DNA of 64,000 nt from Streptomyces adelaidensis (GTDB lineage Bacteria; Actinomycetota; Actinomycetes; Streptomycetales; Streptomycetaceae): NCBI RefSeq assembly GCF_016598475.1, contig NZ_JAEMUX010000025.1:1-64000 (forward strand). The letters are read 5' to 3'. Below, in pieces: positions 1 through 64,000 of this stretch (positions within the stretch are counted from its first letter, which is position 1; every line of letters begins with the position of its first letter). Under the pieces are notes generated by a model that made no database searches, had not been told where the DNA came from, and saw only the letters and a program-made list of their open reading frames with translations. The translations under genes and the position numbers were made by a program.

Positions 1-208
1 CACCCCCGTCGACGCCCTCGCAGATTCGTTCCCTCAACTCGGCGCCCAGCCCCCACACCTGACGCATGGACAAACCTTCCGGCACACACGGAAGCCCAGT
101 CGATCAGTTGTACCAAAATTGCGATCGCGATCCCATGCACTTCTGGCCAAAGCTTGCCCCTCAGGGACACCCAGCCCCCACACACGACCCTTACGTCCAC
201 ATCAGGCA

Positions 209-570
209 CTCAACGTGCTGTTCTTCGAGCGCAAGCCGGCCCGGCCCAACCAGCAGTGGACCGAGAAGCTCTGGGTCTACGACTTCCGTACGGCCCAGCA
301 CTTCACCCTCAAGCAGAACCCGCTCACCCGGGCCCAGTTTGAGGACCGCTCCAAGCGTGTCGAGACCGAGTGGTTCAAGGCGTACTCGTACGAGGAACTG
401 GTCGCCCGCGGCAAGGCGGACGTCGACATCACCTGGCTGCGCGACCCCAGCCTCGACGACGCGGACAACCTGCCCGCGCCCGAGGTGCTGGCCGCCGAGA
501 TCGTCGAGGATCTTCAGGCCGCGCTGGGGGAGTTCGCGGAGACGTTGCAGCAGGCGAGGGGCATGGACAG
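209..570 (+). pseudogene. HsdM C-terminal remnant (type I restriction methylase)
   Basis: The frame reads like the C-terminal end of type I restriction-modification N6-adenine methylases: LNVLFFERKP, then a TEKLWVYD stretch, HFTLKQNPL and ITWLRDPSLDDAD, ending in an EIVEDLQAAL helix. About 400 residues that would carry the SAM-binding and NPPY catalytic motifs are missing upstream. The segment before position 200 shows no methylase sequence. The family normally has a few more residues between QFED and RSKRVET, so a small internal deletion is likely. The frame stays open past the expected C-terminus, so the original stop is also lost. No hsdS or hsdR is nearby. I read it as a non-functional fragment of a lost restriction locus. 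Confidence 0.65.
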
Positions 571-645
571 CATGGTGGGCGGGGGGCCCGGCCGAAGAGC
601 GGTGAGCAGGGCCCGCCGGGCCGACAGCGGCGCCACACGCGACAG

Positions 646-683
646 TGATGCCCCGCTACTCCTCGCGGAGTGGCGGGGCATCA
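646..683. terminator. Strong hairpin, probable terminator
   Basis: A 16-bp stem (TGATGCCCCGCTACTC pairing with GAGTGGCGGGGCATCA, one G-T wobble) closes a 6-nt loop. It lies between the hsdM remnant and the end of the minus-strand DUF397 gene, so it can terminate from either side. There is no U-run, as is usual in Streptomyces. Confidence 0.7.
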
Positions 684-783
684 CGTGGTCGGGTCAGACT
701 CACACGGGGAACTCGTCATGCTGGACGGCAGCGACGACCGACGGCCGGGCGCCGGGCTCGAAGGCGAGCGCCGGGCCGAGCGG

Positions 784-993
784 TCAGACAGAGCCGAACT
801 CCCCGGCCTTGACGCCCGCCACGAAGGACGAGAACGCGTCGGCGGGGACGTCCAGAACCGGACCGTTCGGGTTCTTGGAGTCACGGACGGGGACCAGGCC
901 GCGCGAGGCGACGAGGTTTCCGGCGGCCTCCAGGCAGGCGCCGCCGTTCTCGCTGTACGAGGACTTGAACCAACGGGGGGATTCGGTGGTCAC
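784..993 (-). CDS. DUF397 domain protein
   Basis: A 69-residue DUF397 protein. It shows the typical WFKSSYSENGGACLE start and ends in a VLDVPADAFSSFV segment. Such proteins are encoded directly after Scr1/WhiJ-type HTH regulators in Streptomyces and are thought to act as their small partners, in antitoxin-like or developmental switch pairs. Its GTG start overlaps the stop of the upstream regulator gene (GTGA), so the two are translationally coupled. No enzymatic residues are expected. Confidence 0.9.
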   Translation of the reverse strand: MTTESPRWFKSSYSENGGACLEAAGNLVASRGLVPVRDSKNPNGPVLDVPADAFSSFVAGVKAGEFGSV

Positions 994-1826
994 GGGGTGC
1001 CCTTTCGCAACTGGTTGATCACGGCCACGGATTCTGCCTGTGAGCAGGCTTCAGCCTGTAGTTGATGGTAGGCCGCCAGCAAGGGCAGGACGAACCTGCC
1101 GTCCCGTTCGAGATGGCCCCGGTGCGCGGACTCGGCGTACGACATGAGGGAGCGGTCCGCCATCGTCAGGATGTAGAGCGGCAGGCTGAGCGGTCGGCGC
1201 TCGCCCATGCTGAATGGGGCGATCTGGAGCACGGTGTTCGGCAGTTCAGCGAACTCGACCAGCCGTGCCAACTGAGCGTTCATGACGCCGGGTTCGCCGA
1301 TGGGTCGACGCAGACAGCTTTCGTCCAGGACCGCGAAGATCAGCGGTGCGGGCGTCCGGACGAGCGCGGTCTGCCGTTCCGCGACGAGCGTGACCCGCTC
1401 CTTTGCCTGCTCGGCGGTGATTGCCCCCCGCTTGACGGCGCTGTCGGCCACGATCGTTGCGTACTCCGGCGTCTGAAGCAGGCCAGGAATGACCCCCACC
1501 TCGTACAGCCGGATCTCCGCCGCACGCCTCTCGTGGTCGACGAACTGCGGGAAGCCCTCCAACAGGCTGCCGTGGCGGATCTCGCGCCACTGGCGCTCGA
1601 ACGTTCGCTCCGTATCTGCGATGCCGAAGGCGAGGTCCACACTGCGTGAGAAGCGCAAGGTCGGCATCTTGCGAGCAGTTTCCACGGCCGAGATATGCGA
1701 ACTGGCATACCCCACCCGCTCCGCCAGGTCCTCCTGCTTCCAGCCGCGCGCCTCCCGCTCGCTGCGCAAACGCGCACCGAAGGCGGCCTGAGGAGAGCTT
1801 TCCGGGTCCAACTCCTTGCGGTTCAA
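990..1826 (-). CDS. Scr1/WhiJ-family HTH transcriptional regulator
   Basis: This 278-residue regulator has an N-terminal XRE-type helix-turn-helix (about residues 16-70, with WKQEDLAERVGYASSHISAVE) and a C-terminal DUF5753-type sensing domain (about 90-270, with YEVGVIPGLLQTPEYA and the LQIAPFSMG segment). This is the arrangement of WhiJ/AbaA-associated regulators of development and secondary metabolism. It overlaps the DUF397 gene downstream and diverges from the small-gene chain at 1933. The TTG start is the only one that keeps the full N-terminus, but no clear Shine-Dalgarno site precedes it, so the start is uncertain. It probably regulates itself and the divergent genes. Confidence 0.88.
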   Translation of the reverse strand: MNRKELDPESSPQAAFGARLRSEREARGWKQEDLAERVGYASSHISAVETARKMPTLRFSRSVDLAFGIADTERTFERQWREIRHGSLLEGFPQFVDHERRAAEIRLYEVGVIPGLLQTPEYATIVADSAVKRGAITAEQAKERVTLVAERQTALVRTPAPLIFAVLDESCLRRPIGEPGVMNAQLARLVEFAELPNTVLQIAPFSMGERRPLSLPLYILTMADRSLMSYAESAHRGHLERDGRFVLPLLAAYHQLQAEACSQAESVAVINQLRKGTP

Positions 1827-1932
1827 AGAGCTTTCACCAATCTTCCGTTCCTGTCTGACACGTTGATTGCTTCCCCGCAGTGGGCCACGCTGAACCCGCT
1901 TGGTAGTGGAGTCGCTACGGAGAGGAATGGTC

Positions 1933-2118
1933 GTGTCCGATCAGGAGACAGCCCGCGCGGCACCGGCTGACGGCGTGGAGGAACTGGAAGCACTCGCACA
2001 TGCCGGTGGCTTCTGGCGACTCGCCCCGATGTGGGTTCCACGCACCGGATACGCGTCACCAACCCCTGAGCTGCTGCGGGTAGTTGAGGCAGGGCTCCAG
2101 AGGAGGCCGTGGGGATGA
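1933..2118 (+). CDS. Small hypothetical protein, first of a five-gene chain
   Basis: A 61-residue acidic protein that I cannot assign to a named family. It contains FWRLAPMWVP and LRVVEAGLQRR. The GTG start is chosen because GGAGAGGA lies 6-7 nt upstream. An in-frame ATG two codons earlier sits inside that ribosome-binding site. Its end overlaps the next start as ATGA. Small proteins of this kind often sit beside Scr1/DUF397 regulators in Streptomyces; their function is unknown. Confidence 0.6.
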   Translation: MSDQETARAAPADGVEELEALAHAGGFWRLAPMWVPRTGYASPTPELLRVVEAGLQRRPWG

Positions 2119-2342
2119 CCAGCGAGACGACGGCGACGACTCCGGCCCTTCGCGCACCGGCACTCCGCGCACCGGCCCTTGAGCCCGTTCCCGTGGACGG
2201 CTGCCCCGTCTGCACTGCCGCCGTGACGAAGAGGGAAGCGGCTCGACGGCTGGGCGGTGTCGTAAGCCTCCGGAGCACCAACGACGTAATCAGTCAGCAT
2301 CCGCACCGCCGGGCGACGGACGCGAAGGAGGTGGCGGCGTGA
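2115..2342 (+). CDS. Small hypothetical protein with CxxC motif
   Basis: A 75-residue protein with an Ala/Pro-rich N-terminus built from a repeated ALRAP unit and a single CPVC motif near residue 30, followed by a basic segment. ATG at 2115 is preferred over GTG at 2109 because AGGAGG at 2101 has the better spacing. It overlaps both neighbours by 4 nt. I do not recognise the family; one CxxC could bind metal only as a dimer or act in redox. Confidence 0.5.
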   Translation: MTSETTATTPALRAPALRAPALEPVPVDGCPVCTAAVTKREAARRLGGVVSLRSTNDVISQHPHRRATDAKEVAA

Positions 2343-2575
2343 ACGCCTTCGAGGCGAACGCGGAGCCCGCGTACGTGCCCGGCCTGGGGGACTGGACCAC
2401 CGATGCCCGTACGGGCCGCGTGGGTTCCGTCGTGAGTTGGGACGGCTCGACACTGACCCTGAGAGCGTCCGACGGTGAGGAGTGGGACACGGCGGAGTTC
2501 CGCCGGCCGACCACCCGTGAGCTTCTGGTGCCTCGGGTGGCTGAGACCAACCGCCGTACCCGCCGAGGGCTGTGA
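2339..2575 (+). CDS. Small hypothetical protein
   Basis: A 78-residue protein with a GDWTTDARTGRVGSVVSW core and a VSWDGSTLTLRASDGEEWD beta-rich stretch. It resembles the small SH3-like 'DARTGRVG' proteins common in Streptomyces accessory regions. AAGGAGG lies 7 nt before the GTG start. The start overlaps the upstream stop (GTGA) and the next gene begins 1 nt after its stop, so the chain looks cotranscribed. Function unknown. Confidence 0.6.
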   Translation: MNAFEANAEPAYVPGLGDWTTDARTGRVGSVVSWDGSTLTLRASDGEEWDTAEFRRPTTRELLVPRVAETNRRTRRGL

Positions 2576-2576
2576 G

Positions 2577-2768
2577 GTGGCGACGGCACCGGAGGGGACA
2601 GTCGAACGGTTCGCGGGCACCCCGTACGAGGGCAGCCCTACAGGGTGGTGGACGGAGTACGGAGGGGTGTTGGACGTGGCCTCCGGCGTCGTCCACCTCC
2701 CCGGGCCGGACTGTTCGGCGTGCCGATTCCCGGAGTGCGAGCGATGCCGAGGAAGGACGGAGCGATGA
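2577..2768 (+). CDS. Small cysteine-rich hypothetical protein
   Basis: A 63-residue protein starting with GTG one base after the preceding stop. Its C-terminus has four cysteines in a CSACRFPECERC pattern, which could form a zinc knuckle. Its stop overlaps the next gene (ATGA). I do not recognise a family. Confidence 0.5.
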   Translation: MATAPEGTVERFAGTPYEGSPTGWWTEYGGVLDVASGVVHLPGPDCSACRFPECERCRGRTER

Positions 2769-3046
2769 GAACAGCCGTAGGAGTACGGCAGCGACCGGTC
2801 CGAAGAGCGCGAGCGGAGGCGGACGGACTCAGGGTCGGTCAGATCGTCTACGACCGGCACTACGACATGCCCGCGAGGATCACGGGCATTCAGGGCACGG
2901 TGGTCTTCCTTGCCCGTCCCACCGGCCTTGAGTGGCGTTCACACACGGTCGCGGTTCGAGCGGCCACGGCGTGGGAACAGCGACAACTGGCGGCCCTTGC
3001 CAAGCTTCACACGCAGCGCCAACGGGGTCTCGGCGTTCCCGCCTGA
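2765..3046 (+). CDS. Small basic hypothetical protein
   Basis: A 93-residue basic protein beginning with an Arg-rich segment, then LRVGQIVYDRHYDMPARITGIQGTVVFLARP, a short beta-barrel-like pattern similar to the 2339 gene. It is the last gene of the overlapping chain and is convergent with the HTH/TPR regulator at 3077, with 30 nt between them. The start is set by the ATGA overlap with the upstream gene. Function unknown; a nucleic-acid-binding role is only a guess from its charge. Confidence 0.55.
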   Translation: MRTAVGVRQRPVRRARAEADGLRVGQIVYDRHYDMPARITGIQGTVVFLARPTGLEWRSHTVAVRAATAWEQRQLAALAKLHTQRQRGLGVPA

Positions 3047-3076
3047 ACTCACGCCCCTGCCCTCGACGGCCGGCGC

Positions 3077-4372
3077 TCAGCTGCGAAGGCCAGTTGCCAC
3101 AGCCAGCTCGCGGACGCCGCTCACGCGTGGGTGCCGTGTGGACAGGTCGCGGACGATGTGCCGGATGGCTGGGCGGTCTCGGACTTCTCCGGGGGAGACG
3201 CGCAGGGCGGAAAGCAGCTCGTGGGCCGTCTGCTCCGGCTTGCCCCACTGCCACCACGCACGGCCGAGATCGGTATGCATCCGTCCCTTGCGCTCGGCGG
3301 TGGGGAACAGGTCCGGATGCAACCCCCGCCCGGCCTGGATGGCGGCCCCGGCGTCACCCAGAGCCCAGTGAACGCCGACCTCGTAGAGGTCGACGGCTGC
3401 CGGGGTGATGGGGAACAGGCGTCCCGCCGGGGCTTGCCGCGGGAGACTGCGCGCGGCCTGGGACGCTTCACGGATCATGGCCAGAGCCTGCTCCCGGTCA
3501 CCAGCGCGCGCAGCCGTGTACGCCGTGGTGCACAGCATCTGTGCGTAGGCCGCCGACTGCGCGGGAGTCCTCAGCCCCGTGGCCTCGACCTGGGCGGCAG
3601 CGCTCAGGATCAGGCGCTGAGCGGCTCCGGGCTGGTCCTGGTGGCGCAGGACGATACTCAGTTCCCGGGCGGCAGCGGCGGCGGCCAGTGGGGAGCCGGA
3701 GAGTTCCGCATAGACGGTGGCGCGGTCCGTGGTGAGGCGGGCCCGGTCGTAGCGGCCGATCTTGACGAGGAGCTGGGCGGCAAGGCTGTAGCACGATGAG
3801 AGCCGGGCGTGTGCGAGGTCCGTCCGGGACCGGGCGGCCTCGTGGGCGTCGGCGAGGAGCCCGGGTAGCACTTCGAGAAGGTCAGTGTGCCTGCCCGCGT
3901 CGAAGAGAGACCGTGCCTGCGTAAGGCGGGTATCGAGGGGTACGGCCGAGCCGGTCGGGGCAGGCGTGATCGCCAAGGCGTCGTCCACGCCGACGAGGAG
4001 CTGGGCGGGGGCCGTCAGCCCGGCGGCCGCGAGCAGTGTCCGGCGGCGCATGGGGTCCTCCTTGACGCAACGTGGACCATCGGCCGCCACTCTAGTGGCA
4101 TGGAGCATGCCCAATCCGAGTGCCGCTCCTAAGACCTGAGGTGGCACGCCGACCTCTTGGGCTGCCCGGCGCAGGAGGTGTAGGTCAGCTGTTCGGCTGC
4201 CCCGTTGTTCCATTCGGGAGACGGTAGAGGCGGAGCAGCCAAGACGCGCCCCAAGGTCGGCTTGCCGCCATCCCCGCCCGACCCGGCCCATGCGGATGAG
4301 TCCTCCGGGGTCTTGGTGGTCCACGAGCGTACGGGCCTGAGCGGAACTCCACAGCGGGTCCACGGTGCGCAT
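3077..4372 (-). CDS. XRE-family HTH regulator with TPR-like C-terminal domain
   Basis: A 431-residue protein with an N-terminal XRE helix-turn-helix (about residues 28-80, WRQADLGARLGCSASTVSRMEQR), a linker with MRRRTLLAAAGLTAPAQLL near 110 that resembles a signal anchor, and a helical tetratricopeptide-type region to the end. This architecture is common in Streptomyces regulators near RiPP and lantibiotic genes, with the TPR part thought to sense a ligand or peptide. It diverges from the 4565 gene across a 192-nt region that should hold both promoters. The start is placed before the HTH; the upstream open frame is antisense to the neighbour. Confidence 0.85.
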   Translation of the reverse strand: MRTVDPLWSSAQARTLVDHQDPGGLIRMGRVGRGWRQADLGARLGCSASTVSRMEQRGSRTADLHLLRRAAQEVGVPPQVLGAALGLGMLHATRVAADGPRCVKEDPMRRRTLLAAAGLTAPAQLLVGVDDALAITPAPTGSAVPLDTRLTQARSLFDAGRHTDLLEVLPGLLADAHEAARSRTDLAHARLSSCYSLAAQLLVKIGRYDRARLTTDRATVYAELSGSPLAAAAAARELSIVLRHQDQPGAAQRLILSAAAQVEATGLRTPAQSAAYAQMLCTTAYTAARAGDREQALAMIREASQAARSLPRQAPAGRLFPITPAAVDLYEVGVHWALGDAGAAIQAGRGLHPDLFPTAERKGRMHTDLGRAWWQWGKPEQTAHELLSALRVSPGEVRDRPAIRHIVRDLSTRHPRVSGVRELAVATGLRS

Positions 4373-4564
4373 CGCGCCTCCCACTGGCCAGGGGCCGGGC
4401 CCATCCACGGTAGCCAGTCGGGGAGGGCGCGTCGACGGCGTGTGCAGCATCTGCAAACGGTGTGCGCGGCAGGGCAGTTGACCACTGCACGCTGTCGGCT
4501 GGTGGTGTCGTTCCACTACGGCCCGCTCGGAGCGGCGGGCTCCGACGAAGCCACGGAGGGCAAT

Positions 4565-5005
4565 ATGACGGCAGCAGTGGACACCAAGGTTCGAGACCCT
4601 CGGGATTACGTGAAGCGGGAGGTGTGGGCCCGGGAGATCCAGCTCCTGATGCGTGACCACCCGGTGGACGAGGTGATGGCCGACCGGCTGTTCGGGGCGG
4701 CAGTCTCGTACCTGATCACGGCCATGGAGAAGTGGGGCCAGGGCCTGGAGATGTGCTGTGGCCGCCTGGTCGACATGGCGGTGCACGTCTTCATCCTCGA
4801 CACCAAGAACTACCGCGAGTTCTGCGAGGAGCACTTCGACGGCAGGTTCCTGGAGCACATTCCCGAGATCGAGTTCAAGTACGACGGCTCCGTGGAGCGC
4901 ACGGCGCAGATCATCGCCGACGCGGGCTTCGGCGTGGACTGGAAGCTCTGGGAGCGCGACTACGGCGCATGCGGTCCATGCAGTCCGGGGGCGGACTGCC
5001 ACTGA
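4565..5005 (+). CDS. Conserved hypothetical protein
   Basis: A 146-residue protein with no signal peptide or membrane segment. It has a helical N-terminal half (DYVKREVWAREIQLLMRDHPVDEVMADRLFG), a central MAVHVFILDTKNYREFCEEHF segment, and a Cys-rich tail CGPCSPGADCH. The CxxC...CH ending could bind a metal. Close relatives are frequent in Streptomyces, but I cannot name a function. ATG follows GGAGGGCAAT with suitable spacing. It is divergent from the HTH/TPR regulator, which may control it. Confidence 0.6.
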   Translation: MTAAVDTKVRDPRDYVKREVWAREIQLLMRDHPVDEVMADRLFGAAVSYLITAMEKWGQGLEMCCGRLVDMAVHVFILDTKNYREFCEEHFDGRFLEHIPEIEFKYDGSVERTAQIIADAGFGVDWKLWERDYGACGPCSPGADCH

Positions 5006-5161
5006 CCTGAACCGGTCGGGCCCGGGGGCGTCTTGAGCGCTCCCGCGCCCTTCAGGTGCGCATCCGGGCGAGGTGGCGTCATTTCCCTGCGTGTGGGAGG
5101 ACGGCTGGATACGGTGTCCAGCTCAAGGGACACCGGTCACTCCATCCTCCCGAGGAGTTCC

Positions 5162-5836
5162 ATGCCTCACGCGCCCACGACACCGGCCGAATACTGGGAC
5201 AAGTACAAGCCTCACAAGGGCGAGGGGCCCCAGTCGGCTCCGTCGGCCGAGCGCTTCGACTGGACGCAGTACCCCGGCCACGGCCCCGGCGCCGAAGTCC
5301 TCGGCACTCCCCGCCGCGCGCTGGAGCTCGGGCCGGCTGAGGGCAAGGAGGCTGCCCACCTGGCCCGTCAGGGTGTCGAAGTGACCGGCGTCGACTTCTC
5401 CCCCGTCCAGGTGGCACGTGCCCGTTCCTGGTGGAAGGACACCCCTGGACTGTCGTTCGTCCACGATGAGGTGTGCAGGTACCTGTCGTCCACGCCCACG
5501 GAGTACGACGCGGTCTATTCGGTGTGGGGGGCCGTCTGGTTCACAGACCCCGAGGACCTGTTCCCGTGTGTCTTCGAACGGCTGTCCCCCGGCGGGGTCT
5601 TCGCCTTCTCGCAGGCCGCACCGGTCGTCGGTTCCCACGGACCTCAGCCGATGCGGGGGAAGTGGCTCGAAGGGCGGCACCGGGAGCTGACGGTACTTCG
5701 CTGGCAGTACGCCCCGCAGACGTGGGCGGACATCCTCAAGCGGCACGGCTTCACCGACATTGACGCCCATCTCCTCAGTGCTCCGGAACCGGGGAGCCCG
5801 GGCACACTCATGGTGCGCGGCCAGGCTCCTGCGTAG
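5162..5836 (+). CDS. Class I SAM-dependent methyltransferase
   Basis: A 224-residue methyltransferase. Motif I reads RALELGPAEGKEAAHLARQG (residues about 53-72), followed by VTGVDFSPVQVARA for motif II and an LSPGGVFAFSQ motif near 160. The fold is that of Methyltransf_11/25 proteins; the substrate is not predictable. GAGGAG lies 6 nt before ATG, which decides the start over an upstream open frame. Similar genes are often found in Streptomyces genomic islands. Confidence 0.85.
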   Translation: MPHAPTTPAEYWDKYKPHKGEGPQSAPSAERFDWTQYPGHGPGAEVLGTPRRALELGPAEGKEAAHLARQGVEVTGVDFSPVQVARARSWWKDTPGLSFVHDEVCRYLSSTPTEYDAVYSVWGAVWFTDPEDLFPCVFERLSPGGVFAFSQAAPVVGSHGPQPMRGKWLEGRHRELTVLRWQYAPQTWADILKRHGFTDIDAHLLSAPEPGSPGTLMVRGQAPA

Positions 5837-6239
5837 CGCGCCCGCACGCATTTCCGAGGAGGGGCGCTCGCTGGAACCGTTCGGTGGCCGCCGGGCACTT
5901 TGTTGTCGTACGGGGCGCCGCCCGAAGCCGGGCTGGTCGGCTGAGGGGATGGTCCCGCGCGCACCGGAGCCCGGAAACACGGGACCCGGTGGGGCGTGCG
6001 TCGGGGGTGCGGGCGGTAAAGAAGTAAGAACTCTTGGGAGAGAAACCCTCCAAACCAAACCAAACCCCGTGTTCGTCACTCGGGGGAGTGAACTGTCCCA
6101 AGTCGGCTGGCGTGGGGGTGGGTTGGGCGGGCAGGCTCGGGGCTCGGACAACCGTCAACCGCAGACATGCGACGGCCCTCGCCGGGAGTGCAATCCCAGT
6201 GCGAGGGCCTGACCACCGAGGAGAAGTAGGGCTTCCCTC
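5837..6239. other. Intergenic region before the HTH gene
   Basis: No gene is visible. The region holds a short pentameric CCAAA run near 6045-6065, a small CACTC/GAGTG hairpin at 6077-6090 and the larger hairpin described at 6174. It presumably contains the promoter of the gene at 6240. Confidence 0.4.
6174..6209 (+). promoter_or_regulatory. Hairpin in the 5' leader of the HTH gene
   Basis: GGCCCTCGC pairs with GCGAGGGCC around an inner GGGA/TCCC hairpin. The structure ends 31 nt before the ATG at 6240 and just ahead of its GAGGAGAAG ribosome-binding region. It could be a leader control element or a terminator that is read through. Confidence 0.45.
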
Positions 6240-7367
6240 ATGGCTGAGACCAAGCCTAGTGGCGCCGTGCGCCCGCAGTCCCGTATCCGGCAAAGTGCCA
6301 CCCGTTCCGGTGTCACTCACGTCAAGGAGTACCAGCCCGACCGGTACACGATCATCGGCAATCACCTCGCCCAGCATCGTGAGCTGTCGCTGACCGCCAT
6401 CGGGCTCGGTACCTACATTCTGTCGCTGCCCCAGGGGGCCTCCGCCGACATCCGCACCCTTGCCGAGCGGTTCACCGAGGGAAGGGACCGGATCGCCTTC
6501 GCCCTGCGGGAGTTGGAGGCGCACGGTTACGTCGAGCGGGTGCGGGAGCGGGTCGACGGTGGGCGCGTGGTCACGCGGACGTACGCGTACAACGCTCCGG
6601 CGCTCACGCGTGCCCGTGGGGTGATGGGGGAGAGGGCGGGGGCGGTCGCTGTCGCCGCTCCGGTGGACGCCGTGCCCGTACGGCCGGTGGTCGAGGAGGT
6701 GCCCGTCGAGGTCGTGGTGGCCGACGGGGAGCCTGTTGAAGGCGGTCCCGGCGCCGTTGATTCCGTCGTACCGCCTGCCGCGGAGGACGTCGACCCCGAG
6801 TCGTCGGAACGCGGTGAGCACCACGACAAGGCTGTCGCCCTGCTCGTGGGGCTGCGTCGGACCGATGACCGGTTCACGCTCTCGCAGAAGGATGTGCGCC
6901 GTCTCGCCCCGGTCGTCGTCGCCTGGTTCGACAACGGGGCCAGTCAGGCGGCCGTGCATCACGCCATGACGGCCGATCTTCCCGTGCCTCTCAAGAATCC
7001 GGCACGGTTCCTCGCCTACCGGCTGAGTGAACTGCTGCCACCGCCGTTGCCGGTCCTGCCGGAAGTCTCCGAGGGGCGGGCCGCAGAGGGCGAACCGGCC
7101 CCGTGGTACCGGATGGTGGACTGCGCGGGCGGCTGCAATCGGGCCTTCCGCAGGCCCGAGGGGACCTGGTGCCGAGATTGCCGCGCCGAACGCGAGCGAC
7201 GTACTGCGGGGGTCGCGGGGGCTGTGGGGGCTGTGGGGCAGCAGGGCCCGAATTCGTCCGTACCGTCCGTACCGTCCGTCCCGTCTGAGCCGTCCGTACC
7301 GTCTGAGTCGTCTGAGTCGGATTCGGGGCGGATTGATCCACCCGGCCTCCCGAGGAGCGCAGCATGA
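6240..7367 (+). CDS. Winged-helix HTH DNA-binding protein with repeat tail
   Basis: A 375-residue protein. Residues about 45-115 form a winged helix (LSLTAIGLGTYILSLPQG, then LAERFTEGRDRIAFALRELEAHGYVERV) like phage and plasmid replication-associated HTH proteins. A Val/Pro/Glu-rich linker and a second helical domain (about 195-270) follow. A zinc-ribbon-like stretch CAGGCNRAF...WCRDCRAER lies near 295-325, and the tail is Ser/Pro-rich PSVPSV repeats encoded by a CCGTCCGTA tandem repeat at about 7255-7320. Such proteins are widespread in Streptomyces as predicted transcriptional or replication factors. The next gene overlaps by 4 nt. Confidence 0.7.
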   Translation: MAETKPSGAVRPQSRIRQSATRSGVTHVKEYQPDRYTIIGNHLAQHRELSLTAIGLGTYILSLPQGASADIRTLAERFTEGRDRIAFALRELEAHGYVERVRERVDGGRVVTRTYAYNAPALTRARGVMGERAGAVAVAAPVDAVPVRPVVEEVPVEVVVADGEPVEGGPGAVDSVVPPAAEDVDPESSERGEHHDKAVALLVGLRRTDDRFTLSQKDVRRLAPVVVAWFDNGASQAAVHHAMTADLPVPLKNPARFLAYRLSELLPPPLPVLPEVSEGRAAEGEPAPWYRMVDCAGGCNRAFRRPEGTWCRDCRAERERRTAGVAGAVGAVGQQGPNSSVPSVPSVPSEPSVPSESSESDSGRIDPPGLPRSAA

Positions 7368-7714
7368 CCGACCACACGATCCACGCCACCTATGTGCAGG
7401 TGTACAACGCCCTGCGCGATGCGTCGGCCACCCTGGAGTACCTGAAGCAGGAAGGGGTGGAGGAAGGTGTGGAACCTCATGCCGGGGCCGCGATGTGGGG
7501 TGTCCGGTTCGCCGCCGCCGTCCTCTACCCGCTGCTGCCCTGTCAGCCGGGGCCGCCCGTCGACTACGACCCGCAGAAGTTGTTGGACCTGGCCGCGCAC
7601 TGGCGGGACGCCGCGTTCGATCTCGGTGAGTTCGCGCCGGAGCCCGTGCTGCGGGTCGTCCGGGAAGAAGAAGGGGGCGCCCGCGTTCCAGGGAGTGGAG
7701 TTCAGGGGGCGTAG
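7364..7714 (+). CDS. Conserved hypothetical protein coupled to the HTH gene
   Basis: A 116-residue protein, mostly helical, with YVQVYNALRDASATLEYLKQEGV at the N-terminus and LLDLAAHWRDAAFDLGEF near 75-90. Its ATG overlaps the TGA of the HTH gene, so the two are coupled and probably act together. I see no catalytic motif and no membrane segment. Family not recognised. Confidence 0.6.
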   Translation: MTDHTIHATYVQVYNALRDASATLEYLKQEGVEEGVEPHAGAAMWGVRFAAAVLYPLLPCQPGPPVDYDPQKLLDLAAHWRDAAFDLGEFAPEPVLRVVREEEGGARVPGSGVQGA

Positions 7715-7780
7715 GACGGGTGCGGGGCTGCCGACGGGCCGTCGGCAAAGGGGGTCCCGGGGCGGGCGTAGCGTAGGTGC

Positions 7781-8773
7781 ATGTCGAAGTACGGTTCCTT
7801 CCCCGGTACGCGGCCGCGGCGGCTGCGTACGACGCCCGCTCTGCGCCGGATGGTGGCCGAGACGCGGCTGCATCCCGCCGACTTCATCCTCCCCGCGTTC
7901 GTGCGGGAGGGTGTGAGTGAGCCGGTGCCGATCACGGCGATGCCGGGGGTCGTGCAGCACACCCGGGACAGCCTGAAGAAGGCCGCTGCGGAGGCTGTCG
8001 AGGCCGGGGTCTCCGGGATCATGCTGTTCGGTGTGCCGGAGGACTCCAAGAAGGACGCGATCGGTACGCCGGGGACCGACCCGGACGGGATTCTGCAGGT
8101 CGCGATCCGTGATGTGCGGGCCGAGGTCGGCGACGAGCTGCTCGTGATGTCCGATCTGTGCCTCGACGAGACCACCGATCACGGGCACTGCGGGGTGCTC
8201 GACGCGGAAGGACGCGTCGACAACGACGCCACCCTTGAGCGGTACGCCGAGATGGCTCAGGTGCAGGCCGACGCCGGTGCGCACGTGGTCGGGCCCAGCG
8301 GGATGATGGACGGGCAGATCGGGGTCGTCCGGGACGCCCTCGACCAGATCGGGCGCGAGGACGTCGTCATCCTGGCCTACACCGCCAAGTACGCCTCCGC
8401 CTTCTACGGGCCCTTCCGCGAGGCCGTCGGTTCCTCGCTGAAGGGGGACCGGAAGACGTATCAGCAGGACCCCGCCAATGTGCGGGAGTCGCTGCGGGAG
8501 CTCGCCCTCGACCTGGAGGAGGGCGCCGACATGGTGATGGTCAAGCCTGCCGGGCCCTACCTCGACATCCTCGCGCGCGTCGCGGACTCCGTGGACGTGC
8601 CGGTCGTCGCCTACCAGATCTCCGGTGAGTACTCGATGGTCGAGGCCGCCGCCGAGAAGGGGTGGATCGACCGGGACCGGGCCATCCTGGAGACGCTGAC
8701 CGGGATCAAGCGGGCGGGTGCGCGGAACGTTCTCACGTACTGGGCGACCGAGGCCGCTCGGATGCTGCGCTGA
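7781..8773 (+). CDS. hemB: Delta-aminolevulinic acid dehydratase (porphobilinogen synthase)
   Basis: Condenses two 5-aminolevulinate molecules to porphobilinogen in the tetrapyrrole pathway, in the cytoplasm. The 330 residues match the family's usual length. The two active-site lysines are K203 ([15 protein letters not shown]) and K255 (MVKPAGPY). The metal region reads [15 protein letters not shown] (124-138); only part of the cysteine set of zinc enzymes is present and acidic residues replace the rest, which suggests an Mg-dependent type. The gene stands alone here; hemL, which makes its substrate, lies about 53 kb away at 61.6 kb. Confidence 0.97.
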
Positions 8774-8797
8774 GCGCCCCCAGTACCTTCGGTCCGT

Positions 8798-8995
8798 TCA
8801 GTACTTGAGGGCGTCGTCCACGGTGGACTGCCAGTAGGTGACGGCCAGGGTGCTGTCGTAGTAGACGCCTCCGGCCGGCAGGCGCGGGGTCGCGGCGGCG
8901 CCGCCGTCGCTGTCGTACTCCTTGCCGTGGAAGGAGACGACGTCCTTCTTGGCGGTGGTGCCGTTCTCGCCGCTGCCGTCGGCGGAGGCGAGGAG
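8798..8995 (-). pseudogene. C-terminal fragment of an unidentified minus-strand gene
   Basis: About 65 residues remain, ending in LPAGGVYYDSTLAVTYWQSTVDDALKY and a TGA stop. Upstream of about 8995 the same frame is only the antisense of a DUF805 gene, so the 5' part of this gene is gone. The remnant is polar at its N-terminal side (SADGSGENGTTAKKD), like an extracytoplasmic protein. I cannot name the family. Confidence 0.5.
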
Positions 8996-9004
8996 GACGC
9001 CTGG

Positions 9005-9289
9005 ATGTTCACGCTGGTCTGCGCGCTCATCTGGCTCGGCGTGTTCGTCCTCGGCCTCTCCATGGATTCGGAGGCGCCCGAACTCCTCTTCTTCGCCGCG
9101 ATCTTCCTGCCCTCCCTGGCCGTCAGCATTCGGCGACTGCACGACACCGGGCGCAGCGGCTGGTGGGTCCTCATCGGGTTCGTCCCCTGCGTGGGCAGCA
9201 TCGTCACGATCATCTTCATGACCACCGAGGGCGAGCGGGGCCAGAACCGGTACGGCGCCGATCCCAAGGAGCTTCCGACCTACCAGTGA
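9005..9289 (+). pseudogene. DUF805 membrane protein, N-terminal truncated
   Basis: The frame carries the second half of a DUF805 (YhaH-like) inner-membrane protein: WMFTLVCALIWLGVFVLGL, the diagnostic RRLHDTGRSGWWVLIGFVP, and the polar tail GERGQNRYGADP. The usual N-terminal 40-50 residues, with the first membrane segment and the 'Y..F.GR..R.EYW' motif, are missing. In their place the sequence turns into the minus-strand fragment described at 8798. The coordinates start at the first in-frame ATG; there is no good ribosome-binding site, so expression is doubtful. Confidence 0.65.
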
Positions 9290-9426
9290 CGCCGACGGAC
9301 GGGCGGCTGGGCGGCTGGTCGGCGGGGCGATCGGGCGGCCGGGCATCCGCATCCGGTCACGGTCAACTTCCCTCGGGGGTTAGGTTGTTGGTCATTCAAT
9401 GACCCGACCCTCCAGGGAGAGACTTC

Positions 9427-10329
9427 ATGGCCGGTGACGCGCTCAGTCAGGACCCCGCCGAGCTGCGGAAGAGGATCGACACCACCAAGGCGCACCCGGC
9501 GCGGGTCTACGACGTCTTCCTCGGCGGCAAGGACAACTACCCCGTGGACCGGGAGGCCGCCGGCGCGGCGCTGACGGCCAATCCGCGCGGGTACCTCGAC
9601 GTCCGGCACAACCGTGACTTCATGCGCCGCGCGGTGACCACGCTCGCCCAGGAGGAGGGCATCCGGCAGTTCCTCGACATCGGCACCGGGCTGCCGACCG
9701 CCGAGAACGTCCACCAGATCGCCCAGGCGATCGCCCCCGACTCCCGCGTCGTCTACGTCGACAACGACCCGGTGGTGCTCGCCCACGCGCGCGCGTTGCT
9801 CACGAGCGCGCCCGAGGGCGCCACGGACTACATCGACGCCGACCTCAAGACGCCGGCGCAGATCCTCCAAGAGGCCGCCAAGACGCTGGACTTCGACCAG
9901 CCGATCGCGCTGTGCCTGGTGGCGATCCTGCACTTCGTCGAGGACGACGAGGCCTACCCGGTCGTACGGGAGCTGGTCGACGCGCTGCCCGCCGGGAGCC
10001 GGCTTGTGCTCAGCCATCTCACCGAGGACCTCAATCCGGCGAAGATCCGTGCGGTGCAGGAGACGTACACCAAGCGGGGCTTCACCTTCGTGCTGCGGTC
10101 CAGGGGCGAGGTCGCCCGCTTCTTCGAGCAGAGCGGGCTGGTGGTGGACGAGCCCGGTGTCGTGCCCGCCCACCACTGGCGGTTCGCCGACGGTGCGCCG
10201 GTGCCTCCGGCGGTCGAGCCGCTCACGTTGGCCGGGCTGGACGACATCGAGAAGGTTCGGTACCGGGACATCAACGATGTGACCGACGCGGACATCAATG
10301 TGTATGTGGCGACGGGGCGTAAGGCGTAG
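9427..10329 (+). CDS. DUF574-family SAM-dependent methyltransferase
   Basis: A 300-residue protein of the Methyltransf_19 (DUF574) family, which is greatly expanded in Streptomyces. It has the family's PARVYDVFLGGKDNYPVDR signature at about 24-42, the SAM motif QFLDIGTGLPT (residues 79-89), and VVYVDNDPVVLAHA. The substrates of the family are unknown. GGGAGAG lies 7 nt before ATG. It converges on the APH-like kinase gene, with a dispersed Streptomyces repeat between them. Confidence 0.9.
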   Translation: MAGDALSQDPAELRKRIDTTKAHPARVYDVFLGGKDNYPVDREAAGAALTANPRGYLDVRHNRDFMRRAVTTLAQEEGIRQFLDIGTGLPTAENVHQIAQAIAPDSRVVYVDNDPVVLAHARALLTSAPEGATDYIDADLKTPAQILQEAAKTLDFDQPIALCLVAILHFVEDDEAYPVVRELVDALPAGSRLVLSHLTEDLNPAKIRAVQETYTKRGFTFVLRSRGEVARFFEQSGLVVDEPGVVPAHHWRFADGAPVPPAVEPLTLAGLDDIEKVRYRDINDVTDADINVYVATGRKA

Positions 10330-10390
10330 CGGGCGACGGAGCGTAGGGCGTAGCGGGCGGATCGTCGGGTGCGGGTCCGGTGGGGGCTTG

Positions 10391-10445
10391 TCGCGCAGTT
10401 CCCCGCGCCCCTGAAAAGCAGGGGCTGCGCCCCGTGCTTTTCGCC
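10391..10445. repeat. Dispersed Streptomyces repeat, copy 1
   Basis: A unit starting TCGCGCAGTTCCCCGCGCCC, followed by an inverted GCAGGGG/CCCCGTGC segment. Close copies occur at 17428 and, shortened, at 28638. It lies between convergent genes and can fold into a hairpin, so it may double as a terminator. Confidence 0.65.
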
Positions 10446-10466
10446 TTTGGGGGCGCGGGTCCGTGG

Positions 10467-11399
10467 TCAGCCTCCTGCGCCGAACCATGTCTCCGCCAGG
10501 GAGTCCAAGTCCTGGCGGGGTGGGGGCGGGAGGCTGCGCAGGTACCAGTTCAGGTCGCTGTAGACGTGGAGGAGGGTGTAGGCCATCAGTTCGCGGTGGT
10601 CGAACGGGGGGTGGCCGTATGCCTCGTAGAAGAGTTTCAGGAGGCGGGGGTCGGCCCGGGTCAGGAAGAGGGCGACGCTGACGAAGTCGTAGGCCGGGTC
10701 GCCGACCATGGCGGGTTCGAAGTCGAAGAGGCCGGTCAGGCGCCAGCCGTCGTGCGGGTCGACAGTAAGGTGCTCGCGCATGAACTCGGTGTGCAGGAGG
10801 ACCGGGCGGCGGTGGGTCGGCAGCGGTACCGCGCGGAGGAAGTCCGGGATCTGTTCCAACCAGGGGGCCGCGAGGCCGCCGCTCAGCTGTTGTTCGACCG
10901 CGCCCGCGCGCTGCCCGGCCATGAACCTGCCCCAGTCCGGCGGGCCGGTGATGGGGACCACCGGTGCGGCGTCCAGGGCGTGCAGGGCGGCGAGGCCCTC
11001 GGCGGCCTCGACGATGATCCGCTCCTGGTCGGCCCTCGGGATCCGCGGCCAGACCTCGTTGAGATCCTCGCCGGGCAGCCGGGACATCAGCACATAGCGC
11101 CAGCCGTTCTTGTACTGGTCGGCCGCGTGCAACCGGGGTGTGGGGATGGGCAGTTTGCCCCACAGGACGGACAGCATGCGGGCCTCTCTGACGGCTTCCG
11201 CCGCTTCGAAGCCCGGATAGAGCTTGAGGACGAGGGCGTCGCCGACGGCGTACACCGGCAGCGAGCCCTCGGGGAAACGTACGATTCGCGCACCTGCGAG
11301 ACCGAGTTGACCGCAGAGATCCTGGGCAGCCGGTCGCAGCAGCGCCTCGTCACCGACGACTTCTTCCAACTCGTCGTTCGTGTCCACGCTGGGCAGCAT
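10467..11399 (-). CDS. APH-family phosphotransferase
   Basis: A 310-residue aminoglycoside-phosphotransferase-fold kinase. The nucleotide-binding lysine is in ALVLKLYPGFEAAEAVREA (about residue 60), the catalytic loop is LLHTEFMREHLTV (about 200-212), and the metal-binding aspartate is in GLFDFEPAMVGDP (about 224-236). The catalytic loop has Glu where classical APH enzymes have Asp. This HTE form is typical of a hygromycin-phosphotransferase-like subfamily found in many Streptomyces, whose substrates are mostly unknown. A resistance role is possible but not shown by context. Confidence 0.82.
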   Translation of the reverse strand: MLPSVDTNDELEEVVGDEALLRPAAQDLCGQLGLAGARIVRFPEGSLPVYAVGDALVLKLYPGFEAAEAVREARMLSVLWGKLPIPTPRLHAADQYKNGWRYVLMSRLPGEDLNEVWPRIPRADQERIIVEAAEGLAALHALDAAPVVPITGPPDWGRFMAGQRAGAVEQQLSGGLAAPWLEQIPDFLRAVPLPTHRRPVLLHTEFMREHLTVDPHDGWRLTGLFDFEPAMVGDPAYDFVSVALFLTRADPRLLKLFYEAYGHPPFDHRELMAYTLLHVYSDLNWYLRSLPPPPRQDLDSLAETWFGAGG

Positions 11400-11529
11400 G
11401 CGGGCAGCCTAGGGGGTGCGGAGGAGGGCCCGCATCGCGAAATTGGTGGATGTAAGGGGCACTCATCTGGCTAGGGTGCGGGCAGTGGGGCGGGGTCGCG
11501 CCGTCCTGGAGCGTCGAAGGAGCCGTGGG

Positions 11530-12840
11530 ATGAGTGCCGTGGATGCTGTGCGCGCCGCGAGTGACGTGCGCTTTGTGAGAACCGAGGGGGTCGCGGCCGG
11601 TTCCGGCGGCGAGGGGCCGACGGGTCCCGGGGTGCCCGTGCCCGCCTTCGCCGGCCGGGTCGCGGCCGTCGGGGGTTCCCCCGTACGGGACATCCTCGCC
11701 GTCACCTCACGGCCCGAAGTCGTCAACTTCGCGGGTGGATTGCCCGCCCCGGAGCTGTTCGACACGGAGGGCATCGCGGCGGCCTACCGCGACGTGCTCG
11801 CCGAGTCGGCCGGGCGCGCACTGCAGTACGCGACGACCGAGGGCGAGCCCGTGCTGCGGGCGGCGCTCGCCGCGCGGTACACGGCACGGGGCCTGCCGAC
11901 GGACGCGGACGGGATGCTCGTCACCACCGGCTCGCAGCAGGCGCTGTCGCTGCTCGCCACCGCGCTCCTCGAACCGGGGGACGTCGTGCTGGTCGAGGAC
12001 CCGTGCTATCTGGCGGCGCTCCAGGTGTTCCGGTTCGCGGGCGCCCGGGTCGTGGCCGTGCCCGGTGACGAGCACGGGGTGGACCCGCAGGCGCTGGCGG
12101 AGCTGGTGGCGCGGACTCGGCCCAAGCTCTTCTACACCGTGCCCACCTTCCAGAACCCGACCGGGCGCACCCTGCCGGCCGAGCGGCGGGCGGCCGTCGC
12201 CTCCGTCGCCGCCCGGCTCGGGCTGTGGATCGTCGAGGACGACCCGTACGGCGAACTCCGCTTCGAGGGCGAGCGGGTGCCGTGGATCGCGGCCCATCCG
12301 GGCGCCGAGGACCGTACAGCGCTGCTGGGCTCCTTCTCCAAGGTGATGGCACCCGGCATGCGGCTGGGCTGGCTGCGCGCGCCCGCCGGGCTGCGCCGGG
12401 CCTGCGCGGTCGCCAAGCAGGCGGCCGACCTGCACACCCCGACCGTCAACCAGCTCGCCGCCGCCCGCTATCTCGCCGACCGCGACCTGGACGCCCATGT
12501 CGTCCGGGTCGCCGCCGCCTACCGGGAGCGCCGCGACGTCATGCTCGACGGCCTCGCTACGGCCCTCCCCGAGGGCTCCACCTGGCACCGCCCCGAGGGC
12601 GGCATGTTCCTCTGGGCCCGCCTCCCCTCCTCCTACGACACCACCGCCCTCCTCCCGCGCGTGGTCGGGCACGACGTGGCGTACGTGCCGGGCGCGCCCT
12701 TCTACGCCGGTGAGCCGGACCGGTCGACCCTGCGGCTGTGCTTCGTGACGCAGGCGCCGGGGGAGATACGGGAGGGGCTGCGGAGGTTGGGGGCGGGGTT
12801 GTCAGCTGCTCGCCGGGGAGCGTGCACGAGGGAGGTTTAA
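11530..12840 (+). CDS. PLP-dependent aminotransferase (2-aminoadipate aminotransferase-like)
   Basis: A 436-residue fold-type I aminotransferase, class I/II, of the LysN/MocR-related type. It has VNFAGGLPAPELFDTEGI near 65, the TTGSQQALSLLA cofactor loop, the YTVPTFQNPTGRTL motif, and the PLP lysine in GSFSKVMAPGMRLGW. The start ATG follows AAGGAG by 7 nt. An N-terminal HTH is absent, so it is a free-standing enzyme and not a MocR regulator. Likely substrates are aromatic or branched amino acids or 2-aminoadipate. Confidence 0.88.
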   Translation: MSAVDAVRAASDVRFVRTEGVAAGSGGEGPTGPGVPVPAFAGRVAAVGGSPVRDILAVTSRPEVVNFAGGLPAPELFDTEGIAAAYRDVLAESAGRALQYATTEGEPVLRAALAARYTARGLPTDADGMLVTTGSQQALSLLATALLEPGDVVLVEDPCYLAALQVFRFAGARVVAVPGDEHGVDPQALAELVARTRPKLFYTVPTFQNPTGRTLPAERRAAVASVAARLGLWIVEDDPYGELRFEGERVPWIAAHPGAEDRTALLGSFSKVMAPGMRLGWLRAPAGLRRACAVAKQAADLHTPTVNQLAAARYLADRDLDAHVVRVAAAYRERRDVMLDGLATALPEGSTWHRPEGGMFLWARLPSSYDTTALLPRVVGHDVAYVPGAPFYAGEPDRSTLRLCFVTQAPGEIREGLRRLGAGLSAARRGACTREV

Positions 12841-13241
12841 CTCGATCGTGTGATGGTCGGCTTCCGGGCTTGCAGCGTCCTGGGCCGTTCGGGCTACGGT
12901 GATTGTGCGATCTGGGACGCCGGGTACGGCGCCAGTGTGCGGGGCCCCTGCTCCACCGGAGTGATGGTTCAGGGCCTCCCCGTCGCCTCTGGCCGTACCC
13001 ATATGGCCAGGTCGAGCAGGGAACTGGCCTCCCGAGATCGGACCACGCACAGGATGGGTGTCGCTGCCCCGGGGTCGAGTACGCCGGGGACCAGTACGCC
13101 CAAGACCGTTCGGGGCGTGCGGCTGAGCGGGCTCACTCCTGCTCAGTCCACAGGAACGGTTGCGGGACGACGGCTGAGGGGGACGCCGGTGGGAGGCGCC
13201 GTGTCCCGGTGCCGGTCTCAGTTCCGGTCTCGGTCCCGGTC
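12841..13241. other. Intergenic region, no gene recognised
   Basis: About 400 nt between the aminotransferase and the convergent DUF4253 gene. Open frames exist but show no family or good start signal. The distal end (about 13205-13248) has a degenerate GGTCTC/CGGTCCC tandem repeat. Confidence 0.4.
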
Positions 13242-14153
13242 TCAGTCCCACCAGAAGGACCAGGCCCGCTCGCCGGGGAGGGTGCGGGCGTAGGAGTGAC
13301 GGGTGCCGTCCGCCGTGCCCTGCCGGATGTTGTCCGGGCAGAAGGCGAAGTGCTCGTCGGCCACCGCCTCGGCCTCGGCCTCGGTGGTGGGCGGGGCGGC
13401 GACGGAGAGGACGAGCCGGTCGAAGGTGAGGGCGACGACACGTATGCCGAAGCGGTCCTCCCAGGAACGGAGGACGGCGCAGAGCCGGGCCACGTCGTTC
13501 TCGTGGTTCATCGGGCCGCCCCAGCCGATCGCCGCCGGGATGTCGGCGCTGCGGCGGGCCGGGACCAGGGCGAGGCGGGGCTCCTTCAGCCAGGAGGGGG
13601 CTTGCGCGAGGGTGTCGGCGAGCTCGGCGGCGAGGGCGTCCGGGTCCGGGGCGGCGGCGGTCGGGGTGGCGGAGGTTGGGGCGTCGGCGGTTGGGGTGGC
13701 CGAGGTTGGGGCGTAGGAGGTTGGGATGGCGGAGGTCGGGGCCGTGGCGAGTGCGGGTGCTTCGGCGGGCATGGGGGCTTCGGCAAGGCCCGGCCAGTCG
13801 TCGTCCTCGTCGGTCGTGTGCTCGTCCCAGAACTCGGCCAGGACCTCGTCGGCGTCGTGGTCGCCGGGGTAGGACATCTCGCCGGGCATCAACTCCCACT
13901 CCTCCGGCCCGCCCCGGCCGTCGCCGACGTCCAGCAGCACCGGGAGGAGACCGGCCGTACGGCGGGCGGGCTGGACGCCGGCCCACAGGCCCGGGGTGGC
14001 CGCCTCGTCCGCGCACCAGAGCAGCGGCTCGTGCCACGGGCCCTCGTCCGTCGTGTCGATCAGTCTTCCCTGCGGAAGCGGGAGTTCAAGCCCGAGCGCG
14101 CGCCCGCTCGGGTCGGCCGCCAGCTTGGGCAGCGGGTTGGGAAGTGTCGCCAT
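13242..14153 (-). CDS. DUF4253 domain protein
   Basis: A 303-residue protein whose C-terminal 110 residues match DUF4253 (RSADIPAAIGWGGPMNHENDVARLCAVLRSWEDRFGIRVVALTFDRLVLSVAAPP, ending in WSFWWD). The N-terminal half is separate (PLPQGRLIDTTDEGPWHEPLLWCAD). The two are linked by an Ala/Pro/Thr repeat of about 30 residues built on PTSATPTA, encoded by a tandem repeat at about 13650-13750. The function is unknown; the family turns up beside SMI1/KNR4-type immunity proteins. A truncated paralogue sits immediately upstream. Confidence 0.85.
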   Translation of the reverse strand: MATLPNPLPKLAADPSGRALGLELPLPQGRLIDTTDEGPWHEPLLWCADEAATPGLWAGVQPARRTAGLLPVLLDVGDGRGGPEEWELMPGEMSYPGDHDADEVLAEFWDEHTTDEDDDWPGLAEAPMPAEAPALATAPTSAIPTSYAPTSATPTADAPTSATPTAAAPDPDALAAELADTLAQAPSWLKEPRLALVPARRSADIPAAIGWGGPMNHENDVARLCAVLRSWEDRFGIRVVALTFDRLVLSVAAPPTTEAEAEAVADEHFAFCPDNIRQGTADGTRHSYARTLPGERAWSFWWD

Positions 14154-14201
14154 GCCGGTGACTGTAGGGGCAGGCACTGACAGTGCCCCGAGGGACCCGG
14201 A

Positions 14202-14535
14202 TCAGTCCCACCGGAACGCCCACAGGTGCTGCCCCGACAGCTCCTTCTCGGCGTACGCCCGCAGGTCGTCGCCGTAGCCCCGGCGGATGGTGTGGGGACA
14301 GAAGGCGAGGTGCTCGGCGGCGACCGCCCCGGCCTCGGGCGGGGTGGTGGGCAGGGCGGCGACGGAGAGGACGAGCTGGTCGAAGGTGAGGGCGACGATC
14401 CGTATGCCGAAACGGTCCTCCCAGGAGCGCAGGATCGCGCAGAGCCGGGCCACGTCGTCCTCGTGGTCGGCCGGGCCGGTCCAGCCGATCGCCGCCGGGA
14501 TGTCCGCGCTGCGGGTCACCGGGACGGGGCAGACA
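14202..14535 (-). pseudogene. Truncated second copy of the DUF4253 gene
   Basis: About 110 residues match the C-terminal domain of the neighbouring gene closely (RSADIPAAIGWTGP, then SWEDRFGIRIVALTFDQLVLSVAALPTT, ending FRWD). The copy loses all similarity upstream of VPVTRSADIP and has no start codon with a ribosome-binding site there. The 5' end runs directly into the regulatory region of the secreted-protein gene at 14712. This looks like a partial tandem duplication that decayed or was cut by a rearrangement. Confidence 0.7.
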
Positions 14536-14583
14536 CCGGCGCCCGCCGTGCGGCCCCGGACTTCCCCCGCGCCCCGCGCGGTG

Positions 14584-14613
14584 CCCGAAAGGGCAATGCC
14601 CGAAGAGACGATT
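14584..14613 (+). repeat. Two 15-bp iterons upstream of the secreted-protein gene
   Basis: CCCGAAAGGGCAATG is followed directly by CCCGAAGAGACGATT at the same 15-bp phase. The first unit, with its preceding G, contains the palindrome GCCCGAAAGGGC. The same palindrome at 15-bp spacing occurs six times in front of the paralogous gene at 47688. Confidence 0.6.
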
Positions 14614-14640
14614 TCTGCCAACTCCGAAGAAAAATAGGCT
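14605..14640 (+). promoter_or_regulatory. Probable promoter shared with the paralogous secreted-protein gene
   Basis: GAGACGATTTCTGC is followed by TAGGCT beginning 30 nt after the first G. The paralogous gene has GAGACAATTTCCGC and TAGGGT at exactly the same spacing on the other strand (47731-47766). TAGGCT fits a Streptomyces -10 and ATTTCT a weak -35 with an 18-nt spacer. The iterons abut the upstream side. Confidence 0.6.
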
Positions 14641-14711
14641 GGTTGTGCGCACCTTGAGTCCCGGGTGGCGCAAGTGACGATCCCCTTCACCGCACGGAAG
14701 GCACCCTCGAC

Positions 14712-15413
14712 ATGCGCACACTCGCCACCGTCACCCGTACCGGAGTCCTCGCCGCGGGCGTCGGCGCCCTGCTGTTCACCGGTGTCGCCGGGGGCACGGC
14801 CGTGGCCGCCCCGCAGGCCCAGCCGGCCAAGCTCACGGTCAAGGAGTACCGCTCCTGGCTGATGAACAACGACGACCTCGCGGCCTCCCAGAAGGTCCTC
14901 AAGGCCTTCGACAAGCTGCCCGCGGCGAAGCAGCGGAAGTTCGTCGACTACCTCCAGAACCGCGCCGTCACCAAGGCCTTCGCGCTGAGCTTCGCGGGCG
15001 GTGTGACGCGGGGGAACTCCAAGGAGGTCAAGTACAACAACGACGTCCGCTTCTCCGGTGTCGTCAAGGGCTCCAACAAGGTCGGCACGGGCGGCCGGAA
15101 CGTCTCGCTGACCTTCACGGCCACCGAGCGCGTCTACAACATCCCGGTCCTCACCCAGCAGGTCGCCTTCACCTACACGATCAAGAACGGGATCAAGTCG
15201 CCGAAGGTCAAGCGCTCGGTCGTCAACCTGAACCGCGCCTTCGTCGTCAAGCCGGTGAAGAACTCCGTCTCCGGCAAGAACACGGTCACCGCCACCGTCA
15301 CCTGGAACCTGGCCCCGCAGTACAAGTCCGCCGGCCAGACCTCCCTCGTGAAGAAGCAAGCCATCACCAGCTTCAACGCCCAGAAGTTGGGCGCCCGCCT
15401 CTCCAACGCCTGA
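14712..15413 (+). CDS. Secreted protein, paralogue of the 47008 gene
   Basis: A 233-residue exported protein. Residues 1-33 form a Sec signal peptide (basic start, hydrophobic LAAGVGALLFTGVAGG, AVAAP cleavage region). The mature part starts with KLTVKEYRSWLMNNDD, has a helical domain with KQRKFVDYLQNRAV, then a beta-rich region with alternating Thr/Val segments. The gene at 47008 shares the KLTV.xY...L start, the 'FV.DLQ(D/N)R' helix, the beta-rich middle and the overall length. No enzymatic motif is visible; I cannot name the family. The conserved promoter and iterons suggest coordinated control of both paralogues. Confidence 0.75.
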   Translation: MRTLATVTRTGVLAAGVGALLFTGVAGGTAVAAPQAQPAKLTVKEYRSWLMNNDDLAASQKVLKAFDKLPAAKQRKFVDYLQNRAVTKAFALSFAGGVTRGNSKEVKYNNDVRFSGVVKGSNKVGTGGRNVSLTFTATERVYNIPVLTQQVAFTYTIKNGIKSPKVKRSVVNLNRAFVVKPVKNSVSGKNTVTATVTWNLAPQYKSAGQTSLVKKQAITSFNAQKLGARLSNA

Positions 15414-15500
15414 CTCGACGTCTGATTCCAGGACCGGCTCCTGATCACCGGCCTGTTGGTGCGCCACGGGGGGCGCCCCAACAGGCCGGCTCGACGCGTG

Positions 15501-17282
15501 TCAGAGTTTGTCGGGTGTCCTGATGCCGAGCAGCGCCATGCCCTGGTGCAGGGTCCGGGCCGTCAGGTCGACCAGGAACAGACGGTTCTCCACCTGCTCC
15601 GGGGTCTCCGCCTTCAGGACCAGGCACTGGTCGTAGAACGTCGTCAGCAGCGTCGCCAGCTTGAAGAGGTACGCGGCCAGCTTGTGCGGCTCGTACGACT
15701 CGGCCACCTCGGCCAGGGTCTCGCCGAACTGGTCCAGGTGCAGACCCAACGCCCGCTCCGCCGCCGCCAGTTCGAGCTCCGGGTGGGCGGCCGGGGTGGC
15801 CTCGCCCGCCTTGCGGAGGATCGACTGGATACGGGCGTACGCGTACTGGAGGTACACCGAGGTGTCGCCGTTCAGCGACACCATCTGGTCCAGGTCGAAC
15901 TTGTAGTCCCGTACGGCCGAGGTCGACAGGTCGGCGTACTTCACCGCGCCGACGCCGACGTACCGGCCGTTCTCGACGATCTCCTGCTCGGTCAGGCCCA
16001 CCTTCTCGGCCTTCTCCCGGACGACCGCCGTGGCCCGGTCGATCGCCTCGTCGAGCAGGTCGACCAGCCGGATCGTCTCGCCCTCACGGGTCTTGAACGG
16101 CTTGCCGTCCTTGCCCAGCACCGTGCCGAACGCGAGCTGCCGCAGCTTGACGCCGTCGTTCAGCCAGCCCGCGCGGCGGGCCGTCTCGAAGACCATCTTG
16201 AAGTGCAGGGACTGCCGGGCGTCCACGACGTAGATCAAGGTGTCGGACTTCAGGTTGAGGACACGGTCCCTGATCGCGGAGAGGTCCGTCGCCGCGTAGC
16301 CGTAGCCGCCGTCCGACTTCTGCACGATCAGCGGGACCGGGTTGCCGTCCGGGCCCTTCACGTCGTCGAAGAAGACACAGAGGGCGCCCTCGGAGCGGAC
16401 CGCGACGCCCGACTCCTCCAGGAGGCGGCAGGTCTCCGCGAGCATGTCGTTGTAGCCGGACTCGCCGACGATGTCCGCGTCCCGGATCTCCATGTCCAGC
16501 TTCTCGAAGACCGAGAAGAAGTAGAGCTTCGACTCGTCCACGAACTTCTGCCACGCGGCGAGCGTCGCCGGGTCACCGGCCTGGAGGTCCACCACCCGGC
16601 GCCGCGCCCGCGTCTTGAACTCCTCGTCCGCGTCGAACAGCTTCCGGGCCGTCTTGTACAGCCGGTCCAGGTTCGACATCGCGGCCTCGCCGGACGCCTG
16701 GAGGTCGTCGCCGGCCTCCTTGTGGTCCAGCTCGTGCGGGTGCTCGTCCAGATACTGGATCAGCATGCCGAACTGGGTGCCCCAGTCGCCGATGTGGTGC
16801 CTGCGGACCACGTTCTCGCCGGTGAACTCCAGGATCTGGACCACCGCGTCACCGATCACCGCGGAGCGCAGGTGACCGACGTGCATCTCCTTCGCCACGT
16901 TCGGCTGGGCGTAGTCGATGACCGTCGTGCCCGGGTGCTCCGCGAACGGGACACCGAGGCGGCTCTCCGCGTCCGCGTACCGCGCCGCGAGGTTCTCGGT
17001 GATCGCCCGGTCGGTGAGGGTGATGTTCAGGAAGCCGGGGCCCGAGACCTCGATCTCCTTGATCACCTCGCCGGACTCCACCCGGGCGACGACCTGGGTG
17101 GCCAGCTCGCGGGGGTTGGCCTTCGCCTTCTTGGCCAGCGCGAGGATCCCGTTCGCCTGGAAGTCCGCCCGGTCGCTGCGTCGCAGCAGCGGGTCGACTC
17201 CGTCGGCTTCCGGGAGGGCGGAGGCGAGGGCGTCGGCGAGGCGCTGGTGGACGGAGGCGGTGAGGGACGTGACCGGGGCCAT
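15501..17282 (-). CDS. argS: Arginyl-tRNA synthetase
   Basis: Charges tRNA-Arg with arginine. The 593 residues have the usual class I layout: an N-terminal Add-1 domain (1-115), the HIGH-type signature [19 protein letters not shown] near 130-150, a degenerate KMSKS loop ([17 protein letters not shown]), and a C-terminal DALR anticodon-binding domain with [13 protein letters not shown]. The ATG start is set by family length; the open frame upstream is not conserved. It is divergent from lysS across about 310 nt. Confidence 0.97.
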
Positions 17283-17427
17283 GAGGGGGGAGCCGTTCTC
17301 CTCGGGGTACGGGTGGATGCCGCCAGTATCCCACGGGGGGTAAAAGGGTTTTCGTTCGGCGAGTGGGGGGTGCCTAATGGGTTGGGGGGACGGGGTTCGT
17401 CGGCGGGTGCGGGTGAGTTGTGGCTGA

Positions 17428-17478
17428 TCGCGCAGTTCCCCGCCCCTGAAAAGCATGGGGCCGCGCCCCGTGCTTTTC
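17428..17478. repeat. Dispersed Streptomyces repeat, copy 2, in the argS-lysS gap
   Basis: The unit starts TCGCGCAGTTCCCCGCCCC and continues into GAAAAGCATGGGG...CCCCGTGCTTTTC, an imperfect inverted repeat, as in copy 1 at 10391. The 310-nt divergent region 17283-17592 holds nothing else recognisable apart from the two promoters it must contain. Confidence 0.65.
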
Positions 17479-17592
17479 CCCCACCCGCCCGCTCCCCGCC
17501 CGGATACCTCGGCCACCCGAGCTCTCTGGGACAATGGCCCGGTCGCCGGGGACCGTACCGGCGGCCATGGATCACCTTCAGAAAAAGAGGAC

Positions 17593-19359
17593 GTGCCGAT
17601 CGTGGCTCAGAGCACCGAGACCACCGACTGGGTCTCCCGTTTCGCGGATGAGGTCATCGAGGAGTCGGAGCGTCGGGCCCCGGGCAAAGCGACATCACTC
17701 GCTACCGCTCCGGTGGTCGTCGTCGCGTCCGGGCTCTCGCCGTCCGGTCCGATCCACCTCGGCAACCTCCGCGAGGTCATGACCCCGCATCTCGTCGCCG
17801 ACGAGATCCGCCGCCGCGGGCACCAGGTCCGGCACCTCATCTCGTGGGACGACTACGACCGCTACCGCAAGGTCCCCAACGGCGTCGACGGCGTCGACGC
17901 GAGCTGGGCCGAGCACATCGGCAAGCCGCTCACCTCGGTGCCCGCCCCGCAGGGCTCCGCCCACCCCAACTGGGCCGAGCACTTCAAGGCGGCGATGACC
18001 GACGCGCTCGCCGAGCTGGGCGTCGAGTTCGACGGGATCAGCCAGACCGCGCAGTACACCGCCGGCGTGTACCGCGAGCAGATCCTGCACGCCATGAAGC
18101 ACCGCGGCGACATCGACGCCATCCTCGACCAGTACCGGACCAAGAAGGCCCCGGCCAAGAAGCAGCAGCAGAAGCCCGTGGACGAGGCGGAGCTGGAGGC
18201 GGCGGAGGGCTCCGGCGCCGCCGCCGAGGACGACGGCAGCAGCGGCTCCGCCGGGTACTTCCCGTACAAGCCCTACTGCGGGCGGTGCGAGAAGGACCTC
18301 ACCACCGTCACCGCCTACGACGACGACACCACCGAGCTGGCCTACACCTGCACCGCCTGCGGCTTCGCCGAGACCGTCGCGCTGAACGAGTTCAACCGCG
18401 GCAAGCTCGTCTGGAAGGTCGACTGGCCGATGCGGTGGGCGTACGAGGGCGTCGTCTTCGAGCCGAGCGGGGTCGACCACTCGTCGCCCGGCTCGTCCTT
18501 CCAGGTCGGCGGGCAGATCGTCGGGATCTTCGGCGGCGAGCGGCCCATCGGGCCCATGTACGCCTTCGTCGGCATCTCCGGCATGGCGAAGATGTCGTCG
18601 TCCAAGGGCGGCGTGCCGACCCCCGCCGACGCGCTGAAGATCATGGAACCGCAGCTCCTGCGCTGGCTCTACGCCCGCCGCCGCCCCAACCAGTCCTTCA
18701 AGATCGCCTTCGACCAGGAGATCCAGCGGCTCTACGACGAGTGGGACAAGCTCGATGCCAAGGTCGCCGAAGGGTCGGCCCTCCCGGCCGACATCGCCGC
18801 GCACTCCCGCGCGGTGCGTACGGCCACCGGTGAGCTGCCCCGCACGCCCCGCCCGATGCCGTACCGGACCCTCGCGTCCGTCGCAGACATCACCGCGGGC
18901 GCCGAGGACCAGACCCTGCGCATCCTCAGCGAACTCGACCCCGCCGACCCGATCTCCTCCCTCGACGAGGTACGGCCCCGGCTCGGCAAGGCCGAGGCCT
19001 GGATCAACACGCAGGTCCCCGCGGACCAGCGGACCGTCGTGCGCACCGAGCCCGACCTCGACCTGCTGAAGTCGCTCGACGAGCAGGCCCAGGGCTCGCT
19101 GCGGCTGCTGCTCGACGGCCTCGCCGAGCACTGGTCACTCGACGGGCTCACCCACCTCGTCTACGGCGTTCCCAAGGTCCAGGCCGGGTTCGCGGCCGAC
19201 GCCACGCCCAAGGAACTCCCGCCGGAGATCAAGACCGCCCAGCGGACGTTCTTCGCGCTCCTCTACCACCTGCTCGTCGGCCGCGACACCGGTCCGCGCC
19301 TGCCCACGCTGCTCCTCGCGGTGGGGCAGGAGCGGGTGCGGGTGCTGCTCGGGGAGTAG
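17593..19359 (+). CDS. lysS: Lysyl-tRNA synthetase, class I type
   Basis: Charges tRNA-Lys. This is the archaeal-type class I enzyme (LysRS1), known from several actinobacteria. It has [17 protein letters not shown] for the HIGH motif (residues about 42-58), a zinc-ribbon-like CGRCEKDL...CTACGF insertion, and KMSSSKGG for the KMSKS loop. The 588 residues are slightly longer than usual because of an Ala/Thr insertion after GKAT and an acidic Glu/Ala/Ser linker near 200-218. GTG at 17593 is adopted; GTG at 17602 has better spacing to GAGGA and is a real alternative. Confidence 0.95.
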
Positions 19360-19385
19360 GCCGACCACGCGTGCGTAGTCCGCGT

Positions 19386-19437
19386 GTACGACGATGGGGG
19401 GCGCCCGATGATCACCGGGCGCCCCCCATCGTCGTAC
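19386..19437. terminator. Bidirectional terminator between lysS and the DUF2637 gene
   Basis: A perfect 22-bp stem (arms 19386-19407 and 19416-19437) closes an 8-nt loop. The stem begins GTACGACGATGGGGGGCGCC. It lies between convergent genes and is symmetrical, so it should stop transcription from both sides. Confidence 0.88.
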
Positions 19438-19454
19438 GGTCGTACGTGCGCGGG

Positions 19455-20813
19455 TCACGCGATGTGCTCGTCCTCCAGCTCCGCGGTGTGGCGGTTCTGG
19501 AAGCGCAGCACCAGGCGCTTGGCCTCGGCGTCCAGGACGGAGACGCCGTAGGTCATCTCGATGTTGTCGCTGAACTCACGGGGCGTCGGGTAGCCGCTGC
19601 CAGGGGCTATCGACTGCTTGAAGACCTGGTAGTACGACTCCTCGTCCGGGGCGGCGGGTTCGGGGGTGCCGCCGCCCTCGCCCAGCTCGCGGGTGCGGCC
19701 GGGGCCGGCCGGGATGGGGAAGCTGCCGGTCTCCTCCGAAGAGGACTCCCGCGGCAGGCCCTCAGGCTCCTGGAACTGCTGCGGCTGGTACTGCTCCGCC
19801 TGGTACTGCTCCGGGTCCTGCTCCTCGTACCACTGCCCGTACTCCTCCTCGGGGACGTACGAGGGGTCGTAGCCGCCCTGGTAGGGGACCTGCTGGGGGT
19901 GGCGGGCGTGGAGCCAGGGGTTCGTCTCGGCAGGGGGTTCCTGCTCGGCGAAGTCCTGCTCCGGGAAGTCGGCGTACTCGGGCCGCTGCTGGGCGGGGGC
20001 GCTCTCCAGCTGGGGGCGCTGCTCGGCGGGAGGCGCCGCCTGGCGCGGGACGGGGGCCGCCGCGGCGGCGCGGCTGTCCGCGACCGGGGCGATCTCCGTG
20101 GGCGCCGGCGGCAGCAGCGCCGGTTCGATGCCGGCCGCCGCCAGGCCCGCCGGGGCCGTTTCCGCCAGCGGGACGCCGTAACGCGCCAGCCTCAGCGGCA
20201 TCAGGGACTCCACCGGGGCCTTGCGGCGCCAGGAACGGCCGAAGCGGGAGCGGAGGCGGGCCTGATAGACGAGACGTTCCTGCTCCAGCTTGATGACCTG
20301 GTCGTAGGAGCGCAGCTCCCAGAGCTTCATCCGGCGCCAGAGGAGGAACGTGGGGAGGGGGGAGAGGAGCCAGCGGGTGAGGCGGACGCCTTCCATGTGC
20401 TTGTCGGCCGTGATGTCGGCGATGCGGCCGGTGGCGTGGCGGGCCGCTTCGACCGAGACCACGAACAGGACCGGGATCACCGCGTGCATACCGACGCCCA
20501 GCGGGTCCGGCCAGGCCGCCGCGCCGTTGAACGCGATCGTCGCGACCGTCAGCAGCCACGCCGTCTGACGCAGCAGCGGGAAGGGGATCCTGATCCAGGT
20601 CAGCAGCAGGTCCATGGCCAGCAGCACACAGATACCCGCGTCGATCCCGATCGGGAAGACGTACGAGAAGTTCCCGAAGCCCTTCTGCAGGGCCAGCTCC
20701 CGCACTGCCGCGTAGGAACCCGCGAAGCCGATCCCGGCGATGATGACGGCGCCGAACACGACCACGCCGATGAGAACGCGGTGCATTCGAGTCAGCTGCA
20801 TTGGCGCGGCCAC
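19455..20813 (-). CDS. DUF2637 membrane protein with long repeat-rich cytoplasmic tail
   Basis: A 452-residue protein. The N-terminal 130 residues contain four predicted membrane segments (VLIGVVVFGAVIIAGIGF, YVFPIGIDAGICVLLAMDLLL, WLLTVATIAFNGAAAW, VIPVLFVVSVEAARH), matching DUF2637/SpdA-like proteins of Streptomyces. A helical region follows, then a long Gln/Pro/Glu/Tyr-rich disordered stretch, and a short conserved C-terminal domain (SDNIEMTYGVSVLDAEAKRLVLRFQNRH) that looks like a DNA-binding or replication-type helix pair. GGGGAG precedes the GTG start. The function is unknown; related proteins take part in plasmid spread or chromosome-associated regulation. Confidence 0.8.
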   Translation of the reverse strand: MAAPMQLTRMHRVLIGVVVFGAVIIAGIGFAGSYAAVRELALQKGFGNFSYVFPIGIDAGICVLLAMDLLLTWIRIPFPLLRQTAWLLTVATIAFNGAAAWPDPLGVGMHAVIPVLFVVSVEAARHATGRIADITADKHMEGVRLTRWLLSPLPTFLLWRRMKLWELRSYDQVIKLEQERLVYQARLRSRFGRSWRRKAPVESLMPLRLARYGVPLAETAPAGLAAAGIEPALLPPAPTEIAPVADSRAAAAAPVPRQAAPPAEQRPQLESAPAQQRPEYADFPEQDFAEQEPPAETNPWLHARHPQQVPYQGGYDPSYVPEEEYGQWYEEQDPEQYQAEQYQPQQFQEPEGLPRESSSEETGSFPIPAGPGRTRELGEGGGTPEPAAPDEESYYQVFKQSIAPGSGYPTPREFSDNIEMTYGVSVLDAEAKRLVLRFQNRHTAELEDEHIA

Positions 20814-20960
20814 CCGTACTCCCCTCCCCTTGCGTGTTGTTGCGCGCAACAGGGTGGCACATGTGTACGGCGAACGGGTTGCCGACAGGTGCGGAGCCCG
20901 GCCCCCACGGGGACCGGGCTCCGACAAAAGACCAGGTGGGACCAGGGCTCAGCGGCCCCG

Positions 20961-21893
20961 CTAGCTCTTCTTCTCACGGGTGGAGTCCGAACTCACATCC
21001 GCGCCCGAACCGCCCGACGACGACGCCTTCGTCGCATCCGCCGACGGCGTCTTCGAGGCGCTCTTGGAGGCGCTCTTCGACGGGGACGCCGACGCCGACG
21101 CGTCCGAACCGTCGTTCGCGTCCTCCACCGACTCCACGGCCTCCTTGGCAGCGGCCGTCGCCGACTTCAGCAGCACGGCCGCGTCCGGCGTCTTCTCACC
21201 GGCCAGGCCCGCCCCGTTGTACTCCAGCGTGATGACGACGTTCTCCGTACGCACCACGATGGTCTGCTGCTTGAAGGTGTCCCCGTCCTTCTTCAGGTCG
21301 TAGCGGACCACCGTCGCCTCGTCGCCGGTACCCTTCACCGGCTCCGTCTTGACGTTCTTCGCCCCGTCCACCGACTTCGCCGAGGTCACCTTCGACCGGT
21401 ACGCCTTGTACGCGCGGTCCTCGCCCGGGCCGTTCGCCGCGTTCGACTCCAGCAGGTGCAGGGACACGCTCAGCCAGCGGTACTGGGAACCGTCCACACC
21501 GTTGTTGTCGAGGCTGATCCAGCGGCAGTCGCCGGTCACGTTCTCCTCGGCGGCGTTGATCGCCTTGCCGGACTTCGCGCCCTCCGGTACCACCGACTTC
21601 AGCGTCTTCTGCGCGAACACCTCGCACGCGTCCGGCAGCACCGCGTACGCCGCCTCGACCACCTCGGGCGTGGCACTCTCCGTCGCCGTCTCCTTCAGCC
21701 CCGCCGGCGTCTCGTCACCGGAGGCACTGTCGGAGTCGGAGTCAGAGGAGCAGCCGACCGCCAGCAGAAGCACCGGCACGACCGCCGCGCCCACGAGGAC
21801 CCGGGCCCGGCCCGTGCGCCCGCGGCGCGCGACGCGCGCGGAGCGCACGATTCGCGGCGACTGATGCTGATCTGACTCTGCGGCTCGTTGCAT
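20961..21893 (-). CDS. DUF3558 lipoprotein
   Basis: A 310-residue secreted lipoprotein. After a long basic N-region, the hydrophobic segment VLVGAAVVPVLLLAVGC ends in a lipobox cysteine followed by an Asp/Ser tract. The DUF3558 domain spans about 75-240 (LPDACEVFAQKTLKSVVP, CRWISLDNN, RTENVVITLEYNGAG). The tail is a Ser/Ala/Lys-rich low-complexity stretch with repeated SKSASK. ATG at 21893 has AAGGAA close upstream; ATG at 21908 is the alternative. The region before the start carries a GATGGACGT repeat. It is paired with a second DUF3558 gene. Confidence 0.85.
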   Translation of the reverse strand: MQRAAESDQHQSPRIVRSARVARRGRTGRARVLVGAAVVPVLLLAVGCSSDSDSDSASGDETPAGLKETATESATPEVVEAAYAVLPDACEVFAQKTLKSVVPEGAKSGKAINAAEENVTGDCRWISLDNNGVDGSQYRWLSVSLHLLESNAANGPGEDRAYKAYRSKVTSAKSVDGAKNVKTEPVKGTGDEATVVRYDLKKDGDTFKQQTIVVRTENVVITLEYNGAGLAGEKTPDAAVLLKSATAAAKEAVESVEDANDGSDASASASPSKSASKSASKTPSADATKASSSGGSGADVSSDSTREKKS

Positions 21894-22097
21894 GGTTCCT
21901 TCACTCATGACGTCCATCACGTCCATCACGTTCATCACGCTCGCGGTTCCCGCGATCTCCTTGCGGGGTTCCTGCGTGCTTCCTGTGGCTTTCCTGCGGT
22001 CGGATCGGGTACGAGGGGCCACCGTACGTGGTGATGAAGAAGTGCGGTCCTGGTTCGGACGGTTCGCGCGCGGGCCCGAACCGCCCCCGACGCAGGC

Positions 22098-22976
22098 TCA
22101 GTCGTCGAACGCGGCGGCCAGCCGTTCCGCCAGTTTCCGGGCCTTGTCCTGCATTTCCTCGCTGTCCGGCACGGTCGTCGTGGTCGCCGGCTGCTCCTCG
22201 TACTCCACCGTCACGATCACATTCGACGTGCGGAACACCACAGTCACCGTCCGCTGCCGGCTCGTGCCGAGCGCGTCGTCCAGGAACGCCTCGTCGCCGA
22301 GATCGTCGAGCGTGCGGGGCAGGAGGGAGGCGGGTGTTCCGGAGACGGACGGGGACGGGGACGGGGAGGCGGTCGAGGAGGAATCGGAGCCGGAGGGGCC
22401 GGAGGGGTCGGGGGAGGGGCTGCCCGATGCGTCGGTGGTGGTCGGGTCGGCCTGATCGCCGTCCTCGGTCTGCGGAGAAGCGCTCTCGTCGGAAGGGCTC
22501 TCCTCGGACGCGCTCTCGCTCGGCGACGGCTCCGGAAGATCCGCCGCCTCCACCTTGGCGCCGTAGACCTCCTGCGCCTTGCTGTCGTCGCTGACCGTGT
22601 TGCCGTACGACGTCACGCGCTCGAAATCGACGAACAGATAGTCGGTGGCGTTGGTGGACTCCACCTTCCAACGGCAGCCGGCCTTCCGGTCCGTGTCGTA
22701 CGTCTGCGTCGCCTCGCCCTCGTAGGCCTGCTCCCGCTGCTCGGTGTCGGGGAGCTGCTCGATGCCGGGGAGGAGGGAGTCGAGGGAGTCGTGGTCGGCC
22801 GAGCCGCAGGGTTCCGGGAGCGTGTCGTAGCGGCCGGGCTGGGCGGTGGTGGCCGTCGTCGCGGTCTCACCCGGGCGGGCGTCGTCCTTCGAACCGCCGT
22901 CGTCCGACCCCGTGCACGCGGTCAGCAGTGCCGCGAGGAGCACGGCGACGCCGGGTACGTACGCCTTCCGCTGCAC
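22098..22976 (-). CDS. DUF3558 lipoprotein, second copy
   Basis: A 292-residue lipoprotein with signal sequence QRKAYVPGVAVLLAALLTAC and lipobox LLTAC. The DUF3558 features are EPCGSADHDSLDSLLPG, GCRWKVESTNATDYLFVDFERV and, near the C-terminus, RTSNVIVTVEYEEQP. A long Ser/Pro/Asp/Glu linker separates the two halves, where its neighbour has its low-complexity tail instead. GAGAGGAG lies 7 nt upstream of the GTG start. It transcribes in the same direction as the 20961 gene and diverges from rtcB. Function unknown; the two probably arose by duplication. Confidence 0.85.
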   Translation of the reverse strand: MQRKAYVPGVAVLLAALLTACTGSDDGGSKDDARPGETATTATTAQPGRYDTLPEPCGSADHDSLDSLLPGIEQLPDTEQREQAYEGEATQTYDTDRKAGCRWKVESTNATDYLFVDFERVTSYGNTVSDDSKAQEVYGAKVEAADLPEPSPSESASEESPSDESASPQTEDGDQADPTTTDASGSPSPDPSGPSGSDSSSTASPSPSPSVSGTPASLLPRTLDDLGDEAFLDDALGTSRQRTVTVVFRTSNVIVTVEYEEQPATTTTVPDSEEMQDKARKLAERLAAAFDD

Positions 22977-23181
22977 GGTGGGGCTCCTCTCGACGGGTCC
23001 CTCGGGACGCCTTCGCTGTCCTGTCCTGTGGTTATTCACTTGCCGCCCGGGGGTGACCCCCGGGCACCATGTGTATCGCACGCACTGCCGTGGACGCCGG
23101 TCCGGTATCCCTTTCGTGGACCCTTGGCGCCGGTTTTGCGTTCTGAGACTTTTGATGGAATTCCGGGGGAATGAGGGCGAT

Positions 23182-24375
23182 ATGTCGTACGTCGAGATAC
23201 CGGGCGCGAAGATACCCATCCGTATGTGGACCGACCCCGCGTCGGTCGACGAGGGGGCTCTGCAGCAGCTCCGCAACGTCGCGACCCTCCCCTGGATCAA
23301 GGGCCTCGCCGTGATGCCGGATGTGCATTACGGGAAGGGCGCGACGGTCGGGTCCGTCATCGCGATGCGAGGCGCTGTCTGTCCCGCCGCGGTGGGCGTG
23401 GACATCGGCTGCGGGATGTCCGCGGTGAAGACGTCCCTGACGGCCAACGACCTGCCGGGCGACCTGTCCCGGCTGCGGTCGAAGGTCGAGCAGGCGATTC
23501 CGGTGGGGCGGGGGATGCATGACGATCCCGTTGATCCGGGGCAGCTGCACGGGTTCCGGACCGCGGGGTGGGACGACTTCTGGGGGCGGTTTGAGGGGGT
23601 TGCTGAGGCGGTGCGGTTCCGGCGGGAGCGGGCCGGGAAACAGATGGGTACGCTCGGCGGGGGCAATCACTTTGCAGAAGTGAATATTTGCGATTCTGGG
23701 TTCGTGTGGTTGATGCTGCACTCCGGTTCACGCAACATTGGCAAGGAGCTGGCCGAGTATCACATCGGCATGGCCCAGAAGCTCCCTCACAACCAGGGCC
23801 TGGTCGACCGCGATCTCGCCGTTTTCGTGGCGGACACCCCGCAGATGGCGGCGTACCGGAACGACCTGTTCTGGGCGCAGGAGTATGCCAAGTACAACCG
23901 TGCGATCATGATGGCGCTCCTGAAGGACGTGATCCGCAAGGAGTTCAAGAAAGCGAAGCCGACCTTCGAGCCGGAGATCTCCTGCCACCACAACTACGTG
24001 GCGGAGGAACGGTACGAGGGCATGGAACTGCTGGTGACTCGCAAGGGTGCGATCCGCGCGGGTTCCGGGGAGTACGGCATCATCCCGGGCTCCATGGGCA
24101 CGGGTTCGTACATCGTGAAGGGTCTCGGCAACGAGAAGGCGTTCAACTCGGCCTCCCACGGCGCGGGCCGGCGCATGAGCCGCACCGCGGCGAAGCGTCG
24201 CTTCTCGACGAAGGACCTGGAGGAGCAGACGCGGGGCGTGGAATGCCGTAAGGACTCCGGCGTCGTCGACGAGATCCCGGGCGCCTACAAGCCGATCGAG
24301 CAGGTCATCGACCAGCAGCGGGACCTCGTGCAGGTGGTGGCGAAGCTGAAGCAGGTCGTCTGCGTGAAGGGTTGA
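23182..24375 (+). CDS. rtcB: RtcB-family RNA ligase
   Basis: RtcB enzymes join 2',3'-cyclic-phosphate (or 3'-phosphate) and 5'-hydroxyl RNA ends using GTP and Mn, and act in tRNA splicing or RNA repair. The 397 residues show all signatures: MPDVHYGKGATVGSVI, GVDIGCGM (metal-binding Cys), LGGGNHFAEV, HSGSRNIG, SCHHNYV, PGSMGTGSYIVKG, and SHGAGRRMSR with the histidine that becomes guanylylated. No archease gene is adjacent, so the protein may work alone. It is followed by a good terminator and a convergent homing endonuclease. Confidence 0.95.
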   Translation: MSYVEIPGAKIPIRMWTDPASVDEGALQQLRNVATLPWIKGLAVMPDVHYGKGATVGSVIAMRGAVCPAAVGVDIGCGMSAVKTSLTANDLPGDLSRLRSKVEQAIPVGRGMHDDPVDPGQLHGFRTAGWDDFWGRFEGVAEAVRFRRERAGKQMGTLGGGNHFAEVNICDSGFVWLMLHSGSRNIGKELAEYHIGMAQKLPHNQGLVDRDLAVFVADTPQMAAYRNDLFWAQEYAKYNRAIMMALLKDVIRKEFKKAKPTFEPEISCHHNYVAEERYEGMELLVTRKGAIRAGSGEYGIIPGSMGTGSYIVKGLGNEKAFNSASHGAGRRMSRTAAKRRFSTKDLEEQTRGVECRKDSGVVDEIPGAYKPIEQVIDQQRDLVQVVAKLKQVVCVKG

Positions 24376-24383
24376 AATGGGTA

Positions 24384-24407
24384 AGGCCCCGGTCGAAACC
24401 GGGGCCT
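24384..24407 (+). terminator. Terminator after rtcB
   Basis: A perfect 10-bp stem, AGGCCCCGGT with ACCGGGGCCT, closes a CGAA tetraloop 9 nt after the rtcB stop. It also lies just beyond the stop of the convergent endonuclease gene. Confidence 0.85.
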
Positions 24408-24418
24408 CATCTTCCTGG

Positions 24419-25252
24419 TTACTGATCGCTGGGCATGGACGCTTGGCCGGTGCGAAGTCGCCACATTCGTAGGGTGCAGCTCTGGGCGGTCCTGCCGAGT
24501 TCTTCGGCGGCTGCCGATGGGCTGTTCAACTCCAGCAGGATGCGATCTTCTTGCGGGGTCCAACTGCGCCTTGTGTACGCGGCTCGCATGTCGGCAGGAC
24601 GTGCCCAGGCGGCGATGGAGTCGGCAGTGGTGTGCTTGCGCTCCAGGGACAGGCGACCGGGGTGGTACAGGTTGGCTGCCAGGCGCTGGGCCGCTTCCAT
24701 CGTGTAGTAGAGGTTGTAGATGTCGTCCCGGGCATTGCGCTTGATGACGCGCTCGGTTCCGGTCACATCCGTGGCGTAGTCGCGCAGGTGAGAGGCGATG
24801 GCGGTGCTGGCCGTCGTGAGGGAGACGAACGGCCTCCCCTTGCGTGTGAAGCCGACTGAGCCGTCGGCGTCGATTACGCCTCGCAGGTAGTCGCTATGTG
24901 AGAATTCGCCGTTTGGCGGAGAGACCGTCTTCGACTTGCGTCCGTAGGGCAGTCCGAGGTCATTGAGTGTGGTTCTGGCTTCCAGGGAACACAGGCTCCA
25001 GACGGCCGATGTGTGAGTCTCGGCGAAGTTCGTGGAGCGGGTACGTTCGGTGATGCTGCTGTAATACGGCGTCAGCTTCTGGAACTTGCGCAGGATGTCG
25101 ATGTCCCGGGCGCTGATTTCGACGGTCAAACTGCCCTTCTGGCCGACTCCTTGTCGTAGATGCCCGTCCATCTGCAAGAAGCCGAACATGTACGCGTACT
25201 CGGGGACCATGAGGTCCATGAACTGGTGAGCGTTAGGCTCGCATTCAGCCAC
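24419..25252 (-). CDS. Free-standing LAGLIDADG homing endonuclease with Myb-like C-terminal domain
   Basis: A 277-residue protein with two LAGLIDADG-type helices, YMFGFLQMDGH (21-31) and YLRGVIDADGS (122-132), each ending in the acidic residue used to bind the catalytic metal. This makes it a monomeric two-repeat enzyme that would cut a long, nearly unique DNA site. The C-terminal 45 residues (RRSWTPQEDRILLELNSPSAAAEELGRTAQSC) look like a SANT/Myb helix set that could add DNA contacts. No intein splice motifs or group I intron surround it. GTG is taken as the start, with TAGAGGC upstream. It converges on rtcB. Confidence 0.82.
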   Translation of the reverse strand: MAECEPNAHQFMDLMVPEYAYMFGFLQMDGHLRQGVGQKGSLTVEISARDIDILRKFQKLTPYYSSITERTRSTNFAETHTSAVWSLCSLEARTTLNDLGLPYGRKSKTVSPPNGEFSHSDYLRGVIDADGSVGFTRKGRPFVSLTTASTAIASHLRDYATDVTGTERVIKRNARDDIYNLYYTMEAAQRLAANLYHPGRLSLERKHTTADSIAAWARPADMRAAYTRRSWTPQEDRILLELNSPSAAAEELGRTAQSCTLRMWRLRTGQASMPSDQ

Positions 25253-25419
25253 AGGGAAGCCTCTACTTCCGTGTCGGTCAGGCCCTCGGTCCGGGATGCC
25301 GCCCGGCCGAGGGCCGTCGTGTTGATGTTGTGGCGCGAGCCTAGGTCGGGAGTTCGGGCGGCGGGTGGGTGATCGAGATGGTTCACCCTTGTGAGTTATG
25401 GCCGTGCGAAGCTGCTGGC

Positions 25420-25755
25420 ATGGTGATCGCCCGCTCCGTTGCCCTGTTCGTGCTGGCCGCGCTGTTCGAGATCGGTGGGGCGTGGCTGGTGTGGCAGGGG
25501 GTGCGGGAGGAGCGGGGGTGGGGGTGGGTCGGGGCGGGGGTCGTCGCGTTGGGGGCGTACGGGTTCGTGGCGACGTTCCAGCCGGACGCGCACTTCGGGC
25601 GGATCCTCGCCGCGTACGGGGGGATCTTCGTGGCCGGGTCGATCGCCTGGGGGATGGTCGCGGACGGCTACCGGCCCGACCGGTGGGACGTGGCGGGCGC
25701 GTTGATCTGTCTCGCGGGCATGGCGGTGATCATGTATGCGCCGCGCGGGAACTGA
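25420..25755 (+). CDS. YnfA/UPF0060-family membrane protein
   Basis: A 111-residue integral membrane protein with four predicted helices and the family signatures [17 protein letters not shown] near the start, [26 protein letters not shown] in the middle and [20 protein letters not shown] at the end. The family is distantly related to small multidrug transporters; its transport role is unproven. ATG at 25420 is the first start that gives the normal length; GTG at 25423 is equally possible. It converges on the SnoaL-like gene with 6 nt between stops. Confidence 0.9.
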
Positions 25756-25761
25756 GTGACG

Positions 25762-26196
25762 TCAGGAGGGCTCGTCCGGGAGCAGGCCCAGCTGGCCCAG
25801 GAACTCCATCTCGTCGAAGTAGAGCCGGTATTCGGTGATCCGGCCGTCCTTCACGGTGGCGAAGTCCACTCCGCGGATCTTGACCTCCTTGTTGGTCGCG
25901 GGAAGGGTCTCGCCGGTGGGCAGCTGGATCGGCCCGGTGTTCGTGCCGCTGAAGAACCCTTCGTCGATGGCCGTGTCGCCGACCTCGTACGCGTGCAGCG
26001 TCTCGAACTTCCCGTCGGGTACGGCGTCCGTCATCTGCCGCCAGTACTCGATGATGCCGTCGCGTCCGCGGATCTCGCCGCCGTCGGGGGTGACGGCGAC
26101 CGCGTCCTCGGCGTACAGAGCGCTGAGGGCCTTCAGGTCCGGGTGCGTGGTCACCGCGTCCGTGAGCCGGTCCATGACCTCACGTGCCTGTCCCAT
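25762..26196 (-). CDS. SnoaL-like / NTF2-fold protein
   Basis: A 144-residue nuclear-transport-factor-2-like protein of the SnoaL/ketosteroid-isomerase superfamily: YAEDAVAVTPDGGEIRGRDGIIEYWRQM in the first third and GVDFATVKDGRITEYRLYFDEMEFLGQLGLLP at the end. Members bind small hydrophobic ligands, and some are cyclases or isomerases. A perfect GGAGGTGG sits 4 nt before ATG. It diverges from the SDR gene. Confidence 0.88.
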   Translation of the reverse strand: MGQAREVMDRLTDAVTTHPDLKALSALYAEDAVAVTPDGGEIRGRDGIIEYWRQMTDAVPDGKFETLHAYEVGDTAIDEGFFSGTNTGPIQLPTGETLPATNKEVKIRGVDFATVKDGRITEYRLYFDEMEFLGQLGLLPDEPS

Positions 26197-26309
26197 GAGC
26201 CACCTCCTGTGCAGGGGATCACCCGTCTCATTGTCCCACCGCACGCCTATCCTGGCCGGGCAGGACGTCCTTCGACCCGTACACGCGTTCATACGTTCAG
26301 GAGCAGCTC

Positions 26310-27086
26310 ATGGCCACCGCCGCACCGTCCGCCGCCTCCCGCGTCGCCGTCGTCACCGGTGCGAGCAGCGGGATCGGCGCCGCCACGGCCCGGCAGCTCG
26401 CCGCGGCGGGGTACCGCGTCGTGCTGACCGCGCGCCGCCGGGACCGGATCGACGCGCTGGCGGAGGAGATCGAGAAGGCGGGCGGCCAGGCCACCGCGTA
26501 CGTCCTGGATGTCACGGACCGGGCGGCGGTGGACGAGTTCGCGACCGCGTTCCGGACGATCGGCGTGCTGGTCAACAACGCGGGTGGCGCGCTCGGCGCC
26601 GACCCGGTGGCGACCGGCGACCCCGCCGACTGGCGGCAGATGTATGAGACGAACGTCATCGGCACCCTCAACCTCACCCAGGCCCTGCTGCCCGCGCTGA
26701 CCGCGAGCGGTGACGGCACGGTGGTCGTGGTGTCGTCGACGGCCGGGCACGGGACGTACGAGGGCGGCGGGGGCTATGTCGCCGCCAAGCACGGCGCGCA
26801 TGTCCTCGCCGAGACGCTGCGGCTGGAGATCGTCGGTACGCCGGTCCGGGTCATCGAGATCGCGCCCGGCATGGTCCGGACGGACGAGTTCGCCCTGACC
26901 CGCTTCGGCGGCGACGCGGCGAAGGCGGCGAGCGTCTACGACGGCGTCGCCGAGCCGCTGACCGCCGACGACGTCGCCGACACGATCACCTGGGCGGTCA
27001 CCCGGCCCAGCCATGTCAACGTCGACCTCCTCGTCCTGCGCCCCCGCGCCCAGGCCTCCAACACCAAGGTCCATCGGGAGCTGTGA
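26310..27086 (+). CDS. Short-chain dehydrogenase/reductase
   Basis: A 258-residue classical SDR. The NADP-binding motif is TGASSGIG (16-23), with basic residues in TARRRDR that favour NADP. NNAG is at 89-92, the catalytic Ser in VVSSTAG (about 142), and the YxxxK pair is Y156/K160 (GYVAAKHGAHV). The sequence resembles YdfG-like serine/3-hydroxy acid dehydrogenases. AGGAG lies 6 nt before ATG. The next small gene overlaps its stop (TGATG). Confidence 0.92.
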   Translation: MATAAPSAASRVAVVTGASSGIGAATARQLAAAGYRVVLTARRRDRIDALAEEIEKAGGQATAYVLDVTDRAAVDEFATAFRTIGVLVNNAGGALGADPVATGDPADWRQMYETNVIGTLNLTQALLPALTASGDGTVVVVSSTAGHGTYEGGGGYVAAKHGAHVLAETLRLEIVGTPVRVIEIAPGMVRTDEFALTRFGGDAAKAASVYDGVAEPLTADDVADTITWAVTRPSHVNVDLLVLRPRAQASNTKVHREL

Positions 27087-27247
27087 TGCCGCCGTCCGAC
27101 GACGATGCCCTCACCCCCGAGCAGCGCCGGCTCGCCGAGGAGACGAAGAACGAGCGGATCGTGTGGTGGTACCTCGGCTACTTCCTCTTCGGCATCCACC
27201 TCGTCGCGTTCGTGATGATCTACGCGGTCATGCACGCGGACCGGTAG
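27086..27247 (+). CDS. Small single-pass membrane protein
   Basis: A 53-residue protein: a charged N-terminus (PPSDDDALTPEQRRLAEETK) followed by one membrane helix WWYLGYFLFGIHLVAFVMIY and a short tail ending in MHADR. The ATG overlaps the stop of the SDR gene, implying translational coupling. Similar mini-proteins follow SDR genes in other Streptomyces. Function unknown. Confidence rests on the coding bias and the clean hydrophobic segment. Confidence 0.65.
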   Translation: MPPSDDDALTPEQRRLAEETKNERIVWWYLGYFLFGIHLVAFVMIYAVMHADR

Positions 27248-27266
27248 CCGGGGGAGGAGCGCGGGC

Positions 27267-28115
27267 TCAGCCGGCCGGGGACACCGCCTCCGCGTACGCC
27301 GTCGGGGGCACCCCGACCGTCGATGTGAAGTCGCGTACGAGGTGGGCCTGGTCGGCGTAGCCGAGGTCGGCGGCGAGGGCCGCCCAGTCGACCGCCCGTT
27401 CGGTCTCGGCGCGCTCCAGGGCCTCGTGGATGCGGAAGCGCAGGATCACCCTCCCCCACTCTCGGCTTCGCTCGAGCGGGGGGACCCCCATGGGGCCGAC
27501 GCCGACATACGCGGAGAACAGGCGCTGCAGGAGCCGTACGGACATGCCCTCGGCGCGGGCGAAGTCGGTGACGCGGCGGATCGTGCGGTCGGTGCGGACG
27601 CGGTCGACGAGGCCCATGGCGAGGTCGGCCTGGGGGTCGGGGCGCGGGTCGAGGCCGAGCAGGAACGCGTCGAGGGCCGTCACGCGGGCGTCCTCGTCGT
27701 CCGGGGCGAGGACCGTGTCCGGGACCGTGTCCGCGTACACCTCGGGCTGCCGGACCCGCCGGCCCGTCCACTGCGACACCGCCCGCTGCGGCGCGAAGGC
27801 ACGGAAGCCGCCCGGCCGGAACTTGATGCCGCACACCCGGCCCCGCCCCTCCAGCTTCTGCGCGAAGAGGCCGTGCTGGACGCCCGCGACCTCGACGAAG
27901 GGCTCCTGGCCCGGGAAGCGCTGGAAGACGATGTTGACGGCCGGGTGCGGGACCACGTACGAGACGTACGGCTCGCTGAGGTCCCAGTCGATCAGCCAGT
28001 ACTGCTCTACGTACCGGCGCAGCGGCTCGGCGGGCTCGACGCGGCGGAAGTCCACGCGCGCGAAGAGGTCCGCGGCGTCGACGATGCCTCGGGTGTCACG
28101 GCGTACGGGGGCCAT
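27267..28115 (-). CDS. AraC-family regulator interrupted by a short repeat insertion
   Basis: A 282-residue regulator with an N-terminal DUF6597-like ligand domain (about 20-130, PLRRYVEQYWLIDWDL, RGRVCGIKFRPGGFRAFAP) and a C-terminal AraC helix-turn-helix pair (about 175-275, AEGMSVRLLQRLFSAYVGVGP and LGYADQAHLVRDFTSTVGVPPTAY). Between GVGP and ILRFRIHEALERAE, where relatives read directly GVGPKWVILR, there are about 13 extra residues (MGVPPLERSREWG). These are encoded by a known Streptomyces dispersed palindrome. The frame is kept. The insert falls in the linker between the two HTH units and may impair DNA binding. The ATG has no clear ribosome-binding site; ATG at 28145 is an alternative. 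Confidence 0.85.
   Translation of the reverse strand: MAPVRRDTRGIVDAADLFARVDFRRVEPAEPLRRYVEQYWLIDWDLSEPYVSYVVPHPAVNIVFQRFPGQEPFVEVAGVQHGLFAQKLEGRGRVCGIKFRPGGFRAFAPQRAVSQWTGRRVRQPEVYADTVPDTVLAPDDEDARVTALDAFLLGLDPRPDPQADLAMGLVDRVRTDRTIRRVTDFARAEGMSVRLLQRLFSAYVGVGPMGVPPLERSREWGRVILRFRIHEALERAETERAVDWAALAADLGYADQAHLVRDFTSTVGVPPTAYAEAVSPAG
27447..27493. repeat. Palindromic Streptomyces mini-repeat inserted in the AraC gene
   Basis: The unit contains CTCCCCCACTCTCGGCTTCG followed by CTCGAGCGGGGGGACCCCCA. It folds through CCCCC/GGGGG and CTCG/CGAG pairs. From general knowledge this motif is scattered through many Streptomyces genomes, usually between genes; here it lies inside a coding sequence and preserves the frame. 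Confidence 0.7.
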
Positions 28116-28220
28116 GAGGGGGATCGTAGGAGGTGGCACTGACATCGGTGGCGGTGGCGGTGGCGGTGGCGATGCCGATGCTCAGGGGTGGAATAGGCGG
28201 GGCGGCCGCTGTCGAGCTAT

Positions 28221-28239
28221 AGTTGAATGGTCAACAACT
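28221..28239 (+). promoter_or_regulatory. Palindromic operator upstream of the LLM remnant
   Basis: AGTTGAATGGTCAACAACT contains the inverted repeat GTTGA-ATGG-TCAAC. It sits 2 nt before GGAGG and just after a possible TATAGT -10. The layout is that of a MarR-type or similar operator over a promoter, and it survived although most of the gene behind it is gone. Confidence 0.5.
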
Positions 28240-28255
28240 TGGAGGTTGAGCGACC

Positions 28256-28612
28256 ATGCAGGACGCGGTGCGCGAGTTCCGCCCGTACTTCGACGTCGCG
28301 CCGGTGTACGGCAACGGGCCCTCCCTGGAGGACTTCACCGACCAGACACCGCTGACCGTCGGCTCGCCGCAGCAGGTCATCGAAAAGACGCTGGCGTTCC
28401 GGGAGTACGCCGGTGACTACCAGCGGCAGCTGTTCCTGATCGACCACGCGGGGCTGCCGCTGAAGACCGTCCTCGAACAGCTCGACATGCTCGGCGAGGA
28501 GGTCGTGCCGGTGCTGCGGGAGGAGTTCGCGAAGGGGCGGCCGGCGGAGGTGCCGGACGCGCCGACGCACGGGGCGCTGGTGGCCGCCGCGGCGAAGGAG
28601 ACCGTGGCGTAA
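28256..28612 (+). pseudogene. LLM flavin monooxygenase with internal in-frame deletion
   Basis: The 118 residues correspond to the last third of a luciferase-like monooxygenase: FRPYFDVAPVYGNGPSLEDFTDQTPLTVGSPQQVIEKTL, QRQLFLIDHAGLPLKTVLEQLDMLGEEVVPVLREEF. A complete member has about 340 residues. Promoter, operator, GGAGG site and ATG are all present, but codon 2 leads straight into the C-terminal third. The N-terminal barrel with the flavin and substrate sites is missing, so it cannot be an active oxygenase. Confidence 0.75.
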
Positions 28613-28637
28613 AGGGGTGCGGGTGGTCTGTGGTTGC

Positions 28638-28666
28638 TCGCGCGGTTCCCCGCGCCCCTTGTGGGG
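28638..28666. repeat. Dispersed Streptomyces repeat, copy 3 (short)
   Basis: TCGCGCGGTTCCCCGCGCCC followed by CTTGTGGGG; the first part matches the copies at 10391 and 17428. It lies between the LLM remnant and the convergent glycosyltransferase. Confidence 0.6.
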
Positions 28667-28672
28667 TCGGTG

Positions 28673-29953
28673 TCAGGCCACGGGTTGTTTGTGATTGCTC
28701 GCGCCGGTCCTCGCGGGGCGCGCGTTCCGCAGTGTGCGGGTCCTTCTGTTCAGCCAGGTCCTCGCGCGGACGGACTCGCGTTGCCAGGTGCGTTGGAGGC
28801 GGGTCGTGCGTAGGTCGGTGAAGAGGGACTCGTACTTGGTGACGATGGGGGCCGGGTCGTAGCGGTGGGCGCTGCGCAGGGCGGCGCGGCCCATGGCGCG
28901 GCGGAGGTCGGCGTCGGTGACGAGGTCGAGGATGGCGTCGGCGAGGGCGTGGGGGGCGTCCATGGGGACGAGGCGGCCGTCGGTGCCGTCGGTGATGATC
29001 TCGGCGGGGCCCAGGGGGCAGTCGGTGCTGACGACGGGGACGCCGCAGCGCATGGCCTCGACGAGGGTCATGCCGAAGGACTCGGCCGCGGAGGCGCTGA
29101 CGACGATCGAGGCGCGCGCGAACTCGGCCTCGATGGGGGTCTGCGGGCCCATCAGATACGCGCGGCCGGTGAGGCGGAGGTCGTGGACGAGGGTCTCCAG
29201 ACGGTCCCGCTGCTTGCCGCTGCCGTAGATGCGCAGCTCCCAGTCCGGTTCCTTCGCGGCGACCTTCGCGAACGCCTCCAGGAGGAGGTCGAAGCGTTTG
29301 CCGCGGGCGAGGCGGCCGGCGGCGGCGATGACGGGGGTCGTGCCGTCGGACGGGGCGACCCCGGCCGCCGGGACGATGTTGGGGACCGACATCACCCGTA
29401 CGCCCGGCAGGTTCATCCGTGCGCGGTACACCTCCGCGTCGGCTTCCGTGGTCGTGACGACCGCGTCCAGGGTGCGGTAGTGCCGGGCGAGGACCTTGCG
29501 GAGCTGCTTGGTGTGGGCGTCGTGGCGCAGGTGCTCCTGGCCGATGCGCAGGGCGCGGCGGGGCGCGAAACGGGAGACGTAGACGTTGATGCCGGGGCGG
29601 GTGCCGATGACGACGTCCGCGTCGCAGCCGGCCAGATGGGCGCGGACCCGGAGGTCGGTGAGACGGCTGTACTGGTGGTGGCGCTTGTCGGCGGCCGGGA
29701 AGTCCGTGGCGGGCCGCGCGTGGTCGGGATCGCGCAGGTCGGGGCTGCTCGGCCGGACGTCCACCAGGGGGACGAGGGTGACCCTCGGGTCGACGGCGAA
29801 GCGCGGTTCGTCCAGGTGGCGGGCCATCGAGGCGATCTCCACGTCGTGATGGTCCGCCAGCGCCGCCGCCAGGTTCAGCGTCGTACGGACGGTGCCGCCG
29901 ATGGCGTACGCGTTGTGCAGCAGGAACACGATCTTCATGCGGCGGCGGCTCAT
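28673..29953 (-). CDS. GT4-family glycosyltransferase
   Basis: A 426-residue GT-B fold glycosyltransferase. The N-terminal half starts MKIVFLLHNAYAIGGTVRTTLNLAAAL, the acceptor-domain glycine loop. The C-terminal half has AAGRLARGKRFDLLLEAFAKVA and the donor-site E-x7-E motif in SAAESFGMTLVEAMRCGVPVVSTDC. The C-terminal 45 residues are strongly basic (RTRLQRTWQRESVRARTWLNRRTRTLRNARPAR), which may associate with the membrane. The start is placed five codons before MKIVF because GGGAAGG precedes it. Substrates are unknown; teichoic acid or capsule-like poly-glycerol synthesis is common for relatives. Confidence 0.88.
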   Translation of the reverse strand: MSRRRMKIVFLLHNAYAIGGTVRTTLNLAAALADHHDVEIASMARHLDEPRFAVDPRVTLVPLVDVRPSSPDLRDPDHARPATDFPAADKRHHQYSRLTDLRVRAHLAGCDADVVIGTRPGINVYVSRFAPRRALRIGQEHLRHDAHTKQLRKVLARHYRTLDAVVTTTEADAEVYRARMNLPGVRVMSVPNIVPAAGVAPSDGTTPVIAAAGRLARGKRFDLLLEAFAKVAAKEPDWELRIYGSGKQRDRLETLVHDLRLTGRAYLMGPQTPIEAEFARASIVVSASAAESFGMTLVEAMRCGVPVVSTDCPLGPAEIITDGTDGRLVPMDAPHALADAILDLVTDADLRRAMGRAALRSAHRYDPAPIVTKYESLFTDLRTTRLQRTWQRESVRARTWLNRRTRTLRNARPARTGASNHKQPVA

Positions 29954-30199
29954 GCACACCTTCCCGACGGTGTAGCGGTGCATTTGCATTTCTTCTCATT
30001 GATGTGGTTCTAGCCGGTGTTTCGGCCTTTGTACTCCATGTGCTCCCTCTGTCCGGGTTCCCGTGCGGGGCGGTGTCACACGGGCGTCGCGCTTCCACGG
30101 TGCTCCGGCGCGGTAAGCCGACCGTTCGGTGGGGGTGAGAGGCCGGTAAGAAGGGTGGTCCGGGGGTTCCGGCGTGGTGGTGTGTGCTCGTGGCCTTGG

Positions 30200-30205
30200 C
30201 AGACT
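30200..30205 (+). promoter_or_regulatory. Possible -10 element for a leaderless response-regulator mRNA
   Basis: CAGACT ends 6 nt before the GTG at 30212, and no Shine-Dalgarno sequence precedes that GTG. This is the spacing expected when transcription starts at the start codon, a common arrangement in Streptomyces. Confidence 0.4.
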
Positions 30206-30211
30206 GGTGGG

Positions 30212-30973
30212 GTGCCCCAGAACGTGCTGCTCGCCGAGGACGACCGTGCCATCCGCCATGCCCTGGAACGCGCGCTGACGCTGGAGGGGTACGCGGTCAC
30301 GGCGGTCGCCGACGGCGTCGAGGCGCTCGCCCAGGCGCACCGGAACCGGCCCGACGTGCTCGTGCTCGATGTGATGATGCCCGGCATAGACGGCCTCCAG
30401 GTCTGCCGCGTGCTCCGCGCGGAGGGTGACCGGACGCCGATCCTGATGCTCACCGCGCTCGTCGAGACCGCCGACCGGATCGCCGGCCTCGACGCCGGCG
30501 CCGACGACTACGTCGTCAAGCCGTTCGACGTGGAGGAGGTGTTCGCGCGGCTGCGGGCCTTGCTGCGGCGGACGGGCGGCGCGGACGCGTTCACGAGGCC
30601 GGCCCAGTCGCCGCCGGAGCCCGCTCCCGCCTCCGTCTCCGCTTCCGCTTCGTCCGCGCCGCACGACGGCGGTGGGCTGGTCACGGCCGCCGGGCTGCGG
30701 ATGGACGTACAGGCGCGGCGGGCCTGGCGCGGGGCGCGGGAGCTGGAGCTGACGCGGACCGAGTTCGACCTCCTCGAACTGCTCGTCCGCAACGCCGGCA
30801 TCGTCCTCGACCACGCCACCATCTACGACCGCATCTGGGGCTACGACTTCGGCCCCGGCTCCAAGAACCTCGCCGTCTACGTCGGTTATCTGCGCCGCAA
30901 GCTCGACGAGCCCGGGGCGCCCGCGCTGATCCACACCGTGCGTGGTGTGGGGTACGCGCTGCGGGAAGACTGA
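30212..30973 (+). CDS. OmpR/PhoB-family response regulator
   Basis: A 253-residue response regulator with a receiver domain (1-115; acidic pocket ED near 9-11, phospho-acceptor D53 in VLVLDVMMPGIDG, switch Thr in MLTAL, K in VVKPFDVEE) and a winged-helix DNA-binding domain (about 160-250; RTEFDLLELLVRNAGIVLDHATIYDRIWGY). The linker is an Ala/Pro/Ser stretch of about 35 residues. The paired sensor kinase starts 7 nt downstream. The initiator GTG lacks a ribosome-binding site and may be leaderless. Confidence 0.93.
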   Translation: MPQNVLLAEDDRAIRHALERALTLEGYAVTAVADGVEALAQAHRNRPDVLVLDVMMPGIDGLQVCRVLRAEGDRTPILMLTALVETADRIAGLDAGADDYVVKPFDVEEVFARLRALLRRTGGADAFTRPAQSPPEPAPASVSASASSAPHDGGGLVTAAGLRMDVQARRAWRGARELELTRTEFDLLELLVRNAGIVLDHATIYDRIWGYDFGPGSKNLAVYVGYLRRKLDEPGAPALIHTVRGVGYALRED

Positions 30974-30980
30974 GGGCGGC

Positions 30981-32501
30981 GTGCCGTCACGTCCCGTGCG
31001 GGTGCTGTCCCGTCTCCTCTCCCGGCTGCGCCCGGTGCCCTCGCTGCGGGCGACCTTCACCGTGTCGTTCGTGGCGGTGGCGTGCCTCGTCACCGTGCTC
31101 GTCGGCATCCTGAGCTACAGCGCGGCGGCGCGGCTGGTGCGGGTCGACGAGCAGACGGTGTTCGCGGAGGTCGTACGGGATCTGCGGGAGCTGGTCGAGC
31201 AGGAGCCGCTGACCCCGGAGGACTTCGCGCCGAGCGACAGCGGCGGCCCGCGCGACGACCTGATCCGCTCCGGCCGTACGGACGTCCAGGTCCTCGGCCC
31301 CGACGGGGAGATCCTCGACAAGGGCGCCCCCGGCCTGCCCGTACGCGACGCCGACCGCAGTACGGCCGACGCGGCGCTCCCCGGTGTGATGGTCGAGCAC
31401 GGCGAGGTCGAGGTCGGCGACGACCGCTACCGGGTGGTGACCGTCGCGCTCGGCGGCGGCCGGGGCGCCGTCCAGGTCGCCCAGGAGTTCAGCGACACGG
31501 AGGACCTGCTGCGGGAGTTGCAGCAGCGAACCCTGCTGTTCGTCTCGGGGGTCGTCATCTCGGCGGGTCTGTTCGGCTGGTGGCTGGCCTGGCGGCAGAC
31601 CCGGCGGCTGGTGCAGCTGGCGGGGGCGGCGGAGGACGTGGCCCGGACCGGGCGGCTGGGCATCCAGGTGCCGGTGGCCGGGCGGGACGAGGTGGGCCGG
31701 CTGGGGCGGTCCTTCGACCGGATGCTCGTACGGCTCGCGCAGTCCGAGGAGGACCAGCGGCGGCTCGTCCAGGATGCCGGGCACGAACTGCGGACCCCGC
31801 TGACGTCCCTGCGGACCAACATCTCGCTGCTCCGCCGCATCGACGAGCTGCCGCCCGGGGTGCGCGAGGAGCTCGTCGACGACCTCGCCCAGGAGGCCCG
31901 CGAACTCACCGACCTCGTCAACGAGTTGGTCGACCTCGCGGCCGGGCAGTCCAGCACCGAGCCCGTGCAGCGGCTCGAACTGGCCGACCTCGCGGAGGAC
32001 GTCGCGGCGACCGCCCGCCGGCGCACCGGGCGCGAGGTCGTCGTACGGGTGGCCGGCGACACGACCGTCGAGGGGCGCCCCGGCGCGCTCCAGCGGGCCG
32101 TGTCCAACCTGGTGGAGAACGCGGCGAAGTTCGACCGTGGGGGATCGGGGGTGATCGAGGTGGTGGTCGCGCGGGGGGCGGCGGGAAGCCCGGGAGAGCT
32201 GGGAGAGCTGGGCGATCTCGACGAACTCGGCGGGCTGGGCGGTGTGTTGGGTGCGGGGCCGGACGTCGTCCGTGTGGAGGTGCTGGACCGCGGCCCCGGC
32301 GTCCCCGACTGCGACCTGGAACGGATCTTCGACCGCTTCTACCGGGCGCCGGACGCCCGCAGCCTGCCCGGGTCCGGGCTGGGACTGTCCATCGTCCGGG
32401 CGGTGGCGGCGGCACACGGCGGGGCGCCGTTCGCGTTCCGGCGGGCGGGCGGGGGGCTGGTCACCGGGTTCACGGTGCGGGGGGTCGAGGGGGACGGGTA
32501 G
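30981..32501 (+). CDS. Sensor histidine kinase
   Basis: A 506-residue kinase. Membrane segments lie at about 27-50 and 185-203, flanking an extracytoplasmic domain of about 135 residues that senses an unknown signal. HAMP follows (to about 255), then the dimerisation domain with H268 in QDAGHELRTPLTSLRTN. The ATPase domain has the N-box NLVENAAKF, G1 box DRGPGVPD and GSGLGLSIVRAVAAAHGG. A Gly/Leu/Glu repeat (PGELGELGDLDELGGLGG) is inserted between the N and G1 boxes and is unusual there. It is the partner of the upstream regulator and resembles Streptomyces MprB-like cell-envelope kinases. Confidence 0.92.
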   Translation: MPSRPVRVLSRLLSRLRPVPSLRATFTVSFVAVACLVTVLVGILSYSAAARLVRVDEQTVFAEVVRDLRELVEQEPLTPEDFAPSDSGGPRDDLIRSGRTDVQVLGPDGEILDKGAPGLPVRDADRSTADAALPGVMVEHGEVEVGDDRYRVVTVALGGGRGAVQVAQEFSDTEDLLRELQQRTLLFVSGVVISAGLFGWWLAWRQTRRLVQLAGAAEDVARTGRLGIQVPVAGRDEVGRLGRSFDRMLVRLAQSEEDQRRLVQDAGHELRTPLTSLRTNISLLRRIDELPPGVREELVDDLAQEARELTDLVNELVDLAAGQSSTEPVQRLELADLAEDVAATARRRTGREVVVRVAGDTTVEGRPGALQRAVSNLVENAAKFDRGGSGVIEVVVARGAAGSPGELGELGDLDELGGLGGVLGAGPDVVRVEVLDRGPGVPDCDLERIFDRFYRAPDARSLPGSGLGLSIVRAVAAAHGGAPFAFRRAGGGLVTGFTVRGVEGDG

Positions 32502-32555
32502 GCGCGGGTGGCCGCGGTGGCGCCGCCGGCCCCCCGCCGGGCGGCTCGGCGGGGC

Positions 32556-33353
32556 TCATGGCGTGGGCCTGGTCGCCCCCGCGCTCCAGCGGCCGAGTAC
32601 CGGCTCGGTGAGGGTGCGGGCCGTCCAGCAGAGGGTCTGGCCGTGGCGTTCGAACAGGTCGTCGCGGTGGTCGAAGTGGCCGAGGTCGGCGACGACCTGA
32701 GCGGAGAGGTCGCAGGCGGTGGCGTGCGGGGCGCCGCAGGTGTCCCACTGGACGCCGGTGCGCGCGACCGCGTCGAACAGGGTCTCCCCGCCCTTGTTGG
32801 CGAAGCCGTCACGGGGGTCACCGGGGTCGGCGGTGTCACCGGGGTCGGCGGGGCCGTCGGGGCCGTCGGGGCCGGCGAACAGTTCGCCGATCGGCACCCA
32901 CGCGCCGCTGATCCTGAACTCCGGCCAGGCCAGCAGGATCTGGTCCGGCACGAAGGGCTTCAGGCGCGGGAAACGCGGATACCAGAAGCTCCCGTCGACG
33001 AGCAGTCCGCGTACCCGCGTCCGTATGCGGACGGCCCGCGCGACCGCCTCCAGCACCGCCATCCGCTGACTGCACGAGCCGCGGCCGAGCCGCAGGGTGC
33101 GTGAGACGCGCCGGCGGTCCTCGACCGAGTACACCGGCCGTACGCCCCGCGCGATGATCCGGTGCGCGCTCCGCAACGCGTCCCGTGGCGTCGCCTCGCT
33201 CAGCACCCGGCGCGCGACCGCCCCGACCAGCGGGTCGTCGTGGTCCAGGATCGCGGTGGCCCGCGTGGACCCGACCACCTCCGCCGGGTCCCTGGGCCGT
33301 GCCCCGGCCCGCTCCGCCTGCGTGTTGTACGACATGAGCAACCGACTGGTCAT
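32556..33353 (-). CDS. Transglutaminase-like domain protein
   Basis: A 265-residue protein with a transglutaminase/cysteine-protease-like core. It shows RLGRGSCSQRMAVLEAVARAVRIRTR with the probable catalytic Cys, GLLVDGSFWYPRFP, then HDS-type polar segments near the C-terminus. A Gly/Pro/Asp repeat (GPDGPDGPADPGDTADPGD) is inserted near residues 165-185 and is encoded by a tandem repeat. The family occurs in secondary metabolism and as stand-alone proteins; the substrate is unknown. The start is chosen at the first ATG that gives a reasonable N-terminus; the signals are weak. Confidence 0.65.
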   Translation of the reverse strand: MTSRLLMSYNTQAERAGARPRDPAEVVGSTRATAILDHDDPLVGAVARRVLSEATPRDALRSAHRIIARGVRPVYSVEDRRRVSRTLRLGRGSCSQRMAVLEAVARAVRIRTRVRGLLVDGSFWYPRFPRLKPFVPDQILLAWPEFRISGAWVPIGELFAGPDGPDGPADPGDTADPGDPRDGFANKGGETLFDAVARTGVQWDTCGAPHATACDLSAQVVADLGHFDHRDDLFERHGQTLCWTARTLTEPVLGRWSAGATRPTP

Positions 33354-33767
33354 GGCGGTCCGCGTCCCCGTCTTCGTTCTCGGTCCCCGGGCTCCGACAC
33401 CCGCTACCGGTCCCCGTGTGAGCGGTGCCCGTCCCCTACGGGCGCTCACGGGCCATCATCACACGGGCGGTCCGGCCGAGGGGCACTCGGAGGGCCGGGC
33501 CCGAGCGAGGCCCGCGAACTTCCCCGGGCTGCCGGCTGCCGGCAGCCGGCTGGCCTGTTCCCGTGGCCGATCGCTTTCGTAGTACTTCCACCGACCCCAT
33601 TGCGGCGGCGCGAAGCCGCCGACTACGGTCATTGTTGCGCTCACGGAGAGTGCTCAGTTGATTACTCACACATATCTTGCCTGCACGTTGACTGCGCGCC
33701 CCGGGCCGGCGACACCCGAGGAGGAGCCACCGACGCGGTAGGGACCGGACAATCCCTTCTCGTCGCA
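33354..33767. other. Divergent regulatory region
   Basis: About 410 nt between two divergent genes without a recognisable coding sequence. It holds the 20-bp palindrome at 33531, a second hairpin (CGGCGGC-GCGAA-GCCGCCG, 33603-33621), and a lower-GC stretch at about 33655-33690 that probably contains the promoter of the gene at 33768. Confidence 0.45.
33531..33550. repeat. Perfect 20-bp palindrome
   Basis: GCCGGCTGCCGGCAGCCGGC reads the same on both strands, with no loop. It could be an operator or a cruciform-forming site in the divergent region. Confidence 0.6.
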
Positions 33768-34268
33768 ATGGAGTTGCCAGCCATGCCCGACTCTGCCCGA
33801 CACCTCCCCGCCCCAACCCCCGTCCCGGCCCCCACCCCTTGGCTCTCGCCCACGGCGGCGACGTACACGCTCTTCTGTCCGCCACTCGAAACCTCCCCGC
33901 ACATCGCCCGCGACTTCGTCGCCACCGTCCTGCGCGCCCTCGGCCTCGACGCCCTCGTCGACGCGGCCGCCCTGTGCACATCCGAGCTGGTCACGAACGC
34001 CTGTGTGCACGCCAAAGGAGGAGGATCGGTTCTCTGGCTGGCGGTGGAGGCGTGGCGGGTCAGAGTGATCGTGTACGACGGCGACGAGAACCCGCCGGTC
34101 ATAAGGGAGTTGACCCCGGACGGCTGGGAGGAGGGCGGCCGCGGCCTCTATCTCGTGGACGCCCTCACCGAGGGCCACTGGGGCACCACCGCCGCCCTCC
34201 CGTACGGCGCCGGCCCGGTCCACCCCGACGGCAAGGCGGTGTGGTTCGACCTGGCGGCACCGAGCTAG
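33768..34268 (+). CDS. Anti-sigma-factor-like ATP-binding protein (HATPase_c_2)
   Basis: A 166-residue single-domain GHKL ATPase of the RsbW/SpoIIAB type. It has LVDAAALCTSELVTNACVHAKGGGSV for the N-box (Glu and Asn), VYDGDENPPVIRE for the G1 box and GGRGLYLVDALTEGHWGT for the G2 box. Streptomyces has dozens of these; many bind anti-anti-sigma factors or SpoIIE-type phosphatases, but no partner gene is adjacent. ATG at 33768 or 33783 are both possible. Confidence 0.85.
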   Translation: MELPAMPDSARHLPAPTPVPAPTPWLSPTAATYTLFCPPLETSPHIARDFVATVLRALGLDALVDAAALCTSELVTNACVHAKGGGSVLWLAVEAWRVRVIVYDGDENPPVIRELTPDGWEEGGRGLYLVDALTEGHWGTTAALPYGAGPVHPDGKAVWFDLAAPS

Positions 34269-34393
34269 GGCCCTTCTGCTGGATCTCCGTCACCCCTGGG
34301 CGGGGATTCGGGCTTTTCTTCCGGCGCCTCCCGCGTATTTGATGCCGTGGGGCGATTGCCCGAGGAGCGGGACGCCGACCGGAAGGTGACTAC

Positions 34394-35434
34394 ATGCGGA
34401 GCAGAGCCGAATTCATCGCGGACACGTATGCCCTCGACGCGGGCGCACAGGGTACGGGCGTCGGCGCCGGGGCGTGGGACATGGTGCCCGTCGCCCGGGG
34501 CGCGCTGGGGCAGATCTGGAAGCTGTCGGGCGGGGACGGCACCGGGGACGGTACCGGGGGCGGCGCAGGCGGCTCGTGGGCGGTGAAGGAGCTTCTGTTC
34601 GGGTGTGACGAGGAGCAGGTCGGCCGGGAGGCGGTGTTGCGGAACGCCGCCGAGGGGCTGGGGATCTCCGCGCCCCGGTTCTTCGCGGACCGCACCGGGG
34701 CGTATGTCTCGCGGCTGCCCGACTCGTTCGGCGGGTCGTACGTGAAGCTGTACGACTGGGTCGACGGGGGCGACGCCGATCCGTCCGATCCGGAGACCCT
34801 GGCGTGGTGCGGCCGGACTCTGGCGCTGCTGCACAGGGCGGGCGAGGGGGGCGGCGGCACGCCGGGCGACTGGTACGAGCGGGCGCCCCGGGAGGGCGAC
34901 TGGGCGGAGCTGTGCGCCGGGGTGCGCCGGGCCGGGCTGCCGTGGGCGGACGCGCTGGAGCGGTTCGTCGCCACCACGGCGGTGGAACTGGCGCGGCATG
35001 TCACGCCGTCCGGGCCCGGTGACGTGGTGACGTCCCACCTCGACATGCGGCCGCAGAACGTCCTGGTCGGTCCGGCCGGCCCCGCTCTCCTCGACTGGGA
35101 CAACGCCGGTCCCGTCTCGGCGGAGCGTGAACTCGCCCGTGCCGTCTACGTCTGGGCGGGCGGCAACGACTTCCACGCCGACTCCGCCCGGCGCCTCGTA
35201 CGCGCCTACGCCGACGCCGGGGGCCGCGCGGTCGTCAAGAGCCTGGACTCCTTCTCCATGCTCTTCGCCACGGACCTGAACTACGTCTACGTACAGGCCG
35301 AGTGTGCGATCGATCCGGCCGTCACCGACGCGCAGCGCGCGTTCGGGGGCGAACAGGTCGTCGCCATGCTGGGGCGCCTGCCCGATCCGGCGGCCGTCGG
35401 CCGGCTGACGGAGGCGCTGGCCGCCGAGTGGTGA
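34394..35434 (+). CDS. APH-family phosphotransferase
   Basis: A 346-residue kinase-fold protein. The ATP-site lysine is in SWAVKELLFG (about residue 66) after a Gly/Asp/Thr repeat insertion (GGDGTGDGTGGG). The catalytic loop is SHLDMRPQNVLV (about 215) and the metal site ALLDWDNAGP. Its substrate is unknown; similar genes in Streptomyces are annotated as aminoglycoside or homoserine kinase-like phosphotransferases. GGAAGG lies 7 nt before ATG. Confidence 0.82.
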   Translation: MRSRAEFIADTYALDAGAQGTGVGAGAWDMVPVARGALGQIWKLSGGDGTGDGTGGGAGGSWAVKELLFGCDEEQVGREAVLRNAAEGLGISAPRFFADRTGAYVSRLPDSFGGSYVKLYDWVDGGDADPSDPETLAWCGRTLALLHRAGEGGGGTPGDWYERAPREGDWAELCAGVRRAGLPWADALERFVATTAVELARHVTPSGPGDVVTSHLDMRPQNVLVGPAGPALLDWDNAGPVSAERELARAVYVWAGGNDFHADSARRLVRAYADAGGRAVVKSLDSFSMLFATDLNYVYVQAECAIDPAVTDAQRAFGGEQVVAMLGRLPDPAAVGRLTEALAAEW

Positions 35435-35461
35435 CCGGGGCGCCACCCCGGTCGGGCTGTC

Positions 35462-36877
35462 TCACGCCGGGTACGCGTGGGTCTGCGCCGCCTTCACCGT
35501 CGCCCACACCGGCGTTCCCGTGTGGAGCCCGAGTTCGGCGGCGGCCACGGTCGTGAGGTCGGCGGTGAGCGGGAGTTCGCCCGTGAGGTCGGCGCGGATC
35601 TGGTCGCCGTGCACCTCCAGGCCGGCCACCTCGCACCGCCAGAGGTTGCGGGCGCTGGAACCGGTGGGCCGGTCGCGGTGGAGGGTCACGGCGCTCGGGG
35701 GGAAGGCGACGAAGACGGGTCCGGTGAGGTCCTCGGTGGTCGTGATCAGCGCATCCGTCCGCTCGGCGTCCAGTCGTACGACGTGGCCCTCGGCCCGCCC
35801 CCGGTACAGGTTCAGGCCGACCAGGTGGGCGATGTAGTCCGTGCGCGGGTGGCGGGCGATGTCGCGTGGTGTGCCCTCCTGCACCACCCGGCCGTCTTCG
35901 ACGACGACGAGCCGGTCGGCCAGGACCATGGCGTCCAGCGGGTCGTGCGTGACCAGTACGGCGACGGCCTCGAACTCGGCGAGGTGGCGCCGGAGTTGGG
36001 CGCGGACGTCGAGGCGGGTGCGGGCGTCCAGGGCGGCGAGGGGCTCGTCGAGGAGCAGCAGCCGGGGGCGGGTGGCGAGGGCGCGGGCGAGGGCGACCCG
36101 CTGGGCCTGGCCGCCGGAGAGCCGGCGCGGCTTGGTTCCGGCGTACTCGGCGAGGCCCATCCGCTCCAGCCACTCGGCGGCCCGGGCCCGTGCCGCCGCC
36201 TTGCCCGCGCCCTGGCAGCGGGGGCCGAAGGCGATGTTGTCGAGGGCGGTGAGGTGCGGGAAGAGGAGATAGTCCTGGAAGACCACGCCGACCGGACGGG
36301 ACTCGGGCGCCGTACGCTCCAACGCAACGCCGTCCAGCCGTAGATGACCGCCCGTCAGTGGGGTCAGACCGGCGAGCGCGCGCAACGCGGTGGTCTTTCC
36401 GGCACCGTTGGGCCCGAGCAGGGCGACCACGTCACCGGGGGCGGCGGTCAGGGCTACGTCGAGGCGGAAGTCGCCTCGCTGGACGACGAGATGGGCATCC
36501 AGTCCGTCCGGTCCGTCCAGTCCGTCCAGTCCGTCCAGTCCGTCCAGTCCGTCCGGTCCGTCCGGCCGGTCCAGCTCGTCCGGCTCGTCCGGCCGGTCTG
36601 GTCCGTCCGGTCCGTCTGGCCGGTTCGGCTCGTCCGGCCGGTTCGGTCCGTCTGGCCGGTCCGGTCCGTCTGGCTGGTTCGGCTCGTCTGGCTGGTTCGG
36701 TCCGTCTGGCTGGTTCGGTCCGTCCGGCCGGTCCGGTCCGTCTGGCTGGTTCGGCTCGTCTGGCCGGTCCGGTCCGTGCGGCCGGTCCAGCTCGTCCCGC
36801 CGGTTCGGCTCGTCCGGCTCGTCCGGCCGGTTCGGCCCGCCCCGCCCCTCCCGCCCCTCCAGTCCGTCGGCGCTCAT
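35462..36877 (-). CDS. modC: Molybdate ABC transporter ATP-binding protein with repeat-encoded N-terminal extension
   Basis: The ATPase of a molybdate importer. From about residue 128 it is a standard ModC: Walker A GPNGAGKTT (154-162), Q-loop VVFQDYLLFPHLTALDNIAFG, signature LSGGQAQRVALARAL, Walker B LLLLDEPLAALD, H-loop VTHDP, and a C-terminal TOBE domain. Residues 1-127 are foreign to the family and consist of Pro/Asp/Gly/Asn triplets (PDGPNQPDEPNRPDG, then LDGLDGLDG) encoded by a 9-bp-type tandem repeat. The ATG overlaps modB's stop (ATGA), so the extension is translated unless an internal start is used. A total of 471 residues against about 350 usual. Confidence 0.92.
   Translation of the reverse strand: MSADGLEGREGRGGPNRPDEPDEPNRRDELDRPHGPDRPDEPNQPDGPDRPDGPNQPDGPNQPDEPNQPDGPDRPDGPNRPDEPNRPDGPDGPDRPDEPDELDRPDGPDGLDGLDGLDGLDGPDGLDAHLVVQRGDFRLDVALTAAPGDVVALLGPNGAGKTTALRALAGLTPLTGGHLRLDGVALERTAPESRPVGVVFQDYLLFPHLTALDNIAFGPRCQGAGKAAARARAAEWLERMGLAEYAGTKPRRLSGGQAQRVALARALATRPRLLLLDEPLAALDARTRLDVRAQLRRHLAEFEAVAVLVTHDPLDAMVLADRLVVVEDGRVVQEGTPRDIARHPRTDYIAHLVGLNLYRGRAEGHVVRLDAERTDALITTTEDLTGPVFVAFPPSAVTLHRDRPTGSSARNLWRCEVAGLEVHGDQIRADLTGELPLTADLTTVAAAELGLHTGTPVWATVKAAQTHAYPA
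36497..36838. repeat. 9-bp-type tandem repeat coding for the ModC extension
   Basis: About 340 bp of repeats on the themes CCGTCCAGT, CCGTCCGGT and CTCGTCCGG. The first part (36500-36550) is nearly perfect CAGTCCGTC units; the rest is degenerate. The unit length is a multiple of three, so copy number can change without losing the modC frame. Confidence 0.85.
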
Positions 36878-37752
36878 GACGCCGTCATCCAGCGGTCCCG
36901 TAGCCCCGCCAGTACCGCCACCGAGACCGCCAGGAGCACCAGGCTCAGGGAGATCGCGGCGGCCGGGTCGCTCTGGAGGGCCAGGTAGACGGCGAGGGGC
37001 ATGGTCTGGGTACGGCCGGGGAAGTTGCCCGCGAAGGTGATCGTCGCGCCGAACTCGCCCAGCGCCCGCGCCCAGGCGAGCACCGCGCCGGCGGCGACCC
37101 CGGGGGCGATCAGCGGCAGGGTCACCCGGCGGAACGCGGTGAAGCGAGAGGCGCCGAGGGTCGTGGCGGCCTCCTCGTAGCGCGGGTCGGCGGCCCGGAG
37201 CGTGCCCTCGACGCTGATGACGAGGAACGGCATGGCGACGAACGCCTCCGCGATCACGACCCCGGCGGTGGTGAACGGCAGGGTGACCCCGAACCAGTCG
37301 TCCAGCCACTGCCCGACGACACCGTTGCGGCCGAGCGCCATCAGCAGGGCCACACCGCCGACCACCGGGGGCAGGACGAGGGGGAGGGTGACGAGGGCCC
37401 GGACGAGACCACGGCCCGGGAACTCGACCCGGGCCAGCAGCCAGGCCAGCGGCACCCCGATCACCAGGCTCACGGCGGTGGCCAGCGTCGCGCACAGCAG
37501 CGACAGCCGCAGCGCCTCCCACACGGCCGCGCTGGTCAGCTGCTCCGGCAGACTCGACCACGGCGTCCGTACGAGCAGCGCGACCAGCGGCAGCACGAGG
37601 AAGGCGAGTCCTAGCAACGCGGGCAGCAGCAGGGGGACGGGCACGGAGCCGCGCAGCGGTCGTACGCGTCCTGGCTGTCCTGACTTCCGTACCCGGCGCG
37701 CCCCCCTCGTCAGGGTGTCGTGGCCCGGGTCGCCGCCGGAGGGCTCGCTCAC
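36874..37752 (-). CDS. modB: Molybdate ABC transporter permease
   Basis: A 292-residue inner-membrane permease with about six helices (VPLLLPALLGLAFLVLPLVALL, SLLCATLATAVSLVIGVPLAWLLA, LVTLPLVLPPVVGGVALLMALG and others). The EAA loop reads YEEAATTLGASRFTAFRRVTLPLIAPG and is the docking site for ModC. It forms an operon modA-modB-modC with 4-nt overlaps on both sides (GTGA at its start, ATGA at its end). The sequence has an Arg-rich cytoplasmic N-terminus of about 40 residues. Confidence 0.94.
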   Translation of the reverse strand: MSEPSGGDPGHDTLTRGARRVRKSGQPGRVRPLRGSVPVPLLLPALLGLAFLVLPLVALLVRTPWSSLPEQLTSAAVWEALRLSLLCATLATAVSLVIGVPLAWLLARVEFPGRGLVRALVTLPLVLPPVVGGVALLMALGRNGVVGQWLDDWFGVTLPFTTAGVVIAEAFVAMPFLVISVEGTLRAADPRYEEAATTLGASRFTAFRRVTLPLIAPGVAAGAVLAWARALGEFGATITFAGNFPGRTQTMPLAVYLALQSDPAAAISLSLVLLAVSVAVLAGLRDRWMTAS

Positions 37753-38549
37753 GGCTGGAGGAACCCGGCTTCGGTCAGGACCTGCTGGCCCTCGGCGGAC
37801 CGCACCAGCTCGATGAACGCCTTCGCCGCGGTCGGGTGGGGCGCCTCCTTGAGGAGGGCGATCGGGTAGTCGTTGACGGCGTCGGCCGACTCGGGGAAGT
37901 CCACGCCCTCCACCTTGTCACCCGCGGCCTTCACATCGGTCTTGTAGACGACCGCCGCGTCGGCCTCCTTCAGCTCCACCTTCGTCAGGGCGCTCTTGAC
38001 GTCCTGCTCGTACGACACAGGGGTGAGTTCGAGGTCACTGGCGTCCAGGGCCTTCTGCGCGGCGGAGCCGCACGGCACCTCCTTGTCGCACAGCACGACC
38101 TTGAGGCCCGGCCCGGTGAGGTCCTTCAGGGAGGAGATCCTGTCCGGGTTGCCGGGCAGGGTGGCGATCTCCAGCTGGTTGCGGACGAAGGTGGCGGGCG
38201 CGCCGGAGGCGTCGCCCGCGTCCGTCACGATCGCCATCGTCTTGGGGCTGGCGGAGGCGAACACGTCCGCCGGGGCGCCGCCGGTGATGCTCGCGGCGAG
38301 CGAGTCGCTGCCGCCGAAGCTGAACGTCACCTTCGTACCGGGGTGGGCCTTCTCGAACCGCTTCCCCAGCGTCGTGAAGCTCTTCTTCAGCGAGGCGGCG
38401 GCGAACACGGTCACCTCGCCGGACACCTTGTCCGAGGCGGAGGCGTCGGACTTCGCCGACGAGGAGTCGTCCGAGGAGGAGCAGGCACTCAGGGTCAGCA
38501 GCGCGGCGGCGCTCGCGCCGACGGCCCGCAGCGCGGAACGGTTCATCAC
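37749..38549 (-). CDS. modA: Molybdate-binding lipoprotein
   Basis: The substrate-binding component of the ModABC importer. A lipoprotein signal (ALRAVGASAAALLTLSAC) ends in a lipobox Cys followed by a Ser/Asp tract. The mature protein has VTVFAAASLKKSFTTLGKRFEKAHPG and FSFGGSDSLAASITGGAPADVFASA, both typical of ModA oxyanion sites, then the hinge region with KVVLCDKEVPCGSAAQKAL. AGGGAG lies 9 nt before GTG at 38549; the ATG one codon later and a TTG two codons earlier are alternatives. First gene of the mod operon. Confidence 0.94.
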   Translation of the reverse strand: MMNRSALRAVGASAAALLTLSACSSSDDSSSAKSDASASDKVSGEVTVFAAASLKKSFTTLGKRFEKAHPGTKVTFSFGGSDSLAASITGGAPADVFASASPKTMAIVTDAGDASGAPATFVRNQLEIATLPGNPDRISSLKDLTGPGLKVVLCDKEVPCGSAAQKALDASDLELTPVSYEQDVKSALTKVELKEADAAVVYKTDVKAAGDKVEGVDFPESADAVNDYPIALLKEAPHPTAAKAFIELVRSAEGQQVLTEAGFLQP

Positions 38550-38690
38550 GGTCAACTACTCCCTGTAGGCGCGACGCGGATGCCGCCTATTCTGGCGCAT
38601 CTGCAAGGGATAAGTCTCCTGTGGCATCGCATGAGCCATGACGATGTGGTGTGTGGGCTGGCATGTGCGTTCGCATGAAGGTGCTGGGCC

Positions 38691-39086
38691 TCACGTCCGG
38701 TCGATGTGCACGTTCGTGGACTTCACCCGGGCGGTGGCCTCCACGCCGACCTCCAGGCCCAGTTCCTCGACGGCCTCCCGGGTGAGCAGCGAGACCAGCC
38801 GGTGCGGTCCCGCCTGGATCTCGACCTGGGCGGCGACGTCACCGAGCTTGATGGCGGTGACGATGCCGGGGAAGGCGTTGCGGGCCGAGGTGTACGGCGC
38901 CTCGGCCTCCTCGGCGGTGTCCGCGGCCAGCTCCACGGAGAAGGCCGCGAGATCCTTTCCGTCGATGAGCCGGCGCCCGCTCTCGTCGCGGCGGGTCGCC
39001 ACCCGGCCCGCGTCCGCCCATCGCCGCGCGGTGTCGGGGCTGACCCCGAGCAGCCGCGCGGCCTGACCGATCGTGTAGGACTGCAT
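38691..39086 (-). CDS. MerR-type HTH regulator with TOBE (molybdate-binding) domain
   Basis: A 131-residue protein: an N-terminal excisionase/MerR-like HTH (YTIGQAARLLGVSPDTARRWADAGRVATRRDESGRRLIDGKDL, residues 3-46) and a C-terminal TOBE/Mop domain (about 65-128, SARNAFPGIVTAIKLGDVAAQVEIQAGPHRLVSLLT). The TOBE domain binds molybdate or tungstate, so this is the likely Mo-responsive regulator of modABC. It lies upstream of modA on the same strand, separated by 141 nt that should contain the modA promoter. Confidence 0.9.
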   Translation of the reverse strand: MQSYTIGQAARLLGVSPDTARRWADAGRVATRRDESGRRLIDGKDLAAFSVELAADTAEEAEAPYTSARNAFPGIVTAIKLGDVAAQVEIQAGPHRLVSLLTREAVEELGLEVGVEATARVKSTNVHIDRT

Positions 39087-39103
39087 GGGCGCCAAGATAT
39101 GTG

Positions 39104-40282
39104 TCAGCGGGCCATGGTGCCGCCCGCCGCAGGTGCCGCGCGGCGGCGACCCGCCCGGCGGCGACCCGCCAGGCCGATCAGTACGGCCCCCACGGCCATC
39201 AGCAGCCCGACCGCCGCCGCGCCGCCGCCGATCCCCACCAGCTCCGTCTCCAGCTCGGGATGCTTGGTCTTCGAGGTGCCGTCCGGGGTGCCGAGGTGTT
39301 CCTCGCCCTCGTACGCGACCGGTTCGGTCCGGTCCGCCGGCGGCTTCGCGGCGGCCTCGATCGCGGCCGGCGCGTCGATGATGCCGTAGCCGTCCAGCGG
39401 GCTGTGGCCCTGGGCGGCGTGCCCCGCGGTCGTCGTGAGGATCGTCCGCACCTGCGCCGGGGTCAGCTTGTCGTTGTGGGAGAGCATCAGGGCGACTACG
39501 CCGGAGGCGAGCGCCGTCGCGGGCGAGGTGCCGTTGATCGTCGCGTAGCCGCCGGTGTTGCTCGCGCTCATGATGTCGACGCCGGGCGCCGCGACCGCGT
39601 TGTACGTCCGTACGGTGGAGAAGGCGGCCCGCGTGCCGTTCTGCTGGAGCGCGGCGACCGCTATCACGCCCGGGTAGCCCGCCGGGTACTGGGCGTCGTT
39701 GAACAGGTCGCCGTTGTTGCCCGCAGAGGCGAGGACCGGGATCCCCGCCAGGGCCGCGCGGCCCAGGGCGTCGGTCTCGTCCTCGTCGTAGCTGTTGCCG
39801 AGCATCTGGTCGCCGATCGACATGGAGATCACGTCGGCGCCGTGCTCGATCGCGTAGTCGATGCCCCGTGCGATGGGGTTGCCGCCCTTGACGGACGTCG
39901 GCTCCTCGCTTCCGTCGGTCACCCGGAGCGAGAGGATCTTCGCCTTCGGGGCGACCTTGAGGACGTCCGAGGCCATCGCCGTACCGTGCTGGCCCTCGTT
40001 GTCCGCCCGCTCGGAGTCCGAGCCCTCCCCGAAGTAGTCCGGGCCCGTGGTCACCTTGCCCTTGAGCGCCGGGTGGTCGGCCTCCACGCCGGTGTCGAGG
40101 ACCGCGACGGTGATGCCGTCGCCCTGCGCGAGTCGCTGCGCCGCGTCCAGCTTCAGCGCCTGGTACTCCCAGGACCGCGGGGTCGTCTCGGCCGCGTTCG
40201 CCGTGCCCGCGGCCGCGGTGGCGAGCAGCAGCGCCGCCGTGGACGTGATGACACCGGTCCGCCGTATGGTCGTGCCGCTCAT
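39104..40282 (-). CDS. mycP: Mycosin-type S8 serine protease
   Basis: A 392-residue membrane-anchored subtilisin of the type VII secretion-associated mycosin family. It has a signal peptide (ITSTAALLLATAAAGTANA, to about 30), a catalytic triad D63 (VAVLDTGVEADHP), H99 (EGQHGTAMAS) and S253 (INGTSPATALASG), and a C-terminal membrane helix (GGGAAAVGLLMAVGAVLIGLAG) with a basic tail. The motif around the serine is GTSPATA rather than GTSMATP, as in many actinobacterial mycosins. No eccB, C, D or E or ESX substrate genes are adjacent. The start overlaps the stop of the upstream proline-rich gene (ATGA). Confidence 0.9.
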   Translation of the reverse strand: MSGTTIRRTGVITSTAALLLATAAAGTANAAETTPRSWEYQALKLDAAQRLAQGDGITVAVLDTGVEADHPALKGKVTTGPDYFGEGSDSERADNEGQHGTAMASDVLKVAPKAKILSLRVTDGSEEPTSVKGGNPIARGIDYAIEHGADVISMSIGDQMLGNSYDEDETDALGRAALAGIPVLASAGNNGDLFNDAQYPAGYPGVIAVAALQQNGTRAAFSTVRTYNAVAAPGVDIMSASNTGGYATINGTSPATALASGVVALMLSHNDKLTPAQVRTILTTTAGHAAQGHSPLDGYGIIDAPAAIEAAAKPPADRTEPVAYEGEEHLGTPDGTSKTKHPELETELVGIGGGAAAVGLLMAVGAVLIGLAGRRRAGRRRAAPAAGGTMAR

Positions 40283-41313
40283 GAGGTCTCCAGCAACAGG
40301 TCACCGAGGTGGTAGCCGACGTCTTCGCACAGGGCCTTCGCCGAGCCCCGCCACGGGGCGCGGTCGTCGCCCGCGTCCCAGTTGTGGCTGCCGTACTCAC
40401 CCGGCAGCTGGCCCGCCTCGCGGCCGTCGACCGCGCCGGTGGAGGCCACGATGACGTACGGCAACGACGATTCCGGTACGGCGATCCCCGCCCCGCCGTT
40501 GCTCCGCGCGTCGCTCCACTTCGCCGCGATCGTGTCGGGCACGGCGAACGCCTTCACCCCGACCTCGGGGTCGAGCTTGTCCTCGTCCTTCTCGAAGAAC
40601 GCGGTCATCTCCGTCTTCGCGGACTCCCCGGCGGGCAGCACGATCAGCGCGACCGTGCCGATGGTGTTCCCCGTCGGGTCCACGTACGTGGCGCGCAGCA
40701 CCGCCTCGCAGTCGAGCTTCGCCACGGCGGCCGAGGTGACCTTGTTCAGCCCCTTCGCGCATTCGGTGTCCTCGGATATGCCGACGCGGTGCCAGGTCGC
40801 CCGCGCGGCGTCCGGCTTGGTGTTCGTCACGCTCAGCCGGGGGGCCAGGGCGTCGGGGAAGAGCTTGTCCGCGGGCTCGTTGCGCCACAAGGTCGGGCCG
40901 TAGCCGTCACGGTTGGGAATGTCCTGGCTCGCGTTCGAGTACGCGTGACCGACCAGCAGACCGCCGCCCAGCATGCCGAGGATGCCGAAGAAACCGAGGG
41001 TGGCGGAGAGACAACTGCGGGCCGCGCCGCCGCCCTTGGCGGCCGGGGGACGGGGTGGGACCGGGGCGGGGGCCGGGGCGGGGGCGGGGTGCGGTGCCTG
41101 GCCCGGGTACGGGGTTTGGCCGCCGTACGCGGCGTACGGTGCTTGGCCCGGGTACGGCGCCTGTGCCGGGTACTGCTGCGGTTGGCTCGGGGGTTGGCCC
41201 GGGGGTTGGCCCTGCGGCCAGGCGCCCGGCTGGGGCGGCTGTCCGTAGGGATTGGGCGGTTGTCCGTAGCCTCCGGCACTGCCGGGTTGCTGGGGCGGTG
41301 TCGGGTAGGACAT
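40279..41313 (-). CDS. Proline-rich single-pass membrane protein paired with the mycosin
   Basis: A 344-residue protein with a Pro/Gln/Gly/Tyr-rich cytoplasmic N-terminus (about 1-93, repeated PYPGQAPY units), one membrane helix (LSATLGFFGILGMLGGGLLVGHAY, about 103-126) and an extracytoplasmic domain of about 215 residues with GISEDTECAKGLNKVTSAAVAKLDCEAVLRATYVDPTGNTIGTVALIVLP. The gene is translationally coupled to the mycosin, suggesting it is its partner or substrate at the cell surface. I do not recognise a named family for the outer domain. Confidence 0.75.
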   Translation of the reverse strand: MSYPTPPQQPGSAGGYGQPPNPYGQPPQPGAWPQGQPPGQPPSQPQQYPAQAPYPGQAPYAAYGGQTPYPGQAPHPAPAPAPAPVPPRPPAAKGGGAARSCLSATLGFFGILGMLGGGLLVGHAYSNASQDIPNRDGYGPTLWRNEPADKLFPDALAPRLSVTNTKPDAARATWHRVGISEDTECAKGLNKVTSAAVAKLDCEAVLRATYVDPTGNTIGTVALIVLPAGESAKTEMTAFFEKDEDKLDPEVGVKAFAVPDTIAAKWSDARSNGGAGIAVPESSLPYVIVASTGAVDGREAGQLPGEYGSHNWDAGDDRAPWRGSAKALCEDVGYHLGDLLLETS

Positions 41314-41539
41314 GGCCCCTCTCCTCGTCGTCGGGTGTCACTGAAAGGGCGCGCGACGCACGGAGGAGTGAGCGAAAACGGCAACGCGGAACGAAAACGA
41401 CAGAGTTGCACCCGCACATGCCCCCGTACATGCGAACGCCGATCATATAGAGCCACTTTGACGAGTGGTCGACCCGCTACCAAGACGTGATCAGCCGCGG
41501 CCCCGGACGCCTTCCGAGGCCTCCCCACGTCGGCCGGCC

Positions 41540-42427
41540 TCAGTCGATACGGGCGAAGCGGCGCCCCGCGAGGACCAGCAGGAGCAGCGACGGGATCACG
41601 ACGAGGGCGAGTTCGAGGAGGACGGGCGGGGTCCAGCCCCACCACTGGGGACCGGCGTGGAACCAGGCGGGGGTGGGGACACCCGTGTCCGGCTCGGGCA
41701 TGGTGCGGCGCAGGGCGTCGACGCCGTAGCTGAGCGGGTTGGCCAGGACGGCGGCGCCGAGCCACGAGGGCAGGCCGCCGACCGGGAAGAGTGCGCCCGA
41801 CAGGAGCATGGCGGGGGCCATCGCCAGGCCGGACACGATCTGGAACGTCTCCGGGCGCCGGATGCACACGGCCGCCGCGACCCCGAGGGCGGTGAGCGCG
41901 AACGCCAGCAGGACGACCTCGGCCAGGACGAGCAGCAGCCTGGGGTGGTACGGCAGCCCCATGGGGCCGGCGAGGGCGAGGACGGGCAGCGCGTACAGGG
42001 CGCCGGTCGTGGCGCCGCCGAGGCAGATGCCCGCCAGGACCGCGCCGCGCCGCACCGGTGCCACCAGCATCTGCCGCAGGAACCCGGACTGCCGGTCCCA
42101 CATGACCACCGTGCCGACGGCGACGGCCGGGCCCTGGACGACCATCAGCAGCATGCCGGGGAACAGGAACGCCTGGTAGTGCCCCAGACCGACGCTCGCG
42201 GAGCCGATCCCGTTGCCCAGCACGAACAGGAACAGCAGCGGCGCCGCAAGGCCCATCACCAGCCGGGCCCGGTTGCGCAGGAACCGCACGGTCTCCCGCC
42301 GCCACAGGATCCGCACGGTACGGAGGTCGGTGGCGAGGGGCCCGGCGCGGCGGCCGGACCCGCCGCCGACGGTCGTGGAACCGGGCGTGGTCGCGGAACC
42401 GGGAGTGGACGTGGTTGCCGATGACAA
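41540..42427 (-). CDS. Lasso cluster ABC-2 permease (exporter)
   Basis: A 295-residue DrrB-type ABC-2 permease. Six helices are predicted, among them LVMGLAAPLLFLFVLGNGIG, YQAFLFPGMLLMVVQGPAVAV, LALAGPMGLPY and LALVVIPSLLLLVLAGRRF, and the family's SGALFPVGGLPSWLGAAVLANPLSYGVDALR segment is present. It forms the exporter with the ATPase upstream. The TTG start is supported by TGAGGAGG 7 nt before it. It is the last gene of the lasso peptide operon, so its likely cargo is the mature lasso peptide, which would also give self-protection. Confidence 0.88.
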   Translation of the reverse strand: MSSATTSTPGSATTPGSTTVGGGSGRRAGPLATDLRTVRILWRRETVRFLRNRARLVMGLAAPLLFLFVLGNGIGSASVGLGHYQAFLFPGMLLMVVQGPAVAVGTVVMWDRQSGFLRQMLVAPVRRGAVLAGICLGGATTGALYALPVLALAGPMGLPYHPRLLLVLAEVVLLAFALTALGVAAAVCIRRPETFQIVSGLAMAPAMLLSGALFPVGGLPSWLGAAVLANPLSYGVDALRRTMPEPDTGVPTPAWFHAGPQWWGWTPPVLLELALVVIPSLLLLVLAGRRFARID

Positions 42428-42452
42428 AGGCGGGCCTCCTCAGCGGGCGGGC

Positions 42453-43379
42453 CTAACGGATCGTCCGGCCCGTGTGGTGCAGGAACACGTCGTCGAGCGT
42501 CGGGGAGTCGACGGTCACGGACCGGACGGGGACGGTGAGTTCGGCGCAGAGCCGGGGGACGAGCGCGGCGCCGTCGGGCGCGCGGAGGCGTACGCCGTCG
42601 GGGCCGGTCTCCGTGGACAGGCCGAACGACCGGCGTACGGTCTCGGCGACCCGCTCGTCGTCATCGGTGCGCAGGGTGACGAGGTCGGCGCCGATGACCG
42701 ACTTCAGCTCCCGGGGCGAACCCTCCGTGACCAGTTCCCCGTGGTCGATGATGGCGATCCGGTCGCAGTGCTCGGCCTCCTCCAGATGGTGTGTGGTCAG
42801 GAAGACGGTGAGGCCGTGCTCCCGGCACAGCAGCCGAAGGTGCTCCCACACGGCGGCCCGGGTCTGCGGGTCGAGACCGGCGGTCGGCTCGTCGAGGAAG
42901 AGGACCCGGGGGCCGTGCACCAGCGCCCGGGCGATCTCCAGGCGGCGCCGGGTGCCACCGGAGAGGGTGCGGACTACGCCGTCGGACCGGTCGTCGAGAC
43001 CCATCAGGCCGAGCAGCGCCGTACCGGCCGCGCGGGCCGCCGGACGCGACAGCCCGTACAGCTCGGCCTGCAGCCGCATGCTCTCCAAGGCCGTCAGATC
43101 CTGGTCGAGGGTCTGCTCCTGGAAGACGACGCCGATCCGGCGCCGTACCAGCGCGGCCTCCCGGACCACGTGCGCCCCGGCCACCCACGCGTCGCCCAGG
43201 GTGGGGCGCAGCAGCGTGCAGAGCATGCCGATGGTGGTGGTCTTGCCCGCCCCGTTGGGGCCGAGGAAGCCGAAGATCCGGCCCGCCGGGACGGTGAGGC
43301 CGAGCCCGACCACGGCCTCGCGCGTCCCGTAGAGCTTGCTCAGATCCTCGGTGCGTACGGCGATGTCGTCGCCCGGCAC
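42453..43379 (-). CDS. Lasso cluster ABC transporter ATPase
   Basis: A 308-residue DrrA/CcmA-type ATPase. It has Walker A GPNGAGKTTT, the Q-loop GVVFQEQTLDQDLTALES, signature LSGGTRRRLEIARALVHGP, Walker B VLFLDEPTAGLD, and H-loop TTHHLEEAEHCD, followed by a C-terminal extension typical of daunorubicin-resistance transporters. Together with the ABC-2 permease downstream it makes a two-component exporter. Many lasso clusters use one fused protein (LasD) instead. GGGAGG precedes the GTG start. It lies 17 nt downstream of the B2 gene in the operon. Confidence 0.9.
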   Translation of the reverse strand: MPGDDIAVRTEDLSKLYGTREAVVGLGLTVPAGRIFGFLGPNGAGKTTTIGMLCTLLRPTLGDAWVAGAHVVREAALVRRRIGVVFQEQTLDQDLTALESMRLQAELYGLSRPAARAAGTALLGLMGLDDRSDGVVRTLSGGTRRRLEIARALVHGPRVLFLDEPTAGLDPQTRAAVWEHLRLLCREHGLTVFLTTHHLEEAEHCDRIAIIDHGELVTEGSPRELKSVIGADLVTLRTDDDERVAETVRRSFGLSTETGPDGVRLRAPDGAALVPRLCAELTVPVRSVTVDSPTLDDVFLHHTGRTIR

Positions 43380-43396
43380 GACGGCCTCCCGCCCCG

Positions 43397-43819
43397 TTAC
43401 GAGCGCGCCCGCGGCGCGATGGTGATGAGCGGCGGGATGCCCGGGGTGAGCGGCAGATCGTCCACCGGACGGCCCTCCGCCTCCACCCACGCGTGGGCGA
43501 CCATCGGGACCGTACGCATGCCCGTGCGCCAGGTGGGCCAGGTGCCGCGGGCACGGCAGAGCAGCGCGGTGGCGATGGAGCGCGGCAGGCAGCCCTGTCC
43601 GGCGCAGCGCACGCTCACCGCGACCACCTCGGCGCGCGCCCTGGCGGCCTCGGCGTAGGTGGCGGGCCGGCCGCCGCGCGAACAGGCGGTCAGGAGCTGC
43701 CGGATGCGCAGCGGGGAGAGCCGGCCGACGAGGTGTGCGGCGCCCACCGCGAGCAGCGGCAGCGGACGCCGGTGCGGGGGCAGCCGGCGCCGGGTCTGGA
43801 AGACGGAGGGGACGCTCAC
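43397..43819 (-). CDS. Lasso peptide B2 leader protease (transglutaminase-like)
   Basis: A 140-residue lasso B2 protein, the cysteine protease that removes the leader peptide. The catalytic set is C77 (VRCAGQGCLPRSIATALLCRARG), H109 (VPMVAHAWVEAEG) and an Asp at 120 or 121 (RPVDDLP). The N-terminal 60 residues form the usual helical extension. It starts 4 nt inside the end of the RRE gene (overlap), so the split B1/B2 form is used here as in most actinobacterial lasso systems. Confidence 0.93.
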   Translation of the reverse strand: MSVPSVFQTRRRLPPHRRPLPLLAVGAAHLVGRLSPLRIRQLLTACSRGGRPATYAEAARARAEVVAVSVRCAGQGCLPRSIATALLCRARGTWPTWRTGMRTVPMVAHAWVEAEGRPVDDLPLTPGIPPLITIAPRARS

Positions 43820-44100
43820 GCGACCACCAGCCCGTTGCCCGCCAACTCGGCGGCCAGCGCCTCGACATCGGCCGCCGCCCGCTCCTCGGAGACCTCGTAC
43901 CGCTCCACGAGGACCCGGGCGGCGTCGGCCGGCGAGGAGCCGTCGAGCAGGGCCCGCAGGATCAGGGCGCCGCTCGCGTTCAGCTTGAAGTACCGGCCCT
44001 TGCGTTCGTCGAGCAGGACCATGCCGTCCTGGACGTCGGAGACGGAGACGTGCCGCCGCAGTGTCATGCTCCGTGCACCCGTGCCCATGCCCATGCCCAT
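43816..44100 (-). CDS. Lasso peptide B1 RiPP recognition element (PqqD-like)
   Basis: A small PqqD-fold protein (94 residues from this start) that binds the precursor leader and hands it to B2 and C. The core HVSVSDVQDGMVLLDERKGRYFKLNASGALILRALLDGSSPADAARVLVERYEV matches the lasso B1/RRE pattern, with the three-strand sheet and helix that hold the YxxP motif. The first 12 residues are an odd GMGMGTG run from a CATGCC repeat. AAGGAG precedes ATG at 44100. An ATG at 44130 that overlaps the cyclase stop, or one at 44067, could also be used. Confidence 0.9.
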   Translation of the reverse strand: MGMGMGTGARSMTLRRHVSVSDVQDGMVLLDERKGRYFKLNASGALILRALLDGSSPADAARVLVERYEVSEERAAADVEALAAELAGNGLVVA

Positions 44101-44126
44101 GTGCTTGTTTCTCCTTCCGGTTGTGG

Positions 44127-46058
44127 TCATGCCGCCGCCTCGCTTCCGTTGACGGCCGTGGACGCGGTCGGTCCGGCGTGAGCGCGCAGCCAGGTCTCCA
44201 CGGCCAGGGTCGCCTCCAGGGTCACGGGGGAGAGCCGGGGCGGGAACATGCTCAGGCAGGCCCGGCGCAGGGCGTCGGCGTCGACGAGGCCGAGGGTGGC
44301 GAGGAGCGGCCGGTCGAGCAGTTCCGCGAGGTCCGCCCGGCGGGTGCGCAGCCCGTGCTGCATCTCGGCGCTGTACTCGCCCTTGGTCCTGCGGGCGAGC
44401 AGCTCGGCGGGCACCACCTGCCGCATCCCCATCGCCCGCACCAGCAGCGGCTTGTACACGAAGGGGGTGGTGCGCTCGTCCAGCCGTACGGACAGGGCCG
44501 CCTCGACCACACTGTCGTCGTAGAAGGGGTAGTGCGTCGGCAGACCGGCCTCGCTGGTGACGCGGGTGAGCTGGCGGGCGAGCCGGGCGCCGTTGCGTAC
44601 GGACCACAGGGCCTCGTGCTGTCCACGGGTCGGCGCGAGGGGCTCGGCTTCGAGGGCGCTCTGCCAGAGCAGTTCGCGTACGGCCGCCGCCGCGTCCGGG
44701 CCGGCCCAGGGCGGCAGTTGGGGCCGCAGCGGCTGCCAGCCCAGGGCGGGTGTGCCGTCCAGGGCCAGTACGGGTGACAGGTCCCGGGCGGAGTCCGCGA
44801 GCCAGCGCCCGTACGAGCGGCGGTCGGCCAGCGCGCGCAGCGTCGGGAGCAGCCGCCAGCGCTGGGTGGAGACGGTGGCGCGCAGATGCGTGAGGGCGGT
44901 GCGCGGGCGGGCGCGGAGTGTGGTGTGCAGATACGGCGTGCGCGCGGACAGGATCTGGTCCGCGCCCTCGCCGGACAGGTGCAGCCGTGAGCCCAGGGCG
45001 GCCATGCGGCGCGCGGTCTCGGCGAAGGGGGCGCGGACCCGGCCGCCGGTGAACGGCTCGTCGACGCCCTCGCCGGCATGGAGCACGCCGGTGTAGTGGG
45101 GTGGGAGGTCGGCCGTCGGCAGCACGTGGTGCTCGGTGTTCGGGTCGGGGAGGTGGGCTGCGGCGCGGTGGGCCCAGGCGAGGTCGTCGTTGGCGGGGTC
45201 CGCGCCGGTGAGGGTGAGGGCGAGCAGCCGGGCGGGGCCGCGCGCGGCGAGGAAGCACAGGGAGGTGGAGTCCAGCCCGCCGGACAGGTCCGAGCTGATC
45301 ACCCCGCCGCTGCCTCCGGCCCTGCCTCCGCCGCTGCCTCCGCTTCCGCCCCCGGCCGTGCGCAGCGCCACCGCGTCGGTGAGCGCCCCGGCCAGCAGCT
45401 CGGCGCCCTCGCCGAGGGAGAGTTCCGGCTCGGGGGGCTGCCACCAGCGCCGGGTACGGGTGTTGCCTGCGGCGTCCGTCAGCAGGGCCGTACCGGCCGG
45501 GACCGCGGAGACGCCCCGCCACAGGGGGCGTTCGGCGAGGGGGTGCGGGATGAGGGGGTCCATGAGCCGGAGCGCCACCAGGCGTTCGTCGATCCCGGCG
45601 TCGACGGCCGTGGCCAGCACGTCCGCGCGGTCGCAGGCGACCACGACACCGGCCAACCGGGCGGAGAACAGCCGCCGCAGCCCCGAGGCCGTGCCCTGGG
45701 AGCGCAGCCGCCCCGACTGCGACGCCAGCAGATGGCAACTGCCGGTCGGCCCGGCGTTCGGCCCCGCGCCGATCCGGTCGAGCGAGCCGAGCGCGTCGTC
45801 GTGCCGGACGAGTGCGGTGAGGCGGGGTCCGGTCAGCGGGGAGAGCCCCACCACCGCCACCCGGCCGCCGCCGACCGTCGCGACCGTCACCTCGTCCTCG
45901 GCCCACTGCCCGACGAGCCACGGCCGCCCGGACGCGTGCTCCACGAGCCGCGTCGCCGTCGTACCCAGCACGGCGGCCGCCGCCCGCGCCGCGTCACAGT
46001 CGGGCAGCACCGCGAACCAGCCGCTGCCCGGCGTCGTACATTCCGGCATCACGCTCAT
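44127..46058 (-). CDS. Lasso peptide cyclase (asparagine synthetase homologue)
   Basis: A 643-residue AsnB-like macrolactam synthetase (lasso C protein). It uses ATP to adenylate the side-chain carboxylate of the ring Asp/Glu (here Glu8) and lets the N-terminal amine of Gly1 attack it. The N-terminal glutaminase-like domain (about 1-215) lacks a catalytic Cys at residue 2, as expected in lasso cyclases. The synthetase domain has the PPi loop SGGLDS (259-264), HLSGEGADQIL and a C-terminal RRTKGEYSAEMQHGLRTRRADLAELL. A Gly/Ser-rich insertion (GGGSGGSGGGRAGGSGG) precedes the PPi loop. The start is chosen before MPEC; AGGGGG lies close upstream. Confidence 0.93.
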   Translation of the reverse strand: MSVMPECTTPGSGWFAVLPDCDAARAAAAVLGTTATRLVEHASGRPWLVGQWAEDEVTVATVGGGRVAVVGLSPLTGPRLTALVRHDDALGSLDRIGAGPNAGPTGSCHLLASQSGRLRSQGTASGLRRLFSARLAGVVVACDRADVLATAVDAGIDERLVALRLMDPLIPHPLAERPLWRGVSAVPAGTALLTDAAGNTRTRRWWQPPEPELSLGEGAELLAGALTDAVALRTAGGGSGGSGGGRAGGSGGVISSDLSGGLDSTSLCFLAARGPARLLALTLTGADPANDDLAWAHRAAAHLPDPNTEHHVLPTADLPPHYTGVLHAGEGVDEPFTGGRVRAPFAETARRMAALGSRLHLSGEGADQILSARTPYLHTTLRARPRTALTHLRATVSTQRWRLLPTLRALADRRSYGRWLADSARDLSPVLALDGTPALGWQPLRPQLPPWAGPDAAAAVRELLWQSALEAEPLAPTRGQHEALWSVRNGARLARQLTRVTSEAGLPTHYPFYDDSVVEAALSVRLDERTTPFVYKPLLVRAMGMRQVVPAELLARRTKGEYSAEMQHGLRTRRADLAELLDRPLLATLGLVDADALRRACLSMFPPRLSPVTLEATLAVETWLRAHAGPTASTAVNGSEAAA

Positions 46059-46105
46059 TGCCCCCTGGGTTTTGCTTTGGTGTGCAGAAACATCCCGGCG
46101 ATTGC

Positions 46106-46178
46106 TGAACCACTGAACCACTGAACCACTGAACCACTGAACCACTGAACCACTGGATTGCCGAATTGCCGAATTGCC
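46106..46178. repeat. 8-bp tandem repeats between lasso precursor and cyclase genes
   Basis: Six direct copies of TGAACCAC (46106-46153) are followed by three copies of an 8-bp unit related to CGAATTGC. They lie in the 258-nt gap between the precursor stop and the cyclase start. The repeat strand is lower in GC than its surroundings. An 8-bp unit suggests slippage; it does not alter a coding frame here but would change the spacing in the mRNA. Confidence 0.85.
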
Positions 46179-46283
46179 GAATTTGCGAAGTTTCGAATTG
46201 TCGGACTGGCGAATTGCGGCCGCGGCCGGGAATCGCTGCATCCGGCCCGAAAGGGCGGCGGGCATCGATCCCGGCCGTGACCC

Positions 46284-46295
46284 GTCACATGTGAC
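46284..46295. other. 12-bp palindrome after the lasso precursor gene
   Basis: GTCACATGTGAC is a perfect palindrome 22 nt past the precursor stop. It may be part of a processing or attenuation structure that makes precursor mRNA more abundant than the downstream genes. Confidence 0.35.
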
Positions 46296-46316
46296 GTGAG
46301 GCGGTGACGATCGGGA

Positions 46317-46451
46317 TCAACAGATGTTGTGCTGTGCGGGCATCTCGAAGAAGTTGAACCCGCAACCGGTGGTCAGTTCCGAGAATTCGGCGACCTCGGC
46401 CACGGCCGGCGGCTCGTACACCGGCTTCTCGTCCATCTGGGGCTGCTCCAT
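46317..46451 (-). CDS. Lasso peptide precursor
   Basis: A 44-residue precursor: a 28-residue leader and a 16-residue core. The leader contains KPVYEPPAVAEVAEFSELTT, with the YxxP motif (YEPP) read by B1 and the conserved Thr at position -2. The predicted core is GCGFNFFEMPAQHNIC. Gly1 and Glu8 are in the right places for an 8-residue macrolactam ring, leaving an 8-residue tail. Cys2 in the ring and Cys16 at the C-terminus could form one disulfide, as in class III lasso peptides. Bulky plug candidates are Gln12 and His13. AAGGAG lies 7 nt before the ATG. First gene of the operon; processing genes follow on the same strand. Confidence 0.92.
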   Translation of the reverse strand: MEQPQMDEKPVYEPPAVAEVAEFSELTTGCGFNFFEMPAQHNIC

Positions 46452-47007
46452 CGCATGGCTCCTTCCGTGCGCGGCGGAAATTCCGGATACATGCTGCGAT
46501 GTGGGAGGTACGCCCCACAAGGGGCGATTTTCGCCGCTACGGGAGAGCGGAGGGCGAGTGAATATTCGAGTTTAGGGGCCCGTCCTTGCCTGAATGCCTC
46601 AGGTGGAGCCGGATTCCGCTCGCGCGGGCGATGATGCGCCCTCGGGGCCCGCGCTGTCCAGCTTCCTCCGGGCAAACCCGCCACCCCGGTGATTCGGCCT
46701 CCCCGACGCGATCTTCGACCCCGGGAAAGGAATTCATCGCGCCATGGTCGTTTTCCGTTCTCCGCTAATCCGACAATGGCTGAAAGCGCCGGGCGACGGG
46801 CCGGGCGACGGGCCGTGCGACGGGCCTGGCGATATGGCGGACGCGCGGACATGAGGGCGAGGCCCAGGACGCGGGAGGTGGTCCTGGGCCTCGCGTGCGC
46901 GCCCGGTGGCTATGGGCGCGCGGGAGTGGATCGGCGGCGTACCGGTTGTGGGCCGGCGGTGGATCAGAGGCAGATCAGAGGCAGATCAGAGGCAGATCAT
47001 CGAGGGA
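46452..47007. other. Promoter region of the lasso operon and intergenic DNA
   Basis: No gene is recognised in these 555 nt. A 6-bp hairpin CGCCCC-ACAA-GGGGCG (46511-46526) lies about 60 nt before the precursor start, where it could be an operator or leader structure. Further out there are four degenerate 11-12-bp GGGCGACGGGCC units (about 46790-46840) and, next to the stop of the 47008 gene, AGATCAGAGGC repeats (about 46968-47000). Confidence 0.45.
46857..46894. terminator. Terminator between the secreted-protein gene and the lasso operon
   Basis: GCGAGGCCCAGGAC pairs perfectly over 14 bp with GTCCTGGGCCTCGC around a 10-nt loop. It lies 114 nt past the stop of the 47008 gene and shields the lasso promoter from read-through. 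Confidence 0.78.
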
Positions 47008-47688
47008 TCAGCCGACGTTGCTGAGGGCGGCCCGGTGGCTGCTCTTGGCGCCGATGACGCTCTGCCCCTTGTAGGCGGCCTTGCCGAAGGACTTCACCTG
47101 CGGAATGGCGGCCCAGGAGGTCGTGGCGCCGAAGCCCTTCACATTGACCCGGCCGTGCTTGATCTCGACGGCCGCGTTGACGTTGGTGACCTTGGCGGTG
47201 GCCTTGGCCCGCTTCGGGCCCTTGCCGGCGGTCGGGTAGCTGATGGTGAGGGTCTCGCTGGTGACCGGGATGCGGAAGATCTCCTGGGTCACCGTGAAGC
47301 TGACGGTGGTCGTGCGGTTCTTGTCCTTGGAGACGGTGGAGGACGCCTTGGTGACGAAGCGCACTTCCTTGTTGTACGGGTCGGTGATGGCGACCGGCTT
47401 CCCCACCGGCCCCGCGACCTTGCCGAGCAGCGCCCGGTAGATCCTGCGGTCCTGGAGGTCCTTCACGAAGACGGCCTGCTGACCCTTGCTGAGCCCCTGG
47501 AACTTCTTCAGGGTCACCTTCGCCGCGGGCGACTCCTGGGCCTTGAGGTACTTGGTGTAACCGGCGACGGTCAGCTTGACCGCCGGCGCCGCCTGCTCCA
47601 CGGCCTGGGCCGTGGGCGCGAGTACGGCGAGACCGGCGACCGTCGCGACGGCCGCGGTCGTCAGTCGACCGGTGGTGGAAGTGAACAT
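47008..47688 (-). CDS. Secreted protein, paralogue of the 14712 gene
   Basis: A 226-residue exported protein with a Sec signal peptide (TTAAVATVAGLAVLAPTAQA, to about 30). The mature part starts VKLTVAGYTKYLKAQESPAAKVTLKKFQGLSKGQQAVFVKDLQDRRIYRALLG, then a beta-rich region with FRIPVTSETLTISY and ends HRAALSNVG. Order, length and several motifs match the 14712 gene. No enzymatic residues are apparent. The conserved promoter and the 15-bp iterons upstream point to common regulation of the two. Confidence 0.75.
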   Translation of the reverse strand: MFTSTTGRLTTAAVATVAGLAVLAPTAQAVEQAAPAVKLTVAGYTKYLKAQESPAAKVTLKKFQGLSKGQQAVFVKDLQDRRIYRALLGKVAGPVGKPVAITDPYNKEVRFVTKASSTVSKDKNRTTTVSFTVTQEIFRIPVTSETLTISYPTAGKGPKRAKATAKVTNVNAAVEIKHGRVNVKGFGATTSWAAIPQVKSFGKAAYKGQSVIGAKSSHRAALSNVG

Positions 47689-47730
47689 GTGAGGCTCCCC
47701 GTGGACGTGGTGCGTTCAGCTGCACCAACG

Positions 47731-47766
47731 ACCCTACGAACCCGGCCACTTCGCGGAAATTGTCTC
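47731..47766 (-). promoter_or_regulatory. Probable promoter matching that of the 14712 gene
   Basis: On the minus strand GAGACAATTTCCGC is followed by TAGGGT starting 30 nt after the first G. Spacing and sequence are the same as upstream of 14712 (GAGACGATTTCTGC, TAGGCT). The -10 ends about 40 nt before the ATG. Confidence 0.6.
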
Positions 47767-47777
47767 TCCAGCCAGCA

Positions 47778-47867
47778 CCCGAAAGGGCGCTGCCCGAAAG
47801 GGCGCTGCCCGAAAGGGCGCTGCCCGAAGGGGCAGTGGCCGTTCGGGCAGTGGCCGTTCGGGCGGTA
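47778..47867 (-). repeat. Six 15-bp iterons with a GCCC-GAAA-GGGC palindrome
   Basis: Units begin at 47778, 47793, 47808, 47823, 47838 and 47853. The first three are identical (CCCGAAAGGGCGCTG), the fourth is CCCGAAGGGGCAGTG and the last two are GCCGTTCGGGC variants. They end 12 nt upstream of the promoter's conserved GAGAC. Two units of the same type precede the paralogue at 14712. Confidence 0.8.
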
Positions 47868-47944
47868 CCGGGTGACCCTGGCCCGACGGCTGCTCGGGAC
47901 CGGCCCTGAGTCACCCGTGGCCCCACGACCGCACACGGTCTCCG

Positions 47945-48889
47945 TCAGGTGAGTGCCGCCGCCACCAGCCCGGCGGCCCTGGCCACCAGCGGGTTGTCCG
48001 TGGGTCCGGCGGGGTCGTGCTTGGTGGACAACACGGCCAGTACGAGGGGGGGACGCCCGGGCGGCCAGACGACGCCCACGTCGTTGGCGACGCCGTACGC
48101 CGCGCCGCCCCCGGTCTTGTCCGCGAGGGTCCAGCCGGGTGGCAGACCGGCGCGGAAACGCTGGACGTTGGTCGTGTTGGCGATCAGCCACGCGGTCAGC
48201 CGTTCCCGGTCCGCGTCCGCCAGCGCCCGCCCGAGAACGAGCCGTGCGTACGTCTTCGCGACCGCCCGTGGGCTGGTGGTGTCCGTCTTGCGCCACGGCT
48301 CCGCCGAGTTCAACTCGGGCTCCCAGCGGTCGAGCCGGGTCGTCCGGTCCCCGAGCGAGCGGGAGAACCGGGTGACCGAGGTCGGCCCGCCCAACTCGCG
48401 CAGCAGCAGGTTCGCCGCCCCGTTGTCACTGTGGGAGACGGTCGCGGCGCACAACTCCTCGACGGTCATACCGCCCGCGACGTTCTCGTCCCGGCCCGTG
48501 ACCGGGGCGTACCCCGACGCCGTGACGTACTCCCTGGTGTAGTGGATCCGCTTCGCGAGGTACTCACCGTCGCGGTCGAGGTCCCGTAAGACCGACCCCA
48601 CGGCGAGCGTCTTGAACACCGAACACATCGGGAACAGCTCGTCGGCCCGATGCACCACACTCCGCCCCGTGGCCGTGTCGTAAGCGAAGACCCCCAGCCG
48701 CGCGGCGTACTCCTCCTCCAACTCCCGCAACCGCCCCGAAACCCCTCCGGCGCCACCGCCACCCGACGCACGCGCCACCCCGCCCGGCCCACCGACCGCG
48801 AACACCGCCCCGGCACCGAGGGCGAGCGCGGCGCGGCGAGGGGGCCGAGACGAGTTGTCCATCCCACTCACGCGATTCATCCCATCCAT
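47945..48889 (-). CDS. Class A serine beta-lactamase
   Basis: A 314-residue exported beta-lactamase. The N-terminus carries a twin-arginine-like RPPRRAALALGAGAVFAVGG signal. The active-site set is S90-V-F-K93, S154-D-N156, E190 (EPELN, equivalent to Glu166) and K258-T-G. Together these define class A; the RWEPELN omega loop is canonical. It hydrolyses penicillins and probably some cephalosporins outside the membrane. Four in-frame ATGs compete; the one at 48889 has GGAG 8 nt upstream. Confidence 0.92.
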   Translation of the reverse strand: MDGMNRVSGMDNSSRPPRRAALALGAGAVFAVGGPGGVARASGGGGAGGVSGRLRELEEEYAARLGVFAYDTATGRSVVHRADELFPMCSVFKTLAVGSVLRDLDRDGEYLAKRIHYTREYVTASGYAPVTGRDENVAGGMTVEELCAATVSHSDNGAANLLLRELGGPTSVTRFSRSLGDRTTRLDRWEPELNSAEPWRKTDTTSPRAVAKTYARLVLGRALADADRERLTAWLIANTTNVQRFRAGLPPGWTLADKTGGGAAYGVANDVGVVWPPGRPPLVLAVLSTKHDPAGPTDNPLVARAAGLVAAALT

Positions 48890-48937
48890 GTCATTCACTC
48901 CGCTGGTCGTGATCTCTCTTATACGAGCGGCCCCGCG

Positions 48938-49504
48938 TCAGTTCCGGGTCTCTCCCAGCGCTGAGCGCAGCCAGTCCAGAGACCCGGTCGCCAGGACCGC
49001 GTCGGCGAGTTCGTTGGCCGACTTGGTGGTGTGCCGACGGCGGCTGTTGCCGATCCAGCGCTGTGCGTTCTCGTAGCCCTGGGCCTTGTACTCGATGCCC
49101 TGGATCATGCATTCGAGTTTGTCGGCGTCCCGGGCGCAGATCGCCTCGGCGGATTCCTTCGCCTCGTATTCGGCGACGAGTTCCCGCACGGCTGAGGCCA
49201 GGATCTCGGGCATACCGGCGACCTGGTCGGCGGTGACCGCCTGAGGGTCCGCCTCGGTGGCGTACTTCTTCCCGAGGTGGTTCACGTCACCGGTCCTCGT
49301 CTCCTGGGAGTCGTGCCACACCGCGAGGTACGCGGCCCGCGCGGGGTCGGCGCCTTCGAGATTCGCGGTGATCGTCGCGAGGAGAGCGGTGCGCCAGGAG
49401 TGCTCCGCCACCGACTCGGGGTCGCGTACGCCGGCCATCCACCAGCCGGTGCGCTTGGTCTGCTTCAGCGTCCCCGCCTCGTACAGGAAGCGCGCGAGGG
49501 GGGT
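48938..49504 (-). pseudogene. HD-domain hydrolase (YfbR-like), 5' end lost
   Basis: The frame encodes an HD-superfamily phosphohydrolase related to YfbR/HDDC2 5'-nucleotidases: PLARFLYEAGTLKQTKRTGWW, the metal ligands in SVAEHSWRTALLA and WHDSQETRTGD, then ADKLECMIQGIEYKAQGY. About 188 residues remain, nearly full length. No usual start codon lies before PLARF, and upstream of about 49510 the frame is antisense to an ImmA fragment. The gene has therefore lost its start and promoter, unless a CTG start is used. Confidence 0.6.
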
Positions 49505-49526
49505 GCCCAGCGGCCCGATCCCCCAT

Positions 49527-50195
49527 GTGACTCGACTGCTCGAAGCCCATGGCGCCGTCGTCCTAGAACTACCGGCTATGTCCAAACGAGTGGACGCCTT
49601 CTCGCACTGGTACGGGAGCAGGCCGTTGGTCTTCCGGAACCCTGCCAAGAACGACAAGGCTCGGTCGCGATTCGATGCGGCTCACGAGGCTGGGCACTTG
49701 GTCATGCACCTTGACGCTGAGCCCGGCAGCCGCATTATCGAGAACCAGGCGCACGACTTCGCCGCCGAGTTTTTGATGCCCAGAGCCGAGATCCTTGCGG
49801 AGCTGCCGCAGAGGCTTGACTGGGAGGCGCTCTACGGGCTGAAGCGACGTTGGGGGACTTCCCTCAAGGCTCTCATCTACCGTGCCCATGCTCTCGGTGC
49901 CTTCCGGGACACGACGTACAAGCGCGCCATGATGATGCTCTCTCAGCACGGCGATCCGGAGCCTTGCGACCTCGGACCTCGTGAAGCGCCCCTGCTGCTG
50001 GAAAAGGCGGTCCGCCTCTGTGAGGAGACGGGCGTTTCATTCGATGATCTTGTCTCCCGCTCGGGCCTGCCGTTCGAGCTCGCGAACGAGGTCTACGCGA
50101 CCGCGACCATGACGAGACCACGCCTCGCCCTAGATGCATCCGAGGAGGGTGAGGCGTCGCCGGACGCCTCTGAAGTGCTGACGCTGAGATGTGAA
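49527..50195 (+). pseudogene. ImmA/IrrE metallopeptidase fragment
   Basis: About 220 residues of an ImmA/IrrE-family peptidase: DKARSRFDAAHEAGHLVMHLD with the HExxH zinc site, then ENQAHDFAAEFLMPRAEILAELP and RWGTSLKALIYRAHALG. Such proteins usually carry an XRE helix-turn-helix of about 80 residues in front; that part is absent here and replaced by the head-to-head HD gene. There is no ribosome-binding site. The 3' end runs without a stop into the IS110 flank, so the element may have landed in its tail. Confidence 0.7.
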
Positions 50196-50218
50196 TCCGG
50201 CGTCCCACGGGCATCTTT

Positions 50219-50247
50219 GAGTGCGGCCTCGCTGCGAGGCCGCACTC
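50219..50247. terminator. Terminator at the 3' flank of the IS110 transposase
   Basis: GAGTGCGGCCTCG pairs perfectly over 13 bp with CGAGGCCGCACTC around a 3-nt loop. It lies 15 nt past the transposase stop and at the end of the ImmA fragment. Confidence 0.75.
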
Positions 50248-50261
50248 CTGTCGAGCGCGGT

Positions 50262-51512
50262 TCAGGCGGGTCCGGTTCCTGCAGGTTCTATGGTGACGTC
50301 GAAACCGAGTGCTTCGAGCTGGGCGGTCAGCCGCCTGGCGCGTTGCTCGGGGCTGAATCGCCTCGCTGCCCAGTCGGGGCCCAACTCCCGGTAGGGCACC
50401 TGGTCGTGGACGATGTGCCAGTAGGCAACGACGATGTCGTGACGGGTCGCACCGAGAGCCTTGAAGCCGCCCGCCCGGCCTTTGATCTGCATGTGATGCG
50501 CGTGCAGATAGGTGCCCTTGGCCTTTACCGCGCCCCAGGCCGCTTCGGTCAGCGCGGCCTTCAGCCACTTCGGACCGGGCCGGCTGCGTCCGCCCCTGCG
50601 CTTGCCGCCCGAAGCATGATTACCCGGACACACCCCCGCCCAGGAGGCGAGATGAGCCGAGGACGGGAACGCCGACATGTCCAGACCGATCTCGGCGATC
50701 AGCACCTGGGCGACCTTCGCCCCGACCCCGGGGATGGTCTGGATCAGCTCCAGGACCTCCTGGTGCGGGGCAAGCCGGATCGCGATCTCCGCATCGTAGG
50801 CGTCGAGCCGCTGCTCCAGCCCGTCGATATGCGCCAGCAGACCACGCACGATGACGCCGTGGTGCTCAATACGGAAGCGGTGCTCGAGAGCCTCCTCCAG
50901 GGCCTCCCGCTTCGAGCGGAGGCGTCCCTTGGCCAGCGCGGCCAGCTCCACCGGCGAGGTCACCCCGTCCAGCAGCGCCTCCAGCACGGCCCGCGCCGTC
51001 TTCGACCACACCTGCGAGGCCACCGAGGTCAGCTTGATACCGGCGTCCTGCAGCACCTTCTCCAGCCGCTGGACCACCCGCACCCGCTCCTGGGACACCG
51101 CCGTACGCGCCCGCGTCAGATCCCGCAGCTCACGAAACTCCTGCACCGGCACGAACGACGGCCGCACCAGACCGCACTCCAGGATCCGGGCGATCCACAC
51201 CGAATCAGCGACATCGGTCTTGCGGCCGGGCACGTTCCTCAGATGCGCCGCGTTCACCAGCCAACAGGTGAACCGCCCCTCCAACGAGGCGAAGACGGGC
51301 TTCCAGTACACCCCCGTCGCTTCCATGCCGACCAGCTCCACGCTTTCGCAGGCCAGCCAGTCACCCAGGTCGGCCAGCGCGCGCACGGTGGTCTTGAAGG
51401 TCCGGGTCTCCGTCGCCCGTGAACCTCTGCGCTGCCCCGGTGCGCGGACCGTCGCCACCGCCGTGTCCCGGTGCACGTCCAGTCCGGCACACCGCTCGAA
51501 GATCACCTGCAT
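50262..51512 (-). CDS. IS110-family transposase/recombinase
   Basis: A 416-residue DEDD transposase. The N-terminal RuvC-like domain has GLDVHRDTAVAT (Asp), ELVGMEATGVYWKP (Glu) and RKTDVADSVWIARIL (two Asp). The C-terminal Tnp_IS110/Transposase_20 part has LIQTIPGVGAKVAQVLIAEIG and the essential serine in SWAGVCPGNHASGGKRRGGR. It recombines DNA guided by an RNA transcribed from the element's non-coding end. GGAGGAGG lies 7 nt before ATG. No frameshift or stop; probably active. Confidence 0.95.
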   Translation of the reverse strand: MQVIFERCAGLDVHRDTAVATVRAPGQRRGSRATETRTFKTTVRALADLGDWLACESVELVGMEATGVYWKPVFASLEGRFTCWLVNAAHLRNVPGRKTDVADSVWIARILECGLVRPSFVPVQEFRELRDLTRARTAVSQERVRVVQRLEKVLQDAGIKLTSVASQVWSKTARAVLEALLDGVTSPVELAALAKGRLRSKREALEEALEHRFRIEHHGVIVRGLLAHIDGLEQRLDAYDAEIAIRLAPHQEVLELIQTIPGVGAKVAQVLIAEIGLDMSAFPSSAHLASWAGVCPGNHASGGKRRGGRSRPGPKWLKAALTEAAWGAVKAKGTYLHAHHMQIKGRAGGFKALGATRHDIVVAYWHIVHDQVPYRELGPDWAARRFSPEQRARRLTAQLEALGFDVTIEPAGTGPA

Positions 51513-51720
51513 GCCCGGCCTCCTCCGTGACAGCACCCATCAACGTGCCGTCCGGAAGGGGCCTACTGATCCAAAGAGTCTGAGATTCGCGCTCGCAGCA
51601 GCAGTCAACAATCCCTCAAGCCCCAGCGTCATACTTTTCCCCGGACTCGTGGATACCAAGCGTCACCGACGTCTGCCCGGACCGCACCCCACCAGCATGC
51701 GAACGGCGCCACAGAGCACT
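51513..51720 (-). ncRNA. Candidate IS110 bridge RNA region
   Basis: The non-coding DNA 5' of the transposase is where IS110-type (not IS1111-type) elements encode their bridge RNA. I cannot fold it reliably by eye, and I do not know the exact ends. The rest of the 410-nt gap to the next gene (51721-51922) shows no recognisable feature. Confidence 0.35.
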
Positions 51721-51922
51721 CAACCCGCGTGAGGAAGCGAACTAGCCACCGACCGGGAGCTGTCGCGCGCCCCGGATTCTCATCCCGCCACGGTGCCGGC
51801 GCACAGCGCCGTCATGGGTACTTTTCCCAGGTTGATGTCCGCTGCTGTCTGGCGCTCGTCTACGCGTCATGGGATCAGCCGAAGGTGAACCGCCCCACGT
51901 CGAATGGAGCCATGGGCGCGGG

Positions 51923-52462
51923 TCAGTGGCTGGCGCGGATCATTACGGTGAGGACCGGCGAGGCCGGTGAGGGCTGGCTCTGCCCAATGCCCTCGTACCC
52001 CCACGACTCGTAGAGCGCGTGAACCTTCCCTTCCCCAGCGGCCGGGTTGACCATAAGCGTGACGTACGGTTCCTCACAGGTGGCGAGGAGGGCGTCGTGG
52101 ATGCGGCGGGCGGTGCCGGTCTTCCGCCAAGTCGGCCGGACGCCGATCTCCTTCAAGGCCACGGCCGGATGCTCGGTGTACTTGTCCGCCGGCGTCGGGC
52201 TGGTGCGCTGCCAATACCGATCGCCGTGTTCGATGGTGTTGCCGTAGGCGTAGCCGACCGGATGGCCGTTCGCGTATGCGAGGACGGCCGTGAATCCGGG
52301 CTCGGTGCTATGCCGGTCGATGCGTTCGCCGAACGCGGTGACCGCATAGTTCGGCAGGTGGAGCAGTGGGGCGCGCACGTCGGCGTACACGTCGAGGAGG
52401 TCGCCGCGGGCGGTGTCGAGGGTGGTGAACGTGCGCAGTTCGATGGCAGGTGCCGTGGTCAT
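51923..52462 (-). CDS. GNAT N-acetyltransferase
   Basis: A 179-residue GNAT-fold acetyltransferase: LRTFTTLDTARGDLLDVYADVR start, AVLAYANGHPVGYAYGNTIE strand, and acetyl-CoA loop VALKEIGVRPTWRKTGTARRIHDALLA (the R/Q-x-x-G-x-G/A type), then LMVNPAAGEGKVHALYESWGYEGIGQ. Its start overlaps the stop of the TPR regulator gene (ATGA), so they form one transcription unit diverging from the FxLD precursor. It may modify a cluster product, but this is only context. Confidence 0.85.
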   Translation of the reverse strand: MTTAPAIELRTFTTLDTARGDLLDVYADVRAPLLHLPNYAVTAFGERIDRHSTEPGFTAVLAYANGHPVGYAYGNTIEHGDRYWQRTSPTPADKYTEHPAVALKEIGVRPTWRKTGTARRIHDALLATCEEPYVTLMVNPAAGEGKVHALYESWGYEGIGQSQPSPASPVLTVMIRASH

Positions 52463-53446
52463 GCGGCCATCCTCCAGGCGGCGGTGTGCTCGGTCCAGGT
52501 CTGCACGCTGGAACCGCCCGGCGCGATGGCGCGCAGCGCAGCCCCGAACTCCTGCAGCATGCGCGTCACCCGGGCGTGCTGGGTAGCGGCCTCGGCGGGG
52601 ACCTTCATCGCGGTGGCCGTGGCGGCGTCGGGTGCGCCCTGGGCGAGTTGGGCGTGGGCGAGCCGGGTCGTAGTGATGGCCCGGGACCGGATCATGTGGG
52701 GCCGGAGGGCGGACAGGCAGCGGTGGGCGTGGTACTCGGCGGTGGAGTAGTCGCCGAGCGCCAAGTGCGCTGACAGGGCCAGGGAGTCCAGCTCGGCCTG
52801 GTCGTAGAAGGCGAGCATCCACACCGGTCGGTAGTCGGCGGGGTCGGCGCGCAGCATGGCGTCCTGGGCCTGCTCGAAGGCACGACGGGTGCCGGCGCGG
52901 TCCTGTGCCGACCCGTGAATGGCCCCCTGGCGAGCCAGGCCGAGAGACGCGAACAGGGGGTCTCGGCGTGTGAGGTGCAGGTTGCGGGCGACGTCGTTGG
53001 CGGCGAACGCGTCGGCAGGTCGGCCCATGTGGCGGTACATGGTGCCCGCGTGGCTCCAGATGCGGAACTTGATCTCCTGGTCGCCGGACATCTCAGCGAG
53101 GGCCTGCGCCTCACGCATGTGCGCCTTCGCAACATCGTAACGGCGGCCGTCGATGGCCGCCCACATCGCCGAGGAGCGGAACGCGGCTGCGGAGGCGTAG
53201 AGGTTGCTGCGTACACGCTGGCTGGCTGCCGGCGTTCTGGAGGTTCAGGGCCTCGTCGGCCAGCGCGGCGGCCCGCTGCTCGATGCCGAGTTGGCCGCCG
53301 TGGCGGTGGTCGCTGGCGATGATCTCGGCGAAGCGCTTCTGTAGACGGTCGACGTCGCTCATGCCGATGCGGCGCGATGCGGTGCCGGGCGAGGCTGCTG
53401 CGGCGGCAGCCGCTGCGATGCCGCCGACGAGGGAACGGCGCTTCAT
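52459..53446 (-). pseudogene. TPR-type regulator, HTH domain lost and frameshifted
   Basis: Two frames make up one protein: 53446 to about 53222 (KRRSLVGGIAAAAAA ... RAAALADEALNLQNAGSQ), and about 53220 to 52459 (RVRSNLYASAAAFRSSAMWAAIDGRRYDVAKAHMREAQALAEM to the end). The break is a 4-bp insertion in a GCTG run (53217-53228). The intact form would be a helical TPR-like region like the C-terminal part of the 3077 regulator, where the equivalent MRRRTLLAAAG follows a 105-residue HTH. That HTH is missing here; the sequence runs into the FxLD precursor on the other strand. Both defects argue that it is inactive. Confidence 0.75.
53217..53228. repeat. Triple GCTG run at the regulator frameshift
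   Basis: Three consecutive GCTG units. Removing one restores a single continuous reading frame across the regulator gene, so this looks like slipped-strand expansion. Confidence 0.8.
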
Positions 53447-53543
53447 GTCTCTCGTTGAGATCGCCGACCCGGCGGGTCTGGTCAATCTGACCGACGACGG
53501 CTGCGGCTCCACCTGCGGAGCCTGCACCACCAACGTCGCCTGA
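53445..53543 (+). CDS. FxLD-family lanthipeptide precursor, leader truncated
   Basis: The 32-residue frame ends with VNLTDDGCGSTCGACTTNVA, the hallmark core of FxLD-type lanthipeptides. Ser22, Thr23, Thr28 and Thr29 can be dehydrated and Cys20, Cys24 and Cys27 can form lanthionine rings. The leader is reduced to SLVEIADPAGLVNLTD. The family-defining F-x-L-D motif and the preceding 15-20 residues are absent. The ATG overlaps, head to head, the first codon of the minus-strand regulator, so there is no room for a promoter or ribosome-binding site of its own. Probably a remnant. Confidence 0.75.
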   Translation: MSLVEIADPAGLVNLTDDGCGSTCGACTTNVA

Positions 53544-53632
53544 CCGGACATCAGGTCAATCCGGGCTGGTGCCGCCGCGCCCCGGCGTGGCGGCACCAGC
53601 CGCCCGTCCCCACACCTCCACGGAGGTAGTCG

Positions 53633-56600
53633 GTGATTGCTCCGCCCGCAGCGTTCCGAACCGGCACAACAACTCTCGTGCGCGCCGTAGCCCGGCCGTC
53701 GCTGCCGGTTCCTCCGTGCCCTGACCTCGATGACCGCTCGCCCAGCAGCTTGGCGGCCTGTCTCACGTGGCTGCGGGCGGTCTGGGCGAACCAGGATGTC
53801 GCCGAGGCACTGCAACACTCCAGCCCGGTCCTGGCCGCGCAGCTACAGGCCCTCTGCAAGGCCGAGCGGCCTCCTGTGCGGGACGTACGGCGCGCGGCGC
53901 AGTCCGAAGCCCGCTATCTGCTGCGGGCCGAGCACCGTGCTACGCCTTTCGGCCTGTTCGCCGGCGTGACCACCGCAGTGTTCGGTCCGCAGCCGCGTTC
54001 GGGCTGGGGCGTGGAGCATGTGGCCGTCGGCCGCGCGGGGGCAGAGTGGCTGGCCGCCGTGGTCGACCGGCTGGAGTCGTGCCCGGACCTCCTCGAACGG
54101 CTGCCCGTCGTCGTCAACAACACTGTGACCAGCCGGGGAGACCGGCTCATCGTGCCGTTCCAGCCCGACGTCCAGGACGACCGGACACGCGCGGTCGAAA
54201 CGTCCCTGGCCCTGACCGCACCGGTGCGCGCGATCCTCGCCGTGGCCCTGGCGCCGATCCAGGTCGGAATGCTCATGGACAAGCTTCGGGCAGAGTTCCC
54301 CGAAGCAGGGGCAGCAAGGGCGCGTGATCTGCTGGCAGAGCTGATCCGGCGGCGGGTGCTGATCACGAGCTTGCACGCGCCGAGCACCGAGACCGACGCC
54401 CTCGGCTATCTACTCGACCAGCTCGACGCGATCGATGCCGGAACCCTCGCTCCGGTCACAGAGACAGTGCGCGAGCTTCGCGCGGTCCGGGCGGGACTGG
54501 AAGAGTGCGCCACACGCGGTGGCCGAGACAGCGTCGCAGCACGGATGCGGGCCCTCGTGCCCAGCCTGCGCCGCCACCCCGTCGCGCTCGACCTGCGCCT
54601 GGACGCGCAGATCGTTCTGCCGGACGATGCAGCCCGGGAGATCGAGCGTGCGGCCCTCATCCTGACCCGGGTGAGCACCCGCCCGTACGGGACCGCGGCG
54701 TGGGGCGAGTACCACCAGCGGTTCTACGAGCGGTATGGCATCGGCACCATGGTGCCGCTCCGAGAGGTCGTGGCGGACAGCGGCACCGGATATCCCGATG
54801 GCTACCCGGGCAGTCCGGCCGGCGCGCGTCGGCCTCGCGTCTCCGCCCGGGATGACGCCCTCGTACGGCTGGCGCAGACCGCCGTACTCGACGGCCGCGA
54901 CGAGGCGCTACTCACCGACGACCTGGTTGCGGCCCTGGACGTGGGGCCGGATGAGCCTCGGGTGCCACCGCACTTGGAGGTCGGTGTGAGGGTGTATGCG
55001 GCCGGCCTGGAGGAGTTGCAGCGCGGGCGGTTCCGGCTGGAGGTCGTGAGCGTGTCCCGAGGCGTCGGCGTCTCCACGGGCCGGTTCCTCAGCGTGCTGG
55101 CCCCCTCCGACCGCGAGGCTCTGGCCACAGAACTCGCCGACCTCCCGACGGCGGACAGCAACACCGTGCCCGCGCAGCTCTCTTTCCCGCCCCTGCTCCC
55201 CGAGAGCGCCCACGTCACCCGCGCCCCGCAGGTCCTGCCCACCGTGATCAGCCTCCAGGAACACCGCGCCCGGCAGGACGCTGTCCTCACCCCGGCGGAC
55301 TTGGCGGTGGGGTGTGACGGCCGCCGCATGTATCTCGCCGCCCCTGACCGCGGCCACCGTGTCGAGGCCGTCGGGGTGCACGCGTTGAACCTGCGCACCC
55401 ACACTCCGCCGCTGGCGCGGTTCCTCACAGAACTGTCCCGCGCCCAGTGCGCGCCGGTCACCGTGTTCGACTGGGGCGCCGCCGCGGCGATGCCGTTCCT
55501 TCCACGCCTGCGGTACGGGCGCACCGTGCTGGCCCCGGCACGCTGGCGGCTGGAGGCGTTCGAGCTGCCCGGCCGCGCCCGTCCTCGGGCCGAGTGGGAC
55601 GCCGCGCTCACCGGCTGGCGGGATCGGCGGCGGCTGCCTCGCCGCGTCCACCTCGTGGAGGACGACCGACGCCTCTTCCTCGACCTCGACGAGGCCGGCC
55701 ACCGGACGCTCCTGCGCCAACACCTCGACCGTACGCACCTGGCCGTACTCGTCGAGGCCCCGAAACCGGAGGCGTACGGCTGGTGCGACGGGCGAGCACA
55801 CGAGGTCGTAGTGCCCCTCAAGTCGACCCGGCCGTCGACGTGGCCGCCCCTGCCCGCGCCCACGCAGGCCCGTCTCCTCTGCCCGGCCCAGATCCAGACC
55901 CCTGCTTCCTCCCCCGTACTTCTGGCCGCTCTGTACGGAGATGCCCGCCTCCAAGACACCCTGCTTTCCCAGCACTTGCCCGTCCTACTCAAACAACTCG
56001 GCAACCCACCATGGTGGTTCATCCGCTTCCGTGACCCGGACCAACACCTTCGCGTACGTATCGCACTCCCTGCCCCGGAAGCATTCGCCGAGACGGCCCA
56101 TGTGGTGAGCGCCTGGGCCGACGAGCTGCGCGACGCCGGCCTGCTGACCGATCTGCGGTACTCAACCTCGTACCGCGAGATGGGCCGCTGGGGCTCCGGC
56201 GCCGCATGGGAGGCGGCCGAGGCGGTGTTCCGGGCGGACTCACGCGCCGTCCTGACCCAGCTCGCGCAGCCGCAGCGCCCCGGCGCGCGCACGCTGGTGG
56301 CCGCCCATACCGTCGCCGTCGCCTCCGCGTTCCTCGGCAGCACCGGAGCCGGGATGCGGTGGCTGATCGACCACATCCCGGCGACAGCCCCCCCGCCGGT
56401 TCCGCGCCCGCAGTTCACCGAGGCTGTACGGCTCGCCAATCCGTGCGACGACTGGGCGGCGCTGCGCCGTGTCCCAGGCGGAGACGCCATCGTGTCGGGA
56501 TGGGCAGACCGGGATACGGCACTCGCCGCGTACCGACCGCACCTGCCGGGCCCGGACACCCAGGGCATCGCCGTCGACGACGTCCTGACCTCCCTGCTGC

Positions 56601-56716
56601 ACGTCCACTTCGTGCGGCACATCGCCGTGAACTTCCCGGAAGAAGAGGTGTGCCTCTACCTGGCGCGCGCCGCCGCCCTGGCCTGGACCGCCCGTACCAC
56701 CGGGAGGACCTCATGA
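53633..56716 (+). CDS. Lanthipeptide dehydratase, LanB type
   Basis: A 1027-residue class I lanthipeptide dehydratase. It transfers glutamate from Glu-tRNA to Ser/Thr of the precursor and eliminates it to give Dha/Dhb. The N-terminal glutamylation domain starts near 60 (RRAAQSEARYLLRAEHRATPFGLFAGV) and runs to about 690. The C-terminal elimination domain (SpaB_C/thiopeptide-type, about 760-1020) contains WWFIRFRDPDQHLRVRIALP and YSTSYREMGRWGSGAAWEAAEAVFRAD. Length and domains are complete. GGAGG lies 6 nt before GTG. The LanC gene overlaps its stop. Its natural substrate is the FxLD precursor 90 nt upstream. Confidence 0.93.
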   Translation: MIAPPAAFRTGTTTLVRAVARPSLPVPPCPDLDDRSPSSLAACLTWLRAVWANQDVAEALQHSSPVLAAQLQALCKAERPPVRDVRRAAQSEARYLLRAEHRATPFGLFAGVTTAVFGPQPRSGWGVEHVAVGRAGAEWLAAVVDRLESCPDLLERLPVVVNNTVTSRGDRLIVPFQPDVQDDRTRAVETSLALTAPVRAILAVALAPIQVGMLMDKLRAEFPEAGAARARDLLAELIRRRVLITSLHAPSTETDALGYLLDQLDAIDAGTLAPVTETVRELRAVRAGLEECATRGGRDSVAARMRALVPSLRRHPVALDLRLDAQIVLPDDAAREIERAALILTRVSTRPYGTAAWGEYHQRFYERYGIGTMVPLREVVADSGTGYPDGYPGSPAGARRPRVSARDDALVRLAQTAVLDGRDEALLTDDLVAALDVGPDEPRVPPHLEVGVRVYAAGLEELQRGRFRLEVVSVSRGVGVSTGRFLSVLAPSDREALATELADLPTADSNTVPAQLSFPPLLPESAHVTRAPQVLPTVISLQEHRARQDAVLTPADLAVGCDGRRMYLAAPDRGHRVEAVGVHALNLRTHTPPLARFLTELSRAQCAPVTVFDWGAAAAMPFLPRLRYGRTVLAPARWRLEAFELPGRARPRAEWDAALTGWRDRRRLPRRVHLVEDDRRLFLDLDEAGHRTLLRQHLDRTHLAVLVEAPKPEAYGWCDGRAHEVVVPLKSTRPSTWPPLPAPTQARLLCPAQIQTPASSPVLLAALYGDARLQDTLLSQHLPVLLKQLGNPPWWFIRFRDPDQHLRVRIALPAPEAFAETAHVVSAWADELRDAGLLTDLRYSTSYREMGRWGSGAAWEAAEAVFRADSRAVLTQLAQPQRPGARTLVAAHTVAVASAFLGSTGAGMRWLIDHIPATAPPPVPRPQFTEAVRLANPCDDWAALRRVPGGDAIVSGWADRDTALAAYRPHLPGPDTQGIAVDDVLTSLLHVHFVRHIAVNFPEEEVCLYLARAAALAWTARTTGRTS

Positions 56717-57309
56717 CCGCCCACCCCGCGCTCGACCTGGTCGACGCCGTCGCGTCCCAGCTCGCCGACCCCGAAACTGCGTACCTCGGGGCCCGGGCGA
56801 CCTCCTCGGACTGGCAGCACCTCGCGTACGGCCCTCCGGGCATCGCGCTCCTGCACATCGAGCGGGCCTCGAAGGGCCTGGGCCCGTGGCAGCGGGTCCA
56901 CGACTGGCTCGCCGCCGCCTCGCGGGAGCCGTTCACCAGTGGCCCCGACAGTCATCCCTTCTACGGGGCGTCCGCCTTCGCCCACGCCCTGGCCTGCGCC
57001 GCCGACCAACTCCCCAATTCCTACCAGCGCGCCCTGAACACGATGGACCGGCAGATCGAGATCGACGCCGTACGCCGCCTCGACGCCGCACATCGCCGCA
57101 TCGATGCCGGACGCCTGCCTGAGCTCGCCGAGTTCGACGCTATCCGTGGCCTCACCGGATACGGGGCCTATCTCCTGCGCCGTGACCCCGGCAGCTCCAC
57201 GATGCGCGCCATCCTCGACTACTGCGTGCGCCTCACCGAACCGATCACTCAGGGACGACCAGAGCGCCCTGTCCAACATCGCACGAGAGGTAATCATGGG
57301 AACAAATGA
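56713..57309 (+). pseudogene. LanC lanthionine cyclase, C-terminal half missing
   Basis: The first 178 residues match the start of a LanC-like cyclase (WQHLAYGPPGIALLHIERASKGLGPWQRVHDWLAAA, GPDSHPFYGASAFAHALACAA, RGLTGYGAYLLRRDPGSSTMRAILDYCVRLTEPI). A complete LanC has about 400 residues and binds zinc through two Cys and a His in its second half; none of these remain. After EPIT the frame changes to unrelated RPERPVQHRTRGNHGNK and stops inside the start of the methyltransferase gene. The deletion joins LanC directly to that gene. Confidence 0.75.
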
Positions 57310-58609
57310 CGAGACCGCGTTGCCCAACGAGGCACCGACCGCCGCCGATAGCGTCAGCGCGGTGAACACCGACACGATCGTCACCCCCACGTCGGACGCC
57401 GAGCGCCTCCGCAACGCCCTGGTCGACCAGCTCCGCGCGGACGGGCACGCCCACACGACCGCCGTCGAGACCGCGTTGCGCACTGTGCCCCGCCACGTGT
57501 TCGTGCCCGACGCGTCACTCGAAGACGCCTACGCCAACGCACCGGTGCACATCAAGTACGACACCGACGGCACGTCCATCTCGTGCGCCTCCCAGCCGGG
57601 CGTCGTCGCTCTCATGCTGGACCAGCTCGACGCTCGGCCCGGTGAGCGCGTTCTCGAACTCGGCGCCGGCACCGGCTACAACGCCGCTCTGTTGGCCCAC
57701 CTGGTCGGCGAGAGCGGGCACGTGACCACTCTGGACGTCGATGTCGACCTCGTGGAGGGTGCTCGCGCGCACCTCGTCGCCGCCGGGATCACCAACGTCG
57801 AGGCCGTGACCCGCGACGGGGCCCTCGGATACGCCGAGGGAGCGCCGTACGGCCGGATCATCGCCACCGTGGGCGCGCACGGCGTGCCGCACCCCTGGCT
57901 GCAGCAGCTCGCCCCCGGTGGACGGCTCCTCGTCCCCCAGCGACTCAAGGGCAGCGTCTCCCGCTCCATCGCCTATGAGCAGCGCGACGGCCGATGGGTG
58001 TCCCTCGGCAGCGAGATGAACACCTTCATGCCGCTCCGGCGCGGCATCGCCGACGACGACCGCCGAGTCATCCCGCTCAGCGCCGACGGCACCGTCCGGC
58101 TCCAGGCGCCCGCCGGGCAGAACATCGACGCCGACGACCTCGCCGGTGTCCTGGGCCAGCCGCGCACCGAGGAATGGACCGGCATGACGGTCCGCGCCAT
58201 GGAGTCACCGGAATGGATGGAACTGTTCCTCACCTGTTCCCTTCCCTCCGGCCTGATCCGGATGCTGTTCCCCCAGAGCGCCAAGGGCGGTCTGCTCACC
58301 GAGGACCCCTACCCCTCCTCAACCGCAGCCGTCGAAAAGGGCGCCGTCACCTACCTGGCGCGACGCCTGTCGCAGGAAAAGACCCCCGAGGGCGGCAAAC
58401 TCTGGGAGTTCGGGGTCATCGGCCACGGCCCCGGCAGCGACGAACAGGCCGCGAGGGTCGCCGACGCCATCCGCACCTGGGACCGCGAATACCGCGACCG
58501 CGAAGCCACGTTCGAAATCCAGCCCCTCGACGCGCCTGCCATCGAGCAGCGCCCCGGCCTCTTTGCTCTCGACACCCCACTGAACCGCATCGTCGTCGAC
58601 TGGCGGTGA
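57296..58609 (+). CDS. FxLD-system methyltransferase (PCMT-like)
   Basis: A 437-residue O-methyltransferase of the protein-L-isoaspartate methyltransferase fold, in the form found in FxLD lanthipeptide clusters. SAM motif I is ERVLELGAGTGYNA (117-130), preceded by the PCMT-type SISCASQPGVVALMLDQL and followed by HVTTLDVDVDLVEGA. The second half (about 240-437) is a cluster-specific extension. Related LanS enzymes methylate an Asp of the lanthipeptide, leading to succinimide and isoaspartate; the precursor here has two such Asp (DD before GCGS). The ATG is set by GAGAGG upstream. It follows the truncated LanC gene. Confidence 0.88.
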   Translation: MGTNDETALPNEAPTAADSVSAVNTDTIVTPTSDAERLRNALVDQLRADGHAHTTAVETALRTVPRHVFVPDASLEDAYANAPVHIKYDTDGTSISCASQPGVVALMLDQLDARPGERVLELGAGTGYNAALLAHLVGESGHVTTLDVDVDLVEGARAHLVAAGITNVEAVTRDGALGYAEGAPYGRIIATVGAHGVPHPWLQQLAPGGRLLVPQRLKGSVSRSIAYEQRDGRWVSLGSEMNTFMPLRRGIADDDRRVIPLSADGTVRLQAPAGQNIDADDLAGVLGQPRTEEWTGMTVRAMESPEWMELFLTCSLPSGLIRMLFPQSAKGGLLTEDPYPSSTAAVEKGAVTYLARRLSQEKTPEGGKLWEFGVIGHGPGSDEQAARVADAIRTWDREYRDREATFEIQPLDAPAIEQRPGLFALDTPLNRIVVDWR

Positions 58610-58625
58610 CGCCCCAGGCGTAGCG

Positions 58626-58662
58626 GACGGTGCCCATCGGCGTACGGCCGACGGGCACCGTC
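58626..58662 (+). terminator. Hairpin after the methyltransferase gene
   Basis: GACGGTGCCCATCGGC pairs over 16 bp (one G-T) with GCCGACGGGCACCGTC around a short loop, 17 nt past the stop. The next gene on the same strand starts 35 nt further on, so it may be an attenuator. Confidence 0.65.
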
Positions 58663-58696
58663 GCCCAGCAGTTCTCACTCACGCCCCGGGGGATCC

Positions 58697-59821
58697 ATGG
58701 ACCCGCACGGACCCGTAGCCCAGCGCTACCCGCTCGTCGCCCGATTCCGGCCCGCCTGCCTGCCCCTGCCCGAGCGCGTGCGCGCGCTCGTCGACCTGGC
58801 CGACACCGCGCTGAAGACGACCGACCAGGGGCGCGCATCGGCCGTCTACAACCAGGCCGCGCTCATCGCCTCCGATCTCGACCTTCCCGACCTCGCACGC
58901 GAGCTGTGCCACCAGCACGCCGACGCCTACCTTCATGCCTGCCCCCTGCCCGGCATGAGCGCGATCCGAGGACTGGAACCGGTCGTCAACCTCGCCCGCC
59001 TCCGGATTCGTGCCGGCCGCGCCGATGAGGGACGTCAGCGACTGCTCGACCTGTATGAGGCCGTCGAGGCGGGCGCGGCTGCTCGGTTCGACGGTGTCGC
59101 GGTACCGGCGGACCTCACCGCGACCGACGAAGACCGCCACGAGGTCCGCGCGTGGCTGTGGCGTGTGCTCCTCGCCGACGGCACGCGCACTCTCACCACC
59201 AGGGGACGGTGGGCCGAGGCCAAAGCACACATCGAAGCTCACCGCGGCGTAGGCAAACGGATGCTCGACGGGCGCCAAGTCGCCGTACTCGCCGCCCTCG
59301 TTGTGGGTGACACGGCATCGGCCGCTGCCCTCCTCGCCGACACGATGCCTGGCGATCCATGGGAGCAAGCCGTCACGGCCTGCCTGACCGTCCTGTGCCG
59401 CCGCGCCGCCGGGCAGCCGATCGACGGCCACCTGGCGGACCTGGTGACGACCTACTCCGAGCGGAAGGCCGAACCTGGGATGACCGTCTTCGACATCCGG
59501 CTCGGACTTACCGTCCTTGACGCGATCGGATCCGCCGAGGCGCCCGGCGCGCGCCACATCGTCGAGGAACTGCACCGCAGGACGACGGACACCGAAGACG
59601 GCTACGCGGCCCGCGAGAACCTGGCGCACCCACTGTTCATCGCGCTCGCCACGGATCGGCAAGCACAGGAGTGCCGCGCTCTGGTGCGTTCCTGCGCCCT
59701 CGGGGCAGGGATGGTCCCCGATGATTTGCTAGGACAACTGACGGCTGCTCTACGCGCCGGAGACACCGTGATCCGGGAGAGTCTCGCGCGCCCCTTCGAT
59801 CCCGAACGTAAACCCCAATGA
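58697..59821 (+). CDS. TPR-like helical protein of the FxLD cluster region
   Basis: A 374-residue protein, almost entirely helical, with repeated 30-40-residue units (LADTALKTTDQGRASAVYNQAALIASDLDLPDLARELC, LEPVVNLARLRIRAGRADEGRQRLLDLYEAV). No HTH, signal or catalytic motif. Proteins of this kind occur beside FxLD lanthipeptide genes and NTP-binding regulators, but their role is not known to me. ATG follows GGGGGATCC. It is the last gene of the block; a terminator follows. Confidence 0.7.
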   Translation: MDPHGPVAQRYPLVARFRPACLPLPERVRALVDLADTALKTTDQGRASAVYNQAALIASDLDLPDLARELCHQHADAYLHACPLPGMSAIRGLEPVVNLARLRIRAGRADEGRQRLLDLYEAVEAGAAARFDGVAVPADLTATDEDRHEVRAWLWRVLLADGTRTLTTRGRWAEAKAHIEAHRGVGKRMLDGRQVAVLAALVVGDTASAAALLADTMPGDPWEQAVTACLTVLCRRAAGQPIDGHLADLVTTYSERKAEPGMTVFDIRLGLTVLDAIGSAEAPGARHIVEELHRRTTDTEDGYAARENLAHPLFIALATDRQAQECRALVRSCALGAGMVPDDLLGQLTAALRAGDTVIRESLARPFDPERKPQ

Positions 59822-59924
59822 ATTCGCAAGAGGATCTTGTTGTGGCCCTGGTCGGGCGCGACCGATGTGCCCTCAATGCGCCCTGGCCGCCCGACGCCGC
59901 CTCTCCGGCACCCGGCACTAAAAA

Positions 59925-59948
59925 GGGCGAGGCCCGAAGACCTCGCCC
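59925..59948. terminator. Terminator between convergent genes
   Basis: GGGCGAGG and CCTCGCCC form an 8-bp stem around CCCGAAGA, preceded by a short A-run. It lies 20 nt from the stop of the minus-strand 59969 gene and about 100 nt after the 58697 gene. Confidence 0.7.
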
Positions 59949-59968
59949 GCCACCAGCAAAACCTCGGA

Positions 59969-61273
59969 TCAGGGCCATACCAAGCAATAAGGCTGATGCC
60001 CAGCCTCATGCAGCCGATGGCTGAAGTCCTGCCACTCGTGCAGCAGTTGGTACACGTTGAACGCGTCGCGGGGCCCGCCGCGGTCCGGGACCGTCGACCA
60101 GATGAAGGCGGCGGCGCCGACGGCTTCCTCGCCGATGCCGCGGAGGGGGTCGACGACGGTCATGGGGAGCTTGACGACGGCGTAGTCGGGGTGGAGGACG
60201 ACGAGTTCGAGCGGGGGGACCTTGTGGAGGGGGACGCCTTCGATGCCGGTCAGCACCATCGCGGCCATCGTCTCCGGCTTGATCTTGGTGAACATGCCGT
60301 TCATGCCGAGCTCGTCGCCGCCGAGTTCCTCGGGGCGCATCGAGATCGGGACGCGGGCCGCGGTCGCGCCGTCGGGCGCGCCGAAGTATTTGTATGTCAC
60401 CCCCACCCGACCACCATTCCTGCTCCCCGCCCGGAGCCGGTTGACCACGTGGTCGAGGCCGTCCGCATGGTCCGCTCCGGGCACGCGGTCCGCACTCTCG
60501 ACGCGGTCCGGGTGTTCGGTACGGTCCTTGCGGTCCGCGCGGCTCCTGCGCTCCGCGCGACTCCTGCGATCCACGAGGTCAGGCCGGTCCATCCGGTCCG
60601 TCTGATCCATTCCGTCCACACGATTGACACGATCCACATGATCGGCACGATCCATACGGTCCATACCGTCCATACGGCTGCGCCGCCCGATCCGCTCAGG
60701 GCCGCCGCTCTGGATCCGGTCGGGACCGCTTTCCGCGCGGTCGGAACCGCTCTGGATCCGGTCGGTCCCGGTCCCCGTTCCCGTCTCGGTCCCCGTCTCG
60801 GACCCGGTACGGTCGGCGTCGCCCTGCGCGCCGCGTCGGCGACGTGAGCGGGGCGAACCGTCCTCCTGCGGAGAGGTCTGCGGGGTCTGCTGATCGTGCG
60901 AAGCGTGTGTGCCGTGTGCACCCTGCGGACCGTACACGCCCGGCCGTCCCTGCGGAGCGTGCGGGGGCTGTGATGTAGGCGGTACCGGTGGGGGCGGGGG
61001 AGGAGGTGCCGGTGGTCCCGGCGGCGGTGCCGGCAGCGAACCCTGCGGGCCCGGCCCCGCCGGCCCGCTCACCTCACCCGGCATCGGCCCTGGCCCGGAC
61101 TTCGATCCCGGCCCACTCCGGTCGCGGTCGCGGTCGCGATCCCGCTCCTGCCGTGTCTCCGCCGCTTCCTCCGCTTCGCGCCGGTGCCTGCCCCGCCGGG
61201 CACGACGAGGACCGAGGTCACCGGTCCCTTCGCCCAGTCCGCCACCGCGATGCATATCTCCACCCGAACGCAT
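59969..61273 (-). CDS. Repeat-rich protein with conserved C-terminal domain
   Basis: A 434-residue protein. The N-terminal two thirds are low-complexity: an Arg/Asp run (ERDRDRDRDR), a polyproline tract (PPPGPPAPPPPPPPVPP), GTETGTGTGT, and a stretch of about 70 residues of MDRxDRxDRV repeats. The last 145 residues form a well-conserved globular domain (TYKYFGAPDGATAARVPISMRPEELGGDELGMNGMFTKIKPETMAAMVLTGIEGVPLHKVPPLELVVLHPDYAVVKLPM). I know close relatives only from actinobacteria and without function. The start is uncertain (ATG at 61255 possible). It is divergent from the hemL region. Confidence 0.75.
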   Translation of the reverse strand: MRSGGDMHRGGGLGEGTGDLGPRRARRGRHRREAEEAAETRQERDRDRDRDRSGPGSKSGPGPMPGEVSGPAGPGPQGSLPAPPPGPPAPPPPPPPVPPTSQPPHAPQGRPGVYGPQGAHGTHASHDQQTPQTSPQEDGSPRSRRRRGAQGDADRTGSETGTETGTGTGTDRIQSGSDRAESGPDRIQSGGPERIGRRSRMDGMDRMDRADHVDRVNRVDGMDQTDRMDRPDLVDRRSRAERRSRADRKDRTEHPDRVESADRVPGADHADGLDHVVNRLRAGSRNGGRVGVTYKYFGAPDGATAARVPISMRPEELGGDELGMNGMFTKIKPETMAAMVLTGIEGVPLHKVPPLELVVLHPDYAVVKLPMTVVDPLRGIGEEAVGAAAFIWSTVPDRGGPRDAFNVYQLLHEWQDFSHRLHEAGHQPYCLVWP

Positions 61274-61394
61274 TTCTGGGACGCGCGACCCCCGCCACGC
61301 AACCCGATCATCGTGTCAGTGACCTCCCCCGCGGCCGCCCGCCGAAACGTGCGTTGAAACACCAGTCCGCAGGATCTTCGGAGCCTCTGACACC

Positions 61395-61541
61395 ATGGCC
61401 TGTGTGAGCTATCCGTACGAAGCCCCAGTCTCTCAGACCGTTGAAGGACGAGGCGCGGGCATCGTGGCGGCGGTCGATCCGCCGGAGGCTCTGTGGCTCA
61501 GATCTGTCGCGCGATGGCCTGAGAGTGCTGGCCTACGCTGA
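61395..61541 (+). other. 48-codon ORF copying the start of hemL
   Basis: The ORF begins with codons for [19 protein letters not shown]. HemL begins [19 protein letters not shown], and the DNA of the two stretches matches closely over about 30 nt around GAAGCCCCAGT. After that the ORF diverges and ends at TGA 47 nt before the hemL ATG. There is no clear ribosome-binding site. It is either a partial duplication or a leader ORF for hemL. Confidence 0.5.
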
Positions 61542-61588
61542 AGGCGTCACGAGCGACGGAGTCGGAGAAGTTGGAGAAAGCGCAGGTC

Positions 61589-62908
61589 ATGCCCCAACGA
61601 CCCTATTCATATGAAGCCCCAGTTTCGCAGACTCTTTTCGAGCGCGCGGCGGCCGTCACGCCCGGCGGCGTGAACTCTCCCGTGCGCGCCTTCCGTGCCG
61701 TGGGCGGTACGCCCCGGTTCATGGTGTCCGGTACCGGTCCATATCTGACGGACGCGGACGGGCGCGAATACGTCGACCTCGTCTGTTCCTGGGGGCCCAT
61801 GATCCTCGGGCACTCCCGTCCCGAGGTCATCGCCGCCGTCCAGGAGGCCGTCTCGCGCGGCACCTCCTTCGGTACGCCCGGTGAGGGCGAGGTCGCGCTC
61901 GCCGAGGAGATGGTCGCGCGGGTCGGGCCGCTGGAGCAGGTGCGGCTCGTGTCCAGTGGGACCGAGGCGACCATGTCGGCGATCAGGCTCGCCCGCGGGT
62001 TCACCGGCCGCGCCAAGGTGGTCAAGTTCGCCGGGTGTTATCACGGGCATGTCGACTCGCTGCTCGCCGCCGCCGGTTCGGGCCTGGCCACCTTCGCGCT
62101 GCCCGACACCCCGGGCGTCACCGGCGCCCAGGCCGGCGACACCATCGTGCTGCCCTACAACGACCTCGACGCCGTACGCACCGCCTTCGCCGCCCACCCC
62201 GGCGAGATCGCCTGCGTCATCACCGAGGCCTCGCCGGGCAACATGGGCGTCGTACCGCCGCTGCCCGGTTTCAACCAGGGGCTCAAGGACATCACCGCCG
62301 AGCACGGCGCGCTGTTCGTCTCCGACGAGGTCATGACCGGGTTCCGTACCAGCCGGGCCGGCTGGTACGGGATCGACGGCGTCGTCCCGGACCTCATGAC
62401 CTTCGGCAAGGTCATGGGCGGCGGCTTCCCCGCCGCCGCCTTCGGGGGACGTGCCGACGTGATGGCGTACCTCGCGCCCGCCGGGCCCGTCTACCAGGCC
62501 GGCACGCTCTCCGGGAACCCGGTCGCGACCGCCGCCGGGCTCGCGCAGCTGCGGCTGCTGGACGACGCGGCGTACGAGACGGTCGACGCCGTCTCCGCTC
62601 GGATCCAGGGGCTCGTCACGGACGCGCTCACCAAGGAAGGCGTCGCGCACACCGTGCAGAACGCCTCCAACATGTTCTCCGTGTTCTTCACGGACACCCC
62701 CGTGCGGAACTACGAGGACGCCAAGGCGCAGGAGTCGTACCGCTTCAACGCCTTCTTCCACTCGATGCTGGCGCAGGGCGTCTATCTGCCGCCGTCGTCG
62801 TTCGAGTCGTGGTTCGTGTCGACCGCACACGACGATCAGGCGGTACAGCGGATCGCCGACGCCCTTCCGGCGGCGGCGCGGGCAGCGGCGGAGGCTACAG
62901 CGGCATGA
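61589..62908 (+). CDS. hemL: Glutamate-1-semialdehyde 2,1-aminomutase
   Basis: Converts glutamate-1-semialdehyde to 5-aminolevulinate in the C5 pathway, feeding HemB. The 439 residues have [22 protein letters not shown] at the start, the [36 protein letters not shown] segment, and the PLP lysine in [22 protein letters not shown] lies 12 nt and AGG 2 nt before ATG; TTG at 61571 would add six residues. The downstream phosphatase gene overlaps by ATGA. Confidence 0.97.
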
Positions 62909-63579
62909 GTGACATCACGGTCGTCCATCTGATGCGGCACGGCGAGGTCGCCAACCCGGACGGGATTCTGTACGGGCGTCTCGCCGGCTATCACCTCTCC
63001 GACCTCGGGCGGCGCATGGCCGACCGGGTCGCCGAGCATCTCGCCCCCCGCGACATCACGCACGTCGTCGCCTCCCCGCTGGAGCGGGCGCAGGAGACGG
63101 CGACGCCGATCGCCAAGGCGCACGGGCTGGACCTCGCCACCGACGCGCGGCTCCTGGAGGCCGGCAACGTCTTCCAGGGCAAGACCTTCGGCGTCGGCGA
63201 CGGCGCGCTGAAGCGGCCGGAGAACTGGAAGCACCTGGTCAACCCCTTCAAGCCGTCCTGGGGCGAGCCGTACGTCGACCAGGTCGTCCGGATGATGGGC
63301 GCCCTCGACGCGGCCAAGGACGCGGCCCGGGGACACGAGGCGGTGCTCGTCAGCCATCAGCTGCCGATCTGGATCGTCCGGTCGTACGTCGAGCGGCGCC
63401 GGCTCTGGCACGATCCGCGACGGCGGCAGTGCACCCTCGCCTCCCTGACGACGTTCACGTACCAGGGCGACAAGATCGTCTCGGTCGGCTACAGCGAGCC
63501 GGCCCGGGACCTCGTGCCGGCCCATCTCCTCGCGGGCGCCAGGCCGGTCAAGGGCCAGGACAAGGCTTTCGGCGCCTGA
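62905..63579 (+). CDS. Histidine phosphatase (phosphoglycerate mutase-like)
   Basis: A 224-residue histidine-phosphatase-superfamily protein. The catalytic LMRHGEV is at residues 9-15, with a second Arg in [12 protein letters not shown] and the second His in [12 protein letters not shown]. It lacks the insertions of true cofactor-dependent phosphoglycerate mutases, so it is probably a phosphatase. Its start overlaps hemL's stop, and the pair is cotranscribed. Confidence 0.92.
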
Positions 63580-63592
63580 ACCCCTGATCGAG

Positions 63593-63691
63593 CCAGATCA
63601 ACCAGATCAACCAGATCGACCAGATCGACCAGATCGACCAGATCGACCAGATCGACCAGATCGACCAGATCGACCAGATCGACCAGATCAA
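63593..63691. repeat. Eleven 9-bp tandem repeats after the phosphatase gene
   Basis: Eleven units of CCAGATCGA or CCAGATCAA in perfect 9-bp register. They begin 14 nt past the stop codon and end 10 nt before the terminator hairpin. The tract is non-coding here and lower in GC than its flanks. Confidence 0.92.
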
Positions 63692-63701
63692 GCGGAACCC
63701 C

Positions 63702-63738
63702 AAGGGCCGTACGTCTCTCTCACAGACGTACGGCCCTT
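63702..63738 (+). terminator. Terminator of the hemL operon
   Basis: AAGGGCCGTACGTCT pairs perfectly over 15 bp with AGACGTACGGCCCTT around a 7-nt loop, and TC-rich sequence follows. The DNA from here to 63941 has no gene; it includes a lower-GC stretch (about 63830-63865) with TATGCTAGT, a plausible promoter for the next gene. Confidence 0.9.
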
Positions 63739-63941
63739 TCCTCTGCCCTCGCGTGCTCTCTCGCTACGCGTGCCCCGCCCGCGTGCGCCCCGTCACAAAG
63801 CGTATGAGTCACCTCATGCGAGCGTATTCAGTCAAAGAGTCTTAAACATATGCTAGTTCGGCGGAACCCCCACGTTTCCCAGCGCCTCTAAAACGGTGTG
63901 CTTCACGTGAACCGATGCGTGAAATGACCAAAGGGGACGCA

Positions 63942-64000
63942 ATGAGCGAGATATCGCGAAGGGGAATGCTCGGGCTCGGTGTGGGTGCTGCCGCCGGCCT
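63942..64000 (+). CDS. Start of a Tat-exported protein (cut by window end)
   Basis: Only 19 codons are visible: SEISRRGMLGLGVGAAAGL, a twin-arginine signal (SRRGMLGLG) followed by a hydrophobic run. GGGGACGC is upstream of ATG. The mature protein lies outside the window, so no function can be given. Confidence 0.7.
   Translation, partial: MSEISRRGMLGLGVGAAAG

Follow-up and report, generated by a model that had tools for sequence, protein, structure and literature searches.

Organization of the locus

The DNA analyzed here (hereafter, the window) is a 64,000-bp stretch of Streptomyces adelaidensis, part of a 101,007-bp contig in a 9.32-Mb draft genome of 352 contigs. At 51.9-59.8 kb it carries a cassette with genes for a GNAT acetyltransferase, an NsdA-family regulator, an FxLD precursor, LanB, LanC, an FxLD-system methyltransferase, and a 374-aa protein. 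The cluster of Streptomyces turgidiscabies Car8 (L078) was used as the reference for an intact cluster, and the features of the cassette are as follows:

51923..52462, minus strand: GNAT acetyltransferase, intact, left end of the conserved cassette (Acetyltransf_1, 28.4 bits vs. 20.7)
52459..53229, minus strand: TPR body of the NsdA-family regulator, second frame, equivalent to L078 residues 171-426 (NF053720, 158 bits; tblastn)
53220..53229, minus strand: regulator frameshift near 53226, where the window is 2 bases shorter than all six aligned relatives
53225..53449, minus strand: regulator remnant, first frame, equivalent to L078 residues 97-171, N-terminal part lost (NF053720 positions 106-191; tblastn)
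53445..53543, plus strand: FxLD precursor remnant without leader, core kept, FDLD lost (32 aa, residues 28-59 of the 59-aa precursor)
53448..53449, no strand: joint of deletion 1, with 1,478 bp missing relative to L078 and ~1,665 bp relative to many others; 2-bp overlap
53633..56716, plus strand: LanB dehydratase, full length, 1027 aa in one open frame (PF04738, 6.7e-208; PF14028, 1.7e-33; 91% to L078)
56713..57309, plus strand: N-terminal half of LanC, whose homology stops at ~57248 and is followed by an out-of-frame tail (LANC_like 7-155/350)
57248..57251, no strand: joint of deletion 2, with 1,484 bp missing relative to L078 and ~1,480 bp relative to many others; 0-4 bp overlap
57296..58609, plus strand: FxLD-system methyltransferase domain, cut off from a fused N-terminal elimination-like domain (TIGR04364 1-394/394)
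58697..59821, plus strand: 374-aa protein, intact, right end of the conserved cassette (rightmost blast matches)

Among 79 loci with blast matches to the window (duplicate loci included), the leftmost match begins at 51900-51939 in 52 and the rightmost stops at 59780-59819 in 51, and few of the 79 match the window at all beyond 51.9-59.8 kb. Since the matches of most loci stop at the same ends, the cassette is found in varied surroundings. When, as a control for deletions elsewhere in the window, 12 stretches from three relatives were compared with it, only one 687-bp block aligned outside 51.8-59.8 kb. The 374-aa protein at the right end matched no Pfam or NCBIfam family.

Several other features lie nearby. 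An IS110-type transposase (50262-51536) sits inside a 1,635-bp stretch (50186-51820) that is missing at the matching place in S. flaveolus (L085) and adjoins the 3' end of an XRE-ImmA/IrrE gene. Only the C-terminal part of this gene is present (49495-50185), beside the cassette; its N-terminal half is unmatched in the window, and at the break (~49497) it is joined to a 5'-deoxynucleotidase-like region whose alignment is to a different relative, L088. Lasso-peptide-like genes occupy 41540-46265, namely a macrolactam-cyclase-like asparagine synthetase homologue (NF033561, 206.5 bits, under the cut-off of 300), a PqqD-like protein over its cut-off, and an ABC-permease-like protein under family cut-offs. 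On the other side, a 434-aa ORF (59969-61273, minus strand) contains a long low-complexity stretch rich in MDR-type repeats.

Comparison with related clusters

Of 295 genomes of the genus, 126, the window's own included, have a LanB relative at E 1e-50, and relatives occur at 48 loci of a named collection. The closest was S. turgidiscabies Car8, at 91% identity. We compared 74 loci, or 68 after removal of six that repeat a contig (L050, L051, L052, L055, L059, and L060); L125 (LanB 28%, no blastn match) is excluded from the counts of 68. This type of cluster is already known, and the locus is ordinary. It resembles L078 and other Streptomyces FxLD clusters, which run in the order regulator, HATPase, small ORF, precursor, LanB, LanC, and methyltransferase; compared with L078, however, the regulator of the window has lost its N-terminus, the precursor its leader, LanC its C-terminal half, and the fusion enzyme its elimination-like domain, and neither of the small ORFs is left. 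Alignment to intact clusters, as the first-pass annotation had proposed, resolved these losses into two deletions and a frameshift relative to L078.

Whether a relative crosses a joint was judged on blastn alignments of at least 60 bases. At deletion 1, none of the 68 loci has an alignment across the joint, and 47 have alignments that stop there from both sides. A 391-bp query over this joint matched 47 of 392 genomes (46 besides its own), and among the matches listed no other genome spans the joint. The deletion is ~190 bp longer when measured against many other relatives than against L078. What it spans in L078 begins with the regulator's first 96 residues and the divergent intergenic region; a 148-aa HATPase_c_2 protein and a 76-aa ORF follow, and then comes the precursor as far as residue 27, including its FDLD. 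Because the HATPase is covered to 85% in just 44 of the 68 loci, it is not universal; coverage of both regulator and precursor reaches 85% or more in 49.

The intact L078 regulator belongs to NF053720 ('NsdA family TPR-like'), and no Pfam family matched even this intact protein. The window aligns only to its residues 97-426, in two pieces that are 94 and 96% identical, so that instead of a full-length NsdA-family protein in a single frame we found profile positions 1-105 missing and the frame broken. The first-pass annotation had described a frameshifted regulator without its HTH. The frameshift near 53226 and the loss of the N-terminus both bear this out, and the lost part is presumably the HTH.

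As for the precursor, its remnant is 97% identical to L078, with residues 29-59 unchanged. It exceeds the TIGR04363 cut-off of 30 bits (32.6-33.2 bits) by way of positions 8-37 of 37 only. The FxLD leader motif is absent from the remnant, which begins at L078 residue 28, and the description of a precursor without its FxLD leader was thus correct: FDLD and everything upstream of it in the protein are gone. A promoter scan of 53100-53700 found none, and none was expected either from shuffled sequences.

At deletion 2, again no locus among the 68 has an alignment across the joint, and 64 stop there from both sides. Relative to L078, the two deletions are near-equal in size (1,478 and 1,484 bp). 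In L078, LanC has its C-terminal half in the second interval, and a 693-aa fusion enzyme has most of its N-terminal domain there. LANC_like covers 5-350 in L078 LanC vs. 7-155 of 350 in the window, as expected from the earlier report that LanC had lost its zinc half, and identity to L078 is 80% over a stretch that includes the out-of-frame tail. The LanC of the window stops short of a full LANC_like domain and of its C-terminal zinc motifs; the WCYG and CHG motifs, whose role we take to be in zinc binding, lie inside the lost interval.

The methyltransferase domain itself is complete (TIGR04364, 440.5 bits vs. a cut-off of 320, positions 1-394 of 394) and 91% identical to L078. The first-pass annotation had called the methyltransferase undamaged and had drawn the end of the cluster at 57309, i.e., 14 bases into the methyltransferase frame (57296-58609), which keeps an ATG preceded by GAGAGG (by visual inspection). 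This holds for the domain, but not for the protein. The L078 fusion matches TIGR03891 over residues 6-256, PF14028 over 6-254, and the methyltransferase over 291-692, and the window aligns to it only from ~residue 236 onward. No fusion of an elimination domain and a PIMT on one polypeptide is found in the window, where PF14028 is confined to LanB. PMC7268733 describes class I clusters in which an additional LanB elimination-domain protein occurs, frequently as a fusion with a PIMT, and it also reports methyltransferases of this kind that stand alone; L078 has exactly such an elimination-domain/PIMT fusion, whereas the window keeps the PIMT half only.

Taking a single open stretch covering at least 85% of the protein as the measure, the fusion enzyme is intact in 65 of the 68 loci, and LanC and the fusion are each intact in 64. 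The exceptions are L123, L071, L089 (frame break in LanC), and L061 (frame break in the fusion); on the 4.5-kb contig of L123, LanC coverage is 54% and the fusion was not found.

Constraint and age of the lesions

LanB was said to have 1027 residues and no visible damage, and we agree: it is one open frame with both LanB Pfam domains, for glutamylation (PF04738, 2-649/649) and elimination (PF14028, 5-253/255). We compared substitution in LanB with that in the other stretches of the cassette by using 20 outgroup loci to assign each difference from L078 to one lineage or the other, excluding changes that could not be assigned. Synonymous/nonsynonymous changes and dN/dS are given below for the window lineage and then for the sister lineage; the P-values, from six tests, compare the two lineages and not one gene with another:

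LanB: 41/39, 0.363; sister 50/42, 0.321; P = 0.76
Methyltransferase: 24/17, 0.245; sister 24/20, 0.288; P = 0.83
LanC N-terminal half: 9/15, 0.600; sister 10/9, 0.324; P = 0.37
Regulator, small piece: 3/2, 0.228; sister 2/2, 0.343; P = 1
Regulator body: 19/3, 0.053; sister 12/9, 0.250; P = 0.045, towards more constraint
GNAT: 15/6, 0.14; sister 5/6, 0.41; P = 0.25

In none of the six stretches was dN/dS significantly raised in the window lineage. Substitutions at otherwise invariant columns, counted over loci L049-L059 and L078-L122 with repeats excluded, numbered one in LanB (median 2 of 51 sequences), two in the methyltransferase (median 1 of 52), two in the LanC half (median 0 of 51; the highest value reached), and none in the regulator body (median 0 of 48). 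Nominally, then, the LanC half appears relaxed and the other stretches do not, which would fit an older lesion in LanC. The simplest reading of these sequences would be that most lesions are young relative to the split from L078, in which case an open LanB is to be expected, used or not.

The dN/dS comparison had been put forward as a gauge of LanB and the methyltransferase. Neither value (0.36 and 0.25) is raised relative to the sister lineage, but we rejected dN/dS as a sign that LanB is used, since LanB (0.36) falls between two broken genes, with the LanC half (0.60) above it and the regulator pieces (0.05 and 0.23) below. As far as sequence can tell, an intact LanB is no evidence of use. 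The earlier suggestion of recent loss fared better, being in keeping with two clean joints, with remnants 91-97% identical to L078 (80% for LanC), with dN/dS that is not significantly raised, and with the single LanB substitution at an otherwise invariant column.

Search for the missing parts

We searched the rest of the genome for anything that might stand in for what was lost. TIGR04363 gave one match above cut-off, the truncated copy, while five others fell short of it, none exceeding 14.1 bits; a 59-position profile that includes the window remnant returned, at E up to 10, the truncated copy only (best 150 of 216 candidates). With PF04738 (Lant_dehydr_N), the window LanB was the sole match (three of three candidates scored), and a LanB protein search found no second LanB among the best 2 of 19 candidates. 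Outside the window LanB there is no other PF14028 (Lant_dehydr_C) domain in the genome, and the elimination-like domain is thus not replaced. No stand-alone LanC scored above cut-off. The second LANC-like match above cut-off proved to be a class III LanKC (1087.7 bits vs. a cut-off of 575), and a weak LANC-like match on contig C326 (10.7 bits) fell below cut-off. The class III LanKC, on contig C320 (L077, 5128-8631), has a long Gly/Thr/Ala-rich stretch inside its C-terminal part. Neither a second FxLD precursor nor a second LanC, both of which the first-pass annotation had thought worth seeking, was therefore found above cut-off.

Translocation of the lost intervals was considered and rejected. 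The L078 sequence of interval 2 matched nowhere in the window's own genome (best 40 of 359 candidates), although the same query found the cluster in four of four other genomes, and that of interval 1 gave only five matches, of 48-59 bases (best 40 of 137 candidates).

Interpretation

Our reading, with a probability of about 0.9, is that a class I (FxLD) lanthipeptide cassette of a type widespread in Streptomyces has recently been inactivated here. As comparison with relatives shows, two deletions, whose joints have overlaps of no more than 4 bp, together with a 2-base frameshift, destroyed both the regulator and LanC and removed the precursor leader with the DNA ahead of it, as well as the elimination-like half of the fusion enzyme. 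The earlier phrase 'decayed in three places' is right as a count of lesions, but the leader and the N-terminus of the regulator were lost in one event, deletion 1. LanB presumably escaped because it was placed between both deletions.

In intact relatives, LanB would be expected to bind the FxLD leader and dehydrate Ser/Thr, after which LanC would form the thioether rings. The last step there may be that of a PIMT-like methyltransferase acting on a core Asp, as reported for OlvA/OlvSA. With no leader on its precursor, no zinc half in LanC, and no N-terminus in the regulator, the pathway of the window would be predicted to yield no product. The OlvA/OlvB/OlvC/OlvSA system of S. olivaceus is alike in having a PIMT-like methyltransferase, a class I cluster, and a conserved core Asp, and the account of OlvSA in PMC13001092 has it acting on peptide treated by LanB and LanC, and not on unmodified or merely dehydrated peptide. 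OlvSA as described there thus needs a LanC-cyclized substrate, whereas the cluster in the window is presumably unable to make one; by this analogy, the methyltransferase domain would be left without a substrate. LanB and the methyltransferase domain, both of which are open, could still be translated, and, given the reports of stand-alone methyltransferases (PMC7268733), the severed domain could be active.

The reading that comes closest to competing with inactivation, though an improbable one, is an assembly error, in which both intervals are present in the organism and were dropped from a draft of 352 contigs; the near-equal size of the two gaps relative to L078 would suit it. Against this, the overlap at the joints is 4 bp at most, which is too short for a k-mer joint, interval 2 is on no contig and interval 1 is represented by 48-59-base matches only, within the candidates given above, and a separate frameshift and a truncated neighboring gene are also present.

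Very improbable, in our judgment, is the first-pass suggestion that LanB and the methyltransferase are kept to modify a precursor encoded elsewhere in the genome. An open LanB with a window-lineage dN/dS of 0.36 and few unusual substitutions, and a complete methyltransferase domain, are what one would expect of it, but the truncated precursor is the only match in the genome, whether by the TIGR04363 cut-off or, among the candidates scored, by the 59-position profile, and the genome offers neither a second elimination domain nor, above cut-off, a stand-alone LanC, its other LANC-like protein above cut-off being a class III LanKC. In addition, the methyltransferase protein is itself truncated, and the broken regulator is under stronger constraint than LanB, so constraint cannot separate used from unused genes. 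There is just as little to recommend a variant in which LanB, possibly with the freed methyltransferase domain, would survive as an orphan pair of tailoring enzymes and work in trans on some substrate that has no recognizable FxLD leader. Least credible of all is that a new leaderless peptide comes from the rearranged cluster or that the LanC-half protein has a function, since, although the precursor remnant starts with an ATG at the joint and residues 29-59 are the same as in L078, the FDLD motif is gone, LanC is without its zinc half, and the joint is in no other genome among the matches listed.

Taken as an inactivated cassette, the locus would provide a clean example of the death of a lanthipeptide cluster, with four functions gone through two deletions and the largest enzyme spared by its position. 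It is also a caution: full-length LanB in a draft genome is no guarantee that the cluster works, and an FxLD methyltransferase domain that seems 'complete' may have been severed from the other half of a fusion enzyme.

Degenerate clusters in other genomes

Since the copies at L071 and in Streptomyces sp. NRRL F-5135 are also degenerate, decay of the FxLD cassette is not unique to the window. At L071 (genome G052), part of the precursor and LanB to ~residue 765 are present, with no LanC or fusion in 13 kb. Streptomyces sp. NRRL F-5135 has one copy (L089) in which all genes were found and the frame of LanC is broken, and a second, partial copy (L124) that starts inside LanB. Two otherwise complete clusters have a broken frame, in the fusion enzyme at L061 and in LanB at L117, for which sequencing error is possible. 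In two distant relatives (L074 and L075), three precursor-like matches lie ahead of LanB.
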